Shown: positions 1-60,190 of the stretch, piece after piece | Layout of the letters: every line of letters begins with the position of its first letter | How positions within the stretch are numbered: the first letter of the stretch is position 1 | Assembly: GCA_017935565.1 (NCBI GenBank) | Contig: JAGBHK010000035.1 | Coordinates: forward strand, 1-60,190 | Direction of reading: 5' to 3' | Origin: Lachnospiraceae bacterium | GTDB taxonomy: Bacteria > Bacillota > Clostridia > Lachnospirales > Lachnospiraceae | Length of the DNA: 60,190 nt | Translations under genes and position numbers: made by a program | The notes under the pieces: model-generated | Databases searched by the model: none | The model's input: only the letters and a program-made list of their open reading frames with translations | What the model was told of the DNA's origin: nothing

Positions 1-43
1 AGTCCACACTTTCTTGAAAAAGGTCCAAACAGCCATAAACATT

Positions 44-294
44 ATATTCCCGCCAGAGATAGTGTTCATAGAACACTATCCCTGATGCGGCATTCGCCGC
101 ATCAGGGTACAAGTAAACATAAGTGTTCCAAAAATCTTGCAAGCAATTTTTCTTGATATTCCCGCCAGAGATAGTGTTCACAGAACACTATCTCTGATGC
201 GGCATTCGCCGCATCAGGGTACAAGTAAGTATATGGACTTCAAAAATCTTGCGAGCAATTTTTTGAAGTCCATATACTTACTTGTTCTCTGGCG
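44..294. repeat. Tandemly duplicated hairpin-rich element (MITE/REP-like)
   Basis: A block at 44-116 recurs almost exactly at 156-228 (offset 112). Each copy holds a perfect hairpin built on atagtgttc/gaacactat (54-84; 166-196) that overlaps a second one built on tgatgcggc/gccgcatca (80-107; 194-217). The right copy is followed by a 25-bp perfect inverted repeat (222-246 with 260-284), and the whole right copy is bounded by 9-bp inverted ends cgccagaga (163-171) and tctctggcg (286-294). The left copy has lost its right half. There is no transposase or credible coding sequence. It looks like a small non-autonomous palindromic element, but family membership is unknown. Bases 1-43 hold nothing I recognise. 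Confidence 0.7.
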
Positions 295-309
295 TGGCTC
301 ATTGCTTCG

Positions 310-352
310 CACAAAAGAAAAAGCTGTAGGAGATTTGCATCTCTTACAGCTT
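310..352 (-). terminator. Rho-independent terminator of tRNA-Gln
   Basis: On the minus strand, just 3' of the tRNA, aagctgta pairs with tacagctt around a gagat/atctc inner stem (321-352). It is followed by a T-rich run (TTTTTCTTTT, 322-312). Confidence 0.85.
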
Positions 353-357
353 CAAGC

Positions 358-429
358 TGGCCCACAAGGATTCGAACCTTGAAAATGCTGGAGTCAGAGT
401 CCAGTGCCTTACCATTTGGCGATGGGCCA
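358..429 (-). tRNA. tRNA-Gln (anticodon CTG)
   Basis: The minus strand folds as a 72-nt cloverleaf. The acceptor stem is TGGCCCA/TGGGCCA with the U1-A72 pair typical of bacterial tRNA-Gln. The D arm is GCC...GGC, the anticodon stem CTGGA/TCCAG has loop CTCTGAC (anticodon CTG, reading CAG), and the T arm is CAAGG-TTCGAAT-CCTTG. CCA is not encoded; the next bases are GCT. It has its own promoter upstream and a terminator directly downstream, so it appears to be a stand-alone transcription unit. Confidence 0.96.
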
Positions 430-449
430 ATGTCTTAACGACAAATGGT

Positions 450-478
450 ATTATATATGATTGTTTTAAAAAAAGCAA
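450..478 (-). promoter_or_regulatory. Promoter of tRNA-Gln
   Basis: On the minus strand a -35 TTGCTT (473-478) and a perfect -10 TATAAT (450-455) are separated by 17 bp, about 20 bp upstream of the tRNA. Confidence 0.8.
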
Positions 479-489
479 GCACTTTTTTT
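468..489. terminator. Possible weak terminator after the ABC transporter operon
   Basis: aaaaaaag (468-475) and cttttttt (482-489) form an A/T-rich 8-bp hairpin with a 6-nt loop downstream of the transporter operon stop. It overlaps the tRNA -35 box. The stem is too AT-rich to be sure. Confidence 0.3.
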
Positions 490-515
490 ATTTTTTTTAT
501 AAAACTTTTCTCCTC

Positions 516-1946
516 CTACAATTCCACCACCTCATCACACATTGCCCCTATCAATTCCGCGTCGTGTGATATCAATAAAATCGTGAGTCCCATTTCCTTT
601 TGCAACTTCAAAAAGAGTTCCATTACCTGCTTTTGCACAGTAACATCTAACGCCGAACAAGGTTCGTCTGCAACGATAAACTTGCATCCGCCAATCAAAG
701 ATAATGCAATGCTCACCCTCTGGCGCTGTCCGCCGCTTAATTCGTCTGGCATTCTATCGTAATACTCGGCTGACAAACCGACCTTTTCAAGCATATCTAT
801 GACGCGTGGCTTTATTTCCGAGCGAGAACAAACGTGATTAACGCGCAAAGGTTCTGCAATTATATCGCCAACCTTCATTGAAGGATTCAACGAATCAAAA
901 GGGTCTTGGAACACCATTTGCATGTTGTTTACATTGCAAATGATTTCGCCATCGTACTCTTTATGCAATCCGAGGATTGCCTTTGCAAGAGTTGATTTAC
1001 CCTTTCCGCTGCTGCCCACGATACCAACAATCTGACCTTTATGCACTTTGAAACTGATGCCTTGCAAAACATAATCGCGAAAGCGCTTGCCAAAGAATCC
1101 GTCTTCCTTGTCGTTATAGTACAAACTAACATCTTTAACTTCTAACATCAAGTCTTCCGAAGCCTCAACAGTTTCTGCCTTTGGCTTAAGATACGCGCTT
1201 TCAAGCAATTTTTTCGTGTACTCTTCCTTTGGATTTTCGAAGATTGCATCGACATTGCCACGCTCAACAATCTTTCCGCCTTGCATTACAAGCACTTCTG
1301 AACAAAGTTCACGAACCACCTTTAAATCGTGGGAAATGAAAAGAATTGTGCGATTGTATTTTTTATTTAACTTCATAAGCAATGCAAGAATGGATTTTGC
1401 AGTCTCACTATCCAATGATGTGGTTGGTTCATCGGCAATGATTAGTCCGGGACGCAATATGGATGCGATTGCAATTACAATACGCTGGCGCATTCCGCCC
1501 GACAATTCATGGGGATACTGATTGTACACGCGCTCTGGCTCATCAATTTCCACCTCATCAAGAATCTTCAAAACTCTTTCCTTACGCTCGGCAGCATTTA
1601 ATTCTTTCCTGTGAAGGCGCAAAACTTCATCAATCTGGCGTCCAACCTTCTGCAATGGATTAAGAGAACTCATTGGTTCCTGAAAAATAACAGAAATCTT
1701 TGTGCCATTGTACTCGCGGCGTTCTTTGCCTTTAAGCGAAGACAGGCAGACGTCATCAAGCCATATTTCACCAGACATAGTGCTTTCATTTGACAATAAT
1801 CCCGCTATTGCGAGCGCAGTCTGGGTCTTGCCTGAGCCTGATTCGCCTACGATACCCAAAATACTACCGTCCAAAACTTCAAAAGAAACATCATCAACCG
1901 CAATGGTACCTTCAATATTTACTTGTAAATTCTTAATTTTTACCAT
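516..1946 (-). CDS. Peptide/nickel-type ABC transporter, fused double ATPase
   Basis: Cytoplasmic ATPase that would power import of oligopeptides or nickel chelates through the two adjacent permeases. Two complete ABC modules are fused in one chain (476 aa), equivalent to DppD plus DppF. The first half has Walker A GESGSGKT (about residue 34 from this start), signature LSGGMRQR and Walker B LIIADEP. The second half has GSSGKGKST, LSGGQRQR and FIVADEPCSALD. An open frame extends to a GTG at 1955, but AGGTGA sits 6 nt before the ATG at 1946, so 1946 is preferred. It overlaps the upstream permease stop by 14 bp (translational coupling). Peptide versus nickel specificity cannot be decided from sequence. 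Confidence 0.92.
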   Translation of the reverse strand: MVKIKNLQVNIEGTIAVDDVSFEVLDGSILGIVGESGSGKTQTALAIAGLLSNESTMSGEIWLDDVCLSSLKGKERREYNGTKISVIFQEPMSSLNPLQKVGRQIDEVLRLHRKELNAAERKERVLKILDEVEIDEPERVYNQYPHELSGGMRQRIVIAIASILRPGLIIADEPTTSLDSETAKSILALLMKLNKKYNRTILFISHDLKVVRELCSEVLVMQGGKIVERGNVDAIFENPKEEYTKKLLESAYLKPKAETVEASEDLMLEVKDVSLYYNDKEDGFFGKRFRDYVLQGISFKVHKGQIVGIVGSSGKGKSTLAKAILGLHKEYDGEIICNVNNMQMVFQDPFDSLNPSMKVGDIIAEPLRVNHVCSRSEIKPRVIDMLEKVGLSAEYYDRMPDELSGGQRQRVSIALSLIGGCKFIVADEPCSALDVTVQKQVMELFLKLQKEMGLTILLISHDAELIGAMCDEVVEL

Positions 1947-2736
1947 AGCCTTCACCTATCATTACAACACCAACAACCATAAGCACCATTACAATAGCCG
2001 GAAAAACTACGTAATAAGGCGCTGTTGCCACATACATTTGCGCTTCCGAAAGCAAACTTCCTATACTAGGGTCTGGCGGTTGAATGCCAAGTCCCAAGAA
2101 ACTAAGGCTTGCTTCTGCTAAAATTGCATTATTAAAACCAACGGAAAGTCCTGTAACCAGGGCACTCTTGCCGTTTGGCAAAATATGTTTAAAGATAATT
2201 CTAAAATTCGATGCTCCACTTAATTTGGCACTTTTTACAAAATCTCTATTTTTAAGAGCAATAACCTGACTTCTTGAAACCCTTGCAAAACTTGGAATAA
2301 ACGCCACAATCAATGCAATAATCAATGTCTTTTGTGATTTATCCATCAATGCAACGAAAACCATTGCTGTTAAAATGCTTGGAATCGACGCCAACGCATC
2401 ATTGATTCTCATTAAGATTTCATCAATAATTCCACCATAGTAACCTGTGATACTACCAACAAAAGTTCCAATAATAAAACTGATTAGAATAGCCGAGCCT
2501 GAAATTACCAAGCTATTTTTCACAGCCACCATTACCCTTGAAAAAATGTCGCGACCAAAATTGTCAGTTCCCATAAGGTGTTTGCCCGATGGTTCCAAAA
2601 ACTTTTCCTTAAAACTCATATCGTAAGGGTCACAAGGAGTGTAGAAAACACTTACAATTGCAATAGTCACAAAAAATGCCGTCAATATAATACCAATGGC
2701 AAGCACAAAATTAATTTTCTTCTTATTCATCCGCAC
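1933..2736 (-). CDS. ABC transporter permease, DppC/OppC type
   Basis: Inner half of the membrane channel of a peptide/nickel-class importer (267 aa). An N-terminal membrane span lies at about residues 8-30, followed by the short extracytoplasmic segment with the family motif LMGTDNFGRDIFSRV. About five more spans follow, with a cytoplasmic EAA-like loop (GASNFRIIFKHILPNG) that docks on the ATPase. The start overlaps the end of the DppB-type permease by 14 bp, and the stop overlaps the ATPase start. Length and motif order are normal for DppC. Confidence 0.93.
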   Translation of the reverse strand: MRMNKKKINFVLAIGIILTAFFVTIAIVSVFYTPCDPYDMSFKEKFLEPSGKHLMGTDNFGRDIFSRVMVAVKNSLVISGSAILISFIIGTFVGSITGYYGGIIDEILMRINDALASIPSILTAMVFVALMDKSQKTLIIALIVAFIPSFARVSRSQVIALKNRDFVKSAKLSGASNFRIIFKHILPNGKSALVTGLSVGFNNAILAEASLSFLGLGIQPPDPSIGSLLSEAQMYVATAPYYVVFPAIVMVLMVVGVVMIGEGYGKN

Positions 2737-3688
2737 TCACCGTCCTTTTATCAACAATCGCATACAATATATCAACTAAAAGATTAGTTAAAATAACCAC
2801 AATGCCAACATACATTACAATGGCCGAAACCACCTTGTAATCTCTTCCTGAAATTGAAGCAATCAAAAGTCTTCCCATACCATTCAATGAAAATACTTGT
2901 TCAATGACTACGCTGCCCGCAAATATTTCCACGACAACCACCGACAATGCAGTAACGTTTGTAATCAACACATTTTTTAACACATGCAAAAAAAGAACTC
3001 TAACCTCCGACATACCCTTGCTTCTTGCAAGACGAACATAATTTTTTTCCATTTCATCGGCAACCGAAGTTCTGATAAACCTTATCATCATTGCAATTTT
3101 TGGTATTGCAACAGAAACTGCTGCCGGAACTAAGCACCACAAAAAGCCTGTAAAATCTGTGTTTATATCAGCAACGTATCCCGGAACAAACCATTTTAAT
3201 GTAAGTCCAAAGAACAAGCTGATTACAATACCGATAACAAATGGCGGTATTGACATAAATGTTTGATTTGTTACATCAATTGCAAAGACCTTTTTCGCAT
3301 TTTTCTTTTTTGATGAAATGAGTCCAAAAAAAAGCCCCAAAGGAACAGATACCACTACCACAAGCACGAGGCTTATTATCGCCAAGTTAATGGTCACAGG
3401 CAGACAATTATTTATCATACTGCTAACAGGTAAATTTGTTGAATATGAAATCCCAAAATCTCCTGTAAACAAGCCCAAAATGAACTGTATGTATCTGTCT
3501 GCAAGGCTTTTATCGAGGCCATAGAGTTTCTCCATAGCCTCGATGCTTTCCTTAGTTGCTTCAGTCCCAAGTTTTGTCAATACCACATTGCCCGGGATAA
3601 TTTCAAATATAAAAAATGTCACTGTCGCAAGCAAAAACAATGTCACAAGCGACGTAATTATCTTTTTTACTAAAAATTTAAAATTCAT
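2723..3688 (-). CDS. ABC transporter permease, DppB/OppB type
   Basis: First permease of the importer (321 aa). It starts with a long membrane span (about residues 9-30), then the DppB-type periplasmic motif region (IPGNVVLTKLGTEA), five further hydrophobic spans, and the EAA-like loop around ARSKGMSEVRVLFLHVLKN. It sits 4 bp after the binding-protein gene and overlaps the DppC-type gene by 14 bp, so all four genes form one operon read from the promoter near 5281. Confidence 0.93.
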   Translation of the reverse strand: MNFKFLVKKIITSLVTLFLLATVTFFIFEIIPGNVVLTKLGTEATKESIEAMEKLYGLDKSLADRYIQFILGLFTGDFGISYSTNLPVSSMINNCLPVTINLAIISLVLVVVVSVPLGLFFGLISSKKKNAKKVFAIDVTNQTFMSIPPFVIGIVISLFFGLTLKWFVPGYVADINTDFTGFLWCLVPAAVSVAIPKIAMMIRFIRTSVADEMEKNYVRLARSKGMSEVRVLFLHVLKNVLITNVTALSVVVVEIFAGSVVIEQVFSLNGMGRLLIASISGRDYKVVSAIVMYVGIVVILTNLLVDILYAIVDKRTVSADE

Positions 3689-3692
3689 TAAA

Positions 3693-5204
3693 TCAATCCT
3701 TAAATTTTACAACTGACATATCCTGAACATAAACAGGATAAAATGTATAACCTTCAAGTTCGCTATTTATGGCAACTAACATTGATGGGTCCTGAATAAA
3801 TACTGATGCCGCCTCATTTGCTAAAATGTCCTGCATCTGGTGGTAATAATCCACCTTTTCATCCTCATTTGTTGTCGCAATAGCTTTTTCGTATAATTCA
3901 TCATATTCCTTGCTTGCAAAGTTAACGAAATTCTTTCCACCTTCTGAAGTGTATCTAACCATCATATCCTTTGGCGCAAGTTTTGCATCAATACCAACTA
4001 TTGTCGCATCAAAATTTCTGCCCATGTAAACATCTTCAAGCCATGTAGCCCATTCAATGCCTTCGATTTCCATATTTACATTGACGTCAGCAAGCATATC
4101 CTTGATTACAAGGGCTGTGTCCATATGGTACTGATAATTTGATGGCACTCTTACAGTAAATGTAAATCCATCTTCATATCCAGCCTTTTTCAAATGCTCT
4201 TTCGCCTTTTCTACATTGAATGAATGTACATCCGAGCAATCCTTATAATACTTTCCAAATCCTGGGAACAAGCCGCTTCCTATGGCTGTTCCTTCGCCGT
4301 CTGACAACATATCCATAATGCCCTGCTTATCAACCGCATAGTTTAACGCAATACGAACATCAACATTGTTAAATGGCTCTACTTTGTTGTTTAAGAACAA
4401 TGCCTGAACAAGATTTGTATTTCCGGAAACCACGTAAGTGTTGCTTCCAAGCTGATTTGCCAAATCCACTGACATATATGGGTAAATGTCAATGGCACCT
4501 GACTTAAGTTCTGTAACCGCTGTGCTTGCGCTACCAACTATCTTAAATGTTACCGTCTTTAAATATGGCTTATTTCCCCAATAATCATCAAATCTTTCCA
4601 TTACAAAGTTCTGATTGTATGTGTTTGAAACAAATTTAAAAGGACCCGTACCAACTGGGCTTGTTTCCTGCTTTTCATAATTCTTTGGAATTATGGCAAC
4701 TGTCATAAAACTTATAAGTTCTGTGTCAGCCGCTTTTAGCACAACATCCACCGTAGACGCGTCCACTACATTTACACTTTCAATATTTTTAAATGCGCTG
4801 ATTTCAAGAACTGTTTCTCCTTCAATCATTCCTGCGCTTCTTTCAATCGAATACTTTACATCTTCTGCAGTGACTACGTCTCCATTATGAAATTTCACAC
4901 CCTCTCTAAGAGTGAATGTGTAAGTCTTTCCATCCTCTGACACCTTATAATCACTGGCAACTGCCGGTATTAGTTCTCCTTTTTCGTCTGGCTTTACAAG
5001 GCCTTCAAATAAGTTAAACAACACCTCTTTAGTTCCTGCCGCTGCCGCAACATGTGGGTCAAGACTATCAAGATTGTTTTGTATACCAACTACAATCGAA
5101 TCTCTCTGTGTGGAAGACTGCTCTCCTTCTGATTTCCCACCTTTGCATCCGCAAAGTGCAAGAATCATACTAAGTGTTACTAAGAATAAGATTTTTCTTT
5201 TCAT
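3693..5204 (-). CDS. Extracellular solute-binding lipoprotein, family 5 (peptide/nickel)
   Basis: Substrate-capturing lipoprotein of the importer (503 aa). Residues 1-20 are a lipoprotein signal (MKRKILFLVTLSMILALCGC) with Cys20 as the lipid anchor, followed by a Gly/Ser/Glu linker. The mature part has SBP_bac_5 hallmarks: GIQNNLDSLDPH, LFEGLVKPDEKGELIPAVA, YTFTLREGVKFHNGD, and PVGTGPFKFV. It is the first gene of the operon, with AAAGGAG ahead of the ATG and a promoter at 5253-5281. The ligand is not predictable; other members bind oligopeptides, nickel or glycans. Confidence 0.93.
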   Translation of the reverse strand: MKRKILFLVTLSMILALCGCKGGKSEGEQSSTQRDSIVVGIQNNLDSLDPHVAAAAGTKEVLFNLFEGLVKPDEKGELIPAVASDYKVSEDGKTYTFTLREGVKFHNGDVVTAEDVKYSIERSAGMIEGETVLEISAFKNIESVNVVDASTVDVVLKAADTELISFMTVAIIPKNYEKQETSPVGTGPFKFVSNTYNQNFVMERFDDYWGNKPYLKTVTFKIVGSASTAVTELKSGAIDIYPYMSVDLANQLGSNTYVVSGNTNLVQALFLNNKVEPFNNVDVRIALNYAVDKQGIMDMLSDGEGTAIGSGLFPGFGKYYKDCSDVHSFNVEKAKEHLKKAGYEDGFTFTVRVPSNYQYHMDTALVIKDMLADVNVNMEIEGIEWATWLEDVYMGRNFDATIVGIDAKLAPKDMMVRYTSEGGKNFVNFASKEYDELYEKAIATTNEDEKVDYYHQMQDILANEAASVFIQDPSMLVAINSELEGYTFYPVYVQDMSVVKFKD

Positions 5205-5252
5205 AGTAATAATCTCCTTTCAGATTCATAATATATTTAATTGTACATTTGC

Positions 5253-5281
5253 ATTTTATAATATATATGTGGCGTTGGCAA
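5253..5281 (-). promoter_or_regulatory. Promoter of the ABC importer operon
   Basis: On the minus strand a -35 TTGCCA (5276-5281) and a -10 TAAAAT (5253-5258) are 17 bp apart, about 50 bp upstream of the binding-protein ATG. Confidence 0.65.
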
Positions 5282-5314
5282 GTTTTTTATTTAAAACAAT
5301 TTGAATATTGTTTA

Positions 5315-5343
5315 TAGACAATTTCATATCATTAGTTTATAAT
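5315..5343 (+). promoter_or_regulatory. Promoter of pgsA
   Basis: A -35 TAGACA (5315-5320), a 17-bp spacer and a perfect -10 TATAAT (5338-5343) lie 40 bp upstream of the pgsA ATG. Confidence 0.75.
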
Positions 5344-5383
5344 ACTAAAGAACTAGTTTGATGCACTAGGATTGGAGGTTAGT

Positions 5384-5983
5384 ATGAATAACACTTATGT
5401 AGAAAATTTTAACACTTCTTTGCGTGGTACGCCAAAGAAACAAGATTTACTTAAAATTCCTAATATTCTTTGCTATTTAAGAATATTGATGATACCAGTA
5501 TTTGTGTATCTTTTTTATAAGAAAATGTTTTGGCAATCGGCTCTTGTTGCTGTTTTAGCGTCAGTCACAGATATTGTTGATGGTTATATTGCAAGAACTT
5601 TCGATATGAAAACTGATTGGGGAATGTTTTTGGATCCTTTGGCAGACAAATTAATGCAATTAGCAATGCTTATTTGTAGCATTTTTAAAGCACCTATATT
5701 TTTATTTTTAGCAATTTTATTTTTCGTGAAAGAACTTATAACTTTGGTATTTGGATTATATGTTTATCACAGAGGGCGCAATCTTAACGGCTCAATTTGG
5801 TGTGGTAAACTTTGCACTGTAATACTTGATTTATCACTATTTTATGTAATTGCAGCACCAGAAAAGTACCTCTACACAGGCATTATACACGGAATTATTT
5901 GCGCATGCACAATTTTGCTTGTAATGGCATTTGTGATATATATGAAACAGTACATAGAATTGTATAAAGAAACTGGACGATAG
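5384..5983 (+). CDS. pgsA: CDP-alcohol phosphatidyltransferase (PgsA-like)
   Basis: Integral membrane enzyme expected to make phosphatidylglycerophosphate from CDP-diacylglycerol and glycerol-3-phosphate. The diagnostic motif D-x2-DG-x2-AR-x8-G-x3-D-x3-D is intact (DIVDGYIAR...WGMFLDPLAD, about residues 61-86). Four to six hydrophobic spans flank it. An in-frame TTG lies at 5372, but GGAGG at 5374-5378 is correctly spaced only for the ATG at 5384 (199 aa). It is a monocistronic plus-strand gene with its own promoter and a strong terminator. PgsA is the likeliest member, but other CDP-alcohol transferases (PS or cardiolipin synthase) share the motif. Confidence 0.88.
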   Translation: MNNTYVENFNTSLRGTPKKQDLLKIPNILCYLRILMIPVFVYLFYKKMFWQSALVAVLASVTDIVDGYIARTFDMKTDWGMFLDPLADKLMQLAMLICSIFKAPIFLFLAILFFVKELITLVFGLYVYHRGRNLNGSIWCGKLCTVILDLSLFYVIAAPEKYLYTGIIHGIICACTILLVMAFVIYMKQYIELYKETGR

Positions 5984-5995
5984 TAAATTACATAG

Positions 5996-6037
5996 CGCCC
6001 CTGAAAATGTATAAACATTTCCAGGGGCGTTTTTTTT
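5996..6037 (+). terminator. Terminator of pgsA
   Basis: cgcccctg (5996-6003) pairs with caggggcg (6022-6029), extended by aaaatg/cattt. It is followed by eight T (6030-6037) on the plus strand. Confidence 0.92.
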
Positions 6038-6039
6038 CC

Positions 6040-7896
6040 CTACACTCTCTTTCTATTCTCAAAATACACAAACGAATCAATTGTATCCAAAATATCCTTA
6101 AAAGTCTCTCTCGGAGCGGCTTCTATGTATTTCTTGATAATCTCCTGCTCGTCATTTCTGTATTTGCCATAGAAAATATCAAACAAATTGTGGCCTCTGA
6201 CATAAATCTTTATGGCCTCCATATTGTTCTTGATATCCTCTTTTGAATTAATTCTTATGTTCTGAGTTCTAATCAAGCGCTTGAAACTTGTTATCTTGTA
6301 GAGGTAATCCTTGTACTTCTTAAACAATGTTGTATAGAACTCGTCTTCGTCCTTGATTACGCCGATTTTCGCCATAATCTTTGGGTCGAGGAAATAATTT
6401 TCAAACGAATAGTATTTGAGAACCAATACATTTTTCGGCTGGACATTTGGCAGATTTCCAACATCCTCCTTGGCTCTTGCGCTATAATAATTGCAAAGCT
6501 GCTTTACAAGATACTTAGGATTCTTACCGTCGCTGTCACGAATCATAAGGAACTGGTCCTTAAGATAAAGCTGATTAATGTATTTTAAATTCGCATAAGT
6601 CTTAATATTTGTACAACTATTAGTCTGAATAATTGAGATTCTACTTAATTTGCCATCCTCATCTCGCATTTCAGAATAATACTTTTCAAGCAAAAGTGGC
6701 AATCTGTTTCTGTCCTGCTTGCCCTCAACGATAAATACAAAACTAACATTCATAAGGTCGTTAGCTGTGTAACCAAGATCATCTAAAATGTCATCAATGT
6801 CCGTATTTTCAACGATGTCCGTCCATCCATCCTCATCAAGAACAACCTGCTTTATCTGTTTTGATGAGAAATTGAAAATCATATTTGGAGAATAGGTTGA
6901 GAAAATAACCTGATTCTTCTTTGACAATCTGTATAAAATTTCGCTGGCAACCTTCTGCAACTGCGGATGCAAGCAAATCTCAGGGTCCTCAATCATAATA
7001 AGGCTGTGAACATTGCTCTTTTCTTCAATGTACGCCTCAAGCAGCGATAACATATAAATGCTTTTGCCACCTGCACCAAGAGACATCAAGCCTTTTCCTG
7101 TATTTTTGCCGTCTTTATATAAATTGGTCTGAATCTTATATAAGCTGTGTGGATTAATCTTTACGCTATATTCAACTGTTTGTCCACGCATACCGTTCTT
7201 TTCAAGACATTTATTAACATTTTCTGCAAAATTATCAATATTGAGTTTAAAAAACTTGTACTGCATAAGCCTTGCAGTTTCAAGTATTGACAATTCTTCA
7301 GGACTCTTCTTCATAATGTCATTGATACATTTGTAACACTGATTACAAGCCTTCATTCTATCATTAAGACACGCGTCCTCTTTGATTGCGGTTAACTGGT
7401 CATTTGCTTTCAAATCAAGCAAACTTTCCTGAAATTCCGTGAGATTTCTTCTATGATCTATATAATATAACTTTGGAAGTATTTCCTTCAATCTGTTGTT
7501 TTCATTGCCCTCTTCATCTTCATATACATATTTTCCATCTATGGTAGCTCTAAAAACAATCTTTATAAATCCGTCCTTAAATGTAGGAAACACATCGAAG
7601 AATTCCTTTTCCCACTTATCATAATTACGCTCTTTTGATATAATTCCAAGGTTGTTCATTAGTTCCATATTTTCCTGATTTATCTCGCAATTAATTGAAA
7701 TAATCATATCTTCGTCAGGATTATTAAAAAACTCTCTGTCGACCCTCAAATCGCCCAAAATCACCCTGATTGCATCGACTACAGAACTTTTACCAGTACT
7801 GTTTTTTCCCACCAAAATAAATGTGTTGTCAACTTCATCTACAACAACATTTCTAATGGATTTGAAGTTTTTAATCTGCAATGAACTAATCTTCAT
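6040..7896 (-). CDS. OLD-like protein: AAA/ABC-type ATPase with C-terminal TOPRIM domain
   Basis: Predicted ATP-dependent nuclease of the OLD class, possibly anti-phage. The N-terminal SMC/RecF-like ATPase has Walker A GKNSTGKS (residues 30-37), a signature-like SLGAGGKS (near 275) and Walker B LIMIEDPE (near 300). STYSPN (near 334) replaces the usual His of the switch loop with Tyr. A CxxCxxC cluster (CNQCYKC, near 185) interrupts the middle. The C-terminal part has a TOPRIM-like acidic set: VEGKQD (near 391), then RDSDG (near 455), and an ENYFLDP motif near 500. No helicase partner (GajB) is adjacent, so it is not Gabija. An in-frame GTG at 7902 is 4 nt from AGGAGG; the ATG at 7896 starts the conserved MKISSLQIKNFKSIR. 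Function is inferred. Confidence 0.8.
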   Translation of the reverse strand: MKISSLQIKNFKSIRNVVVDEVDNTFILVGKNSTGKSSVVDAIRVILGDLRVDREFFNNPDEDMIISINCEINQENMELMNNLGIISKERNYDKWEKEFFDVFPTFKDGFIKIVFRATIDGKYVYEDEEGNENNRLKEILPKLYYIDHRRNLTEFQESLLDLKANDQLTAIKEDACLNDRMKACNQCYKCINDIMKKSPEELSILETARLMQYKFFKLNIDNFAENVNKCLEKNGMRGQTVEYSVKINPHSLYKIQTNLYKDGKNTGKGLMSLGAGGKSIYMLSLLEAYIEEKSNVHSLIMIEDPEICLHPQLQKVASEILYRLSKKNQVIFSTYSPNMIFNFSSKQIKQVVLDEDGWTDIVENTDIDDILDDLGYTANDLMNVSFVFIVEGKQDRNRLPLLLEKYYSEMRDEDGKLSRISIIQTNSCTNIKTYANLKYINQLYLKDQFLMIRDSDGKNPKYLVKQLCNYYSARAKEDVGNLPNVQPKNVLVLKYYSFENYFLDPKIMAKIGVIKDEDEFYTTLFKKYKDYLYKITSFKRLIRTQNIRINSKEDIKNNMEAIKIYVRGHNLFDIFYGKYRNDEQEIIKKYIEAAPRETFKDILDTIDSFVYFENRKRV

Positions 7897-7910
7897 AGGC
7901 ACCCTTCCTC

Positions 7911-8501
7911 CTACTTTTTCTTCATAGAACTTTTACTCTTTTTCTTGGCAACTGAATAACCGAATTTACCAAGTTTCTTACCCAAACCATAATATTCACC
8001 ATGTGAATAAGCTACAAGTTTCGAACTGTTTAAATTAAATCGTCCGCTCTCTTCCATGTATTTATCATCAACAGTTACATTTACAACCTCTGCCAAAAAT
8101 ACGTCATGGCTTCCAAGAGGAATTATCTGTGTAACCTTACATTCAATATTAACAGGGCTCTCCTCTATGGATGGCGCATTAACATAACGTGACTTCATCG
8201 CTGTGAGGTTCATTTCCTTAAATTTGTCCGTATCCCTGCCACTTTTCACACCACAATAATCTGTGGCAAACACTAAATCTTCTGTCACAAGATTAATAAC
8301 AAACTCTTTTGTTTCCTTAATAATGTCATAAGAATATCTCTGTTTTCTTACCGAAATGGACACCATAGCCGGGTCCGAATTAATGGTTCCTGCCCACGCA
8401 ACTGTGATAATATTAGGCTTTTCACCCTCTCTTTGGCAGCTGACCATAACTGCTGGCACAGGATAGAGCATATTTCCCGGTTTAAAGTATTCTTTACCCA
8501 T
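7911..8501 (-). CDS. Flavin reductase-like / flavoredoxin family protein
   Basis: FMN-binding split-barrel protein of 196 aa. The typical opening LYPVPAVMVSCQ..GEKPNIITVAWAG, the segment SDPAMVSISVRKQRYSYDII, and FVINLVTED are visible, as in flavoredoxins that bind FMN and transfer electrons or reduce flavins. The C-terminus ends in a lysine/serine-rich tail (KKKSKSSMKKK). It overlaps the upstream gene by one base and its stop lies beside the ribosome site of the OLD-like gene, so co-transcription is likely though functionally unexplained. Confidence 0.85.
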   Translation of the reverse strand: MGKEYFKPGNMLYPVPAVMVSCQREGEKPNIITVAWAGTINSDPAMVSISVRKQRYSYDIIKETKEFVINLVTEDLVFATDYCGVKSGRDTDKFKEMNLTAMKSRYVNAPSIEESPVNIECKVTQIIPLGSHDVFLAEVVNVTVDDKYMEESGRFNLNSSKLVAYSHGEYYGLGKKLGKFGYSVAKKKSKSSMKKK

Positions 8502-9658
8502 TATTCAGTAACCTCCTCTGGTTTACTGTAATCAATACATTCAATTTCAATGTCTGTTGCCTGCCATGTTCCATCAATCAACTCAAATGTAATATAAGCT
8601 TCTGATGTGGCAGTTCCTTCGTAATTTTCTCTTACACCATAGTCAATTGTACGACCACCTTTTGCAGTGAAGTTAGCTGTGTAATAAAATCTCGCTCTTA
8701 CATTTCCATCAAAATCATACTTGTCGAAAGTAATGCTGTAATCTGTGATGTCAATACTGCTAAGAGTTGAACCATCTTCCTTATTGATAGAGTTAATCAT
8801 ATTGGTATATACAGTCATCACTCTTTCTGTCATTCCCTCTTTTTTAGCGAATAACGCAGAAAGATTCTCAATACCACTACCATTAAATGCTGAATTATAT
8901 GTCTCAACAATAATCTTAGTTACAGCTGATGACAATTCCTGCTGGTACTGTTTCTTAAACACGCCTTCTTTGAAATCATAGTATTTGTGTTCTTTATCAA
9001 AAGAAGCTAAAACACTTTCAACTTCTGTATTCTGACCAATGAAAAGTATAGTGTGTGCACCAAGGAACATCTTGTCAATTATGTATGTACACAATCCAGT
9101 TTCCTCATCAACAGTTTTTCTGACACTTTTTAAATTTTCAGTGGTTATATTTTTATCATCAATAACTACTTCTACTTCTTTATCCGTAACAATCTTTACA
9201 TTTTCAATAATGAAATCATCAATATTAACTTTCCATTCCTTGAAAAATAAATAATGAGACTTGTCACCTTTCTCCATGCGAAGTTCCCATGAAACTTCTT
9301 CGTCAGTAGCAGAATCTGTAAATGTTACAGTTGCTCTGGCATTTTTTCCTGACTTTGACATCTTGCTCACTGAGTAGCTGTCAGTTTCCTCATAACCATA
9401 CTCATTAATCATCATATTGTTAAATGTAGTCGCATTGATAAAATCACTATCTTCAACACCTGAACTACTGTATAACGCCATATAACTCTCATTTAAAAAA
9501 CAATTATAATAATCATCCATATATTTTTGCGCACAATATGTCTGATAAATAGCCACATATGCGCCAATGCCGCCTGCAAGAAGCAACATAAGCAAGGAAC
9601 CTATAAGACTTAATATTGTTCCTTTTTTCTTCTCTAAAAATTTACCTATTTTACTCAA
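8501..9658 (-). CDS. Membrane-anchored exported protein of unknown function
   Basis: I do not recognise a family. The 385-aa product has a basic N-terminus and one strong membrane span (about residues 14-38, SLIGSLLMLLLAGGIGAYVAI). The rest is hydrophilic and probably extracytoplasmic. Two regions look like related alpha-beta modules: YMDDYYNCFLNESYMALYS...TVTFTDSATDEEVSWELR, and IIVETYNSAFNGSGIENLSALF...RFYYTANFTAKGG. This suggests tandem NTF2-like folds as in TcaA-type proteins (inference). The start is a TTG with GAGGG 7 nt upstream. It is in a tight row between a DUF624-type gene and the flavin reductase. Confidence 0.7.
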   Translation of the reverse strand: MSKIGKFLEKKKGTILSLIGSLLMLLLAGGIGAYVAIYQTYCAQKYMDDYYNCFLNESYMALYSSSGVEDSDFINATTFNNMMINEYGYEETDSYSVSKMSKSGKNARATVTFTDSATDEEVSWELRMEKGDKSHYLFFKEWKVNIDDFIIENVKIVTDKEVEVVIDDKNITTENLKSVRKTVDEETGLCTYIIDKMFLGAHTILFIGQNTEVESVLASFDKEHKYYDFKEGVFKKQYQQELSSAVTKIIVETYNSAFNGSGIENLSALFAKKEGMTERVMTVYTNMINSINKEDGSTLSSIDITDYSITFDKYDFDGNVRARFYYTANFTAKGGRTIDYGVRENYEGTATSEAYITFELIDGTWQATDIEIECIDYSKPEEVTE

Positions 9659-9675
9659 AACTTTTCCCTCTCAAA

Positions 9676-10359
9676 CTATTCTTCGCTTCCATCATATTCT
9701 TCTAATTCTTCATCTTCTTTGTAGTATTTTCTAAAAATACTATCGTAAATATATGATAATACAAATCCATTAAGTGCAAATGTCAACAATGGGAAATATA
9801 TAAATATCAATTCTCCATATAAAATAATATACAATGTAAAGCCTATTATCAATGTTGTTGAAACAACTGCCATAAATGATTTGCGTATATTTCTCTTAAC
9901 CATAAAAAATACCACTGTCATAGTATCACTTATAGATCCTTCAAATTCTGCCAATACAGGTGCTATCGGCAATAAAACCATAAATATTGCAATGATAATT
10001 AAAATCGATGCAACTAACAATACAATCCCAATACCACCCTGTTTCACAGCAAGATTAATAAAGAACAGTAAATCAATGCCACATATTAAAATAATTACTG
10101 CACATACAAGCCATATCAAAGTTGATTTTACAAAGTTTCTTTTAAAACTTGAAAAATAATCTTTAAATAGCCTAAATTCTCGTTCATTTATCAACTTCTG
10201 CAAAACACTATACATAGCAGTGGTTGATGCTCCCATCGTGATAATAGGAAGACTTGTCACTATAAATATAAGGTTTAAAAAGAAAACCCACATCATCTTT
10301 CGCATAAATTCAAAAAAAGAATTTCTAATATTTAAAAATCCTGGTATTTGGTCAAACAT
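9676..10359 (-). CDS. DUF624 / YesL-family membrane protein
   Basis: Small polytopic membrane protein (227 aa) with about five hydrophobic spans. The N-terminal segment ITMGASTTAMYSVL followed by FKDYFSSFKRNFVKSTLIWL is characteristic of the YesL/DUF624 family, often found near polysaccharide-use genes and of unknown mechanism. The C-terminus is acidic. AGGAG lies 9 nt before the ATG. It is 18 bp ahead of the unknown exported protein, so the two are likely co-transcribed. Confidence 0.8.
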   Translation of the reverse strand: MFDQIPGFLNIRNSFFEFMRKMMWVFFLNLIFIVTSLPIITMGASTTAMYSVLQKLINEREFRLFKDYFSSFKRNFVKSTLIWLVCAVIILICGIDLLFFINLAVKQGGIGIVLLVASILIIIAIFMVLLPIAPVLAEFEGSISDTMTVVFFMVKRNIRKSFMAVVSTTLIIGFTLYIILYGELIFIYFPLLTFALNGFVLSYIYDSIFRKYYKEDEELEEYDGSEE

Positions 10360-10433
10360 ATATATAGTCTCCTTCGAAATCTTTTTTCATAACATACCCA
10401 TATTTTAATATATCATAAATCTTATAAAAAAGA

Positions 10434-10484
10434 TAGGATTTTTAGTTTGTTTTTGCGTCATCGACTAACAAACTAAAAATCCTA
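10434..10484 (-). terminator. Terminator of the PilZ-chemoreceptor gene
   Basis: A perfect 18-bp stem (10434-10451 with 10467-10484) has a 15-nt loop and is followed on the minus strand by ATCTTTTTTATAAG. Confidence 0.88.
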
Positions 10485-10490
10485 CAAACT

Positions 10491-12581
10491 TTATATATGT
10501 TCATTTACATAATTCATTATTTCAGTATGGTCTTCAGGCATACGGCATCCCATAATGTAATGTCCATTATCATCGGTAACTCGAATAATCGTACCGAGAA
10601 GTTCTTTACCTGCAAGTAATGGGAAATCCTGTATCTTAATCTTTATATTCATGCCTATCGCATCTGCAAACACTGGATTGTCCGCCTTAACCGCAAATCC
10701 ACCAGCACTGATATTAACCATATTTCCAGAATATGTTTCACCGGTCTTTGTTGCAAATATATCACAGACATTCTTCATAGAATATCTTGGATGTTTTCTT
10801 CTATTCATTACCTTAGGATTGTTTTCAGCCTTAATGAAATATTCATTAGAATCACCCTTTTGATGATATATCTTACTCTTTTCCCATATGTACACAGCGT
10901 TATTTACTACAACTTTAACATCATATTGATGTTTCTTATAATCTCCTAAAAACTCTTCAAAACCTTCTTCGGCATCAAAAAAAATCTTTTCATTAGACAC
11001 TGATTTTACTTTTGCGCCAATATCTGCTTTAGCCTGACTATCAAAAATAATCATCTTCATTCCAGGCATAACATCATTTACGCTCATAAAGCCACCTGCG
11101 CCAAGTTCTTCTACAAGCTTACCAACAACATTTTCAATGATAGCAACATTTCTCGCTGTTTCATCGTATTTGCTAAGCATAGTGCCTGTTGTCTCTTCCG
11201 ATTCAAGAGCAGTCTTTGTGATGGTTTCCATAGTTTCCTGAACAACAAACATATTGTCAACCATCTGTTTATTAGATTCTTCAACTCTCTTCATCGCCTC
11301 ATCACAGGCATTTACTTCCTCACCAAGCTGCACTGAGTCTTTTGCAATGATTCCAACACTTTCGTCTACTGTCTTCATGATTTCCAAAGATTCAGATACA
11401 AGCTGGAGAATAGTTGTAACCGACTCCGTCATCTTATCAGATGTATCTTCCAAAATCTGTAATGCCTGCATAATACTTTCAGACGACTCTTTTGTTCCCA
11501 TACTAAGTCCTCTAATTTGTTCAGCAACTACAGCAAAACCTCTACCTGCATCACCCGCTCTGGCAGCCTCAATAGACGCATTAAGAGCAAGTAAATTTGT
11601 TTTTGAAGAAATACTTTCGATAGTACCAGTTTCTTCTTTAACCTTATCAAAATGATCTTTAAACTCGTTAAGAACCTTTTCAACTTCCGATGAAATACGC
11701 GCCATAGTATTCGCTGATTCAACCGCATCTGCAAGAGCCTTTGTGCTGTTTTCAGCATTTATCGCAGATTTATTCGAAAACTCTACCATATTTTCAATAA
11801 GGCCTGCAACATTAGTAACCTGATTGTCAATATCTTTAGTCATATTCATAGATGAATCAATGCTCTGGCTAAGAGCTTCGTTCTGCTCTACTAATCCCTT
11901 CATACCACGTACAACGTTTGATGCACCTTCTTTGTTTTCTTCGGAAAGTTCTCTAACAACTGTAACACCATCTACAATTGATGTACTAGCACCCTTAACC
12001 ATCTCAACGGTTTTTACAACTCGGTCTAAATTGCCCTCAACCTCACCAAGTAAAGCACCGTCTGAAACAATCAAATGCTTGATTGAACTTACATAACCAA
12101 TGTATGAGAACAACAATACAAAGACTTGTATCTCAGAATTGGCTACATCAGCCTGTGTATTCATACCATTTCTGTAATTTCTAATAATACAGAAAATAAT
12201 AAGCACAACATTGGCAATAGCACATCTTAACATAAGTTTTTTATCCTTGTAGATAACAAGCATACTTACAAGTGGAAATATGTAGGCAAATGCTAAGGTT
12301 CCTGGTGCTGTGAGCATTACATATAGGTACAACGCACCATATCCATATCCAACAAAGTTTTTATATAACTTTGTGTGCCATCCTCTCATCTTTAACATAA
12401 CAAAACCTGCGATAAAAGGAATCCACGCAAACGCCATAAGTCCACCATAAAAAAGCCATGTTTTCGCACCATTTAATACTTGTGGAATATAGGCAACAGA
12501 TAACATCACGCACAATGACAACCACATTACCATTACTTTTTTGTTGGCACTGCGCAGGAAAAATTTCTCATCGTATTTCAT
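10491..12581 (-). CDS. Methyl-accepting chemotaxis protein with C-terminal PilZN-PilZ module
   Basis: Membrane chemoreceptor (696 aa). About six hydrophobic spans in residues 20-160 replace a classical periplasmic sensor. The signalling coiled coil follows, with the conserved hairpin tip [20 protein letters not shown]. The C-terminal 180 residues resemble YcgR: a PilZN-like beta domain ([11 protein letters not shown]...), then a PilZ domain with both c-di-GMP motifs, RxxxR (RKHPR) and [D/N]xSxxG (NISAGG). Cyclic-di-GMP binding is therefore likely. The frame is open to 12629, but AGGAG sits 7 nt before the ATG at 12581. It is monocistronic, with its own promoter and terminator. Confidence 0.92.
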
Positions 12582-12655
12582 AATCATTCTCCTATCCAAG
12601 ACGCAACTAGGTCTCTTTGTATTATTCAATTATTCACTGTAAATTTAATGCATAT

Positions 12656-12684
12656 ATTATACCACAAAAATGAAAAGTGCACAA
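12656..12684 (-). promoter_or_regulatory. Promoter of the PilZ-chemoreceptor gene
   Basis: On the minus strand a -35 TTGTGC (12679-12684) and a -10 TATAAT (12656-12661) are 17 bp apart. The -35 lies inside the terminator hairpin of nfnB. Confidence 0.6.
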
Positions 12685-12698
12685 GAAAACTTGTGCAC
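12677..12698 (-). terminator. Terminator of nfnAB
   Basis: gtgcacaag (12677-12685) pairs with cttgtgcac (12690-12698) around a 4-nt loop. On the minus strand it is followed by TTTTCATTTTT. Confidence 0.88.
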
Positions 12699-12712
12699 CT
12701 TTATTTAAAAAA

Positions 12713-14104
12713 TTATTTGTTTGTTAAATATTCATCGATAGCTTCTGCAGCTGTCTTACCAGCGCCCATTGCAAGGATAACTGTTGCAGCACCTGTAACT
12801 GCATCACCACCAGCATAAACGCCTTCTCTTGATGTAAGACCTGTTTCTTCCTGAACAATGATTCCGCCCCACTTCTGTGTTTCAAGTCCCTTTGTTGTAG
12901 ACTTAATAAGTGGATTTGGAGATGTTCCGATTGACATAATTACACAATCAACTGGAATATCGAATTCAGAACCAGCCTTTTCGATTGGTCTTCTTCTGCC
13001 TGACTCATCTGGCTCACCAAGTTCCATTTCAAGACATCTGATTGCACCAACGAATTTATTTTCATTTGGTAAAATCTCTACTGGATTTGTAAGTGTCTTG
13101 AAGATGATACCTTCTTCCATAGCGTGTTCAACTTCTTCACGTCTAGCTGGAAGTTCTTCTTCTGAACGTCTGTAAACTATGTATACTTCTTCTGCGCCAA
13201 GTCTAAGTGCACTTCTTGCAGCGTCCATTGCAACATTACCACCACCAACTACAGCTACTTTCTTAGCTTTCATAATAGGTGTTGATGAATCATCTTTGTA
13301 TGACTTCATAAGGTTTACTCTTGTAAGGAATTCATTTGCTGAATATACACCCTTAAGATTTTCACCTGGAATATTCATAAATCTTGGAAGACCTGCACCT
13401 GAACCGATAAATACTGCTTCAAATCCGTATTCTTCCATAAGTTCATCGATAGATAATACTTTACCGATAACCATATTTGTCTCAACTTTTACACCGAGAG
13501 CTTTAAGTCCATCGATTTCCTTCTGAACGATTGCCTTTGGAAGACGGAATTCAGGAATACCGTAAACAAGAACACCACCAGCAAGGTGAAGTGCTTCAAA
13601 TACTGTAACTTCGTATCCCTTCTTTGCAAGGTCACCAGCACATGTAAGACCTGAAGGGCCTGAACCGATAACTGCAACCTTGTGTCCATTAGAAGCTGGT
13701 TTTGTAACCTCTGCCTGTGCATTAGCATTGTGCCAGTCAGCTACGAATCTTTCAAGTCTACCAATAGCAACAGGTTCACCCTTAATGCCTCTTACACACT
13801 TACCTTCACACTGTGATTCCTGTGGACATACACGACCACAAACAGCTGGAAGTGAGCTAGACTTAGCAATAATCTGGTAAGCTTCTTCGAAGTTACCCTG
13901 TGCAACTTCCTGAACAAATGCAGGAATATCAATCTGTACAGGACATCCTGTTACACATGGTTTATGCTTACAATTTAAACATCTCTGTGCTTCATCGATA
14001 GCCTGTTCTTTTGTGTATCCTAATGCAACTTCAAGGAAGTTTTTATTTCTAACATTTGGGTCCTGTGAAGGCATTTCATTTTTCTTTAATGACATATTTG
14101 GCAT
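12713..14104 (-). CDS. nfnB: NfnB: NADPH-binding subunit of electron-bifurcating ferredoxin:NADP+ oxidoreductase
   Basis: Large subunit (463 aa) of the cytoplasmic flavin-based bifurcating transhydrogenase that couples NADH plus reduced ferredoxin to NADP+ reduction. The N-terminal iron-sulfur region has eight cysteines (42, 45, 50, 54, 89, 93, 99, 103) for two [4Fe-4S] clusters. FAD-binding VAVIGSGPSGLTCAG (near 143) and NADP-binding VAVVGGGNVAMDAAR (near 284) follow. It is homologous to the glutamate synthase small chain and is often mis-annotated as gltA/gltD. The adjacent FNR-like gene and the absence of a glutamate synthase large chain favour NfnB. GGAGG lies 9 nt before the ATG, one base after the nfnA stop. 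Confidence 0.9.
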   Translation of the reverse strand: MPNMSLKKNEMPSQDPNVRNKNFLEVALGYTKEQAIDEAQRCLNCKHKPCVTGCPVQIDIPAFVQEVAQGNFEEAYQIIAKSSSLPAVCGRVCPQESQCEGKCVRGIKGEPVAIGRLERFVADWHNANAQAEVTKPASNGHKVAVIGSGPSGLTCAGDLAKKGYEVTVFEALHLAGGVLVYGIPEFRLPKAIVQKEIDGLKALGVKVETNMVIGKVLSIDELMEEYGFEAVFIGSGAGLPRFMNIPGENLKGVYSANEFLTRVNLMKSYKDDSSTPIMKAKKVAVVGGGNVAMDAARSALRLGAEEVYIVYRRSEEELPARREEVEHAMEEGIIFKTLTNPVEILPNENKFVGAIRCLEMELGEPDESGRRRPIEKAGSEFDIPVDCVIMSIGTSPNPLIKSTTKGLETQKWGGIIVQEETGLTSREGVYAGGDAVTGAATVILAMGAGKTAAEAIDEYLTNK

Positions 14105-14105
14105 A

Positions 14106-14948
14106 TTACTGAACCTCCTTGTTTAATAAGTTACATGTTTTTTCATAAGTATGTCTTTCAAATTCTTTGTACATTGAACCTCTTTCCATAGCTTCATCGA
14201 AGTCTACTTCATGACCGTCAAAGTCTGGTCCGTCAACGCATGCGAACTTTGTCTTGCCGCCAACTGTAAGACGACAACCACCACACATACCTGTACCGTC
14301 AATCATAATAGGGTTCATACTAACTGTTGTCTTAACGCCGTACTCTTTAGTAACAGCACAAACAAACTTCATCATAATAAGTGGTCCAATTGTGATAACT
14401 TCATCATACTTCTCGCCACTTTCAATAAGGTCTTTAAGTGCATTTGTAACAAGACCTTTTGTACCGTAGCTACCATCGTCTGTCATCATAACTAACTTAT
14501 CACTAACTGCCTTAAATTCATCTTCAAGGATAACTAAATCCTGATTTCTAAAACCAACGATAGAGTGAACCTCAGCGCCAAGTTCATGTAATTTCTTTGC
14601 AATTGGGAATGCGATAGCACAACCAACACCACCACCAACTACTGCAACCTTCTTTAAACCTTCAACATGTGTAGGTACTCCAAGAGGTCCAACGAAGTCT
14701 TGAATATATTCGCCTTCATTCTTTGCATTTAATAATTTTGTTGTTGCACCAACAATCTGGAAAATAATTGTAACTGTACCAGCTTCTCTGTCATAATCTG
14801 CGATTGTAAGTGGCATTCTTTCGCCATTCTCATCAACACGTAAGATAATGAACTGTCCTGGTTCAGCCTTCTTAGCTACCAATGGAGCTTCAATGTCCAT
14901 AAGAGTAACTGTAGGATTTAATTCACGTTTTTTAAGAATCTTAAACAT
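14106..14948 (-). CDS. nfnA: NfnA: NADH/FAD-binding subunit of ferredoxin:NADP+ oxidoreductase
   Basis: Small subunit (280 aa) of the NfnAB transhydrogenase. An FNR-type FAD barrel (PGQFIILRVDENGERMPLTI) is followed by an NAD-binding domain (VAVVGGGVGCAIAFPIAK) and a C-terminal [2Fe-2S] region, GTGMCGGCRLTV...FACVDGPDFDGHEVDF. These also occur in sulfide dehydrogenase and dihydroorotate dehydrogenase electron-transfer subunits; pairing with nfnB decides the call. An upstream TTG (14972) keeps the frame open, but GGAAG sits 6 nt before the ATG at 14948. A strong promoter precedes it (15023-15051). Confidence 0.9.
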   Translation of the reverse strand: MFKILKKRELNPTVTLMDIEAPLVAKKAEPGQFIILRVDENGERMPLTIADYDREAGTVTIIFQIVGATTKLLNAKNEGEYIQDFVGPLGVPTHVEGLKKVAVVGGGVGCAIAFPIAKKLHELGAEVHSIVGFRNQDLVILEDEFKAVSDKLVMMTDDGSYGTKGLVTNALKDLIESGEKYDEVITIGPLIMMKFVCAVTKEYGVKTTVSMNPIMIDGTGMCGGCRLTVGGKTKFACVDGPDFDGHEVDFDEAMERGSMYKEFERHTYEKTCNLLNKEVQ

Positions 14949-14997
14949 TACTTTCTTCCTTTCTTCACTCAATCGTATAAATCATTTTATAATAAAA

Positions 14998-15017
14998 GAC
15001 CGTTAATTTTAACGGCC
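14998..15017 (-). terminator. Hairpin/terminator between nfnA and the upstream gene
   Basis: gaccgttaa (14998-15006) pairs with ttaacggcc (15009-15017), 8 of 9 bp. On the minus strand it is followed by TTTTATTA. It can end the transcript of the 15067 gene, but it also lies exactly at the predicted 5' end of the nfnAB mRNA. Confidence 0.7.
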
Positions 15018-15022
15018 TTTTA

Positions 15023-15051
15023 ATTATACCTTATTAAACTGTGATTTGCAA
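15023..15051 (-). promoter_or_regulatory. Promoter of nfnAB
   Basis: On the minus strand -35 TTGCAA (15046-15051), a 17-bp spacer and a perfect -10 TATAAT (15023-15028). The predicted start falls at the first bases of the hairpin at 14998-15017. Confidence 0.78.
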
Positions 15052-15066
15052 TGATTTTATTGTGTT

Positions 15067-16095
15067 TTACTCTATCACCGCACAATAAATTCCTGCCTCA
15101 TCATTTGTACCTACATTATGAATTGCAATATAGTTATCCCCTACCACAATACTACTAATCGAAAGATTTTTTACTGATTTTTCTTCAAAAGAAATTACAT
15201 ACTCTTTATCATTAACTACTAATGTTACCGGATTGTTTTCATTGTGTTTTACATATGCTAATTTTTCTGCATTATATGACATGCACACAAGTTTTTCACC
15301 AGATAATATATCTTTTTCTAATTTACTATTATTAATATCATATTTGTATACATTATCCCCGTCCTTTATGTACAATACATTATTATCATAATGTAACTTT
15401 GGAACAAAATAATACTCACATATAGTTTCCACACTAGCATCTTCTAATTTTATCTTTATTATGTTGCTATCTGCAACTGCAAATATATATTTTTCTGTAA
15501 GTTTTATTCGATGTACGCTTTCTGCAAGTTCAAAACTTTTATCATCAGTTTTTCCAGACAAATCAATGACTTTAACTAAATCACCATCTCTAAAACATAC
15601 AAATCCTTTGTAAACATCAAGCACTGCATTTTCAGCAAAAGCATGGTCTATTTTTTCATAGTTTCCATCAGAATTTATCTTATACAAACTATCTTTATCG
15701 AAGCAGTAACAATCAACTGAATCATTATACAAGTTTGCACTTTCACTTACTTCTAGCGCAACTTCAATAGTATTTTTCTTTGTTCTGTCATACAATGATA
15801 CTTTGCACACACCATTTACATCCACATAATAGATAACGTCACCAATAATCTCCATCTCAGCAGATGTAATGTTTTTTTCAGAATCTTCTGTGTTTATCTT
15901 CTCAAACAGCAATTCCATCTTTTTAGATTCTTTAGTTTCTGTTTCTTTTTTATCATCCACACTTGATTCTTTAGTTTCTGTGTTATTCCCTTCGTTTTCG
16001 CCAGTGTCACCATTTTTTACGTTTTTTACTATAACTGCACCAATGCAAACTACGACAACTAATGCTAATAAACTAATAACCAAATTCTTTTTCAT
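15067..16095 (-). CDS. Exported beta-propeller-like protein of unknown function
   Basis: Unknown family, 342 aa. An uncleaved-looking N-terminal span (about residues 5-25, VISLLALVVVVCIGAVIV) is followed by a charged linker of repeated Glu/Thr/Lys (ETKESSVDDKKETETKESKK). The remainder is short beta-rich repeats, each with a 'YxxD...VxKY/VxKI' rhythm (DVIYYVDVNGVCKVSLYD, FVCFRDGDLVKVIDL, NNVLYIKDGDNVYKYDI). This suggests an extracytoplasmic propeller such as DUF5050-type sensors (inference). It lies 9 bp after a chemoreceptor gene and is probably co-transcribed with it, so a sensory accessory role is possible but unproven. Confidence 0.65.
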   Translation of the reverse strand: MKKNLVISLLALVVVVCIGAVIVKNVKNGDTGENEGNNTETKESSVDDKKETETKESKKMELLFEKINTEDSEKNITSAEMEIIGDVIYYVDVNGVCKVSLYDRTKKNTIEVALEVSESANLYNDSVDCYCFDKDSLYKINSDGNYEKIDHAFAENAVLDVYKGFVCFRDGDLVKVIDLSGKTDDKSFELAESVHRIKLTEKYIFAVADSNIIKIKLEDASVETICEYYFVPKLHYDNNVLYIKDGDNVYKYDINNSKLEKDILSGEKLVCMSYNAEKLAYVKHNENNPVTLVVNDKEYVISFEEKSVKNLSISSIVVGDNYIAIHNVGTNDEAGIYCAVIE

Positions 16096-16104
16096 TTTAC
16101 TCCC

Positions 16105-17562
16105 TTATCCCTCCGTATTTAGTTTCTCCGCCAACTTATAAACCTGTCTCAATTCATGATTTACCTTTTCCATAGATTCAACTGCTGTAGCTGATACACT
16201 CGCACCTTCTTCTGAAGCCGCTGCAATCTCCTCACTTACCGATGATAAATGGCTGATACTATCATTGATTGAGCCTGTAGCTTCAGCTATCTGCTTCATA
16301 ATCGCTTCTGTACGTGTAACCATTTCAGAAAGTTCATTAACCTCTGTTTCAATCATATCGAATTTAGATTTTGTAACATCTATCATCTGGTTCTGTTTCT
16401 CGACAGATTCGCTTGAAACCGCCATACTCTTCGATGTAACTTCAACATCTTCTACTAATTCGCCAATGATGTCTGTAATCTGATTTGCTGATTCTCTTGT
16501 GTCTTCTGATAATTTTCTAATCTCATCAGCAACAACCGCAAAACCTTTACCTGCTTCGCCCGCTCTTGCAGCCTCAATGGATGCATTAAGAGCCAAAAGA
16601 TTAGTCTGAGCTGAAATTGCAAGAATTGCATTAATAATATTCTCAACTTCTTTTGCTCTATTTGACAATCTTTCGATTGCTTCAACAGTTGATTTATTCG
16701 CCTCATCAACAGTAGATGCCTGCGCTTTAAGTTCATTGACAATTTCAGCGCCTTCTCTTACATTGTCATATACTCTTTCAGATGAACCAAGCATTTTTTC
16801 TGTATCTTCTTTTGCCATATCAACATTGCTCTGGATTTCACCACACATAACCGCTTCTTCCTGAATAGCTTCTGCTGTACTTTCGGCACTTGCTGCAATA
16901 TCCTGCATACCGTTATCAGTTGTTGTTATAGCCTTACTAAGTTCATCCATCTGAGTAGTTGCTTTTTCAAATCTTTTAACAATTTCACCAGCAGCTTCGA
17001 GCATAACTTTTGTCGCCTGTTCTTGCTCTCCTGCCTTCTTTGTAATCTCTGCAACATTCTCGTCATTAAACTTAAGTAATAATCCAACAGCTCGTATCGA
17101 ACCGATCGTACATAACACAATAGTAATTGACGCCAACGCAACCATATCGGTAATAAGTGTTCCAGACATACTCATTCTTATACTTTGAATTATAAACCCA
17201 ATAACAATAACACTATTGCCCCATATCATAAGTCGCTTATTCATGTATGCAACGCACGCGAATAATACCACAAATCCATATAAATATGTGTATGGATTTT
17301 TATTCATAATGCAAACTGTCATATACATCAAGGCACCCATACCCGCAATGATTATCATACCTTTTCTAGTATGAGGTATTTTTATCTTTGCCACTGTGGC
17401 ACCTATCATCGCACCAACGATAATTACAATCTGAATTACTAGATTTGCCGTGGCTTGTTGGTTTAAAATAGCCCCCACTAATGTTAATACAACCATCGCG
17501 CATGTAATCATAATATTAGGATATGCAGCCTTGGTTGCTCTTCTGTACTGTTGTTCTGTCAT
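16105..17562 (-). CDS. Methyl-accepting chemotaxis protein, polytopic
   Basis: Chemoreceptor of 485 aa. The N-terminal third is a bundle of about six short membrane spans with little extracellular loop, so it may sense membrane or intracellular state rather than a bound ligand. No HAMP domain is evident. The cytoplasmic coiled coil has the conserved tip [20 protein letters not shown]. The frame is open to a TTG at 17577, but that codon sits at the Shine-Dalgarno sequence; GGAGG is 6 nt before the ATG at 17562, which is used here. A perfect promoter lies at 17614-17642. Confidence 0.93.
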
Positions 17563-17613
17563 ATAGTACCTCCTCAAGTATTATTTAGTTTTTCACTCAA
17601 AAAATCTAGTAAT

Positions 17614-17642
17614 ATTATACTATTTTTTTATTAGAATTTCAA
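17614..17642 (-). promoter_or_regulatory. Promoter of the chemoreceptor / propeller gene pair
   Basis: On the minus strand -35 TTGAAA (17637-17642), a 17-bp spacer and -10 TATAAT (17614-17619). Confidence 0.78.
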
Positions 17643-17660
17643 GGGGATTTCCTGTAATAC

Positions 17661-17687
17661 AAAAAGGCGGCCGCTTACGCGACCGCC
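17661..17687 (-). terminator. Terminator of the GH43 gene
   Basis: ggcggccgc (17666-17674) pairs with gcgaccgcc (17679-17687) with one mismatch. It is followed on the minus strand by TTTTTG. Confidence 0.88.
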
Positions 17688-17703
17688 AAAATTTGTTTTA
17701 CAA

Positions 17704-20700
17704 TTATTCTATTGTGTATGTCTTTGTATCATCAATTGTCATAAACAACGAACCACCATCATTTGGTCCTATGACACCTGTAAATGAAATGCTAGATGGA
17801 GCTTCTGTTAATCCAATGTCCGCTAAATCAACTACATTTAAGAGCACACAACCTGTGTCTGTATCTGTATCAGAACTAAATGTACCAAGTGCCATATAAC
17901 TTCTTACAACACTTGTACCTTCAATAAGTGTGTTAGTTGCATTCCAACCGATTGGATTTGCCCATGTATCTTGATATACATGACTACCAACACTATATGT
18001 TGTACTGTCAATAACAACCTTACCTTCAGCATTGATACCATTATACCATTCATACCCCTGTAAACCATCACAGTGAATTACACTAGATTTTACAACATAC
18101 ATTGCGTATAACTTTGTTCCTTCAACCTTGAACCAAGCTGTAGAGTTTGCGTTTTCTACTGTTGTTGCAATCTGTGTATATGCTGTATCAGCTGATAATG
18201 ATAAATCATATGATACATTCTGTGTTGCTAAGGTTTCTGTTCCTGCTACCATAGCCACATCATATGAACCTACATTTTTGTGCCATCCACCAACTTCTGC
18301 AACTGTCAATACAACTGTACAATCTGTTGCTCCATATGTGATTGACTTAACTGTAACCTTATCAACTACTGTGTTTGCTGCAACTTCTGTTCCATTAACA
18401 GTTACTTTGTATGTGCTTAAATCAGCATCACCTGTAAATGTTACTGTTACATCACTTGCTTTATCAAGGTATGCTGTACCTGTAGAAGTTGCTGTAACTG
18501 TTGGTAATGTTGGTTCTTCTACCTCTGGAAATTCAACTTCGTCAAGAAGTTCTACAGTAATAGAGTCAACATCATACTTACCAACACCTCTACCTACGAG
18601 AACATCAATACCACCAAGTGTACCTGTACCATCGATAATTACAACGCCTTCATAGTAAACTGTTGAGCTGTTTGCTGCATCTTTGATAACAACAAGTGCT
18701 TTACCTTCATTAGTATCAACATCTGCTGTAATATTTACCCATGCACCTACAGGAATTGTAATTTCTGTATTATTTGCATCGTTGATTGTCCACTTATTCT
18801 GTTTAGTAGTATTTGTCTGGTTAGCTGCAGTTCCTTCCGGTGGTCTATTTGTAAGTTTTACAATATATCCGCTATTTATATCTGAGCTAGCAGTACGTGT
18901 AACATCTGTTCCAGCAATTGCAAACATACTTACTGAACGCTGTGTTAAAACACCTGCTGTAAGTGTTGCATCCAAAGATACTCTATATGTACCTGAAACA
19001 TTTGCTTCTGAATCAAATGTCATATATGCTGTTCTATTTCCACTACCACCATCACTTATAACATGAACATAATTTCCTCTTTCAGTTCCATCATTTTCGA
19101 TAGTGTATTTTGATAACATAGATGTAGTTGGTGAATTCCAAGCTGCTAAATTACCTAATGTAAAGAATTCGTACCATACATAATCAGATGTATCAACATT
19201 TTCTTCTGGTATTCCAAGTACAGAGATTGTAACATCACTTACTGTTCCCTTGAAAGCACCTTCCCAGAAACCGCCCCAACCTAAGTTAAGAACTGTTGCT
19301 GTGTTATTTAAATATGATAAAACATTTAAGTATGATATAGCAGCGTCAATCTGACCTGGAACTTCATCAGTTGGTACATCAGTATTACTATATACTAATT
19401 GACCATCTACATAATATTCAAATCCCATAACTGTGATTTTAACTTCTACATCACATTCATCTGAGATAAAGTTTGTACCTGATGTCCATCTTACACTTTC
19501 TGCATATGAGCCATTGTGTAAGTTAGCATCAAAGAATCCATTTGCATTGTAGCCAAGGTAAGCTGTATCATTTACCCAAAGACCACCTGTTGCATTTGTG
19601 TTAAATGAAACGATATTGTTTGTCCAAGCTTCTACTGATGCATCTGAAACATGGAATTTTATTGATACACCACTGTTAATGTTGAGACCAACAACGTTAT
19701 TCTTGTTTAATGGATTCTGATACTGGTATGTACCCTTTACAGCTGATGATAAATCAATACCATCTTCTGCATATGTCCAAATAACCTTATCTTCTGTTGT
19801 ATCATATTCTGCAAATACTTTTACAGGGAATTCCTTTTCAACACTTGCTTCACCATATGTTACAGTAGCTGTCATTGTTACAACTGTATCTACAGCTGGT
19901 CTTGTAACTGTACCGTTATTTGCAATTATTGCTGTATTTGATGATTCCCAAGTAATAGTTGTTGCATTTAAACCTGTTGCAGGAAGTGTAATATCAGCCA
20001 TTGCACCAATTGGCATTGTAAGAGCTTCTGCTGCTTCATTTGCTAAATCTTCGTCAGCACCTGCAAGTCTGTAACCCCATACATTGATTTCATCTGAACC
20101 AAGAACAGTGAATGTCATAGTTCTTGTTGAAGACTCTTCCATCTTCTGCTCAATAAATACACCTTTGTATGTTGCATTACCAAGTCCCATTGTTACATAT
20201 GGAGCACCATCTGTACCAAATTCCCATGTACCTGTTAAATCACCTGAAACTGTACCATCTTCTTCTAACATAATGTTAACTGATGTTACACATTCTTTGT
20301 TTTCATAATCAATACCAAGCTTATGAACAAGAACGCTGTATGCACCTACAACATCTGCAGTTTCAACTGCTGTAAGTGTTTCATTGTAATATTCAAATGG
20401 AGCTGTTACCAACCATCCATCTTCATTTACAAACTGCTGATGTACTCTAACCTGATGTCCTTCACCCTGATTATCAAATCTTGTATGGTAAATTACATAC
20501 ATCTTTCCATCATCGTCAAGCAATGCAGAGTTATGACCCTGTGCTGTATATCCGTAATCCATGTAATCCCACTTATAGTATGACATTACTCTGTTACCGA
20601 TTGTATAGTTAATGTTGTTTCTTGCTGATGTGTATCTAGCATCATCACCTGATAAGTCAACATAAGGACCTGTTACATCTTCTGAACGGAATACTCTCAT

Positions 20701-22095
20701 GTTGTAACCGCCATTAGCTGTTAATCCACCAAGTGTTACGTATAAGTAGTAATATCCATCATTGTATTCAATGTATGGAGCTTCACCTGATACATGCTGT
20801 CCACCAGCAATCTTAATACCCTGATATTCATCAGATTCATTGTCAATTGTTTCATATGTGTGAGAAGCAAGTCTCATACCTGTTGTAGGATCAAGTTCGA
20901 TCATATAAAGTCCACCAAACCATGAACCATATACCATCCACATCTTTCCATCTTCATCATAGAATACACATGGGTCAATAGCATTCATACCATATGTACG
21001 GTTACCATTTCTGTTCTGTGTATATCTTGCTGGGAAATCTGTTCCTGAATATACATCATAGAAATCTGTTTCTGCTGCTTCATCTGCATTCTGGAAACCT
21101 GAATATACTACAGGACCTACTACTGTCCAATCACCTTCAAGGCTGTCTGCTGTAAGCATAACAACTGATGTATACCAGTAGTCACCGTTAACGCTCATGT
21201 ACATACACCATTTGCCTAACTCTTCATTATAGATAACATCTGGTGCCCAAAGGTTACCTGATACATTGTATCCATTTGCGTTACCCTGGTTACCACCCTT
21301 AGCTGACCATTCTGCTGCATCAGCGAAAAGTGTTGCATAATCTCTGTTAATATTATTTGTGAAAGTTGTCCAGTTAATTAAGTCTTCTGACTTAGCCCAA
21401 GCCATATGTGAACCAAAGATATAGTACATACCTGTTTCAGGGTCCTTTACGATACTTGGATCATGAACTGTTACATGCTTAATAGCTTCTGTTTCAGCAT
21501 CTGTTGTATCATCGTCATCTGTTGCAGAATCGCTAGTTGTATATGTAACCTTAGCAATAATATCTGCTTTTTCATCACCTATAGTGATTGTCTTCTTAGC
21601 TGTAATTTCCTTCTGTGCTGCTGAAACCATACTTGGAACAAGTAAGCTTGCAACTGCAACTAATAACACAATAGCACCGATGTTTGCAATGTTATTCATC
21701 TTTTTAGACTTAGCAACAAAGATAACAACACATGCTGCTATAGCTAAAATAACGAACACCCAAACCATAGCACTATCACCTGTGTTAGGAATAGCATCAG
21801 AAGGTTCACTTTCAACTACTGCTTCAACATTTGCTTCTTTAGTAGCACCTGCTGCAAGACTAGCAATAGTCATCTCTTTTTCAAAACCTTCCGCAAGTTC
21901 CATTCCAGCTGGTAAAGTAATTTCTACCTTTACATCTGTAATAGTCTTGTCAGTATTGTTTGTAACTTTTACTGTTACTTCTGCCTTTTCGCCGACATCA
22001 TATGTTTCTTTATCTGTAACAATCTCAACTGTTAAATCTTCAGTTGTTGCTGCCATCATAGATGGAACCATTCCAACTACCATAGCCACAGACAA
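17704..22095 (-). CDS. Giant exported GH43 arabinanase-like protein (start disrupted)
   Basis: Predicted extracellular endo-arabinanase (1463 codons from the TTG at 22095). Residues 20-98 form a beta-sandwich module. An internal sorting-like IPNTGD (102-107), a membrane span (109-127) and KSKK follow. A second hydrophobic segment (138-159) ends in VSAA. The GH43 five-bladed domain starts near 208. Candidate catalytic residues are Asp212 (HDPSIV), the Asp of NLWAPDV and the Glu of SGEAPYI. A Big-like domain (TGLNATTITWESSNTAI) and several beta-sandwich, probably sugar-binding, modules complete the chain. The natural ATG is at 22131 with AGGAGG 6 nt upstream, but codon 6 is TAG. Without it the signal peptide loses its basic head, so this copy may be silent or weak. 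Confidence 0.85.
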   Translation of the reverse strand: MSVAMVVGMVPSMMAATTEDLTVEIVTDKETYDVGEKAEVTVKVTNNTDKTITDVKVEITLPAGMELAEGFEKEMTIASLAAGATKEANVEAVVESEPSDAIPNTGDSAMVWVFVILAIAACVVIFVAKSKKMNNIANIGAIVLLVAVASLLVPSMVSAAQKEITAKKTITIGDEKADIIAKVTYTTSDSATDDDDTTDAETEAIKHVTVHDPSIVKDPETGMYYIFGSHMAWAKSEDLINWTTFTNNINRDYATLFADAAEWSAKGGNQGNANGYNVSGNLWAPDVIYNEELGKWCMYMSVNGDYWYTSVVMLTADSLEGDWTVVGPVVYSGFQNADEAAETDFYDVYSGTDFPARYTQNRNGNRTYGMNAIDPCVFYDEDGKMWMVYGSWFGGLYMIELDPTTGMRLASHTYETIDNESDEYQGIKIAGGQHVSGEAPYIEYNDGYYYLYVTLGGLTANGGYNMRVFRSEDVTGPYVDLSGDDARYTSARNNINYTIGNRVMSYYKWDYMDYGYTAQGHNSALLDDDGKMYVIYHTRFDNQGEGHQVRVHQQFVNEDGWLVTAPFEYYNETLTAVETADVVGAYSVLVHKLGIDYENKECVTSVNIMLEEDGTVSGDLTGTWEFGTDGAPYVTMGLGNATYKGVFIEQKMEESSTRTMTFTVLGSDEINVWGYRLAGADEDLANEAAEALTMPIGAMADITLPATGLNATTITWESSNTAIIANNGTVTRPAVDTVVTMTATVTYGEASVEKEFPVKVFAEYDTTEDKVIWTYAEDGIDLSSAVKGTYQYQNPLNKNNVVGLNINSGVSIKFHVSDASVEAWTNNIVSFNTNATGGLWVNDTAYLGYNANGFFDANLHNGSYAESVRWTSGTNFISDECDVEVKITVMGFEYYVDGQLVYSNTDVPTDEVPGQIDAAISYLNVLSYLNNTATVLNLGWGGFWEGAFKGTVSDVTISVLGIPEENVDTSDYVWYEFFTLGNLAAWNSPTTSMLSKYTIENDGTERGNYVHVISDGGSGNRTAYMTFDSEANVSGTYRVSLDATLTAGVLTQRSVSMFAIAGTDVTRTASSDINSGYIVKLTNRPPEGTAANQTNTTKQNKWTINDANNTEITIPVGAWVNITADVDTNEGKALVVIKDAANSSTVYYEGVVIIDGTGTLGGIDVLVGRGVGKYDVDSITVELLDEVEFPEVEEPTLPTVTATSTGTAYLDKASDVTVTFTGDADLSTYKVTVNGTEVAANTVVDKVTVKSITYGATDCTVVLTVAEVGGWHKNVGSYDVAMVAGTETLATQNVSYDLSLSADTAYTQIATTVENANSTAWFKVEGTKLYAMYVVKSSVIHCDGLQGYEWYNGINAEGKVVIDSTTYSVGSHVYQDTWANPIGWNATNTLIEGTSVVRSYMALGTFSSDTDTDTGCVLLNVVDLADIGLTEAPSSISFTGVIGPNDGGSLFMTIDDTKTYTIE

Positions 22096-22131
22096 GAGTA
22101 CGGCGAAAAATCTCTAAGAGATTTTCTTCAT
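22096..22131 (-). other. Broken signal-peptide start of the GH43 gene (in-frame TAG)
   Basis: ATG AAG AAA ATC TCT TAG, then codons for R-F-F-A-V-L, run in frame into the GH43 ORF. Read through, they give a perfect signal peptide (MKKIS-stop-RFFAVLLSVAMVVG...). The TAG (22114-22116) lies in a near-palindrome, aaaatctctaagagatttt. Confidence 0.85.
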
Positions 22132-22201
22132 AATTTACCTCCTATTTACCAATTTAATGCAACAATATTTGCATTATTTTGCGCTTCGCGCAGTTTATAC
22201 A

Positions 22202-22230
22202 ATTTTAACATATTTTTTATTTTTTATCAA
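22202..22230 (-). promoter_or_regulatory. Promoter of the GH43 gene
   Basis: On the minus strand -35 TTGATA (22225-22230), a 17-bp spacer and -10 TAAAAT (22202-22207). The leader then contains a small GCGC-GAA-GCGC hairpin (about 22181-22191). Confidence 0.65.
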
Positions 22231-22252
22231 TATTTCTATACATTTTTACTAA

Positions 22253-23401
22253 TTAAACTTTTTTATCCATAAAAATGTACTCATCATTTGAATAAAATTC
22301 ATCAAACATTAATTTCTCTGCAAGTCTTATAGATGCCACATTTTCTTTTTTCACAGTTATATTGACACTATCAAGCCCAAAATCTCTTATGTAATCCATT
22401 ATTTCAGCGCTAGCCTCGTATGCATATCCTTGTCTTCGATGATTTTCTTCAATGAAATATCCTAATTCGAAATCGCCATTTACTTTTCTATCAATCCCAA
22501 CAATACCAATAACTTCGTCACTTTCTTTCAACTGTGCCACCCACAAGCCAAATCCAAGGAATTTATATGAATTATTTCTGTAATCGATTATATATTTTTC
22601 AAGGTCTGTATCCGTTATATTTTCAAGGTTTAAAGCTTCTTTTATCAATTCCTTACATACAGGGTCTTTTGCATCTTCCTTTTGCATTTCCCTTAAATTA
22701 AGCCTGTCCGTATCAAGGGCAATATATGGCTCATCAAAACAGTGAGCATGCACCATATGAAGAAAATTTTCGTCAATTCCTTCATAAGACTCAAATAGAT
22801 AATCCGCTTTTGACAAATCCTGATTCCCTGAATTTGGATTTATAAAGCCAAGGCAAGCCATTCCTGCATTTTTTGCAGCAAGCACACCATTCTTGGAATC
22901 CTCTATAACCAAACATTCGCATGGTTTTACCCCCAATCGTTTGGCTGCTTCTAAAAATATGTCTGGGCTAGGCTTTGGATTTTCAACTTCTGTTCCGCTT
23001 ACTAATTGTTCGAACTCGTCGGTTATTCCCAAATTATCCATATTTCTCTTAATATTCTTTAAATATGACGAAGACGCCACAGCCAATTTGTAGTGGTCGC
23101 TTAGACCACATACAAATTCTGCAACGCCCTCTATTTGTTCATATCCATCAGTATCAATAAGTTCTTCCTTGATTTCATCCGCCATAAGTTTTAGTTCCTC
23201 GGCTGTATATCCATCAATTCCAAAATCATTTTTCATCTTCTCCCACAAATATTTCACTGTGGAACCGATAAATTGCTTATAATACTCATATTTAAGTTCA
23301 ATATTAAACTTGTTAAGAAGCAAAATCCTATTAGCCTCGTAATGCAATGGCTCACTATCTATAAGCACGCCATCCATATCGAATATTACGGCTTTTAGCA
23401 T
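22253..23401 (-). CDS. HAD phosphatase (beta-phosphoglucomutase-like) fused to GNAT acetyltransferase
   Basis: Two-domain cytoplasmic enzyme of 382 aa. Residues 1-215 are a class IA HAD hydrolase with nucleophile Asp8 and Asp10 (FDMDGVLID), Thr/Ser motif II (ASSS, near 109), Lys143 (NPKPSP) and acidic motif IV (IEDSKNG, near 167), closest in style to beta-phosphoglucomutase/PgmB. Residues 226-382 are a GNAT domain opening with LDTDRLNLREMQ and containing the acetyl-CoA-loop-like ENHRRQGYAYEAS, as in RimJ/RimL N-acetyltransferases. It overlaps the cyclophilin gene by 7 bp and ends the srtB-glnN run. Substrates of both halves are unknown. Confidence 0.88.
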   Translation of the reverse strand: MLKAVIFDMDGVLIDSEPLHYEANRILLLNKFNIELKYEYYKQFIGSTVKYLWEKMKNDFGIDGYTAEELKLMADEIKEELIDTDGYEQIEGVAEFVCGLSDHYKLAVASSSYLKNIKRNMDNLGITDEFEQLVSGTEVENPKPSPDIFLEAAKRLGVKPCECLVIEDSKNGVLAAKNAGMACLGFINPNSGNQDLSKADYLFESYEGIDENFLHMVHAHCFDEPYIALDTDRLNLREMQKEDAKDPVCKELIKEALNLENITDTDLEKYIIDYRNNSYKFLGFGLWVAQLKESDEVIGIVGIDRKVNGDFELGYFIEENHRRQGYAYEASAEIMDYIRDFGLDSVNITVKKENVASIRLAEKLMFDEFYSNDEYIFMDKKV

Positions 23402-23910
23402 TTTTCTGGTTCTCCATATTCTTCTCCAAAAGTATCAACTGTTACTTTTGCCATTTTCTGTGTCTGAAGTGGTCTGTCAGAATAATCTGTATCACATTCT
23501 GCAATTTTATTTACAACATCCATACCTTCGATAACCTTACCAAATGCAGCATACTGGCCATCAAGATGTGGTGAATTCTTGTGCATAATGAAGAACTGTG
23601 AACCAGCTGAATCTGGATGCATAGCTCTTGCCATAGATAATACACCTTCTGTATGCTTTAAATTGTTTTCAAAACCATTGTACGCAAATTCACCTTTAAT
23701 GCTGTAGCCTGGGCCACCCATTCCTGTTCCATCAGGACAACCGCCCTGAATCATAAAGTTTTCAATTACTCTGTGGAAAATAAGTCCGTCATAATATCCC
23801 TTGCTTACAAGTGATACGAAATTCTTTACAGAATTTGGTGCAATTTCAGGATATAACTCCGCTTTAATAATATCTCCGTTTTCCATTTCAAATGTTACTA
23901 TTGGGTTCAT
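23395..23910 (-). CDS. Cyclophilin-type peptidyl-prolyl cis-trans isomerase
   Basis: Cytoplasmic cyclophilin (171 aa) catalysing proline isomerisation during folding. Visible family signatures are NSVKNFVSLVSKGYYDGLIF, FHRVIENFMIQGGCPDG (catalytic Arg), and GVLSMARAMHPDSAGSQFFI. The frame is open to 23967, but that stretch (DEATAAAADEDKKERNK) overlaps the end of the TPM gene; AAAGGA precedes the ATG at 23910, giving the usual length. No signal peptide is present. Confidence 0.94.
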   Translation of the reverse strand: MNPIVTFEMENGDIIKAELYPEIAPNSVKNFVSLVSKGYYDGLIFHRVIENFMIQGGCPDGTGMGGPGYSIKGEFAYNGFENNLKHTEGVLSMARAMHPDSAGSQFFIMHKNSPHLDGQYAAFGKVIEGMDVVNKIAECDTDYSDRPLQTQKMAKVTVDTFGEEYGEPEKC

Positions 23911-23929
23911 ATTTTTATTCCTTTCTTTT

Positions 23930-24799
23930 TTATCTTCGTCTGCTGCCGCCGCCGTGGCTTCGTCCACCGCTACTTCTGTGGGATGAACCGCCTACACGAC
24001 CACCGCTGCCACCGCTTGAACTACTGCTTTCAATTTTAACTCTTGAAACCGTTGTTCTTATAAAATTATCATAATTATTATACATTTTGAAACTATTTTG
24101 TCTAAAATAAGTTCCACCGTCAACTGTCATCTTATTCTTGTATGATGAATTCATAGCACAAATAGCTATAATTGTGATAACAAGAGATATAAACAAACTT
24201 AATATTATAGAATCGCCAAGATTTTTTTCTCGTCCATATTCATTATAGTCTGCAACCATTTCATCAGCATATCTATATTCACCTGCATACCACTTATCCA
24301 AGACTTCGTCAACGCCCTCCCAGTGTTCAAAATCCAACACTATCTTTTGCGTTGCTTCCATCATATCAAGCAAACAATCATAATAATTATAATCTTTAAA
24401 TTCAGTCCAGCCTGCATCAAGAATTTTTTCTACATCATCATCGTCAATATACAATATACCAAGGCCCGCTGTAGATATACATACCTCACCATATCTTGGG
24501 TCCTCGCTTATTAAAAATAACACACCAGAACCATACTCAAATTCATAACCAAACTTTCCCTGGTCATAAAAATCATCCGCATACTGTTGCACAGTGCGGT
24601 TTCCTAAAGTTTTTGTAGTTAACACCACTATGTCAAGTTCAGTCTTTTTCGCCATGGATTCGCATTTTTCCTGAATCTTTTCTTCTTCTGATTCAGAAAG
24701 CAAGTCACCCATATCAAAAACTCTTGTTTCTCCCTCTGTAAAACCGCATGTCATCAAAAACATAAATGCAGTTGTAAGAGCAATAAATAATTTTTTCAT
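23930..24799 (-). CDS. TPM-domain membrane protein with Ser/Gly/Arg tail
   Basis: Exported, membrane-tethered TPM_phosphatase-family protein (289 aa). The signal peptide covers residues 1-21 (MKKLFIALTTAFMFLMTCGF). The TPM domain follows (VFDMGDLLSESEEEKIQEKC...TELDIVVLTTKTLG...YADDFYDQGKFGYEFEYGSGVLFLIS). One membrane span lies near 198-217 (DSIILSLFISLVITIIAICA), then a cytoplasmic tail ending in SSSSSGGSGGR...RSSGGRSHGGG. Many family members end in a Gly/Ser-rich tail. The frame is open to 24889, but GGGGG 6 nt before the ATG at 24799 sets the start. It is 11 bp after the zinc-ribbon gene and probably partners it. Confidence 0.88.
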   Translation of the reverse strand: MKKLFIALTTAFMFLMTCGFTEGETRVFDMGDLLSESEEEKIQEKCESMAKKTELDIVVLTTKTLGNRTVQQYADDFYDQGKFGYEFEYGSGVLFLISEDPRYGEVCISTAGLGILYIDDDDVEKILDAGWTEFKDYNYYDCLLDMMEATQKIVLDFEHWEGVDEVLDKWYAGEYRYADEMVADYNEYGREKNLGDSIILSLFISLVITIIAICAMNSSYKNKMTVDGGTYFRQNSFKMYNNYDNFIRTTVSRVKIESSSSSGGSGGRVGGSSHRSSGGRSHGGGSRRR

Positions 24800-24810
24800 A
24801 CCGTACCCCC

Positions 24811-25872
24811 TTACACCACAATCATTCCAAGGATAAATCCTGCTGCCATTAACGCTGCAAACACTCCGGCAAAAATACCTACAAACCATCTAAACATAAG
24901 TTTTTTGCTCTTTGGTCTTTCGGCAACAATCTTACCGGTTTGACCATTCATTGTAAACGTATGAATTTTTCCATTGTATTTATAACTCATTATCCATATT
25001 GGAAATAATACGTAATCCGCCTTTTCCTTCGTCATTACAATGTTTTTATGACTAATGTTAACTGAATTGTAGCCTTTAATAGTATTTCTGGCTGCTGTCA
25101 TAATATAATCTTCTATACGATTTTCTACTCTAGAAGCCATCTGTCCGCTATCATAAGAATATTTGTCCGCATAAAAGCCCGAAATATATGGCATTTTAAA
25201 AGGTACCATCTCGTCATAATTAAACGGCTCTAATAAATCCATTGTATTATCAGCTAATTTTTCAGAGGCATCCGCAGGTATCTTATTGTATGCTATTCCA
25301 AATTCTCTGGCTATATCATAATAAGATGTGTATGTGCACATATACGAGCCTTCTCGTGTCGTTTTAACTTTAGTTGCGGTAGCATGAATTTTAGCATCGC
25401 CATTGTAGTCATATACCCAAAATGGTGCATACATTCCTGTGATTTTTTCAAGCATCGCCTCACTCTTAAACTCCTTAGGAGTGAAGTAACCACCTGCATT
25501 AATCCAATTTTTATATGCCTGCTGTGCCTGTTTTTTATCAATTTTAAATGGTATTACATAGCCTGGCGCAAGCACACCCTCGAATCTGTTTTTAATCAAG
25601 GTAGGATTACCACAATAACTACAAAATGTTGCGGATGTATGCTCATCTGTGAGAACTTCCGCCCCACAAGTATTGCATGTATATACATCCATATCAACCA
25701 TTTCGTCTACATTTTCAGTTTTGTCTTCAAATTTAACATTATAATTTTCTAACTGTGATTCAGCTTCTTCTACAGTCATTATATTGCCACAATATTCGCA
25801 AGTCATCTTCTGTAATTCGCTGTTAAACTCAATTGGTGCATCACAATTAGGGCATTTACAAATATTAACCAT
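24811..25872 (-). CDS. Double zinc-ribbon membrane protein
   Basis: 353 aa. Two zinc ribbons lie at the N-terminus: CPNCDAPI...CEYCGN (residues 7-34) and CNTCGAEVL...CSYCGN (near 66-92). A long alpha-beta region follows (YVIPFKIDKKQAQQAYKNWI; GMYAPFWVYDYNGDA; VLFPIWIMSYKYNGKIHTFTMNGQTGKI). Hydrophobic spans occupy the last 30 residues. This is the TFIIB-type zinc ribbon protein that commonly neighbours TPM genes; the biochemical role is unknown. GGAGG lies 7 nt before the ATG. Confidence 0.82.
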   Translation of the reverse strand: MVNICKCPNCDAPIEFNSELQKMTCEYCGNIMTVEEAESQLENYNVKFEDKTENVDEMVDMDVYTCNTCGAEVLTDEHTSATFCSYCGNPTLIKNRFEGVLAPGYVIPFKIDKKQAQQAYKNWINAGGYFTPKEFKSEAMLEKITGMYAPFWVYDYNGDAKIHATATKVKTTREGSYMCTYTSYYDIAREFGIAYNKIPADASEKLADNTMDLLEPFNYDEMVPFKMPYISGFYADKYSYDSGQMASRVENRIEDYIMTAARNTIKGYNSVNISHKNIVMTKEKADYVLFPIWIMSYKYNGKIHTFTMNGQTGKIVAERPKSKKLMFRWFVGIFAGVFAALMAAGFILGMIVV

Positions 25873-25893
25873 TGATTACCCTCCATTTAACCA

Positions 25894-25909
25894 TAGGGGT
25901 TTCCCCCTA
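25894..25909 (-). other. GC-rich hairpin between glnN and the zinc-ribbon gene
   Basis: agggg (25895-25899) pairs with cccct (25904-25908) around a 4-nt loop in the 42-bp gap. No T-run follows, so it is more likely an mRNA stability element or pause site than a terminator. Confidence 0.45.
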
Positions 25910-25914
25910 ACCTT

Positions 25915-28026
25915 CTATATTTCGAACATTAAGTCACCATATGAAGGCATTGGCCACACTTCCTTATCAACAAGCATCTCCAATTTATCAACTGGCTTTC
26001 TTAAGTTTTCCATCGCTGGCATAACCATATCTTTAAAGTAGAAAGCTTTGTCCTTTTCGTCTGTTATCTTCACAGCCTTACTATGTACTTCAATAAGCTT
26101 CTTCAAAGCTTCTTTTGTCTCATTTAAATACTCCTGTGTATCCTTGAGCATTTCCATCTGTACCACTGGTTCTACACCCGCTGCATCTACAGCAATTACT
26201 GTATCTGCCAATGCTTTTGTATATTTAATTGCAGCTGGTACAAACTGTTTAGTAGCCATATCAATCATTGTAAGCGCTTCAATATTTACGCTCTTTGAGT
26301 ATGTTTCATACAAAACTTCCGCTCTCGATTCAAGCTCTGTTTCTGTGAAAATATGGAATTTTCCAAATAAATCTTTAGCTTTATCAGTTGTCAATGTTTC
26401 AACTGCGTCAACCATAGACTTAATGTTTGGAAGTCCTCTTCTTTCAGCTTCCTTTTCCCATTCCTTTGAGTAGCCATTTCCATTGAAAATGATTCTGCTA
26501 TATTTTGTCATATATTCTTTAATAAGATTATGTACAGCCATATCAAAATCATCTGCTGCCTCAAGTATATCTGCCGCTTCACAGAAAACTTCTGCAACCA
26601 TTGCATTTATTGTTGTATTGGCACTTGCAACAGAGTCTGCAGAACCAACCATACGGAACTCAAATTTATTTCCTGTAAACGCAAATGGTGATGTTCTATT
26701 TCTATCAGTTGCATCCTTTGCAACGTCAGACAATGTACTAACACCTGTTTCAAGCTTACCGCCCTCTAAGCAATCCTTAGCCTCACCTGTTTCAACAAGC
26801 TGTCTAATAACGTCTTCAAGCTGTTCACCAACAAACATTGAAATGATAGCTGGTGGTGCTTCATTAGCACCTAGTCTGTGGTCATTACCAACATCAGAAG
26901 CCGACTGACGAAGTAAATCCGCATGCTTATCAACAGCCTTCATCATACATGCAAGTACAAGCAAGAACTGAATGTTTTCATTTGGTGTTTCGCCTGGGTC
27001 AAGCATATTTACGCCGTTATCTGTAACAAGGGACCAGTTATTGTGCTTACCTGAACCATTTACTCCTGCAAATGGCTTTTCATGAAGCAGGCACATCATT
27101 CCATGACGCTCTGCAACCTTTTTCATAACTTCCATTACAAGCTGATTCTGGTCAACTGCTAAGTTTGCAGTTGCATATATTGGGGCTAACTCATGCTGTG
27201 CCGGTGCAACCTCATTATGCTGAGTTTTTGCAGTAACACCAAGTTCCCACAATTCAATATTAATATCCTTCATATATGCGCCAACACGTTCTCTTATCGC
27301 GCCGTAGTAATGGTCTTCCATTTCCTGTCCCTTAGGAGCAGGCGCACCAAAGAGTGTACGACCAGCATATATAAGGTCTTTTCTCTGTAAATATTTTTTT
27401 CTGTCAACAAGGAAATACTCTTGCTCGATACCAACCGAAGGTTCTACTTTTGTTGCCTCTGTATTCCCAAATAATTTAACAATTCTTAAGGCCTGTTCTC
27501 CAACTGCTTCCATCGAACGAAGAAGTGGCGTCTTCTTATCAAGAGCCTCGCCCTTGTACGAGCAAAACGCTGTAGGTATGCAAAGCACGGCTCCCGTAGC
27601 ATCTTTTTTAACAAATGCTGGAGAAGTACAATCCCAAACTGTATATCCTCTCGCTTCAAATGTTGAACGAAGTCCACCTGATGGGAATGAAGATGCATCT
27701 GCTTCACCCTTTATAAGTTCTTTTCCAGAAAACTCCATTATCATCTTACCGTCTTCATCAGGATTTGTAACAAAAGCGTCCTGCTTCTCTGCTGTTATGC
27801 CTGTAAGTGGCTGGAACCAATGTGTGTAATGAGTTGCGCCCATCTCCACAGCCCAATCTTTCATAGCCTTTGCTACTACATCAGCTGTAGCAAGTGATAA
27901 CTCGCCACCTGTTTCCATTACTCTTTTTACTTCAGCATATGCTTTTTTAGGCAATCTTTCTTTCATCTTACCCATATTAAAAACATATTCGCCAAATATA
28001 GCTTCAACATTTAATAAATCGCTCAT
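25915..28026 (-). CDS. glnN: Glutamine synthetase type III
   Basis: Cytoplasmic ammonium-assimilation enzyme (703 aa), making glutamine from glutamate, ammonia and ATP. The length and N-terminus (FNMGKMKERLPKKAYAEVKR) are those of GSIII, not the roughly 450-residue GSI. Diagnostic segments are THYTHWFQPLTG, FPSGGLRSTFEARGYT, GIEQEYFLVD, KTQHNEVAPAQHELAP, and GVNGSGKHNNWSL. Together with NfnAB this suits an anaerobe assimilating ammonia. GGAGG lies 4 nt before the ATG. It lies 16 bp after the sortase gene, an unexpected operon partner. Confidence 0.96.
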   Translation of the reverse strand: MSDLLNVEAIFGEYVFNMGKMKERLPKKAYAEVKRVMETGGELSLATADVVAKAMKDWAVEMGATHYTHWFQPLTGITAEKQDAFVTNPDEDGKMIMEFSGKELIKGEADASSFPSGGLRSTFEARGYTVWDCTSPAFVKKDATGAVLCIPTAFCSYKGEALDKKTPLLRSMEAVGEQALRIVKLFGNTEATKVEPSVGIEQEYFLVDRKKYLQRKDLIYAGRTLFGAPAPKGQEMEDHYYGAIRERVGAYMKDINIELWELGVTAKTQHNEVAPAQHELAPIYATANLAVDQNQLVMEVMKKVAERHGMMCLLHEKPFAGVNGSGKHNNWSLVTDNGVNMLDPGETPNENIQFLLVLACMMKAVDKHADLLRQSASDVGNDHRLGANEAPPAIISMFVGEQLEDVIRQLVETGEAKDCLEGGKLETGVSTLSDVAKDATDRNRTSPFAFTGNKFEFRMVGSADSVASANTTINAMVAEVFCEAADILEAADDFDMAVHNLIKEYMTKYSRIIFNGNGYSKEWEKEAERRGLPNIKSMVDAVETLTTDKAKDLFGKFHIFTETELESRAEVLYETYSKSVNIEALTMIDMATKQFVPAAIKYTKALADTVIAVDAAGVEPVVQMEMLKDTQEYLNETKEALKKLIEVHSKAVKITDEKDKAFYFKDMVMPAMENLRKPVDKLEMLVDKEVWPMPSYGDLMFEI

Positions 28027-28042
28027 ATATCCTCCATTAATA

Positions 28043-29527
28043 TCACTCTAAAGGTGTTGTTGAATCCTCAGAACTTGCATTTTCCGAACTACTATTCTCT
28101 GATGACCCAGCAGGTTCCGTATCAGAAGATGAATCACTTTCTGACGGTGTCTCGTCTTGGGAAGCACTCTCTGGCGGAGTTGTCTCCTCTGGTGTTTCTG
28201 GTGGCGCCGTAGTTTCTGGTGGCGTCGTTTCTTCTGGTTTTGTAGTCTCTGCCGGTTTTGTTGTCGTTTCCGGTGGTGTTGTTTCTACAGGTTTTGTTGT
28301 AGTTTCTGGTGGTGCTGTAGTATCTTCTGGTTTTGTTGTCTGTTCTGAGCTACTTGTTGCCTCATCTGATGACGAGTTCGATTCGCCATCCACTGAAGTT
28401 TCAGTTTCACCAGAAGATGTTTCTGGTGGAGTCTGTGTTTCTGGATCAGTCTCCTCTGGAAGATTATCATAATCCACTCCTGGAACATCATAAATCTCCT
28501 CACCTCTTACCAAAAACATTACAAATCTAATAGTTTTATCCGTTGTACAAGTAGACAACATTATAACCTTTGAATCCAATGTAAGTTCTGGAGCCTTAGT
28601 AAATTCATACTTTGACTGAGATTTTACATCCTGTAAAAATTCTAATCTTTCTTCGTCACTTTCGAAAAACGGATTATAAACTCTGTGTCCTGATGCAGGC
28701 ACCTTCATAATTGAAAATACATAATATTTATAGTGTCTGTTTTCAACATATATGTCAAAATCTGGATGCTCTTTGTGATAATAAGCTCTATCCCAATACC
28801 AGTTCAAACTTCCAAACATAATATTGTTCGCTCTTTTACCAATGTAATGGCCATAAACAATACTGTAATCAGCATTAAGTCCTCCTTGAATTCTATAATC
28901 CAAGAAAATACTTCCCATAGAACTCCATTTATGGTCTGGCAAATGATACAAATAATAATCATTGTCTGAATGTTGCAATATAGGGTAATCAATGTACTCA
29001 CCATTGCCCTGTCTAATGTAACCTACAGATTCAGAATTGTATTCAAGCATCTTTTCGTAATCCCACACGAAAGCCTTGCCATCTGATGAATTTTCCATAA
29101 CTATAGTTTCACCATCACTTGTATAAACAATAGTTCCGCCTGAATTATCGTCATCCTCTACGTCCTGAAGAAACATATTTGCAATCTCATCCTTTGTAGC
29201 AAAAGATGTATCATTTTCAAGTTGTACCTTCATAAGTTCGTAACTTGCATATCCAAATGCGAACAATGCAATCGCTGTGACAACAAATCTAAATATTTGA
29301 TAACCATAATTTATCTTTTTAGTTTTCTTGTCATCCTGATTAATAAACTCAATGCCTTCAAACTCTTCATGTTCTGCTTCTTCTTCGTAATCGTCATCGT
29401 GTATATCGATGAGTTCTATCATTTCCTCGGCTTTTTCTGCCTGGTTATTTTCTATATTCAATTCTAATTCTTCTTCTAATTGTTCAAGATTTTCATCTAT
29501 CACTTTGATTTCTTCGTCCTTTTTCAT
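28043..29527 (-). CDS. Class B sortase with long Thr/Pro/Glu/Ser-rich C-terminal extension
   Basis: Membrane-bound transpeptidase of 494 aa. Residues 1-75 are a very acidic cytoplasmic head, with a membrane span at 79-97. The class B sortase domain spans about 165-350 with catalytic His227 (VYGHYIG), Cys327 (LSTCTT) and Arg334 (IRFVMF). From 357 to the end is a low-complexity stalk of ETTTKP, ETTPPE and Ser/Glu repeats, about 135 residues that ordinary SrtB lacks. The frame is open to 29539, but GGAGG 5 nt before the ATG at 29527 sets the start. No canonical NPxTN substrate is seen in the window. Possible clients are the GH43 protein (IPNTGD) and the 33161 surface protein (YTGDTSN). Confidence 0.9.
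   Translation of the reverse strand: MKKDEEIKVIDENLEQLEEELELNIENNQAEKAEEMIELIDIHDDDYEEEAEHEEFEGIEFINQDDKKTKKINYGYQIFRFVVTAIALFAFGYASYELMKVQLENDTSFATKDEIANMFLQDVEDDDNSGGTIVYTSDGETIVMENSSDGKAFVWDYEKMLEYNSESVGYIRQGNGEYIDYPILQHSDNDYYLYHLPDHKWSSMGSIFLDYRIQGGLNADYSIVYGHYIGKRANNIMFGSLNWYWDRAYYHKEHPDFDIYVENRHYKYYVFSIMKVPASGHRVYNPFFESDEERLEFLQDVKSQSKYEFTKAPELTLDSKVIMLSTCTTDKTIRFVMFLVRGEEIYDVPGVDYDNLPEETDPETQTPPETSSGETETSVDGESNSSSDEATSSSEQTTKPEDTTAPPETTTKPVETTPPETTTKPAETTKPEETTPPETTAPPETPEETTPPESASQDETPSESDSSSDTEPAGSSENSSSENASSEDSTTPLE
28140..28345. repeat. Degenerate ETTTKP/ETTPPE coding repeat in the sortase tail
   Basis: Tandem 6-15-bp units built on gtttctggtggtg/gttttgtagtttc (plus strand) encode the Thr/Pro/Glu stalk of the sortase. 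The array is likely to vary in length between strains. Confidence 0.75.
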
Positions 29528-29540
29528 AATATCCTCCATT

Positions 29541-29690
29541 CCGAAGCGTAGCGTAGGAATCGCGCACCAAAAAGTCGCGTATCGATTTTTGGTGTCGCAT
29601 CAGAGCATATTTGTGACGCTTCGTCACAAATTGCTAATTGAAAAATAATCGCATCAGCATTATTTTTCAATTTAGGACCTCTCTTTCCAA
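29541..29690. repeat. Triple-hairpin intergenic element upstream of sortase
   Basis: Three perfect hairpins lie in tandem: caccaaaaa/tttttggtg (29565-29573 with 29586-29594), tttgtgacg/cgtcacaaa (29610-29618 with 29622-29630), and a 14-bp attgaaaaataat/attatttttcaat pair (29636-29649 with 29659-29672). A gcgtagcg motif lies at the left edge. A 64-codon minus-strand ORF across it is probably a by-product. It resembles the element at 44-294 in design (a row of hairpins; gcatcag recurs in both) but not in overall sequence. Confidence 0.6.
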
Positions 29691-29731
29691 CTCCTAATTT
29701 ATACCAACCCATTTTCATTACTATTATTTCA

Positions 29732-29769
29732 AATAAGACAAAGCGGATTAAAATCCGCTTCGCCTTATT
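29732..29769 (-). terminator. Terminator of fba
   Basis: aataagacaaagcggatt (29732-29749) pairs with aatccgcttcgccttatt (29752-29769) with two mismatches. A TTTGTCTTATTTG tail lies on the minus strand. Confidence 0.85.
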
Positions 29770-29778
29770 CTAAATTCA

Positions 29779-30645
29779 TTATTCAGCTTTACCAACTGAA
29801 CCAAATAATTCCATTTTTTCTTTAACTGTTGCTTTGATAGCATCAAAACCTGGAGCAAGAAGCTTTCTAGGGTCAAATCCCTTTCCTTCTAAATCCTTAC
29901 CAGCTTCAATGTACTTACGTGTAGCATCTGCAAATGATAACTGACACTCTGTATTAACATTAATCTTAGCAACGCCAAGAGAGATAGCCTTCTTAATCAT
30001 ATCTTCTGGGATACCTGTACCACCGTGAAGAACTAATGGCATATCACCTGTCTTTTCGCTAACAGCTGCCAATGTTTCGAAGCTTAATCCCTGCCAATTT
30101 GCTGGATACTTACCATGGATATTACCAATACCAGCTGCAAGCATATCAACGCCAAGATCTGCAATAGCCTTACATTCGTTAGGGTCTGCACATTCACCAG
30201 CGCCTACAACACCGTCTTCTTCACCACCGATTGAACCAACTTCTGCTTCAAGAGACATACCCTTTTCGTTAACAATCTTAACAAGTTCTGTAGTCTTCTG
30301 AACATTTTCTTCGATTGGATAGTGTGAACCATCGAACATAACTGATGAGAAACCAGCTTCGATACACTTCATACATCCGTCGTAGCTACCGTGGTCTAAG
30401 TGAAGAGCAACAGGTACTGTAATCTTTAATTCTTCTAACATACCGTTAACCATACCTACTACTGTCTTGTAACCACACATATACTTACCAGCGCCTTCAG
30501 AAACACCTAAGATAACTGGTGACTTTAATTCTTCTGCTGTTAAAAGAATAGCCTTTGTCCACTCAAGGTTGTTTATGTTAAACTGGCCTACAGCATATTT
30601 GCCTGCCTTTGCTTTCTGCAACATTTCTTTTGCTGAAACTAACAT
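29779..30645 (-). CDS. fba: Class II fructose-bisphosphate aldolase
   Basis: Glycolytic/gluconeogenic zinc aldolase (288 aa) cleaving fructose-1,6-bisphosphate to DHAP and glyceraldehyde-3-phosphate. Motifs visible: AVGQFNINNLEW; VALHLDHGS with catalytic Asp84 and zinc ligand His85; VMFDGSHYPIEEN; GNIHGKYP and LVLHGGTGIP carrying the other zinc histidines; KINVNTE. The frame is open to 30669, but GGAGG lies 7 nt before the ATG at 30645. It is monocistronic with its own promoter and terminator. Tagatose-bisphosphate aldolase is a less likely alternative from the same family. Confidence 0.95.
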   Translation of the reverse strand: MLVSAKEMLQKAKAGKYAVGQFNINNLEWTKAILLTAEELKSPVILGVSEGAGKYMCGYKTVVGMVNGMLEELKITVPVALHLDHGSYDGCMKCIEAGFSSVMFDGSHYPIEENVQKTTELVKIVNEKGMSLEAEVGSIGGEEDGVVGAGECADPNECKAIADLGVDMLAAGIGNIHGKYPANWQGLSFETLAAVSEKTGDMPLVLHGGTGIPEDMIKKAISLGVAKINVNTECQLSFADATRKYIEAGKDLEGKGFDPRKLLAPGFDAIKATVKEKMELFGSVGKAE

Positions 30646-30707
30646 TTTATTACCTCCATAAAAATACATTTTTTAGGCTCGTGCCATTCGACACAAAACC
30701 ACTTTAT

Positions 30708-30736
30708 ATTATACATTATCATTACAATAAACACAA
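30708..30736 (-). promoter_or_regulatory. Promoter of fba
   Basis: On the minus strand -35 TTGTGT (30731-30736), a 17-bp spacer and a perfect -10 TATAAT (30708-30713). Confidence 0.75.
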
Positions 30737-30743
30737 GCACTTT

Positions 30744-30771
30744 GAACATTATTTCTTCTTTAGCATATAGT
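30744..30771 (+). promoter_or_regulatory. SigmaE-like sporulation promoter of cotJABC
   Basis: GAACATT (30744-30750) and CATATAGT (30764-30771) are 13 bp apart, matching the mother-cell SigmaE consensus (KMATATT / CATACANT) at 6 of 7 and 6-7 of 8 positions. It lies 35 bp upstream of cotJA. No good SigmaA promoter is seen there. Confidence 0.65.
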
Positions 30772-30806
30772 AATACTGTAGAAACTATTTCAGAATGGAG
30801 GATATT

Positions 30807-31007
30807 ATGAATAATTATCAACCCATAGCAGTTTCACCAATGAAGGCTATCGACCAGATGCCACTTTCTGGTATGACCATTGGTATGGCTTATGTTCCAT
30901 GGCAAAGTTGTTTTAATACAGTATATGACCTTGATAAGGCATTTTGCACAGGAACTATTTTCCCATGCCTCGATAAACCATTTTTAGGAAGGAGTGGATG
31001 TAAATGA
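30807..31007 (+). CDS. cotJA: Spore coat-associated protein CotJA
   Basis: Small Cys/Pro-rich protein (66 aa) of the CotJA type. The core GMTIGMAYVPWQSCFNTVYDLDKAFCTGTIFPCLDKPFLG matches the family's 'AYVPWQ...Y....G..FP.LDKPF' pattern. It would be a mother-cell protein assembled in the spore coat. An ATG 12 bp upstream is in frame, but GGAGG is spaced only for 30807. It overlaps cotJB by 4 bp. Confidence 0.9.
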   Translation: MNNYQPIAVSPMKAIDQMPLSGMTIGMAYVPWQSCFNTVYDLDKAFCTGTIFPCLDKPFLGRSGCK

Positions 31008-31261
31008 TTAATAAATCAGAATTAATGGATATCATTAACAAAAGCAGTTTCGCAATGGACGATGCTAGGCTTTTTCTTGATACACATCCTTATGACAATG
31101 AAGCTAGAAACTATTTCAACAAAATGGAACAAATTAGAAAGCAGGCGCTTACAACTTACGAGGCAAACTTCGGACCAATATGTGCCTACTCCCCTGATAT
31201 GTCTAATGTAAGAGATTGGAATAAAGGCCCATGGCCATGGCAGAATGGAGGTTGTAAGTAA
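31004..31261 (+). CDS. cotJB: Spore coat protein CotJB
   Basis: Coat-assembly protein of 85 aa. Family features seen are ELMDIINKSSFAMDDARLFLDTHPYDNEA, then YFNKMEQIRKQALTTYEANFGPI, ending in a Trp/Pro-rich tail (WNKGPWPWQNGGC). AAGGAG lies before the ATG. It overlaps both neighbours by a few bases (ATGA type), showing a tightly coupled cotJABC operon. Confidence 0.93.
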   Translation: MINKSELMDIINKSSFAMDDARLFLDTHPYDNEARNYFNKMEQIRKQALTTYEANFGPICAYSPDMSNVRDWNKGPWPWQNGGCK

Positions 31262-31872
31262 TGTGGAGTTATGAAAAAAGATTGCAGTTCCCTGTAAATA
31301 TTAAAAATAAAGACCCTAGATTAGCACGGATTATCATCAGTCAGTATGGTGGTCCTGATGGTGAAATGGGCGCTTCTATGCGTTATTTATCGCAGAAATT
31401 CGCTTTCAAAAACCCTAGAGTTGCTGGTATTTTAAATGATGTTGGTACCGAAGAATTAGCGCACTTAGAGATGGTCGGCGCCATTGTGCATCAGCTTACA
31501 GCAAATCTTACTCCTGAAGAAATTAAGGCTGGCGGTTTTGAACAATATTATGTGGACCACACTTTAGGCATTTGGCCTCAGGCAGCTGGCGGTGTGCCAT
31601 TTAATGCATGTGAATTCCAGAGCAAAGGCGACCCTATCACTGATTTATTTGAAAATATGGCCGCAGAGCAGAAAGCCCGCACAACTTATGACAATATTTT
31701 AAGAATGATTAAAGACCCTGATGTTGCGGCTCCTATTAAGTTTTTGCGTCAGCGTGAAATCGTTCATTTCCAAAGATTCGGCGAGGCACTTAGGATGGTT
31801 CAGGATGAACTTGACTCAAAGAACTTCTATGCAATGAATCCTGATTTTGACTGTAGCAACTGTTTTAAATAG
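31261..31872 (+). CDS. cotJC: CotJC, manganese-catalase-like spore coat protein
   Basis: Ferritin-like di-manganese protein (203 aa) of the spore inner coat. The metal-binding helices show GAMG-like MGASMRYLSQKF, DVGTEELAHLEMVGAIVHQL (ExxH motif), NMAAEQKARTTYDNILR, and REIVHFQRFGEALR (ExxH). The full family length is present with metal ligands intact, so catalase or oxidative protection of the spore is plausible. It is the last gene of the cotJ operon and converges on the phosphopantetheinyl transferase gene. Confidence 0.94.
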   Translation: MWSYEKRLQFPVNIKNKDPRLARIIISQYGGPDGEMGASMRYLSQKFAFKNPRVAGILNDVGTEELAHLEMVGAIVHQLTANLTPEEIKAGGFEQYYVDHTLGIWPQAAGGVPFNACEFQSKGDPITDLFENMAAEQKARTTYDNILRMIKDPDVAAPIKFLRQREIVHFQRFGEALRMVQDELDSKNFYAMNPDFDCSNCFK

Positions 31873-31881
31873 CAAAAAAGG

Positions 31882-31902
31882 GTCGGAAGTTAATCTTCCG
31901 AC
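31882..31902 (-). terminator. Terminator for the minus-strand PPTase gene
   Basis: gtcggaag pairs with cttccgac around a 5-nt loop containing the TAA stop of the PPTase gene. CCCTTTTTTGC follows on the minus strand. It may also slow plus-strand readthrough from cotJC. Confidence 0.75.
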
Positions 31903-32411
31903 TCTCTACATACACATATTATACATCCATTTTCACGAATATAGGAAAGTTTATCCCATATCTCTTTGTCGAATATATTAATAGTTCTAATATCCACTGT
32001 AAGACCTATTCCAAGCATTTTTGTGTAGGCCTCTTTTCCAGTCCATACCATAAGTAATTTTTCAGTTCTCTCTAGTTCTGTTTCAGAATCATTTACCCAT
32101 TCTTTTTCCTCAGAACTATAAAATCTCTCCGATAAATCGTACTTTTTCTCCACAATGCGTTCCACATCTACTCCGCATGGTTTATCATCAAACACTATTA
32201 CACCAAGCCCGTTTGTATGTGAAATATTGTAGTGTAAATCTTCATTATCTGCAAAATATGGTTTTCCGTGCTCATTTTTCCTTATATTTTCTTTAACAAC
32301 ATCGTAACCAAATTTTTCTTTGCAAAACTCAACTAATTTTTCAAAACAAAACTCGCTTATGTTTTTATGCTTTTTAGTTTCCGGAATTGTAAATATTTCC
32401 AAATTCTTCAT
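31890..32411 (-). CDS. 4'-phosphopantetheinyl transferase (Sfp-like, short)
   Basis: Transfers the phosphopantetheine arm of CoA to carrier proteins. Visible signatures are HYNISHTNGLGVIVF, the Mg-binding GVDVERI, FYSSEEKEWV and the WTGKEAYTKMLGIGL helix. At 173 aa it is shorter than Sfp (about 220), lacking much of the N-terminal half-domain, but the catalytic half is intact. It could serve a fatty-acid acyl carrier or a natural-product carrier; no such cluster is in the window. It starts within the 3' end of the upstream gene (38-bp overlap), with AAGGG about 10 nt ahead. Confidence 0.86.
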   Translation of the reverse strand: MKNLEIFTIPETKKHKNISEFCFEKLVEFCKEKFGYDVVKENIRKNEHGKPYFADNEDLHYNISHTNGLGVIVFDDKPCGVDVERIVEKKYDLSERFYSSEEKEWVNDSETELERTEKLLMVWTGKEAYTKMLGIGLTVDIRTINIFDKEIWDKLSYIRENGCIICVCRESED

Positions 32412-32997
32412 CTTTAAATACCCTTAGTGTATTTCCTTCTACTGAAACTTCTTTAAGTACTACTACTTTCTCGCCAACCTTTAGTTTGTTATATTGAGCC
32501 TTGCTAACTACTAAGGATTTTGAACAAACACCTTGATCACATTCAAAAACTACATAGTAATTTCTTCTCTCTTTGCCCTCAACGCCAAGCTTGCTTCCCA
32601 TGTATTTCTCGTTTACATACGCATCATACAATATGTAAAAATTGTCTGCAATCATTACTAATTGGCGTTTTACAACCGCACAGAATAGCGATATCACATT
32701 AAAAAATACAAAAAGAGCAATTATCCAACCAATATACTTTTTTATTTCAACAAAAAATAAATCAAAATTCTTAAACAGATATGAAAAGCTATGGTTCTTT
32801 GTAACATTTCCGATAGCCTGCACACAAAAAACAACTAATAATACAATCACCGAAATTATCATCTTCTTAAAAAATCTATTAGCTACACTTCTAGATTTTA
32901 TCTTTTCAATAACCTCTAATTCTTTATCATTTATTTCTTTAAATACAACTCTGTCTATTTCAACTATTTCTTTTTTTGTACTTTCAATATTTTCCAT
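32374..32997 (-). CDS. Small membrane protein of unknown function
   Basis: Unrecognised 207-aa protein. A charged N-terminal helix is followed by two membrane spans (about residues 46-65 and 91-112). A cytoplasmic C-terminal half looks like a small beta barrel (YYVVFECDQGVCSKSLVVSKAQYNKLKVGEKVVVLK), reminiscent of OB/SH3-like folds. It overlaps the PPTase gene by 38 bp, so the two are co-transcribed. No homologue is recognised. Confidence 0.65.
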   Translation of the reverse strand: MENIESTKKEIVEIDRVVFKEINDKELEVIEKIKSRSVANRFFKKMIISVIVLLVVFCVQAIGNVTKNHSFSYLFKNFDLFFVEIKKYIGWIIALFVFFNVISLFCAVVKRQLVMIADNFYILYDAYVNEKYMGSKLGVEGKERRNYYVVFECDQGVCSKSLVVSKAQYNKLKVGEKVVVLKEVSVEGNTLRVFKDEEFGNIYNSGN

Positions 32998-33096
32998 AGT
33001 TTCTAACCTTCCTTATTCTCAATACTAATATTTTATACTATATCACTATAGAAATCACTTAAAAAAGCATAAAGTTTTTATAAAAAACATAATAAT

Positions 33097-33152
33097 AAAA
33101 AGAGCAACGAATCAAAGAAATAATCTCTCAATCCATTACTCTTTCTATATTT
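33097..33152 (-). terminator. Terminator of the InlB-repeat surface protein gene
   Basis: aaagagcaacgaatc (plus strand) pairs with gatccattactcttt-side bases with several G-U pairs, and a TTTTTATTATTATG tail follows on the minus strand. It is a long but imperfect stem. Confidence 0.55.
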
Positions 33153-33160
33153 TCTTCACT

Positions 33161-36100
33161 TTATGATTTTTTTATAATTTCTTCATTTTTCTGTTCTTTT
33201 GTAAGAACCAAAATAATCAACATAATAACTGCCGCAACACTTATAAGAACCATTCTTGTAACATTGCTTGTATCACCTGTGTATGTATCGCTTCCGTATG
33301 CATTTCCGCCACCAATAATATGTGGTTTCTTATTGCTGTCCTCGCTATTTGAAGGAGTATCATTTACACTAGGATTTCCAAGGTTAATATTTACATTTGA
33401 ATCATTTTTATCGTTGTTGTCCGAATCAGTATTTCCCGTTCCTGGCTTATTGGATGGTTTGTTTGTTTCACCAGAATTACCATCATTTTTATCAGTATTA
33501 TCTTTGTCAGAATCATCTTTATTTGGATTATCCTTATCGTCACCTTCATCTCCAACATTTTCATCGTTATCAGGCACAAGTTCTTCAAATGTTGCTGTCA
33601 AAGAAATATCTGTCTCCATCTCCTTAATAGTTGTTATAGTGTTGCCGTTTGCATCCACCCAACCAAGGAACTTAAATCCATCTTTTTCTACAGGATTTAA
33701 CTTAATTGTGTCAAAATATGTAAATGTAGTAGCATTATTATTATCCAATCCATCTACGTTATTGTATGTGATTGTGTAATTTGCCATTACAAATTCCGCT
33801 GAAATAAACACATCGTTTTCTGGCATATTCACAAGGTAAATGCCATCTTTACCTGTTATCTGTGAAGCACTGTCTAACTGTAAATTATTTGCATATCCAA
33901 ATGTAGAACCCAATCCACCGTAGAATGTAATTCTTGGCACTTCACGATAGATAATTGCTCCATCTTTTAATTGATATCCCTTGTTTGGAGTAACTTTGAT
34001 AACTAATGTTTCATTAGCCATGTACTCGTCTCTTCCTACTGGATAAATAATCTCAAGGGTACCATTCTTTATGATAGAATCAATATTTACAGTATAATAC
34101 TCTTCGCTATAATCAGACCAATCCGCTTTGATTACAAGATTTCCCATTGTTCCTCTTTCGATTTTTTCAATAGGAACTGTCTTTATATCATCAAAGTTAT
34201 TTTCATCATCATCTGGAACAACCAACAACCAGTCTACATTTCCATAAATCTTGTTCAATACAACTTCATCAAAGAAGGTGTATGTTTCTGGATTTCCGTG
34301 AATCATTTCACGTGTATCCCAATATGTTATAGTATATTCCTGAATGTCGATTGTAGCTCTGACATTAATCGGTGTTTCATCCATTGGTTTAGGACAAATG
34401 AAGAAGTCCACACCTGGCGCAATCTCTTCTGTAGTATTGCTTCCAGTGTTCTTTGTATACTTAAGTTCCATTGCCTTAAGAATAACACCATTTGTAACAT
34501 CCTTTACGTCGCCGTTATTATCGTAATAGAAGAATTTAATAACAATCTTGTCATTTTCTTTTGCATATGCAATACCATCTTCAATATATGGCTCTTCATA
34601 TGAACCATCTGCATTTACATAGTATGGCAATGCAAATACATCCTCTGACACTTCATCATATCTTTCATCGATAACAGTAACATTTATCGGATATTTATCA
34701 ATTTTAGTCCATTTAGCAACCAAAATCACATCACCGAGATTTTCGCCAAATGAATCTTCATTGCTATAAACTTTACCTGTAAGAACATCTTCCCAACCTG
34801 CAAACTTAAAGAATCTTGTATTTACAGAATCGATTTCAGAAACCTTGTTTCCAAGAATTTCACCAATGCTCTTATCTAATTCTTCAATTGTGTATGTAAA
34901 TTTATCACCAGTCCAAAGTTTGTTGCCCGTAGAACCAGAAATGCCATCAAAGAACGAGATTTCGTACTCTCTTAATACAAACTCTGAAGCGGTAGAAATA
35001 TATACATCATCTTCATCAATCGTGAACTGGATTGTAATTTCTCCGTTTTCACTACCACCAGTTCCAACAACTACCTGCTTGCCGCTACCCTGTGTAACTG
35101 TTACGCTTTGTCCTGAAATAATAAGACCTGGTTTCTGTGTAAGAATTACTGAAATCTTATCTTCATTTTCAACAACTGCTTGATAATATGTTACACCTTC
35201 AATTTCTGTAGTTCTGTATGTTCCATCAGGATTCTTAAGAATTAGATTATTTGTAGTTCCATCAATACCTACAAAAATATCTACATTTTCAACATTGAAC
35301 TTTTTAGGGCTCGCATCAATGTATACAAAATAATTACTTTGAATGTAACTTGCTGTAATAACAATGTTCTTAGTTGGAATCAAATTATGTGTATAACCTG
35401 GTCCGCACAATACACCTTCAACCACCCAACCTTCGAATAAGTAAAAGTCGAGAGTTGGCTGTACATTAGTAATAATCAAATCAACAGCCTCACCATATGG
35501 TAATGTTTGAACAGGAATCTCGTCTCCAGTACCCTCTCCCATATCATATGTAACTGTAACATTCCATTTAGCCTTTAACTTAATAGCGCCTGTTGCGTCC
35601 ATTATGTTATAAAGATTTGATGAATTAATACTTGTGATTCTGTCACCTGTAAGTTCTGAATACCAGCCTACAAATGCTAAATCTGCTGCAAAAATATCGC
35701 TATCACTCAATGTAATATCATCACCAAGTTCATACTTCACTGGTAAATTATTTACGATTTCATGTGTGTCGCCATCTACAAAACCGTAGTTATATTCAAT
35801 TCTAATATCACTTGCATATGTAATATTAAGTTCGCTATCATCTGACACTTTTACTGTCACAACGTAATTTCCTGTAGTTTCGTCATAAACGAAAGACTGT
35901 GTGTAATCCGATGTAACATTTGTTTTTACGTCTGTTAATACGATATTCTGAACATCCATATATTTTGGAATATCTTTGAATGTTAATTGGGCATCAGAAC
36001 CATTTTGAATCCAAAATGCTCCGTCTACAAAATCCACTGGCAATCCACCTACTGTAGCACTAACAATCGGTATATCGTTATCGAGATAACTTTCTTCGCT

Positions 36101-37567
36101 AATTGTAAGTTTACACAATGGTGTCGCTGGAAGGTAGAAATACAACTTCGAGCCAATATTTCCTGTGGTATGTCCAAAACCTTCGTAATTATAATTCAAA
36201 ACTGTGGAGAAATCCTTGCTATTATACTGATAATCCACATCTATGTATCCGTTATTTTCTGTGAAATCCGCTCTATGAATTTCTTCATATCTTTCACTTG
36301 AAATAACTAATTTTCCATTTTCATCAATGTCTGTTGTATAATCTGTCACAAACTGATATAATGCTTCACCCTTTGCATTTACAGGTTTTTTATCAGCTGC
36401 ACCAAACTGCATTCCATTGTCCCTAATATATATAGAACCGCCTGAAATAACTACATTTCCCGCTTCTCCATATGTATTTCCTGCACTGTTAAAGCCACCG
36501 CCGATAGCAGGTATTGGATATGTAGTTCCACCACTTACAACATCATTTGTAGCAAGGTACAATGTACCACCATTTATAGTAACATTTCCTGCATTCTTTG
36601 CTTCTTTACCAACAATGTAACTTCCGCCACCACCGATACATGCACCATAACCATTGCTAATAACTGTAAGGTTAAGCGCACCACTGATTGTAACGTCACC
36701 TGTATAACCGCTAGAACCATATAACGCCTGCGCACCAATCTTTAAAGGCTTATTAAATATCTTCATCAATGGTCCATCTTCTCCAATATCCTGGATAGGT
36801 GTACCTGTACCATCGGAAAGAACAATATTGTCACCTGTAATATCAACAGTTCCCGCAGTAGTACCAATAGCGGCACCATAACTGTTTGTAGCATTTTCAA
36901 CTGTAAGAGAACACTCTGTAACTGTTTCTCCTTGCGCAAATTCATATGAGGTAAACTCAACGTTTGTATCAAAACTTGCTTTCACCATAGTGTAATAGTT
37001 TTCAGGGTTGAGGTAATCCTCACCGTTATATCTTACAAGCTGATACAAATCCGCGCCAACGCTTTCTACTTGAATTACTGGATATGTTGCGCCTATACAA
37101 CTACTCGTCATTGCACAATCGCCTTTTACAATAATCTTGTAACCGCCATCTGTTCCAGTATTTTCATTAGTCGATGTTGTAAAACTCATAGCTGGTGCAT
37201 TTTCCGACATATTAATCTTAACATTATCAAGATAGATAGGCACCACCTTTGATACTGATAACTCATAGTTCACAACCAAAGAGATGTTGTTGTAGGTATT
37301 TCCATCGCCAATAATGTAATATTTGTAATCCGGGTCAGCAATGTCAATCTCTACCTCAACTACCCCTAAATTACCAGCGTTTTGCGCTGCAATAACAGGA
37401 AGATTATATGTCAATGTCTTCCCTACCGGATCATCTACTATAGCGCTCGCCTTCGCTTCAGGTATAAAAAACAACGCAACTAACACTGCCACTAATGCTG
37501 TCGCAAGAGTTGCCAGTGTACCTATAAACCACTTTCTATTGTTCCTAATCTTTTTTATTATCTTCAC
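33161..37567 (-). CDS. Large cell-surface protein with InlB B-type repeats and C-terminal anchor
   Basis: Exported adhesin-like protein of 1468 aa. The signal peptide is about residues 1-41 (IGTLATLATALVAVLVALFF...EAKA). Residues 50-450 are a Gly/Asn-rich beta-solenoid-like region (GDVTISGALNLTVISNGYGACIGGG). From about 590 on there are several InlB/Listeria-Bacteroides repeats with the FxGWx..Gx.....A.W pattern (FVGWYSELTGDRI...LKAKWN; FKFAGWEDVLTG...VAKWTK; FKFLGWVDANGN). Then come an Asp/Asn/Lys-rich linker, YTGDTSN, a membrane span and a charged tail (EQKNEEIIKKS), a sorting-signal layout with a non-canonical motif. The start is GTG with AGGAGGG upstream. It lies beyond the pilus operon, separated by a terminator; a pilus link is speculative. 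Confidence 0.85.
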   Translation of the reverse strand: MKIIKKIRNNRKWFIGTLATLATALVAVLVALFFIPEAKASAIVDDPVGKTLTYNLPVIAAQNAGNLGVVEVEIDIADPDYKYYIIGDGNTYNNISLVVNYELSVSKVVPIYLDNVKINMSENAPAMSFTTSTNENTGTDGGYKIIVKGDCAMTSSCIGATYPVIQVESVGADLYQLVRYNGEDYLNPENYYTMVKASFDTNVEFTSYEFAQGETVTECSLTVENATNSYGAAIGTTAGTVDITGDNIVLSDGTGTPIQDIGEDGPLMKIFNKPLKIGAQALYGSSGYTGDVTISGALNLTVISNGYGACIGGGGSYIVGKEAKNAGNVTINGGTLYLATNDVVSGGTTYPIPAIGGGFNSAGNTYGEAGNVVISGGSIYIRDNGMQFGAADKKPVNAKGEALYQFVTDYTTDIDENGKLVISSERYEEIHRADFTENNGYIDVDYQYNSKDFSTVLNYNYEGFGHTTGNIGSKLYFYLPATPLCKLTISEESYLDNDIPIVSATVGGLPVDFVDGAFWIQNGSDAQLTFKDIPKYMDVQNIVLTDVKTNVTSDYTQSFVYDETTGNYVVTVKVSDDSELNITYASDIRIEYNYGFVDGDTHEIVNNLPVKYELGDDITLSDSDIFAADLAFVGWYSELTGDRITSINSSNLYNIMDATGAIKLKAKWNVTVTYDMGEGTGDEIPVQTLPYGEAVDLIITNVQPTLDFYLFEGWVVEGVLCGPGYTHNLIPTKNIVITASYIQSNYFVYIDASPKKFNVENVDIFVGIDGTTNNLILKNPDGTYRTTEIEGVTYYQAVVENEDKISVILTQKPGLIISGQSVTVTQGSGKQVVVGTGGSENGEITIQFTIDEDDVYISTASEFVLREYEISFFDGISGSTGNKLWTGDKFTYTIEELDKSIGEILGNKVSEIDSVNTRFFKFAGWEDVLTGKVYSNEDSFGENLGDVILVAKWTKIDKYPINVTVIDERYDEVSEDVFALPYYVNADGSYEEPYIEDGIAYAKENDKIVIKFFYYDNNGDVKDVTNGVILKAMELKYTKNTGSNTTEEIAPGVDFFICPKPMDETPINVRATIDIQEYTITYWDTREMIHGNPETYTFFDEVVLNKIYGNVDWLLVVPDDDENNFDDIKTVPIEKIERGTMGNLVIKADWSDYSEEYYTVNIDSIIKNGTLEIIYPVGRDEYMANETLVIKVTPNKGYQLKDGAIIYREVPRITFYGGLGSTFGYANNLQLDSASQITGKDGIYLVNMPENDVFISAEFVMANYTITYNNVDGLDNNNATTFTYFDTIKLNPVEKDGFKFLGWVDANGNTITTIKEMETDISLTATFEELVPDNDENVGDEGDDKDNPNKDDSDKDNTDKNDGNSGETNKPSNKPGTGNTDSDNNDKNDSNVNINLGNPSVNDTPSNSEDSNKKPHIIGGGNAYGSDTYTGDTSNVTRMVLISVAAVIMLIILVLTKEQKNEEIIKKS

Positions 37568-37591
37568 AAAAATCCCTCCTTGGATATTAAA

Positions 37592-37652
37592 GTGATATAT
37601 TATCTATATAAAATTATCACAAATTTACAATTATCTTATTTTAATATATCAC
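37592..37652. promoter_or_regulatory. Widely spaced inverted repeat in the promoter region of the surface protein gene
   Basis: gtgatatatta (37592-37602) is repeated inverted as taatatatcac (37642-37652), a perfect 11-bp pair 39 bp apart. The right arm overlaps a possible -10 TAAAAT (37638-37643, minus) with a weak -35. It could be an operator pair or a leader stem. Confidence 0.4.
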
Positions 37653-37703
37653 ATATTTCCCATAAAATCTAGTGTTTTCAAGGATTTTTTTGAATTTATA
37701 AAA

Positions 37704-37735
37704 AACAAGCAGGTATTTTTAAATACCCGCTTGTT
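37704..37735 (-). terminator. Terminator of the type IV pilus operon
   Basis: aacaagc-a-ggtattt pairs with aaatacc-c-gcttgtt and is followed on the minus strand by TTTTTTATAAA. It closes the operon that begins with pilB. Confidence 0.9.
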
Positions 37736-37750
37736 CTATCATTAATCTAA

Positions 37751-40700
37751 TTAATCTAACTTATATAATTCTCTCTTTAAGAGCCTTATGGTCGCCGTTC
37801 CTTTAGCACCAAACATATCCGTTAATTCAATGGTAAATGTTACTCCATATCCATCTTCGATAAGTTGTGACATTTGGTCGGCATATGGTGTAAATATGTT
37901 AAATTCAGTAAATGTACTTTCTCCACCAATTGAGAGAAGAATTTCCTCCATATTTACAACTTTCTTTCCTAATTCTGCAGTTACATAATCATCTGCATCT
38001 GCTGTACCATCACCATTTGCATCTTCTGGATTATGCCATGTAACTTTAGCATCTGCAAACTTACCAACATATGGAAGTAAGTCTCCATCGTAACCATAGA
38101 ATTTGAATTCGTATGTTTCTGCAAATGGTGTAACGAATACATTGTATAAACCATTTGCATATGAACTTTCAAGAACCTTAACATCAGGTGTACTGTTACC
38201 AGCTGAAATAGCCTTAACAACAGTATTAACGAAAAGTTTTAACTCTTCAGGGCTATCCATTGATGAGTGTCCAGCACCTGAATATGTAATATTGTTCTTT
38301 GAATAAATGTAGTAGTTATTACCTGCATCCTTAGCATTATCAATATAATACTGATCCAGTGTCTTAGATGCATTCTCCGCAGCTGTAGCATTTTCATATC
38401 CGTATACATCATATTCTTCTGCTGTTCCGTTACCATCACCTGCAAGTGTATACCAAACTACGATTTCAGGGTCTTCCATATCAAGCTGATACCACTGTGA
38501 ATGAGTTTCAGCAACTGTAAGACTATCAGAAATAGCATATGGATACATTGTTACCTGACCATCGTTAAGTTTTGTAACCTTTGTTGTTTCCATAAGGGAA
38601 GTATAGTTACTAATTGAACCTGTTGTATATGGGTACAATAAGTACTTTCCACTACTTGGAACTTTAACCTCATAATCTACAGCATCGTTATTTCCAATTG
38701 TTGCAACAGAATGTCTGTATGCAAGCATATTTGTAACACCCTGTAATCCGTATAACACTGGTGTGCCATCCTTGTAGTATGGAATGTTCTTAAATTGGTC
38801 TGCAACAAGACTTTCAGCATCACTGATTCCAAATCTATCCATACCTACAACATCTCTAAACATTCTAGACAATGATGTTGCCCATGTGTTTGTACTATGT
38901 TTAGTCAATTCCGAACCACTATATGTCATACCATTAACTGTATTTGAATAACCAATAGTATCATGTGTAAATAATACTGACTTACCTTTTGAAATAAAGT
39001 CATTTAAACAATCAAGGGCACCGTTGTCATTTGAAATATCATCACCACAATACAAATCTGCAAAACCAAGTACAACCATATCATAGTTGTAAAGTCTGTC
39101 AGTTGTCTTATCATCAGGATTATATTTCATACCCATCTTAGATGGATTAAACCAATTTTCGTACTGTTCTGTATAAATAGCATCTACTTCAATATTGTAT
39201 CCGATAATACTTTCAGCGTTATTAATCAACTGATTAAATGCAGCATCTGTTTCCATATTAAGGTTAATACCCTTAGATGTACTATAAGGTACAGGAAGAA
39301 TCTGTAATACGTGAATATTCTTTACTTCCTTACCTTTTATAGCTGTGTATCCTGTTACACCTGCACGATATGGAAGTTCTGCACCTGACGCACTTAATTG
39401 TACAACCTCTAATCTATAGGACATAATACCATTATATTCTTCTGGCAATTTTACGTTTATAGATACTGAAGCCTTACCATCTGCATCTGTTACAACCTTT
39501 GATCTATGATATCTTTCATTCTTATCGTCTGTAACATCACCGCTCTTATTGTATACACCGTCATTATTCTTATCACCATATACACTTATCTGATATGTTG
39601 TATTTGCCAATGCATCAATGCTGAATGAGAATGGTAAATCTGTTCCCTTTTCATTAAACTTATTAACAGTACCTGCTGCATCATATTCAACAGGAGTTGG
39701 TGTCTTAAGATTTAAAATCTTAGGATTTAAATTTCTAAGATAAAGAAGCATTGCACCAATTCTGCCTTCTCTAATTCTATTGGCATCCTTATCGATAGCA
39801 TATTTTGCTATTTCTGCAATATTTGATGTTGGATAAATTGTAGTCGAAGCATCTGTATAATTATATATTTCTTCACCCATTACCAACAATTTTCCTGAAT
39901 CAACAAATTCTTTCAACTGATTACACTTAATCTGTGTAATATCGTTACCACTAAGTCTTACAAGACCAGTCTTATCAGACAACATCGCTGACTGGCTACT
40001 TGCATTAAGACCTTCATTGTTAGCATTTTCAAGAATGTAATACTTTCCTGCTGTTAAATTATTGTATAACAATGGATTCCAAAGTGTAGTATCCATCTTA
40101 TAAATCTTTGTATATGAACCTGAATATGACTTCAATGATGTAATTCCCGCCACAGGGCATGCTGTCTGTCTGTCATTCCATAATGTGTTAGTTACAGGGT
40201 CGTAATCACCTATAGTATAACCATAGTTAACACTTCCCCAATATCCCTTTGAAGTTGTAAGTTCCTTATAATCTTCTGGATAATATACAGAAATACCAGT
40301 CTTACACTTGATTAAATCACCAAATGCAAGATAAATATATCCATTAAGGTTTGTATCGTTGTAAATTGTCTTGCCTTTATCATCCTTAAGTAATAAATCA
40401 TCATTATCACCAAGAATAATTACATCATAATCTGCAACAATATCATCATTTATACCATTAAAACCTGCTGAAGATATACATTCAACGTAAATACATGTAT
40501 TTGCATTAGGGTCGTTGTAGTTATCCTCTGTCAATGGATCATAAATCATATTACCATCGTTATCCATACCGTCTGTTGCCAACAACAGTCTATTAGAAAG
40601 TTTCTTTACTTCCTCGTATGTATCGTAATCAAATACAGTACATGGCTGAATTTCAAGAATCTTTACTCTCTTGTACTTAATTACAGGAGTATCCTTTGCA

Positions 40701-42055
40701 CCAAGCAAATATCTCATAACTTCGATAACGGTTGTAGGATTACCTGTTCTTTCTTCAAAACCAACATTTGCCTGGCCGTAACTTGCATCCTTATTTGAAG
40801 GAATAAGACACGAGTCACCACTAAATACCCAGTAATCATTTGTCAAATAAACAGCGTGAGGAGGGTTGTTATCCTTATACTCACCTGTCTGCTGAGTACC
40901 ACAAATCTTGTAGATATTATCTCTAATCATATCTACATCTGCATCTGCTGCAAATGCTTTCTCCAAATCAAACACACCTGTGTTAAGATTTTCACAGTTA
41001 ATGTATTCATTTCCATTAACGTCTACATTGCTAATATATGGCTTAATTGTAGCAAACTGATCTTTTGTAAGCATTCTAAACAAAAGTTCATACTTGTACA
41101 TATTACCATCTTTATTCAAGTTACTAAACTGCTGGTTGTCCATGATTACAGGAACTGCAGTTGTAACAACTGTACCGTCTGATAATTCCATTGGCTTACC
41201 ATTTATAGTGTACTCCCATAAAAGTTCAACCATTTCCCAACTAATATCACGGCTTTTGTATGTGCCATCAGCATTCATTTCATATGTATTATATGTGATT
41301 TCTCCTGCTGCTGTAACTGGTGTCATATTACCTGTTCCATCAGCATTGATTGTACCTTTGTAAATACCCTCTGGTACATCTCTGGAATCTTCTGTTAATG
41401 TTCCATCTGTAAATGCATTATAACAACCAATTGTACTGTTATCATGTGTACCTGTCGAAATAATGATAAAGTCTGCAGCTAAAATATCTGCCTCTGTAAG
41501 GTCATTTCCTTCTACTGTTCTTAAATCAATATTGCCTTCGAAAAGTTCCTTGTATTCTGGTAATACATAATTTAAGAATCTCTTTGGACTTTCAACTTCG
41601 AATCTATCTTCTTCTGAATAATAGATAAACTGATATCCAAAGTTAGAAAATACATTTCCTACATCATACCAAACATCAGTAACGTCCCACTGACCTGTAT
41701 CATGTTTGATATAACGACCTCTTGTAGAATAATACTTTTCCATAAGAGTTCTGTTTTTTTCAAGGCCTTCTTCTACTCTGTCATCACCAATGTAATAACG
41801 GAATTCGCCTTGACTCTCATGAGGTACAATTTCAAGAATTGTAAATTTTTCCTGAAGTCCGCCAATCATTCTGTCAACTACATATGACAAATATGATTTG
41901 TTATCTTCCGCTACCTCAGGTGCTGCAACTACCTCCGCCGGTTTTTTTACAAAACCATGCCAGATGGAAGTAGCACAAACAGCAGTTGCCAAAACAACTG
42001 CTACAACTTTACTTGTGTTTTTCGAATTTTTAATTTTCTCAAATACTTTTTTCAT
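37751..42055 (-). CDS. 1434-aa exported protein with threefold internal repeat (DUF5057-like), last gene of the pilus operon
   Basis: Function unknown. An N-terminal signal/anchor (residues 17-34, VVAVVLATAVCATSIWHGFV) is followed by three related Rossmann-like modules. Each opens with a hydrophobic strand plus Pro (FTILEIVPHE at 71, VKILEIQPCT at 464, IHVLQILPVP at 914), and each contains a buried 'D-hydrophobic-G' strand (ADFIIISTGTHDN near 194; YDVIILGDND near 543; YDMVVLGFADLY near 991). Modules 2 and 3 also share LKEFVDSGKLLVMGEE / LNDFISKGKSVLFTHD. These look like degenerate glutamine-amidotransferase-like folds. An Ig-like linker lies near 810-890. It is recalled as DUF5057 in Lachnospiraceae (memory, unverified). 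Its position suggests secretion or assembly with pili. Confidence 0.75.
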   Translation of the reverse strand: MKKVFEKIKNSKNTSKVVAVVLATAVCATSIWHGFVKKPAEVVAAPEVAEDNKSYLSYVVDRMIGGLQEKFTILEIVPHESQGEFRYYIGDDRVEEGLEKNRTLMEKYYSTRGRYIKHDTGQWDVTDVWYDVGNVFSNFGYQFIYYSEEDRFEVESPKRFLNYVLPEYKELFEGNIDLRTVEGNDLTEADILAADFIIISTGTHDNSTIGCYNAFTDGTLTEDSRDVPEGIYKGTINADGTGNMTPVTAAGEITYNTYEMNADGTYKSRDISWEMVELLWEYTINGKPMELSDGTVVTTAVPVIMDNQQFSNLNKDGNMYKYELLFRMLTKDQFATIKPYISNVDVNGNEYINCENLNTGVFDLEKAFAADADVDMIRDNIYKICGTQQTGEYKDNNPPHAVYLTNDYWVFSGDSCLIPSNKDASYGQANVGFEERTGNPTTVIEVMRYLLGAKDTPVIKYKRVKILEIQPCTVFDYDTYEEVKKLSNRLLLATDGMDNDGNMIYDPLTEDNYNDPNANTCIYVECISSAGFNGINDDIVADYDVIILGDNDDLLLKDDKGKTIYNDTNLNGYIYLAFGDLIKCKTGISVYYPEDYKELTTSKGYWGSVNYGYTIGDYDPVTNTLWNDRQTACPVAGITSLKSYSGSYTKIYKMDTTLWNPLLYNNLTAGKYYILENANNEGLNASSQSAMLSDKTGLVRLSGNDITQIKCNQLKEFVDSGKLLVMGEEIYNYTDASTTIYPTSNIAEIAKYAIDKDANRIREGRIGAMLLYLRNLNPKILNLKTPTPVEYDAAGTVNKFNEKGTDLPFSFSIDALANTTYQISVYGDKNNDGVYNKSGDVTDDKNERYHRSKVVTDADGKASVSINVKLPEEYNGIMSYRLEVVQLSASGAELPYRAGVTGYTAIKGKEVKNIHVLQILPVPYSTSKGINLNMETDAAFNQLINNAESIIGYNIEVDAIYTEQYENWFNPSKMGMKYNPDDKTTDRLYNYDMVVLGFADLYCGDDISNDNGALDCLNDFISKGKSVLFTHDTIGYSNTVNGMTYSGSELTKHSTNTWATSLSRMFRDVVGMDRFGISDAESLVADQFKNIPYYKDGTPVLYGLQGVTNMLAYRHSVATIGNNDAVDYEVKVPSSGKYLLYPYTTGSISNYTSLMETTKVTKLNDGQVTMYPYAISDSLTVAETHSQWYQLDMEDPEIVVWYTLAGDGNGTAEEYDVYGYENATAAENASKTLDQYYIDNAKDAGNNYYIYSKNNITYSGAGHSSMDSPEELKLFVNTVVKAISAGNSTPDVKVLESSYANGLYNVFVTPFAETYEFKFYGYDGDLLPYVGKFADAKVTWHNPEDANGDGTADADDYVTAELGKKVVNMEEILLSIGGESTFTEFNIFTPYADQMSQLIEDGYGVTFTIELTDMFGAKGTATIRLLKRELYKLD

Positions 42056-42076
42056 TGCTTCTCCCTTCCGGTTTCC

Positions 42077-42751
42077 CTATCTTAAATCAAGTTCTGTAGG
42101 TTTAACACCTGCCAGAGTGCCATTAAACGAGCTAACACTATATATTCTATAGTCATCTATCTTGTTTCTAATTTTCAATACCAATTCATCTGTCTTGTTC
42201 TCTTTTTCTGTTCCTATTTTCAATGTCAATTTTATTGAAATCGGATTATCATAAAAATATCTTGTTACTGTTGAATATGAATTATCCTCATTTTTAACAA
42301 TCATTTCTTCCTCACCTGGAACAGTCGCAATATCTATATCAAAATCAAGAACATTCTCTGACAAAAGATAACCATCTGGAATACTATCCATATATTTTCC
42401 TGTCAAATATAATTTACCATCTGTATATGTGATAACACATTCTGTATGCTTACCAGCTTCAGATTCAACTAAAAGTTTATTTGTATTAATATCTATCTCG
42501 CCTGTGTAGATTCGCACATCATCACCACATTTCACGACATTAATAGCTTTCGCTTCCATAAACTTCTCTGTCAACTGGTTTTGAACAATTTGCAATTCGT
42601 TCTGCAAATCTATTTGTTCGTTTTCATTTTTAAACATTGATGTTGAACTAATCATCATGGAAATTATAAGGGTAGAGACTATGGCTGCTATCGCCATTGC
42701 TACAAGCAACTCTACCAAGGAAAAACCTTTATCATTTAGTTTTGTGTTCAT
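42077..42751 (-). CDS. Type IV prepilin-like minor pilin (PilW/GspJ-like)
   Basis: Minor pilin candidate of 224 aa. It has a class III signal sequence MNTKLNDKG|FSLVELLVAMAI with cleavage after Gly9 and Glu5 of the mature helix present. A hydrophobic N-terminal helix of about 22 residues and a beta-rich head follow (VVKCGDDVRIYTGEIDINTNKLLV...). Membership in the PilW/GspJ group is suggested by gene order only. It is one of four consecutive prepilin-like genes. Confidence 0.85.
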   Translation of the reverse strand: MNTKLNDKGFSLVELLVAMAIAAIVSTLIISMMISSTSMFKNENEQIDLQNELQIVQNQLTEKFMEAKAINVVKCGDDVRIYTGEIDINTNKLLVESEAGKHTECVITYTDGKLYLTGKYMDSIPDGYLLSENVLDFDIDIATVPGEEEMIVKNEDNSYSTVTRYFYDNPISIKLTLKIGTEKENKTDELVLKIRNKIDDYRIYSVSSFNGTLAGVKPTELDLR

Positions 42752-42766
42752 AGTCTCCTCCTTTCA

Positions 42767-43324
42767 TTAATAGTGAATATCCACTTTTCCAGATACAAAA
42801 TACAAATCAACGGATGCTTCCTTCGCTCCACTTACAAACTTAATTGTAATCATATTTTCCGAAGGTGTAAGTTCTGTACCATCTAAATCAACTATTTTAA
42901 CGCTTCCTGATGCTTGATCAAACTTTATTGTAAGCATATCACCATCTGCAAATTCAGTTTCTGAACCATCTGCAATAATAGAACCTACAACTCTGAATCC
43001 AAGGTCTTCTGCTTCTATCTTTTCTTCTACAGTTGCGCCAGTATCATCAGTATACACTTTATATATTTCTGTGTAATAGTTATCGCCATCTCGAGTCAAA
43101 GTATAATACCATGCATCTGCAACTACTGACATAGTTTTAGTTCTTGTTGTTTCAAGAAATGAACCCGTAGTTCTTGCAGCGTTTTTCAAATTACTTCCAT
43201 TCAACACATTGAATGCAACAATAGAACCACTGACAAGCACTGCTATAATAGCCAAAATAACCATAAGTTCAATAAGTGTAGCACCTTTATTATTAAGTTT
43301 TAATTTAGTTGGCACTGTCATCAT
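42767..43324 (-). CDS. Type IV prepilin-like minor pilin (GspH/FimT-like)
   Basis: 185 aa. The prepilin leader LKLNNKG|ATLIELMVILAI keeps the G|x cleavage site and mature Glu5, though residue 1 is Ala instead of Phe. The single hydrophobic helix is followed by a short beta-rich head containing TTRTKTMSVVADAWYYTLTRDGDNYYTEIY, a pattern typical of GspH/FimT pseudopilins. GGAGG lies 4 nt ahead of the first ATG (a second ATG follows directly). It overlaps the upstream gene by 20 bp. Confidence 0.85.
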   Translation of the reverse strand: MMTVPTKLKLNNKGATLIELMVILAIIAVLVSGSIVAFNVLNGSNLKNAARTTGSFLETTRTKTMSVVADAWYYTLTRDGDNYYTEIYKVYTDDTGATVEEKIEAEDLGFRVVGSIIADGSETEFADGDMLTIKFDQASGSVKIVDLDGTELTPSENMITIKFVSGAKEASVDLYFVSGKVDIHY

Positions 43325-45761
43325 ACTTCCTCCAGTTATTTAAACTAACTATATCATCATACTCAAGTGTTTCAATCTTAACTTCTTCGCTACCATCACC
43401 CTGAGCACTTCTCTTATATGCCCAGAAATAATCTCTAAATGCAACCTCTTCATCAATTGTTTCATTGAGATAGTTAAATTCCCAAGTTAACAACTGCTCA
43501 ACAAGATTTAAATCTGTTGTAACCGCTGCATTTGCTGTTACTCTAATATTTCCCTTTGACACAATCAAACCTGTGAAATCATGATTTACAATAACATCAC
43601 CTGTTGCAACTATAATGCCACCTGTAATTTCTGATGGAATTGTATATGAATCATCAATTGCAACCTTTGTTAATGTAAGCGCATATGGTAATGTTGATTC
43701 CAATGCTTTTGTAGGCATTTCATCATTATATCCAGATGCTTTTACTAATTCCCAGTCAATAATATTTTCTGTAGCAGAACGAACAAATTCAGAACCGTCT
43801 GTTACATAACCATTTTGATACTTAAACAATGCATCATCGATTGTAACAATATCACCATCGATAACGTATCTTGAACCATTTTCAACAAATGGGAAACTTA
43901 CTAACAAGTGTGATATAGTCTTATATCTGTTTGTAAGGTCTAATGATGAAAGTGAAAATTCAGCCTGGTTAATACCCCACTGGTATCCTTCACCTGTTAT
44001 ACCTGAAACACCGCCACCGCTAGTCTGCATAAGCACACCTGCTGTATAAATAGAACCACCATTTGTTACTTTAACTGCACCTGATGTTGTAACATCTTCT
44101 GATAAAAGTGCATTTGCGTAATCATCTAATTTATCGGCTAATTCTGAAGCCTTTCCATCAAGAACGCCTGCAATAAATTTTGCAGCACTGTCTTTATCTT
44201 TAAAGTTAAAATATACATATGTACGGTCGTCTACATTTCTTATTTCATAAGGATTTGTAGCATCTAATAATCCTTCATCAAATGCAAAGAAACCTGTCAT
44301 ATCTACTAATTTAATATTATTTTCAGGTACCGCTGCTTCCTCTACCAATTTTTCCCATACAGACTTTGGCATAGGGTTAGCTACAGATTTTTCTCTGCCA
44401 ACTGCTATATATTTTGCAGGAACCAAATATAACTCCTGGTTACCTGTAAATGAAAGCGATTCACCTGTCATGTATGAATCTACTCCATCCACTTCATAAC
44501 TAATATATGAATGTCCACCGATTACTAATTTACTAAGTGAAGTAGCATCGCCACCTAAATTAACGATACTTCCTGCACCATCAATGATAATCGCACTACT
44601 CATAGTATGAAGGTCTGTAGCTGCATTACCATCGTATCTGTAACCGTAATACTCACCACCAACATTTACTAAACTATTCTTTCCTGAAACGTTCAAATCG
44701 TCCGCAATGAAAGATGAACAATCAGAACCGATTGTAAGTTCAGCACCTGCTGTGATATCCTGTTTTAATACTGTTTCATTTTTAGCAAGATTAAGGTTTG
44801 TACACCAAAGTCTTGAATTAGACAATGACATTTTAGCCTTATTTCCATATGTTTCTGAACTACCCATTAACACAATATTATTTCCTGCAACAACATCTGA
44901 TGTTGTACCGCCTGAAAAATAGTTTGGTCCCACCGTCAATGAACCAATTCCTGACGAACCAGATGTAATAAGAATATCACCACCTGCATAAATACTTGCA
45001 TTTATTGTTGCATTAGCATTCTGTGTAGAAGATGCAACATTAATGTTTCCATCTGCTATAAATGCGTAATTCTTAAACTCTTTAAGTCTCTTTGTTGCCG
45101 AAAAGTCAACCATCATATTTGGATATGCAATGTCAAGGTCAACTGTAACATTTGCAAAATATGTATCTGTAGCCTTTTCAGCCTTATAATCAATTACCAC
45201 ATTGTTAATGATAATCTCATTCTTTATACCATTGTAATCTTTAATAAATGTTACACTTTCAATATCTTTTACATCAGCAAATTTCAACTCTTCTTTGGCA
45301 ATATATGTCTCCAAATATGCCTCAACATTCTGTTTTGTGATATCAGTTGTATCTTCGTACATCGTTGTAATACTCTTAAAATCAACATTTCCATTTGTTA
45401 ATTTTTCAGTAACTCCAACCATGAAAAGTTCCTGAAGTTTTTCATTTGCTTCTTCGTTGCTAAGCATATAATCAACAGTTCCATCTGTTACAATCAAACT
45501 AGAAAGAACTTCTTCATAGGCATCAGCCATAGCAACCATACTATCCTTACCTACTCCAACCTTAATTTCGTCCAATACGGATTCAGCTGTGTAAAATGTT
45601 TCCTTAGAACTATTGTCAATTCTCTTCATAACAATATTTCCAATAGCCGCAGCCAAAAGAGCAGACGCCAACAACGACACAAATGCCATAGCTAAAAGTG
45701 TCATAGTAAGAGTAGAACCACTATTATTCAATTTTTTTATGTTAAATTTACCCTTTAGCAT
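43305..45761 (-). CDS. Large PilX/GspK-like pilus-tip protein with beta-helical region
   Basis: 818 aa. The prepilin-like N-terminus KKLNNSG|STLTMTLLAMAFVSLL has the Gly cleavage site but lacks the mature Glu5, as in GspK/PilX tip subunits. An alpha-helical stretch (residues 35-220) precedes a long region of Gly/Asn/Ser-rich beta repeats (GNINVASSTQNANATINASIYAGGD; VVAGNNIVLMGSSETYG) suggestive of a beta-helix or bactofilin-like fold. The frame is open to 45815, but GGAGG 5-6 nt before the ATG at 45761 sets the start, one base after the preceding stop. Much larger than ordinary PilX; an adhesive tip is possible. Confidence 0.8.
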   Translation of the reverse strand: MLKGKFNIKKLNNSGSTLTMTLLAMAFVSLLASALLAAAIGNIVMKRIDNSSKETFYTAESVLDEIKVGVGKDSMVAMADAYEEVLSSLIVTDGTVDYMLSNEEANEKLQELFMVGVTEKLTNGNVDFKSITTMYEDTTDITKQNVEAYLETYIAKEELKFADVKDIESVTFIKDYNGIKNEIIINNVVIDYKAEKATDTYFANVTVDLDIAYPNMMVDFSATKRLKEFKNYAFIADGNINVASSTQNANATINASIYAGGDILITSGSSGIGSLTVGPNYFSGGTTSDVVAGNNIVLMGSSETYGNKAKMSLSNSRLWCTNLNLAKNETVLKQDITAGAELTIGSDCSSFIADDLNVSGKNSLVNVGGEYYGYRYDGNAATDLHTMSSAIIIDGAGSIVNLGGDATSLSKLVIGGHSYISYEVDGVDSYMTGESLSFTGNQELYLVPAKYIAVGREKSVANPMPKSVWEKLVEEAAVPENNIKLVDMTGFFAFDEGLLDATNPYEIRNVDDRTYVYFNFKDKDSAAKFIAGVLDGKASELADKLDDYANALLSEDVTTSGAVKVTNGGSIYTAGVLMQTSGGGVSGITGEGYQWGINQAEFSLSSLDLTNRYKTISHLLVSFPFVENGSRYVIDGDIVTIDDALFKYQNGYVTDGSEFVRSATENIIDWELVKASGYNDEMPTKALESTLPYALTLTKVAIDDSYTIPSEITGGIIVATGDVIVNHDFTGLIVSKGNIRVTANAAVTTDLNLVEQLLTWEFNYLNETIDEEVAFRDYFWAYKRSAQGDGSEEVKIETLEYDDIVSLNNWRKYDDSAN

Positions 45762-45762
45762 T

Positions 45763-46860
45763 CTATTCCTCCTTGGTTGAAGTAAATGTCGTAATAATCT
45801 CTCCATCTGCTGCACCGTATCTTACTGTAACATTCATTAAGAATAATGAATCTGCATAATTATCTGAAGAATATGTAAGTGTTCCCTCTGAAACTCTATC
45901 TTCCATCTCTCTTCCGATATTTGTATTAATCTTCAAAACATCCTGCAATGCAATGTTATATTCTGAAAGTTTTCTTGTCATACCATTGATTGATACTGTT
46001 ACATTATCTGCTTTAAGTCTTGAATATTTATTGATATCTGTTTGATTTTTAGTAGGCTGTTCTGCCAAATACAATGTAAATTCTGGTGAATCAGTATTAC
46101 CATTATGACCAATAAATGAATATGAAATATTAATCTTATCTGTCGCGTAGTAATTACCTTCTGAATCTGGCTCTATAGCACTTATCTTATCAAATATAGC
46201 TGCCAAGATATATGCACTATGATCTTCATCAGCTGAATATGTCTTTTCAACAGAACCACCATCAATAGTTTTAACTGTTCCATCAGCCAAAACATATGTA
46301 AAATCAAATGATATTGTATATGTATAATTATAAGCCTCTAAAACTTTATTCTCAGCACATTCAATAGTTACATCACAAGTTTTTGTACTACCTGCTTTTG
46401 GAATAGTACTATCATACTCTACATATTGTTTAAAAACAATTGCAGTATTGCTTCCGTACAGATTGGAAAACAATGGTAAAACTCCACCGTTTACGCAATT
46501 GCCTTCCGAATCATATACTATATTAGGGTCCAACTCTACATCTACGAAGAAATCTTCGCCATTGGCACCTTCCATCTCAATTCCTGAAAAATTGTATACA
46601 TCCAATTTCCCATCTGCTTTGGTTACTGTATATGCATACTTATCCAGCAATCTAGATAAAGGCTCTGACTTAAACTCCTCAGCAGTATCCTGAGCAGTCA
46701 ATGTCGCATTTTGCAATTTTCTTGCGGACGCATTAATCTTCATAGTTTCAACAAAACTTTTTACAAATGGGAATGATATTATAGACAATATCAAAACCGC
46801 TATTACTACTTCAATTAATGTAAAACCGCTATTATTCTTTTTTACTGAATTCATACGCAT
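45763..46860 (-). CDS. Type IV prepilin-like minor pilin (PilV/GspI-like)
   Basis: 365 aa. The leader MNSVKKNNSG|FTLIEVVIAVLIL has correct cleavage site, Phe1 and Glu5 of the mature pilin, and a hydrophobic helix. The large C-terminal head contains beta-rich stretches such as YNYTYTISFDFTYVLADGTV. GGAG lies 4 nt before the first ATG; a second ATG two codons in is an alternative. It follows the PilO-like gene directly. Confidence 0.85.
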   Translation of the reverse strand: MRMNSVKKNNSGFTLIEVVIAVLILSIISFPFVKSFVETMKINASARKLQNATLTAQDTAEEFKSEPLSRLLDKYAYTVTKADGKLDVYNFSGIEMEGANGEDFFVDVELDPNIVYDSEGNCVNGGVLPLFSNLYGSNTAIVFKQYVEYDSTIPKAGSTKTCDVTIECAENKVLEAYNYTYTISFDFTYVLADGTVKTIDGGSVEKTYSADEDHSAYILAAIFDKISAIEPDSEGNYYATDKINISYSFIGHNGNTDSPEFTLYLAEQPTKNQTDINKYSRLKADNVTVSINGMTRKLSEYNIALQDVLKINTNIGREMEDRVSEGTLTYSSDNYADSLFLMNVTVRYGAADGEIITTFTSTKEE

Positions 46861-46870
46861 CTATCTCCAA

Positions 46871-48007
46871 CTAGTATTCCTGTACCTTACCTGTTACTGT
46901 ACCAATTGTAAATCTTGGTCTTTCTGGATCATCATTAACTACTGTATAATTAAGTGTTAAATCTGAATCATTTGCTATACTAAGTTCTACACCACTATAG
47001 TCATCATCGCCAACTCTAGGTGAACTTACGATTACCATATCAAGCGAATCACCAACCAAATAATCCATACCTAACTGATACTTATCTGCTGGAACTGTTT
47101 CATTACCAAGTCTGTATGCAAACTTGTATTCGCCTTCCTTACCCATAATGATAAGTGTTACTTTTTCTGTTGTGTTAGATGAAACAGAAAGTGTATTTGT
47201 TCCTGTAATATCTGACATTGTACCTATAGCAACTGAACTTGAATCCTTATTTTCATGATGTAATGTTAAGAACAAGTCGTAATTTGTCTTAATAAAGTCT
47301 GCATAATCGCCATCTGTTGTCGATGGTATAAATGTTGATGATTCAAATATATTGTCTGTACCAATATGAGGATCTTTAAGTAAAATATCCTTATATTCTC
47401 TATCACTACCTAAAATACCATATGTTACAAGCTGCATCGAACCTGTAAGTTTATCTTCGCTGTCATTATATGTAAGTGTCATATTGCTAATCTTTGATTT
47501 ATCTTCATGGTCATTAATATATGAAACTAAATCTTTCAATTCTGTATATGTACTCTCGAAATTTAAATTTAACACAGAGTTAACGCCTACATAATCACTA
47601 ACATAAACTGTCTGTCCAACTCTATTTGGATCGCTTGATGTTATTTCACCAAAAGTATACAAACTAGAAATACCAGCTAATGTACCACTCTTAATCCAAG
47701 CACCTGACTTTTCTTCACCAATCTTTAAAGACATAATAATATGTTCCTGATCAAGACCACCTGAATATCTATCCATAATTCCCTTATAGACATCTGCATT
47801 TTTTGTTGTCTGTTCAGTATAATATGCTCTATCATCATCCTTAGATTTTAAATCAGTATATCTTTTTTCTAATTCTGCTACTTGCAACTTTGTCTGTTCA
47901 TTCGTAGTTTTAATTTTCTTGCTGCCCCACCAGCCGCCTCCGACAAGGGCCAAAATCAATACGAACAGCAATAACTTTAAGTCTCTTTCACTAATATTTA
48001 ACTTCAT
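46871..48007 (-). CDS. pilO: PilO-like inner-membrane alignment protein
   Basis: 378 aa, positioned directly after the PilMN fusion. There is a short cytoplasmic N-terminus and one membrane span (residues 11-26, LLLFVLILALVGGGWWG). A coiled coil follows (TTNEQTKLQVAELEKRYTDLKSKDD), then two ferredoxin-like regions; the typical PilO sequence 'FxSTYTELKDLVSYINDHED' is visible (NFESTYTELKDLVSYINDHE). It would link the cytoplasmic motor ring to the assembling pilus. It is longer than diderm PilO (about 200). Confidence 0.8.
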   Translation of the reverse strand: MKLNISERDLKLLLFVLILALVGGGWWGSKKIKTTNEQTKLQVAELEKRYTDLKSKDDDRAYYTEQTTKNADVYKGIMDRYSGGLDQEHIIMSLKIGEEKSGAWIKSGTLAGISSLYTFGEITSSDPNRVGQTVYVSDYVGVNSVLNLNFESTYTELKDLVSYINDHEDKSKISNMTLTYNDSEDKLTGSMQLVTYGILGSDREYKDILLKDPHIGTDNIFESSTFIPSTTDGDYADFIKTNYDLFLTLHHENKDSSSVAIGTMSDITGTNTLSVSSNTTEKVTLIIMGKEGEYKFAYRLGNETVPADKYQLGMDYLVGDSLDMVIVSSPRVGDDDYSGVELSIANDSDLTLNYTVVNDDPERPRFTIGTVTGKVQEY

Positions 48008-48029
48008 ATGCCTGTCCTCTCATTTCTGT

Positions 48030-49634
48030 TTATTCTTCGTCGTTATTTTCTGCGTCTTCTTCTGTTTCTTTTTCTTCTACACCTGCAAACTGTCCAATAC
48101 TTTCATCGTTATAGAAGAAACATGTTGCAGAAAATGTTGTTGTGATACCACCATAAACATCTTTTTTCTCATTAAAATTACTTACTGCTACGCTTGTAAC
48201 ATTATCAATTCCTTTTAACTGACTTATGAAAGTTGCCATTGTGGGCTTAATACTAGTCTTAGCTGAGATTGTAACAGCCCCCTCATTAATAGTCATTGTT
48301 GTAATAGAAATATCACTAGGCAATTTCTTTTCAAGTTCAATAAGGAAGTTTAATAATACGTCATTATTTCCTCTTGTAAGTGCTGCAAATGTCTTTGCAT
48401 CTGTTGCCATATCTGTAATATTATAATAATTTGATACTAATGTTTCTACGTCTGATATGGCAGATATCTTCTTTTCTAAATCCGCTTTATCTTTCTTGTA
48501 GTTAATCGAATCAATTACTGGTTTTGCAAGGAGTCCAACACATACAACTGCTGCTACTAATACGCCTAAACCAATTAATTTAATATTACTTGCACTTGCC
48601 TGTTTCGCTTTCTTTTCCATTGTAACGAAATCAGCTGGTGCTACAATTGAACCGATACATCCAATATAGTTAACTAATTTATTTGGTTCCATGCTAAGAT
48701 CTGCTGTCTTAACATTCTTCATCTTTTTAATAACCTTAACTGAGAAGTTAAATTCAGAAGCAAAAAGTTCATCCAAACCAATGATATTATCACCAATATA
48801 ATAAGCCTTCTCAATAGGATTTTCAGGATTTCTTGAAGCATAGTAGTCCATTACTCTGGAAATATTATTTACAAGATATCTAAGAGAGTTTGTAATCATA
48901 TCTCCATCAAAACTTGGATGTACATACTGCTCTGTACAAAGAAGTTCTGTAGCTTCTTCCTCTGTAATTCCTCTCATATCCATAAGTGTTTCTGTTAAAA
49001 CATCTCTACCATAAGGAATTACTCTATGTAACTGAAGTACATTGTTTTTGATAATATTAACAATGGTACTGTCTTCCATAAGCTGGATTGTAAGGTTTAC
49101 GCCCTTATCAACATGTTTCTGTAATACCTGTAATGCACTATTACCAAAATAGTCAATTGTCTGAATATTATAGCCATTTTCAGCAGCAATCTGATAATAT
49201 GGCGTAATCATATCCTTTGGTGCAGCCATAAGAAGTACTCTCATGTTCTTTTCACCATTCTCTGTAACTGTCTCAAGTACGTTATGAGCAAGAATATAAT
49301 CATTGATATCTACAGGATAGAATTCTGTTGCATTTGATTCAATATACTCTGCCAATTTCTTATCACTAAGAACTGGTGTTGAAATCTCCTTAATAGCAAT
49401 CTTTGTTGAGAATACTGAGAATACAACATCCTTTGTCAATATACCCTTAGCTGTAACTTTTTCATTAATTACATCAGCCAATGCTTTGTAATCTGTAATG
49501 ATATCATCCTGAATACAACCTTCAGGTGTTTTTACTCTAGCAATTTTATTTACTGTTATTCCGCCTTTACTCGAAACTTCCGCCATTCTGATATAAGAAG
49601 ATTCGATGCTTATTGTTAAAATAGTATTTGCCAT
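48030..49634 (-). CDS. pilM: PilM-PilN fusion (pilus alignment platform)
   Basis: 534 aa. Residues 1-335 are an actin-like PilM domain (ILTISIESSYIRMAEV at the phosphate-1 region; IQTIDYFGNSALQVLQK; SRVMDYYASRNPENPIEKAYYIGD). Residues 350-534 resemble PilN: a membrane span (about 359-380), a coiled coil (YKKDKADLEKKISAISDVETL) and an extracytoplasmic ferredoxin-like domain (LPSDISITTMTINEGAVTISA). In most systems these are two proteins, with PilM binding a short PilN peptide; here they are one chain, fixing stoichiometry 1:1. The C-terminus is strongly acidic. GGAG lies 6 nt before the ATG. Confidence 0.88.
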   Translation of the reverse strand: MANTILTISIESSYIRMAEVSSKGGITVNKIARVKTPEGCIQDDIITDYKALADVINEKVTAKGILTKDVVFSVFSTKIAIKEISTPVLSDKKLAEYIESNATEFYPVDINDYILAHNVLETVTENGEKNMRVLLMAAPKDMITPYYQIAAENGYNIQTIDYFGNSALQVLQKHVDKGVNLTIQLMEDSTIVNIIKNNVLQLHRVIPYGRDVLTETLMDMRGITEEEATELLCTEQYVHPSFDGDMITNSLRYLVNNISRVMDYYASRNPENPIEKAYYIGDNIIGLDELFASEFNFSVKVIKKMKNVKTADLSMEPNKLVNYIGCIGSIVAPADFVTMEKKAKQASASNIKLIGLGVLVAAVVCVGLLAKPVIDSINYKKDKADLEKKISAISDVETLVSNYYNITDMATDAKTFAALTRGNNDVLLNFLIELEKKLPSDISITTMTINEGAVTISAKTSIKPTMATFISQLKGIDNVTSVAVSNFNEKKDVYGGITTTFSATCFFYNDESIGQFAGVEEKETEEDAENNDEE

Positions 49635-49682
49635 ATCTTTCTCCTCTGCTTTATATTATAATTTAATAGTTTTCATCTATAT

Positions 49683-50468
49683 TTAACTGTAAAACTGCAT
49701 GTACCATTCTATGATTTGTTCACCATATAGCATCGTAATAAATATTCCGATTGATAAATATGGTCCAAAGGCAAGCACATTGTCGCGTTTACAGATTTTC
49801 ATCAACGCTATGTGTATAATCGAACCGATTACACATCCCAAAACCAAAGCCAAGACTATGTTCCCGACTCCTACCAAAAGTCCTGCTGCGGCCATAAGTT
49901 TCACATCACCGCCGCCAATTCCTCTGCCTTTTGTAAGATAGAATAATAACAGTAACGGTACACTGACTGCTATCATTCCTATTAATAATTCAATTATTTC
50001 ATCACTATTATTTCTATAGTTTATAACTCTTGCAATTCCTGTAATAAGTATAAAAATGTTTAACTGTACTGGAATCTCGTATGTTCTCCAATCTATAACA
50101 CTTAACACAAGAAGTGCAGACGTGCATAAACAGAATAAGATACTATCCACAACTACTGTTATGTCGGTACTTATTCCGCCATTTGCATAAAAAATCCATA
50201 CATACCCGATACCATTAGCAAGCTCTACCAATGGATATTGTACGGATATCTTTTCTTTACAATGTCTGCATTTTCCTCTAAGTAAAATGTAGCTCACAAG
50301 TGGTACTAAATCGTACCACTTGATTTTATTGCCACATTTCATACAATGAGACCTTTCTGTCGCAATATTCTCTTTTAATGGTAATCTGTATATTAATACG
50401 TTTAGGAAACTCCCGATAATAACGCCATATACAAATATAATAATCAACAAAATTGTCTCAAATTGCAT
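49683..50468 (-). CDS. pilD: Prepilin peptidase / N-methyltransferase (PilD)
   Basis: Polytopic aspartyl protease of 261 aa that trims prepilin leaders and methylates the new N-terminus. The cytoplasmic zinc motif has both CxxC pairs (Cys42/45 and Cys67/70: HCMKCGNKIKW...GKCRHC). The catalytic aspartates lie in VIDWRTYEIP (near 125) and GxGD (GIGGGDVKLM, near 190). The length is full. It sits between the major pilin and PilMN genes. Confidence 0.93.
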   Translation of the reverse strand: MQFETILLIIIFVYGVIIGSFLNVLIYRLPLKENIATERSHCMKCGNKIKWYDLVPLVSYILLRGKCRHCKEKISVQYPLVELANGIGYVWIFYANGGISTDITVVVDSILFCLCTSALLVLSVIDWRTYEIPVQLNIFILITGIARVINYRNNSDEIIELLIGMIAVSVPLLLLFYLTKGRGIGGGDVKLMAAAGLLVGVGNIVLALVLGCVIGSIIHIALMKICKRDNVLAFGPYLSIGIFITMLYGEQIIEWYMQFYS

Positions 50469-50491
50469 AATAGTTCACCTTTTAAAAAGTA

Positions 50492-50965
50492 TTAGTTACC
50501 TGATACAGACATAGGCTTTGCTTTATTGTCTTTATCCTTTGTCTTTGTACAATTATTCACTGCAGAACCATCTTTTGAAGCAAAAACTGTAACCTGTGTA
50601 TTACCATCAGAAACATCAATCTTTACATAAATATCAGAAGAAGCATTACATGTAGCTGTTAATTCTGGGGCTGTAGATCCGATAGATTCCTTTAACGCAG
50701 TACCAAGATCAGATGTTCCTGATAAAATTTCAGATAATTTAGTTGCCTTTAAACCACTTGCAGCTTCTTCAGCAACTGCTTCTGTAGCTAAAGCATCATT
50801 TACTCTACCATAAACTGTATCAAGGTTCTGTAAATCCTTTGATTCTCTTGACTTTTCAATGTTACCGATAAGTGTTGGTGCTAATACACCCATAAGTACT
50901 GCCATAATAGCAATAACTACGATAAGTTCTACTAATGAGAAACCTTTGTTGTTCATTTTGTTCAT
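50492..50965 (-). CDS. pilA: Major type IV pilin
   Basis: 157 aa. The leader is MNKMNNKG|FSLVELIVVIAIMAVL: eight-residue basic leader, cleavage before Phe, mature Glu5. The head domain is small (LQNLDTVYGRVNDALATEAVAEEAASGLKATK...) with two Cys in the C-terminal half (CNASSD; VNNCTKTKDK), which could form the disulfide of a D-region. Its place after pilC and before pilD, and its small size compared with the other prepilin-like genes, favour the major subunit. The C-terminus is lysine-rich. Confidence 0.88.
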   Translation of the reverse strand: MNKMNNKGFSLVELIVVIAIMAVLMGVLAPTLIGNIEKSRESKDLQNLDTVYGRVNDALATEAVAEEAASGLKATKLSEILSGTSDLGTALKESIGSTAPELTATCNASSDIYVKIDVSDGNTQVTVFASKDGSAVNNCTKTKDKDNKAKPMSVSGN

Positions 50966-51043
50966 AATTCTTTTTTCTCCTTTACGTTTTAAATTTTTAA
51001 TTTATAATATAGCGAACTCGGGCAATTCGCGTATATCCACTTT

Positions 51044-52252
51044 TTAGCCTAACTGTTCGTACATAGCCATCATTGGTCCGTATATTGCTCCGATAAGTAA
51101 ACATACGATACCAGCCATTACAACCAAGATAACTGGCTCCATAAGAGCTGTTGCCTGTTGAGTTGTTGTTTCAACTTCTTCATCATAATAATTAGCCGCA
51201 TTTGTAAGCATTTCTTCCATATTACCAGTTTCTTCGCCAATACCAAGCATATGAAGAATCATTGGTGGGAATATTCCTGATGCCTTAAGTGGTGCCGATA
51301 AAGCCATACCTCTTTGAACCTGACGAGCAGCTTCTTCAACGGCATCTCTAAAGAGTACATTATCCATAGTTCTAGCTGTAATATCGATAGCTTCAAGCAT
51401 TGGCATACCTGCTGCTAAAAGAGTTGACAAAGTTCTGGCAAATCTTGAACACTGTGTCTTAACACCAAGTAATCCAAACACAGGAACCTTCATCATAAAT
51501 CTAGCAACTATTCTCGAGCCGTTTTCGGTTCTCTTAAATATATTAAATGCTACTACTGCTCCAACTATGACTGCTATGTAAACAATCCAATACTTCTGTA
51601 GTGATTCACTAAGTTTAACCACCGCTACAGTAAACGCCGGTAAACTACCACCTACTTGATCAAACATCGCTTCAAAGTTTGGAATAACTACTACAAGTAA
51701 TACAACCATAACTGCGATACATACAACTATAAGTACGCAAGGATACATTAACGCTTTCTTAACCATACCCTTAATCTTCGCATCTTTCTCAAACTGGATA
51801 CTCATACGTTCAAGAGATGTCTCCAAACTACCTGATGCTTCACCAGCTTCAATCATACTGATAAGGATACCAGGGAAGATTGCTCTTTCCTGCTTAAATG
51901 CATCTGTTAAAGTACCACCCTTTTCAACATTATTCTTAATGTTCATAATAGCTTCTTTTAAAGACTTATTAGCAGTCTGTTCACTTAACATACCAAGTGC
52001 TGATACGATACTAACACCAGCATTAAGAATACTAACAAACTGACGACAGAAAACTGATAAATCTCTCGATGGAATCTTCTTTGCTCCACCGAATTTCAAG
52101 TCCTGATTAAGGATACTCGCTTCGCTTAATTTAAGAATACTATTACCTTCTGCACGAAGGGCGTCTCTTGCTTTTTCTAAACTAGTCGCTTCTATGGTAC
52201 CTTTTTTGTTTTTACCATCTTTAGTAACGACTTCATAAGTATACTGTGCCAT
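51044..52252 (-). CDS. pilC: Type IV pilus inner-membrane platform protein PilC
   Basis: 402 aa with two T2SSF domains. The first has IPSRDLSVFCRQFVSILNAGVSIVSALG and the second VKTQCSRFARTLSTLLAAGMPMLEAID. Three membrane spans (about 167-190, 216-238 and near the C-terminus, ILVVMAGIVCLLIGAIYGPMM) are as in PilC/GspF. It anchors the PilB/PilT motors. Confidence 0.95.
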   Translation of the reverse strand: MAQYTYEVVTKDGKNKKGTIEATSLEKARDALRAEGNSILKLSEASILNQDLKFGGAKKIPSRDLSVFCRQFVSILNAGVSIVSALGMLSEQTANKSLKEAIMNIKNNVEKGGTLTDAFKQERAIFPGILISMIEAGEASGSLETSLERMSIQFEKDAKIKGMVKKALMYPCVLIVVCIAVMVVLLVVVIPNFEAMFDQVGGSLPAFTVAVVKLSESLQKYWIVYIAVIVGAVVAFNIFKRTENGSRIVARFMMKVPVFGLLGVKTQCSRFARTLSTLLAAGMPMLEAIDITARTMDNVLFRDAVEEAARQVQRGMALSAPLKASGIFPPMILHMLGIGEETGNMEEMLTNAANYYDEEVETTTQQATALMEPVILVVMAGIVCLLIGAIYGPMMAMYEQLG

Positions 52253-52272
52253 ACTGACCTACCATTCCTTTC

Positions 52273-53331
52273 CTAGAATAACAATTTCTTCTTAAGAGCT
52301 GCATAATCCTGGGCATACTCTAATGCAGTTTCTGCCGCAATAGTTCCCATTGTATATAAATCATATAATGCATCATCCATAGTTTGCATACCCAACTTCT
52401 TGTTCGTCTGCATCATAGAAGGAATCTGGAATGATTTATTCTCTCTAATAAGGTTCTTAACAGCACTGTTCATATGTAAAACTTCAAATGCTGCAACTCG
52501 CTTGTCCCCTTTAAGTGTTGGTACAAGTTGCTGTGAAATAACACATTCAAGTACCATCGCAAGCTGAACTCTAATCTGCTGTTGCTGATGTGGTGGGAAT
52601 ACGTCGATAATACGATCAATAGTAGCCGCCGCACCAATTGTATGTAATGTTGATAATACCAAGTGACCTGTTTCAGCTGCTGTTATAGCTGTCTGAATAG
52701 TTTCAAGGTCACGCATCTCACCTACAAGAATAACATCAGGATCTTCACGAAGTGCTGCTCTTAAAGCATTGGCATATGACATTGTGTCATTTCCTACTTC
52801 TCTCTGGTTAACTGTAGCCATCTTATGCTGATGTAAATATTCTATAGGGTCTTCCAATGTAATAACATGGGAAGTTAAGTTTTCATTAACCTTATTTATA
52901 ATAGAAGCAAGTGTAGTAGACTTACCACTACCTGTAGGTCCTGTTACAAGAATAAGACCTCTTTTCTTCTTATACAAATCTATAACGCTGGCTGGAATCT
53001 CAAGTTCTTCCACGCTAGGAATATCTGTAGATACAAGACGGAAAGCTGCAGCTAATGTACCTCTCTGCTTGTAAGCATTTACTCTGTATCGTCCCATTCC
53101 CTTCAATGCAAAGGAAAAGTCAACCTCTCCCTTTTCTTCCAACACTGCTCTGTGATGTTCACTGATAATAGGAAGTAATATAGCCTCTGTGTCTGCTGGT
53201 AAAAGTCTTGGATAATCCATATTGATAAGTTTACCTGCAACTCTGTACTTAGGAGGCACACCAACCGTAATATGTACGTCGGATGCCTGTGCTTCTTCAG
53301 CTTGTGTCATTAATTCTTCTATAGTAACCAT
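52273..53331 (-). CDS. pilT: Pilus retraction ATPase PilT
   Basis: 352 aa hexameric ATPase. The N-terminal PAS-like half (ASDVHITVGVPPKYRVAGKL) is followed by Walker A GPTGSGKST (near 132), Asp box (TLEDPIEYLH), Walker B (DPDVILVGEMRD), His box (GHLVLSTLHT) and the PilT-specific AIRNLIRE-like motif (VKNLIREN). Presence of PilT argues for retractile type IV pili rather than a type II-like or competence pseudopilus. Confidence 0.95.
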   Translation of the reverse strand: MVTIEELMTQAEEAQASDVHITVGVPPKYRVAGKLINMDYPRLLPADTEAILLPIISEHHRAVLEEKGEVDFSFALKGMGRYRVNAYKQRGTLAAAFRLVSTDIPSVEELEIPASVIDLYKKKRGLILVTGPTGSGKSTTLASIINKVNENLTSHVITLEDPIEYLHQHKMATVNQREVGNDTMSYANALRAALREDPDVILVGEMRDLETIQTAITAAETGHLVLSTLHTIGAAATIDRIIDVFPPHQQQQIRVQLAMVLECVISQQLVPTLKGDKRVAAFEVLHMNSAVKNLIRENKSFQIPSMMQTNKKLGMQTMDDALYDLYTMGTIAAETALEYAQDYAALKKKLLF

Positions 53332-53343
53332 TCTAATCCTCCA

Positions 53344-55050
53344 TTATACTTCATCTGCACTGTATGTAACTTTAACCATCTCAGCGAAAGAAGTAACGCC
53401 TTCTTTAACGTATTTAGCAGCCGAGTTTCTAAGCGAACTCATACCTTCCGACTCAGCAGCAGCCTTCAATTCATCTGCTGTAGCGTTAGCTGCAATAAGA
53501 TTTCTAAGTTTCTTTGTAATAGTCATAATCTCGTAAATACCGATACGTCCTTTATAACCTGTACCACATTCCTGACAACCTACTGGGTCGCATAATGTAA
53601 GTGGCTCTGACAATGGAACACCTAACTGTCTCTTTTCATCATCAGTTGCTGGTCTTGAACTCTTACATTTGCAAAGTCTTCTTACAAGACGCTGAGCAAT
53701 AATACCAACTAATGAGTCACCCAAAAGGTATGGCTCAATACCCATATCAATAAGACGACCGACTGTACCTGCTGTACTGTTTGTATGAAGTGTACTAACA
53801 ACCAAGTGACCTGTGATAGATGCTCTAACAGCGATTTCTGCAGTTTCACCATCACGAATCTCACCGATCATGATAATGTCAGGGTCCTGACGTAAGATAG
53901 AACGAAGACCACTGGCAAATGTCATATCTGCTTTAACATTAACCTGTACCTGATTTACACCATCAATATTTGCTTCTACAGGGTCTTCTACAGTTACAAT
54001 GTTAACATCTTCTTTATTAAGTTCGCTAAGAGCTGTATACAATGTTGTAGACTTACCACTACCTGTAGGTCCTGTTACAAGAATGATACCATTAGGATTC
54101 TTCAAAATGTTATCAAACTTTTCTAAATCTTCAGGTCTTAAACCTAAATCTTTCTTATCCTTATTGAAACCTTCCTTAGAAGCAAGACGCATAACGACCT
54201 TCTCGCCATAAACTGTAGGAAGGTTGGAAACTCTTATATCCCATTCCTTAAAGTCTACCATCAATGTGATACGACCATCCTGTGGTTTTCTCTTTTCTGA
54301 AATATCCATACCTGATATAATCTTAATTCTGGCGATAATGGCTGAGAATAAAGCCTTATCATATGTAATAATTTCTCTAAGATTACCATCGACACGGTAT
54401 CTAACTCTAACATTAAATTCAAATGGTTCAATATGTATATCACTGGCTCTCTGACGTACAGCCTGTTCAATAATGTTATTAACCAACTGTACAATAGGAG
54501 AGTTCTCTACGTCATCTCTTCTAGCAGCATCCTCTTCTTCATCATCAAACATATAGCCTTCCTGTTCTTTTTTGAACTGTTCAGCCATAGCCTGCGCCTG
54601 CTGCTTTCCATAATACTTATCAATAACTGCATCAATGTGCGACTTCATCGCAAGCACTGGTTCAACCTGCATACCTGTAACGATACTTAAGTCGTCCATC
54701 GCAAAAATATTCATAGGGTCAGACATGGCAACTATTAAAACATTTGCCGCTGTCTTTGATATAGCGATAGGAATAAGATTGTACTTACGCACTAACTGTT
54801 CATTAACCATATGAACTGCCTTATCATCTATCTCATAATTTCTGACATCCACAAACTCAATTCCTAACTGAGTCTGTAAAGCTCTCATAATATCTTCTTC
54901 TGTGATGTAGCCCAACTCCACGAGCATCTCACCAAGGAACTTACCTTTTTCCTTCTGCTGAGCTAATGCATCATCCAACTGTTCCTGAGTAATATAGTCG
55001 TATTCAACGAGAATATCACCCAACCTAACTCTTTTTCTGTAACCCGCCAT
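53344..55050 (-). CDS. pilB: Pilus extension ATPase PilB with MshEN-like N-terminus
   Basis: 568 aa, first gene of the operon. Residues 1-140 carry two MshEN half-motifs (RLGDILVEYDYITQEQL and FLGEMLVELGYITEED), the known c-di-GMP-binding type; the first has Asp where Gly is usual. The ATPase core has Walker A GPTGSGKST (near 325), TVEDPVE, Walker B DPDIIMIGEIRD and GHLVVSTLHT. The zinc-binding tetracysteine lies near 455-500 (CKCKS...CDPVGCQECGTGYKGRIGIYEI). The family length is complete. Confidence 0.95.
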   Translation of the reverse strand: MAGYRKRVRLGDILVEYDYITQEQLDDALAQQKEKGKFLGEMLVELGYITEEDIMRALQTQLGIEFVDVRNYEIDDKAVHMVNEQLVRKYNLIPIAISKTAANVLIVAMSDPMNIFAMDDLSIVTGMQVEPVLAMKSHIDAVIDKYYGKQQAQAMAEQFKKEQEGYMFDDEEEDAARRDDVENSPIVQLVNNIIEQAVRQRASDIHIEPFEFNVRVRYRVDGNLREIITYDKALFSAIIARIKIISGMDISEKRKPQDGRITLMVDFKEWDIRVSNLPTVYGEKVVMRLASKEGFNKDKKDLGLRPEDLEKFDNILKNPNGIILVTGPTGSGKSTTLYTALSELNKEDVNIVTVEDPVEANIDGVNQVQVNVKADMTFASGLRSILRQDPDIIMIGEIRDGETAEIAVRASITGHLVVSTLHTNSTAGTVGRLIDMGIEPYLLGDSLVGIIAQRLVRRLCKCKSSRPATDDEKRQLGVPLSEPLTLCDPVGCQECGTGYKGRIGIYEIMTITKKLRNLIAANATADELKAAAESEGMSSLRNSAAKYVKEGVTSFAEMVKVTYSADEV

Positions 55051-55175
55051 ACTATAACAGCCTTTCTATTTTATTTTTTCTCAATACATTTTTATAATTT
55101 CTTTACAAAATCTTTACACGGAGTTTTTAAAATTTATAAACTTTTTATAAACTTTATTACTTCCGATTTAATAAA

Positions 55176-55204
55176 ATAATATCATAAATGTATTAATTGT
55201 GCAA
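55176..55204 (-). promoter_or_regulatory. Promoter of the type IV pilus operon
   Basis: On the minus strand -35 TTGCAC (55199-55204), a 17-bp spacer and -10 TATTAT (55176-55181). This leaves an AT-rich leader of roughly 120 nt before pilB in which I see no riboswitch core. The rest of the 298-bp gap (55051-55348) is AT-rich with no gene. Confidence 0.7.
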
Positions 55205-55307
55205 TAGTTTTTTATAATTTCTTAATATTTTTTTTATAATTTTAATATTTGTTTATTTTTATATAATAATTCACATAAAACAAACCCGTTATATTCTTTT
55301 AGACAAC

Positions 55308-55339
55308 AAAGGTGCATAACTATCTAGTCATGCACCTTT
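55308..55339 (-). terminator. Terminator of the lysine-rich chemoreceptor gene
   Basis: aaaggtgcat (55308-55317) pairs with atgcaccttt (55330-55339). The following minus-strand tail is only moderately T-rich (GTTGTC). Confidence 0.7.
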
Positions 55340-55348
55340 AATAATTCC

Positions 55349-57691
55349 TTAAACTTTAAATACACCAATCTGCTGGTCTAACTGTTCTGCTATAACCTTA
55401 AGATCCTTGGCCGCTTCAGAAAGGCTACCAACTGTACTATCAAGTTCTTGAACTGATGCACTAGTTTCTTCTGTAGCTGCTGCATTTTCTTCTGATATAG
55501 CTGAAAGACTTTGGATAACGTCGATAATACCATTCTTTGCAATGTCAAGTTCAACCATTCTGCCTGAAATGTTTTCAACACTTCCAACCGAAGATTCAAT
55601 TCCTCTACTAACATTTTCAAACTCAGCTTTTGTCATATTAAGTTTTTCTTCCTGTTCACTAACTATACCCTTAACCTCTTCCATAATGTCAACAGTTTTG
55701 TTAGACTCAATAAGAAGTTCATTGATAATCTTTTCAATTTCTGTCGCAGAATTGTTAGATTGATCAGCAAGTTTTGAAATTTCTGATGCAACTACCGCAA
55801 ATCCACGTCCTGCTTCGCCCGCTCTAGCAGCTTCAATAGACGCATTCAATGAAAGAAGACTAGTTTCATCTGCAATCGATGTAATAAGAGCAACCGCCTT
55901 TTTAATCTTTTGAGCAGATGTATTTGTATATTCAGCCTGAACCGCAATACGTTCTACCGCATCTATAGTCTTATCATTTGATTTGCTAAGTTCTGTTATG
56001 ATTTCTGATGATGCCTTTTCAGCTTCACCCATAACTCTTGCATTTTCCTGAAGTTCCTGTACATTCTGGATAACATTTTCAATAAGGTTACCCATATCCA
56101 TAGCATTTACAGTTGCTTTTTCTGTTTCAGAAGCCTGAACACCTGCACTATCTGCAATTTCTTCAACTGCCTTACTTACTTCAATCATAGTAGTATTTGT
56201 TCTATCCGAAGTAGTTTCAAGGTTTCCAGCCGAAACAGTAAGAACATCAACTGATTCTTTAATATTTCCTACAATTCCATTCAAGCTATCTTTCAATCTG
56301 TCAGAAGCTCGTCCAATCATACCAATTTCGTTATTGTTTGCCAATATCTTCTTATCAATATTAATTGAAAGGTCACCATCTGCAATCTTAGCAAGGTTTC
56401 CAGCGAGTTTATTAATCATCTTAGAAATATTGCTTGCAATATACGCAGCTCCTATAATAGAAACAATCGCTAAAACAATACTAATCGCAACTACCTTTAT
56501 CGTAGCACTTGTAATAACCTTTTCAATTTCATCGCTGTTTCTTCCAACAAAAATGAGACCTTTTGTTTCTTCATCACTTTCGCCTTCATTATTCTTTATA
56601 GGAAGATAAAAGCCATAATACTTCTCGCCCATCATTTCAACATCTGTGCTAAAGTATTCTTCGCCACCTTCTACAACTTTCTTGTAGATTTCAGGGTCAA
56701 TTTGGTTATTAGCATTAACACCACCAATGTTCATAGGGTCGCCATTAGCATCCTTGAACGATGTAAGAATTCGCTTATCACCATATACAAATGATACCTG
56801 TACATCACCATTCTCAGCAATCTTTTCTACAATAGAATCTTTACCTGTGATTTTAATCTCACCTTGGTAAATAACAGAACCATTATTCTCATCATGATAA
56901 TTCGTATCTCTTCCAGCCAAACCTTCAAATGTACTCTTTACCGCTATGGCAGTTGTCTTAAGTCCATCTTTTTCAGTATCAACAATATTTGTTCTAAGAG
57001 ATGAAACGATATTAATAATCAAAACCGCACTTACTATAAGAATAGGTAATGCAACCGATAATGTAAGAAGCGTTCTCAAACTACCTTTTTTCTTTTTACC
57101 GTTCGATTTCTTTTTAGCACCAGGTTTACCTGTTCCTGTTTTAGCCTGTGTAGGCTTACCATTTGGTCTAGGCGCACCGGTCGGCTTTTTCTTCTTCTTA
57201 ACCTGTCCTGTAGCCAGTTTCTTTTTGTCCGTTGCTATCTTCGCCTGTCCATCAGTCGCTTCCGGTACTGTATTTTCTTTTACAGTTTCTACCTCACCTT
57301 CTTTAACAGGTGGTTTTCCTTTTACCGGTTTTTTCTTTTTATCAACCGGTTTCTTTGCAACTTTCTTTTTATCAACAGGCTTCTTTCCTGCCTCTTTCTT
57401 ATCAGTAGGTTTCTTTCCTGCTTCTTTCTTATCAACCGGTTTCTTTTTCTTCTTTTTAACTGGTTCTTTTTTGTCCTTATCTTCCTTATTATCCTCTGTT
57501 ATAGCTTCAGATGTCATTACATCTTCAATCTTTTCTTCTTTAACATTCTCTTCCCCAACAACTTCGCTTTCTTCAACTTTCGGCGCACTATCATCCAATT
57601 TTACACCCATCTCAGCATTTTCGCTAAAATAAGGTTCAAATGCCACGTCAGCATCAGGAGTCACCAAAAGATCCTTTTCCCTGCTATCCAT
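55349..57691 (-). CDS. Methyl-accepting chemotaxis protein with lysine-rich cytoplasmic head and Cache-like sensor
   Basis: 780 aa. Residues 1-70 are acidic. Residues 76-205 are extremely Lys/Pro-rich with four 10-residue repeats ([10 protein letters not shown] type). A first membrane span lies at 206-230. An extracytoplasmic Cache-like domain follows ([14 protein letters not shown]...[40 protein letters not shown]), then a second span near 415, HAMP ([19 protein letters not shown]) and the signalling coiled coil ([18 protein letters not shown]). The frame is open to 57769, but GGAGG 8 nt before the ATG at 57691 sets the start. Such a long N-terminal cytoplasmic head is unusual for a chemoreceptor. 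It lies directly upstream of the pilus operon. Confidence 0.93.
57326..57445. repeat. Four tandem 30-bp coding repeats (KKPxDKKxxx)
   Basis: Units of 30 bp (ttctttcttatcaaccggtt-like on plus) encode four copies of the 10-residue Lys-rich repeat in the chemoreceptor head. Nearly identical DNA makes copy-number change likely. Confidence 0.75.
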
Positions 57692-57737
57692 AGTATTTTC
57701 CTCCTTGTTATGTTCATCCGTACTACATATTAAACGT

Positions 57738-57746
57738 ATTATATCA
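57738..57746 (-). promoter_or_regulatory. Extended -10 promoter element of the lysine-rich chemoreceptor gene
   Basis: A TATAAT (57738-57743) preceded by TGA, giving the extended -10 TGnTATAAT on the minus strand, lies 46 bp before the ATG. No good -35 is seen at 17 bp. Confidence 0.5.
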
Positions 57747-57775
57747 TACTTTTGAATTAAATACCACAACTATTT

Positions 57776-58618
57776 TTACAAATTTCGATTTCTAATCCAA
57801 TTTACCGCTGCATCGAACCAATTATTTATATATACTCGCATTTTCTTTTCTTTTTCATCCATATCAGGTGTAACATCTCTTCTGGACATTCCATGGTCCC
57901 CCATAGGATACAAATGAAATTCTACATCAACATCCACATCCTTCAAAGCCTGTGCAAATAACATTGAATTTTCCATCGGAACAAGGGTATCCTTTAATGT
58001 TGTCCAAATAAAAACTGGCGGCATTTCTTTATGTACCAATTTTTCCAAAGAAACATATTTATAATATTCACTTTCAGTCACATCATCCATTCCAAGCAAA
58101 TTTATAAACGAATCCCTGTGAGCAAACTCTCCAGATGAAATTACAGGATAGCTCAAAATTGCCCCTGCAACCTTAAGCATTTTTGCATTTGTATCAAGTG
58201 CATTCAAAAATATTTCTTCCTTATATAATGTTGCCGCACTTCCACACAAGTGACCCCCCGCTGAAAATCCGCATATATACACTTCATCAGCATCAACGCC
58301 GTATTTATCCGCATTTTCTTTTACATATTTTATAGCCGCAAACAACTCAAGCAATGCCGCAGGAAAAACATTTGGAACAACCGAGTATTCTAACATAAAC
58401 GTCCTGAAGCCTTCTTTTCTATATGAAGAAACCATCGGCTCACCTTCATGGTCTATGCATACAAAAAAATACGCTCCTCCAGGCACTACAATAACCGCCT
58501 GCTTCTTTTCACTGCAATCATCATCCACATACGCAGTCAATGTCGCCTTGAATTCATCCTTTTTACAATCAAATATATCATAAGGTACTTTTAACTCTAT
58601 CTTTTCTTCTTTCATCAT
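57776..58618 (-). CDS. Alpha/beta hydrolase, esterase (BD-FAE / acetyl-esterase like)
   Basis: 280-aa cytoplasmic serine esterase. The oxyanion segment VVPGGAYFFV (near 44), nucleophile Ser119 in GFSAGG, acid Asp in WTTLKDTLVPMENS (near 222), and His in PMGDHGMS (near 253) form a complete triad. Relatives deacetylate xylan or other sugars after import. No signal peptide is present. It is 5 bp after the permease gene, so likely co-transcribed. Confidence 0.87.
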   Translation of the reverse strand: MMKEEKIELKVPYDIFDCKKDEFKATLTAYVDDDCSEKKQAVIVVPGGAYFFVCIDHEGEPMVSSYRKEGFRTFMLEYSVVPNVFPAALLELFAAIKYVKENADKYGVDADEVYICGFSAGGHLCGSAATLYKEEIFLNALDTNAKMLKVAGAILSYPVISSGEFAHRDSFINLLGMDDVTESEYYKYVSLEKLVHKEMPPVFIWTTLKDTLVPMENSMLFAQALKDVDVDVEFHLYPMGDHGMSRRDVTPDMDEKEKKMRVYINNWFDAAVNWIRNRNL

Positions 58619-58623
58619 CTCTC

Positions 58624-60003
58624 CTAAATAAAAATATACTTCATTATAAATAATATAGCAAGAACATACATCAATGGTGAGATATCCTTTCTCTTACCCG
58701 AAATAAGTTTTATAATTGTATACGAAATAACCCCCATCGATATACCTTCTGAAATACTGTACATAAACGGCATAGCAATGATTGCTGCAAACGCAGGAAT
58801 AGCTTCTGTAAGATCTTCAAAATTAATTTTCACAATTGATGTCATCATAAGAAATCCTACCATTACAAGAGCTGGCGCTGTTGCAAATGATGGTATTGCC
58901 AAGAATATTGGTGACAAGAACAATGACAAACCAAATAATATAGCTGAAACTACCGCTGTAAGACCTGTTCTACCACCTTCAGCAACACCCGATGCACTCT
59001 CAACAAATGTTGTAACTGTTGACGTTCCAAGCATAGCGCCCGCTGTAGTTCCAACAGCATCTGCCATTAATGCTCCTTTTATTTTTGGAAGTTTACCATT
59101 TTCGTCCAACATATCAGCCTTCGAAGCAACACCTATCAAAGTTCCAAGTGTATCAAATAAATCAACAAAAAGAAATGCACATATTACAACTACAAAATCT
59201 AATGATAACGCATTGCTAAAATCCATTTTACAAAATACAGGTTTCAAACTAGGAACCGAGAACAATCCACTTAAATCAGGAATCAAACTATAATAGCCTT
59301 CTGCTACGCCCGGTTTATACAATCCTGTCAATTCGCAGATAATACCTAATCCCCAAGTAATAAGAATTCCCCAAAGAATATTACCTTTAACTTTCTTAAC
59401 CATTAAAATAGCAGTAATAATTATACCAACCAATGCCAATAAAACTGTAATACCTTGCGCTCTAAACATATTATTTTCAATAGACTGTTTAAATGAATAC
59501 ACTCCAACAAGAGTAGACGAATCCACTACAACCTTTGCATTCTGTAATCCAATAAACGCAATATAAAGACCAATACCAACAGAAACCGCATGTTTTAAAT
59601 TCATAGGAATAGCATTGAAAATAGCCTCACGAACATTTGTCAAAGATAATAATATAAATATAATACCTTCCACAAATACTGCAGCCAAAGCAACCTGCCA
59701 AGACATACCCATTCCTTTTACTACCGTGTATGCAAAATACGCATTAAGTCCCATGCCTGGTGCTAATACAAAAGGATAATTTGCAAACAACGCCATAAGT
59801 AACGACGCAAAACACGCCGAAATAGCTGTAGCAGTAAATACCGCCCCTTTATCCATTGCGCCAGCCCCAAGAACCTCAACATCTCCTAAAATACTCGGAT
59901 TTACCGCAAGTATATAAGCCATCGTCATAAATGTTGTTATACCTGCTATAACTTCTGTTTTTACATTAGTATTATTTTCTTTTAATTTGAACCACTTCTC
60001 CAT
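58624..60003 (-). CDS. NCS2/AzgA-family purine permease
   Basis: Membrane transporter of 459 aa for hypoxanthine, guanine or adenine. The family opening WFKLKENNTNVKTEVIAGIT is followed by TFMTMAYILAVNPSIL, ANYPFVLAPGMGLNAYFAYTV (substrate-site NAT-like helix), LFDTLGTLIGVA and TSTVTTFVESASGVAEGGRTGLTA, the PbuG/PbuO/AzgA signature. About 12 spans are present. The frame is open to 60030, but GGAGG 5 nt before the ATG at 60003 sets the start. No purine riboswitch is visible upstream in the window. Confidence 0.93.
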   Translation of the reverse strand: MEKWFKLKENNTNVKTEVIAGITTFMTMAYILAVNPSILGDVEVLGAGAMDKGAVFTATAISACFASLLMALFANYPFVLAPGMGLNAYFAYTVVKGMGMSWQVALAAVFVEGIIFILLSLTNVREAIFNAIPMNLKHAVSVGIGLYIAFIGLQNAKVVVDSSTLVGVYSFKQSIENNMFRAQGITVLLALVGIIITAILMVKKVKGNILWGILITWGLGIICELTGLYKPGVAEGYYSLIPDLSGLFSVPSLKPVFCKMDFSNALSLDFVVVICAFLFVDLFDTLGTLIGVASKADMLDENGKLPKIKGALMADAVGTTAGAMLGTSTVTTFVESASGVAEGGRTGLTAVVSAILFGLSLFLSPIFLAIPSFATAPALVMVGFLMMTSIVKINFEDLTEAIPAFAAIIAMPFMYSISEGISMGVISYTIIKLISGKRKDISPLMYVLAILFIMKYIFI

Positions 60004-60026
60004 TTTTTCCTCCAATACATTATTTT

Positions 60027-60190
60027 TCAAGAAGCGTGATACATTCTATATGTGTCGGGCACCGAAGAAGAATACAATTCTTCAGTAGTGTCTAATGAAG
60101 AAGAACACAATTCCTCAGCACCCGGTTCCTCACATAAAAACTCTCTGTCATCGTCTAATTTCATCTCATCACTAACATTCAAAACTAAAG
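60027..60190 (-). CDS. 3' end of an unidentified gene truncated by the window edge
   Basis: An open minus-strand frame enters from beyond the window and ends at TGA (60027-60029). It encodes an acidic, Ser-rich tail with two imperfect 11-residue repeats (EELCSSSLDTT, EELYSSSVPDT). Another frame of the same DNA spells CPTHIECITLLEK-stop (60020-60061), close to the C-terminus of RlmD/RumA-type 23S rRNA uracil methyltransferases, but that frame has a stop at about 60095 (upstream in reading direction). The gene may therefore be a methyltransferase with a frameshifted end. Low certainty. Confidence 0.35.
   Translation of the reverse strand, partial: LVLNVSDEMKLDDDREFLCEEPGAEELCSSSLDTTEELYSSSVPDTYRMYHAS

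Follow-up and report, generated by a model that had tools for sequence, protein, structure and literature searches.

PMC6916266 describes surface attachment by monoderm type IV pili as an open question. The locus analyzed here raises that question through two large proteins encoded among its pilus genes, an 818-aa PilX and a 1434-aa exported giant: what might they contribute to a pilus? The operon lies at 37751..55050 on the (-) strand of contig JAGBHK010000035.1 (assembly GCA_017935565.1, Lachnospiraceae bacterium); "the window" denotes the whole 60,190-nt stretch analyzed. An earlier note had judged both proteins to be non-standard pilus parts that might form a tip or export cargo.

Layout of the pilus operon

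The genes follow the order pilB, pilT, pilC, pilA, pilD, pilMN, pilO-like, pilV, pilX, pilH, pilJ, giant; all frames are open and run in the same direction on the (-) strand with intergenic gaps of at most 78 bp by their coordinates, and the pilX and pilH reading frames overlap (Table 1). The ORF listing and Pfam matches agree with the earlier description of this gene set as complete and co-directional, with no Pfam match for the PilO-like protein (which matches nothing in NCBIfam either) or for PilX; both names rest on position, N-terminal helix and relatives. PilX is taken as 818 aa from the ATG at 45761, an 836-aa version beginning at an upstream GTG. Both ATPases, the prepilin peptidase, PilM/N and prepilins are recovered in one operon, as in a monoderm type IVa pilus; judged from its genes alone, the operon is that of a complete monoderm type IV pilus, with a core that is known biology, as had been proposed.

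The strong terminator reported at the operon end also stands: the hairpin and U-tail 3' of the giant were equalled by 0 of 200 shuffles, and are absent from the list of a simple terminator scan. Promoter-like sites numbered 98, close to the 88.0 +/- 9.5 expected in shuffles, and the one promoter of the earlier note stays a prediction. A hairpin between pilC and pilA was rejected (z -1.16, 24/200 shuffles equally good), as were a riboswitch 5' of pilB (Rfam found one tRNA only in the window) and spread by plasmid or phage (no match at E 1e-5). The next gene past the terminator (window 33161-37567) encodes a surface protein of 1468 aa that carries Listeria-Bacteroides repeats and, at its C-terminus, a hydrophobic segment.

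Table 1. Operon genes, protein regions and terminator, in window coordinates
Feature	Position	Strand	Basis
pilB, extension ATPase, 568 aa	53344..55050	-	PF00437 E 1.7e-138
pilT, retraction ATPase, 352 aa	52273..53331	-	PF00437 E 9.1e-47; PilT name from sequence and order
pilC, platform protein, 402 aa	51044..52252	-	open frame and order; relatives in same place
pilA, major prepilin, 157 aa	50492..50965	-	N_methyl E 6.5e-9
pilD, prepilin peptidase, 261 aa	49683..50468	-	A24_N_bact E 6.1e-36; Peptidase_A24 E 9.2e-19
pilMN, fused PilM-PilN, 534 aa	48030..49634	-	PilM_2 E 3.3e-22; PilN E 9e-6
pilO-like, 378 aa	46871..48007	-	position and N-terminal membrane segment
pilV/GspI-type minor prepilin, 365 aa	45763..46860	-	N_methyl E 1.5e-7; TIGR02523 PilV E 2.2e-7, below cut-off
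pilX/GspK-type capping minor prepilin, 818 aa, without Glu5	43305..45761	-	relatives' cleavage Gly, no Glu5
PilX: tapirin-like beta-helix region, residues 226-782	43416..45086	-	
pilH/FimU-type minor prepilin, 185 aa, Glu5 present	42767..43324	-	N_methyl E 4.8e-6
pilJ/PilW-type minor prepilin, 224 aa, Glu5 present	42077..42751	-	N_methyl E 1.3e-7
Exported giant, 1434 aa, DUF5057 protein	37751..42055	-	PF16480 E 1.1e-53
Giant: Sec-type N-terminal region, about residues 1-45	41921..42055	-	top hydrophobic 18-residue window at residue 17
Giant: repeat 1, residues 62-455	40691..41872	-	repeats 1-2 hhalign E 1.8e-5
Giant: repeat 2, residues 456-785	39701..40690	-	repeats 2-3 hhalign E 1.3e-10
Giant: beta-sandwich linker, residues 786-908	39332..39700	-	model strands; E 1.7e-4 to C-terminal domain
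Giant: repeat 3, ThuA-like alpha/beta domain, residues 909-1290	38186..39331	-	
Giant: C-terminal beta domain, residues 1291-1427	37775..38185	-	model
Giant: conserved C-terminal tail LYKLD, residues 1430-1434	37754..37768	-	
Intrinsic terminator	37702..37737	-	-20.4 kcal/mol, z -8.05

The giant and its linkage to pilus genes

The giant matches DUF5057 (PF16480) with 183.4 bits against a gathering cut-off of 27.9. It therefore belongs to an already named Pfam family, which corrects the earlier view of it, although this family has no assigned function; our literature search found no publication naming it. The threefold repeat claimed for the protein is supported by profile comparison, at only E 6.2e-4 (hhalign) for repeats 1 and 3. 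Repeat 3 is predicted to have a ThuA-like fold, with three His and one Asp conserved among relatives, and repeats 1 and 2 are far less conserved. A Foldseek lead to GH2 beta-galactosidase was discarded (TM about 0.1, sandwich domains only). A hydrophobic N-terminus following Lys/Arg occurs in 68 of 73 relatives, and a prepilin motif, LPxTG and a C-terminal membrane segment in 0/73 each, so that both a pilin identity and sortase anchoring were rejected.

The C-terminus ends in a conserved tail. Across the 73 relatives Leu occupies position -5 in 62, Phe position -4 in 66, Leu position -2 in 67, and the last residue is Asp in 49, Asn in 12 and Glu in 5; this count includes one frame-broken sequence (L176) and omits three judged cut by contig ends (L123, L174, L175) and four without the tail (L156, L182, L185, L186). 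The tail is more conserved than the remainder of the C-terminal domain, and the last strand of the giant's model stops 7 residues short of the C-terminus. In the window's own genome the Asp-ending pattern has 11 DNA matches (control 15), only one of which ends an ORF of more than 20 codons: the giant itself. A regular expression for the tail matched 43/54 labelled giants and 2/257 unlabelled ORFs in the first locus set, both of the latter terminal giants, and 63/73 and 1/543, respectively, in the public set. The tail is not universal, as the giants of Clostridium (L182, L185, L186) and Desulfosporosinus (L156) end otherwise, and those of three genomes of a distant family (f33; L115-L117) end in Arg-Tyr (RY), not LFxLD.

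Among 200 sampled Lachnospiraceae genomes DUF5057 is present in 48 and a PilMN profile match at E <= 1e-80, a cut-off chosen after the values were seen, in 64. Both occur in 47 genomes, the pilus only in 17, DUF5057 only in 1 and neither in 135 (Fisher p 3.9e-30, uncorrected for relatedness); co-occurrence of the giant with pil genes across the family, the check proposed in the earlier note, is thus found. In the sole DUF5057-only genome (G020), pilB-pilT-pilC immediately precede a 652-aa DUF5057 gene. The pil genes adjoin the giant in 46 of the 48 carriers, and the other two (G007, G094) break at a contig end. In the phylum sample DUF5057 occurs in 7/398 genomes, with pil genes adjacent in 7/7; these carriers include another family of the class and the three f33 genomes, where the DUF5057 gene is divergent and faces away from pilB. 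DUF5057 was found in 0/14 control genomes.

In public genome contigs a single-sequence search with the giant gave no match, and an alignment search gave 334 relatives, of which the best 80 were kept. Roseburia, Lachnospira and Agathobacter are among the genera that carry it. In 69 of these 80 loci pil genes adjoin the giant; of the remaining 11, 10 start close to a contig edge or right at it. The widespread occurrence without pilus genes that the earlier note would have taken as refutation was not seen: the one clear orphan among the 80 is a 523-aa DUF5057 fragment with an LFDLD tail (L161:10079-11650), whose upstream 10 kb contain no pil genes. In 44/54 labelled giants of the first set and 63/82 of the public set, the closest ORF on the upstream side is pilJ, counts that are not independent since public loci overlap between sets. 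By this genomic linkage the giant is part of the pilus system, and linkage and co-occurrence uphold the assignment of both large proteins to the pilus operon.

PilX, the tapirins and pairing with the giant

The cleavage-site Gly is present in 53/53 aligned PilX relatives and Glu at mature position 5 in none; Glu5 was counted in 0/66 PilX, 60/60 PilV, 59/59 PilH and 65/66 PilJ. Absence of Glu5 is given as the mark of a capping pilin in PMC12040237, and PilX is read as the cap because it lacks this residue. Pfam PilX_N does not match the window PilX and matches 2/53 family members. By position and N-terminus PilX is thus a standard part, a Glu5-less capping pilin, and what remains of its non-standard character is an unusual, tapirin-like head. 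The predicted structure has the tapirin C-terminal fold, the PilX profile matches 4wa0 at E 4.2e-4, and hhalign against tapirin alignments gives E 2e-9 in an alignment of 358 columns that takes in the N-terminal helix; Foldseek alone returned no significant match for PilX (4wa0 at E 0.25).

Tapirins are reportedly cellulose binders encoded beside a pilus operon. The PilX profile matches 82/398 genomes of the phylum sample, many by the pilin helix only, and the search pointed to single-contig genomes of one genus (including L260, L262 and L263). A 642-aa protein of L260 spans the whole 4wa0 chain (E 6.8e-229; from Caldicellulosiruptor kronotskyensis according to its title), and its 660-aa paralogue resembles 6n2b. 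Both tapirin-type genes come after pilV in the pilus operons of L260 and L263; in L262 the second copy is set apart by other genes. All six proteins have Gly-Ser after a basic leader and Val/Ile in place of Glu5, and the paralogues are nearly identical in their N-terminal parts and differ in their heads. On gene order and sequence, tapirins occupy the capping-pilin slot of the pilus operon. Caldicellulosiruptor tapirins differ from the window PilX in length (642-660 versus 818 aa) and in that PilX precedes pilH, pilJ and a giant; tapirins serve attachment to lignocellulose (PMC9933333), whereas cellulose binding by the window PilX is hypothetical.

Operons without DUF5057 bear on the pairing of PilX with the giant. 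Seventeen pilus genomes lack detectable DUF5057, and 16 of their operons are readable (G139 is cut). Another terminal exported giant is carried by 5/16 (L096, 918 aa, ending FFMLD; L097, 935 aa, IKDLD; L221, 1024 aa, LFNLE; L223, 802 aa, LFDLD; L224, 2303 aa, truncated at the contig end), those of L096 and L097 being distant kin of the window giant (hhalign E 1.4e-10 and 1.7e-6). The head thus varies and the tail stays. In giantless operons the PilX alignment covers no more than roughly the first 353 of the 815 model columns, and in giant-bearing Lachnospiraceae nearly all of them. Within the 16 operons a giant is found in 5/6 with the distal PilX domain and 0/10 without (p 0.0014, the cut-off for the domain having been set after the values were seen). 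The exceptions are L219 (full PilX, giant absent), L116 and L117 (giant present, PilX without the distal domain) and L156, L182 and L186 (giant present, PilX partly matching the domain). By locus, 95 have both tail and distal domain, 11 the domain without the strict tail, 5 neither and 0 the tail alone, in two sets that overlap and with several of the 11 having a near-match tail.

A conserved Asn-Trp motif lies close to the C-terminus of many PilX proteins, several from giantless operons included, and a C-terminal NWxK motif was rejected by eye as the giant's partner, since it also ends several giantless-operon PilX. Two giantless pilus operons encode a 2475-aa prepilin-type protein (L099:5223-12650) and a 1396-aa PilJ (L103:5070-9260), large heads being fused to pilins here where no exported giant follows. 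PilJ beside giants (L118-L197) ranges from 166 aa (127 where cut) to 1202 aa, and the four long PilJ scanned had no Pfam head domain above cut-off.

A proposed two-part pilus tip

Published accounts of diderm pili have four minor pilins and PilY1 priming the pilus and remaining at its tip, with a PilX that lacks Glu5. In PMC13190605 and PMC7541494 the minor pilins are followed by PilY1, models pair PilX with PilY1 by beta-strand complementation, and the variable PilY1 N-terminus lies outermost. The window operon mirrors this layout (PilV, PilX, PilH, PilJ, then a Sec-exported non-pilin). Like PilY1/PilC, the giant is a large Sec-exported non-pilin encoded after FimU/PilV/PilW/PilX-type minor pilins, with a variable head, a conserved C-terminus and a Glu5-less PilX as expected partner; unlike the beta-propeller PilY1, its body is DUF5057 with ThuA-like repeats, its conservation lies in a short tail and its host is a monoderm. 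Homology to PilY1 by sequence was rejected (no PilY1/PilC family for the giant in Pfam or NCBIfam at E <= 0.1). Exported VWA proteins that close minor-pilin clusters in other Bacillota (L261:1763-3736 and L266:12222-14774) share the operon slot and export signal, VWA replacing DUF5057; L264 has a similar gene. The diderm-like layout and the VWA proteins in the same slot suggest that the giant is a tip protein on the PilX cap. The modular pilins PilB and PilC of Streptococcus sanguinis are likewise monoderm minor pilins bearing adhesive heads, but these heads are of VWA/lectin type and fused to the pilin, with no separate exported giant (PMC6916266). ComZ of Thermus differs as a DNA receptor of a competence pilus.

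Taken as a whole, a retractable type IVa-like monoderm pilus with a two-part tip, a PilX cap and a docked giant, is the probable reading of the locus. The four minor pilins would assemble first as a priming and tip complex, which PilX, lacking Glu5, would cap with its predicted tapirin-fold beta-helix head pointing outward. The Sec-exported giant would dock on this cap via its putative plug, the C-terminal tail L-F-x-L-D/N/E, which would probably add a beta-strand, as in PilY1-on-PilX models. Its three Rossmann-type repeats and beta-sandwich spacers would be pushed out with the pilus and bind a ligand on a surface, for which a polysaccharide of plant or host origin is the likeliest candidate; PilT retraction would then pull on the ligand-bound giant, so that adhesion would act under retraction.

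A more general reading, whose parts are taken jointly, seems to us evenly poised between right and wrong: across Bacillota the Glu5-less cap would be a tapirin-type beta-helix, tapirins being capping pilins, and the Lachnospiraceae cap would carry a swappable Sec-exported DUF5057 head through a universal LFxLD tail plug, a monoderm counterpart of PilX-PilY1 that evolved with unrelated heads and allows bacteria of the gut and plant degraders to grip polysaccharide.

The same machine might be a type II-like secretion piston with the giant as released cargo, a role suited by the Sec-type N-terminus, the giant's place at the operon end, minor pilins resembling GspHIJK and a ThuA-like fold that could be enzymatic. 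Yet export from a monoderm requires no outer-membrane step, the operon includes pilT, conservation is higher in the tail than elsewhere in the giant's C-terminal domain, and the distal PilX domain and giant go together, which makes this quite unlikely; of the "tip or export cargo" of the earlier note, the tip is favoured. That the giant sits at the tip as a ThuA-like polysaccharide-active enzyme, not a pure adhesin, is unlikely: the conserved His/Asp of repeat 3 could point to an enzyme, but conservation is far lower in repeats 1 and 2, the giant matches no Pfam enzyme family, and a fold in common proves no activity. It is very doubtful that the giant merely shares the transcript and acts independently of the pilus as a secreted or wall-associated protein; its interaction with the pilus is a prediction and its gene is transcribed away from pilB in three f33 genomes, but linkage and co-occurrence persist in distant families, and the wall-sorting motif is found in 0/73 relatives.

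The type IV pilus itself and DUF5057 as a named family were already known. New in this analysis are the proposed place of DUF5057 at a pilus tip, its LFxLD tail, and the grouping of PilX with tapirins in one candidate capping-pilin family, none of which appeared in our literature searches; for tapirins, whose name is printed with an accented letter and is not searchable, absence from print is not implied. The two-part tip offers testable parts: a domain family without function, a five-residue tail, and a capping pilin linked by predicted fold to cellulose binders. If true, it would explain tapirins as pilus-cap adhesins and would give Lachnospiraceae that are common in the gut, Roseburia, Lachnospira and Agathobacter among them, a mechanism of attachment to polysaccharide.
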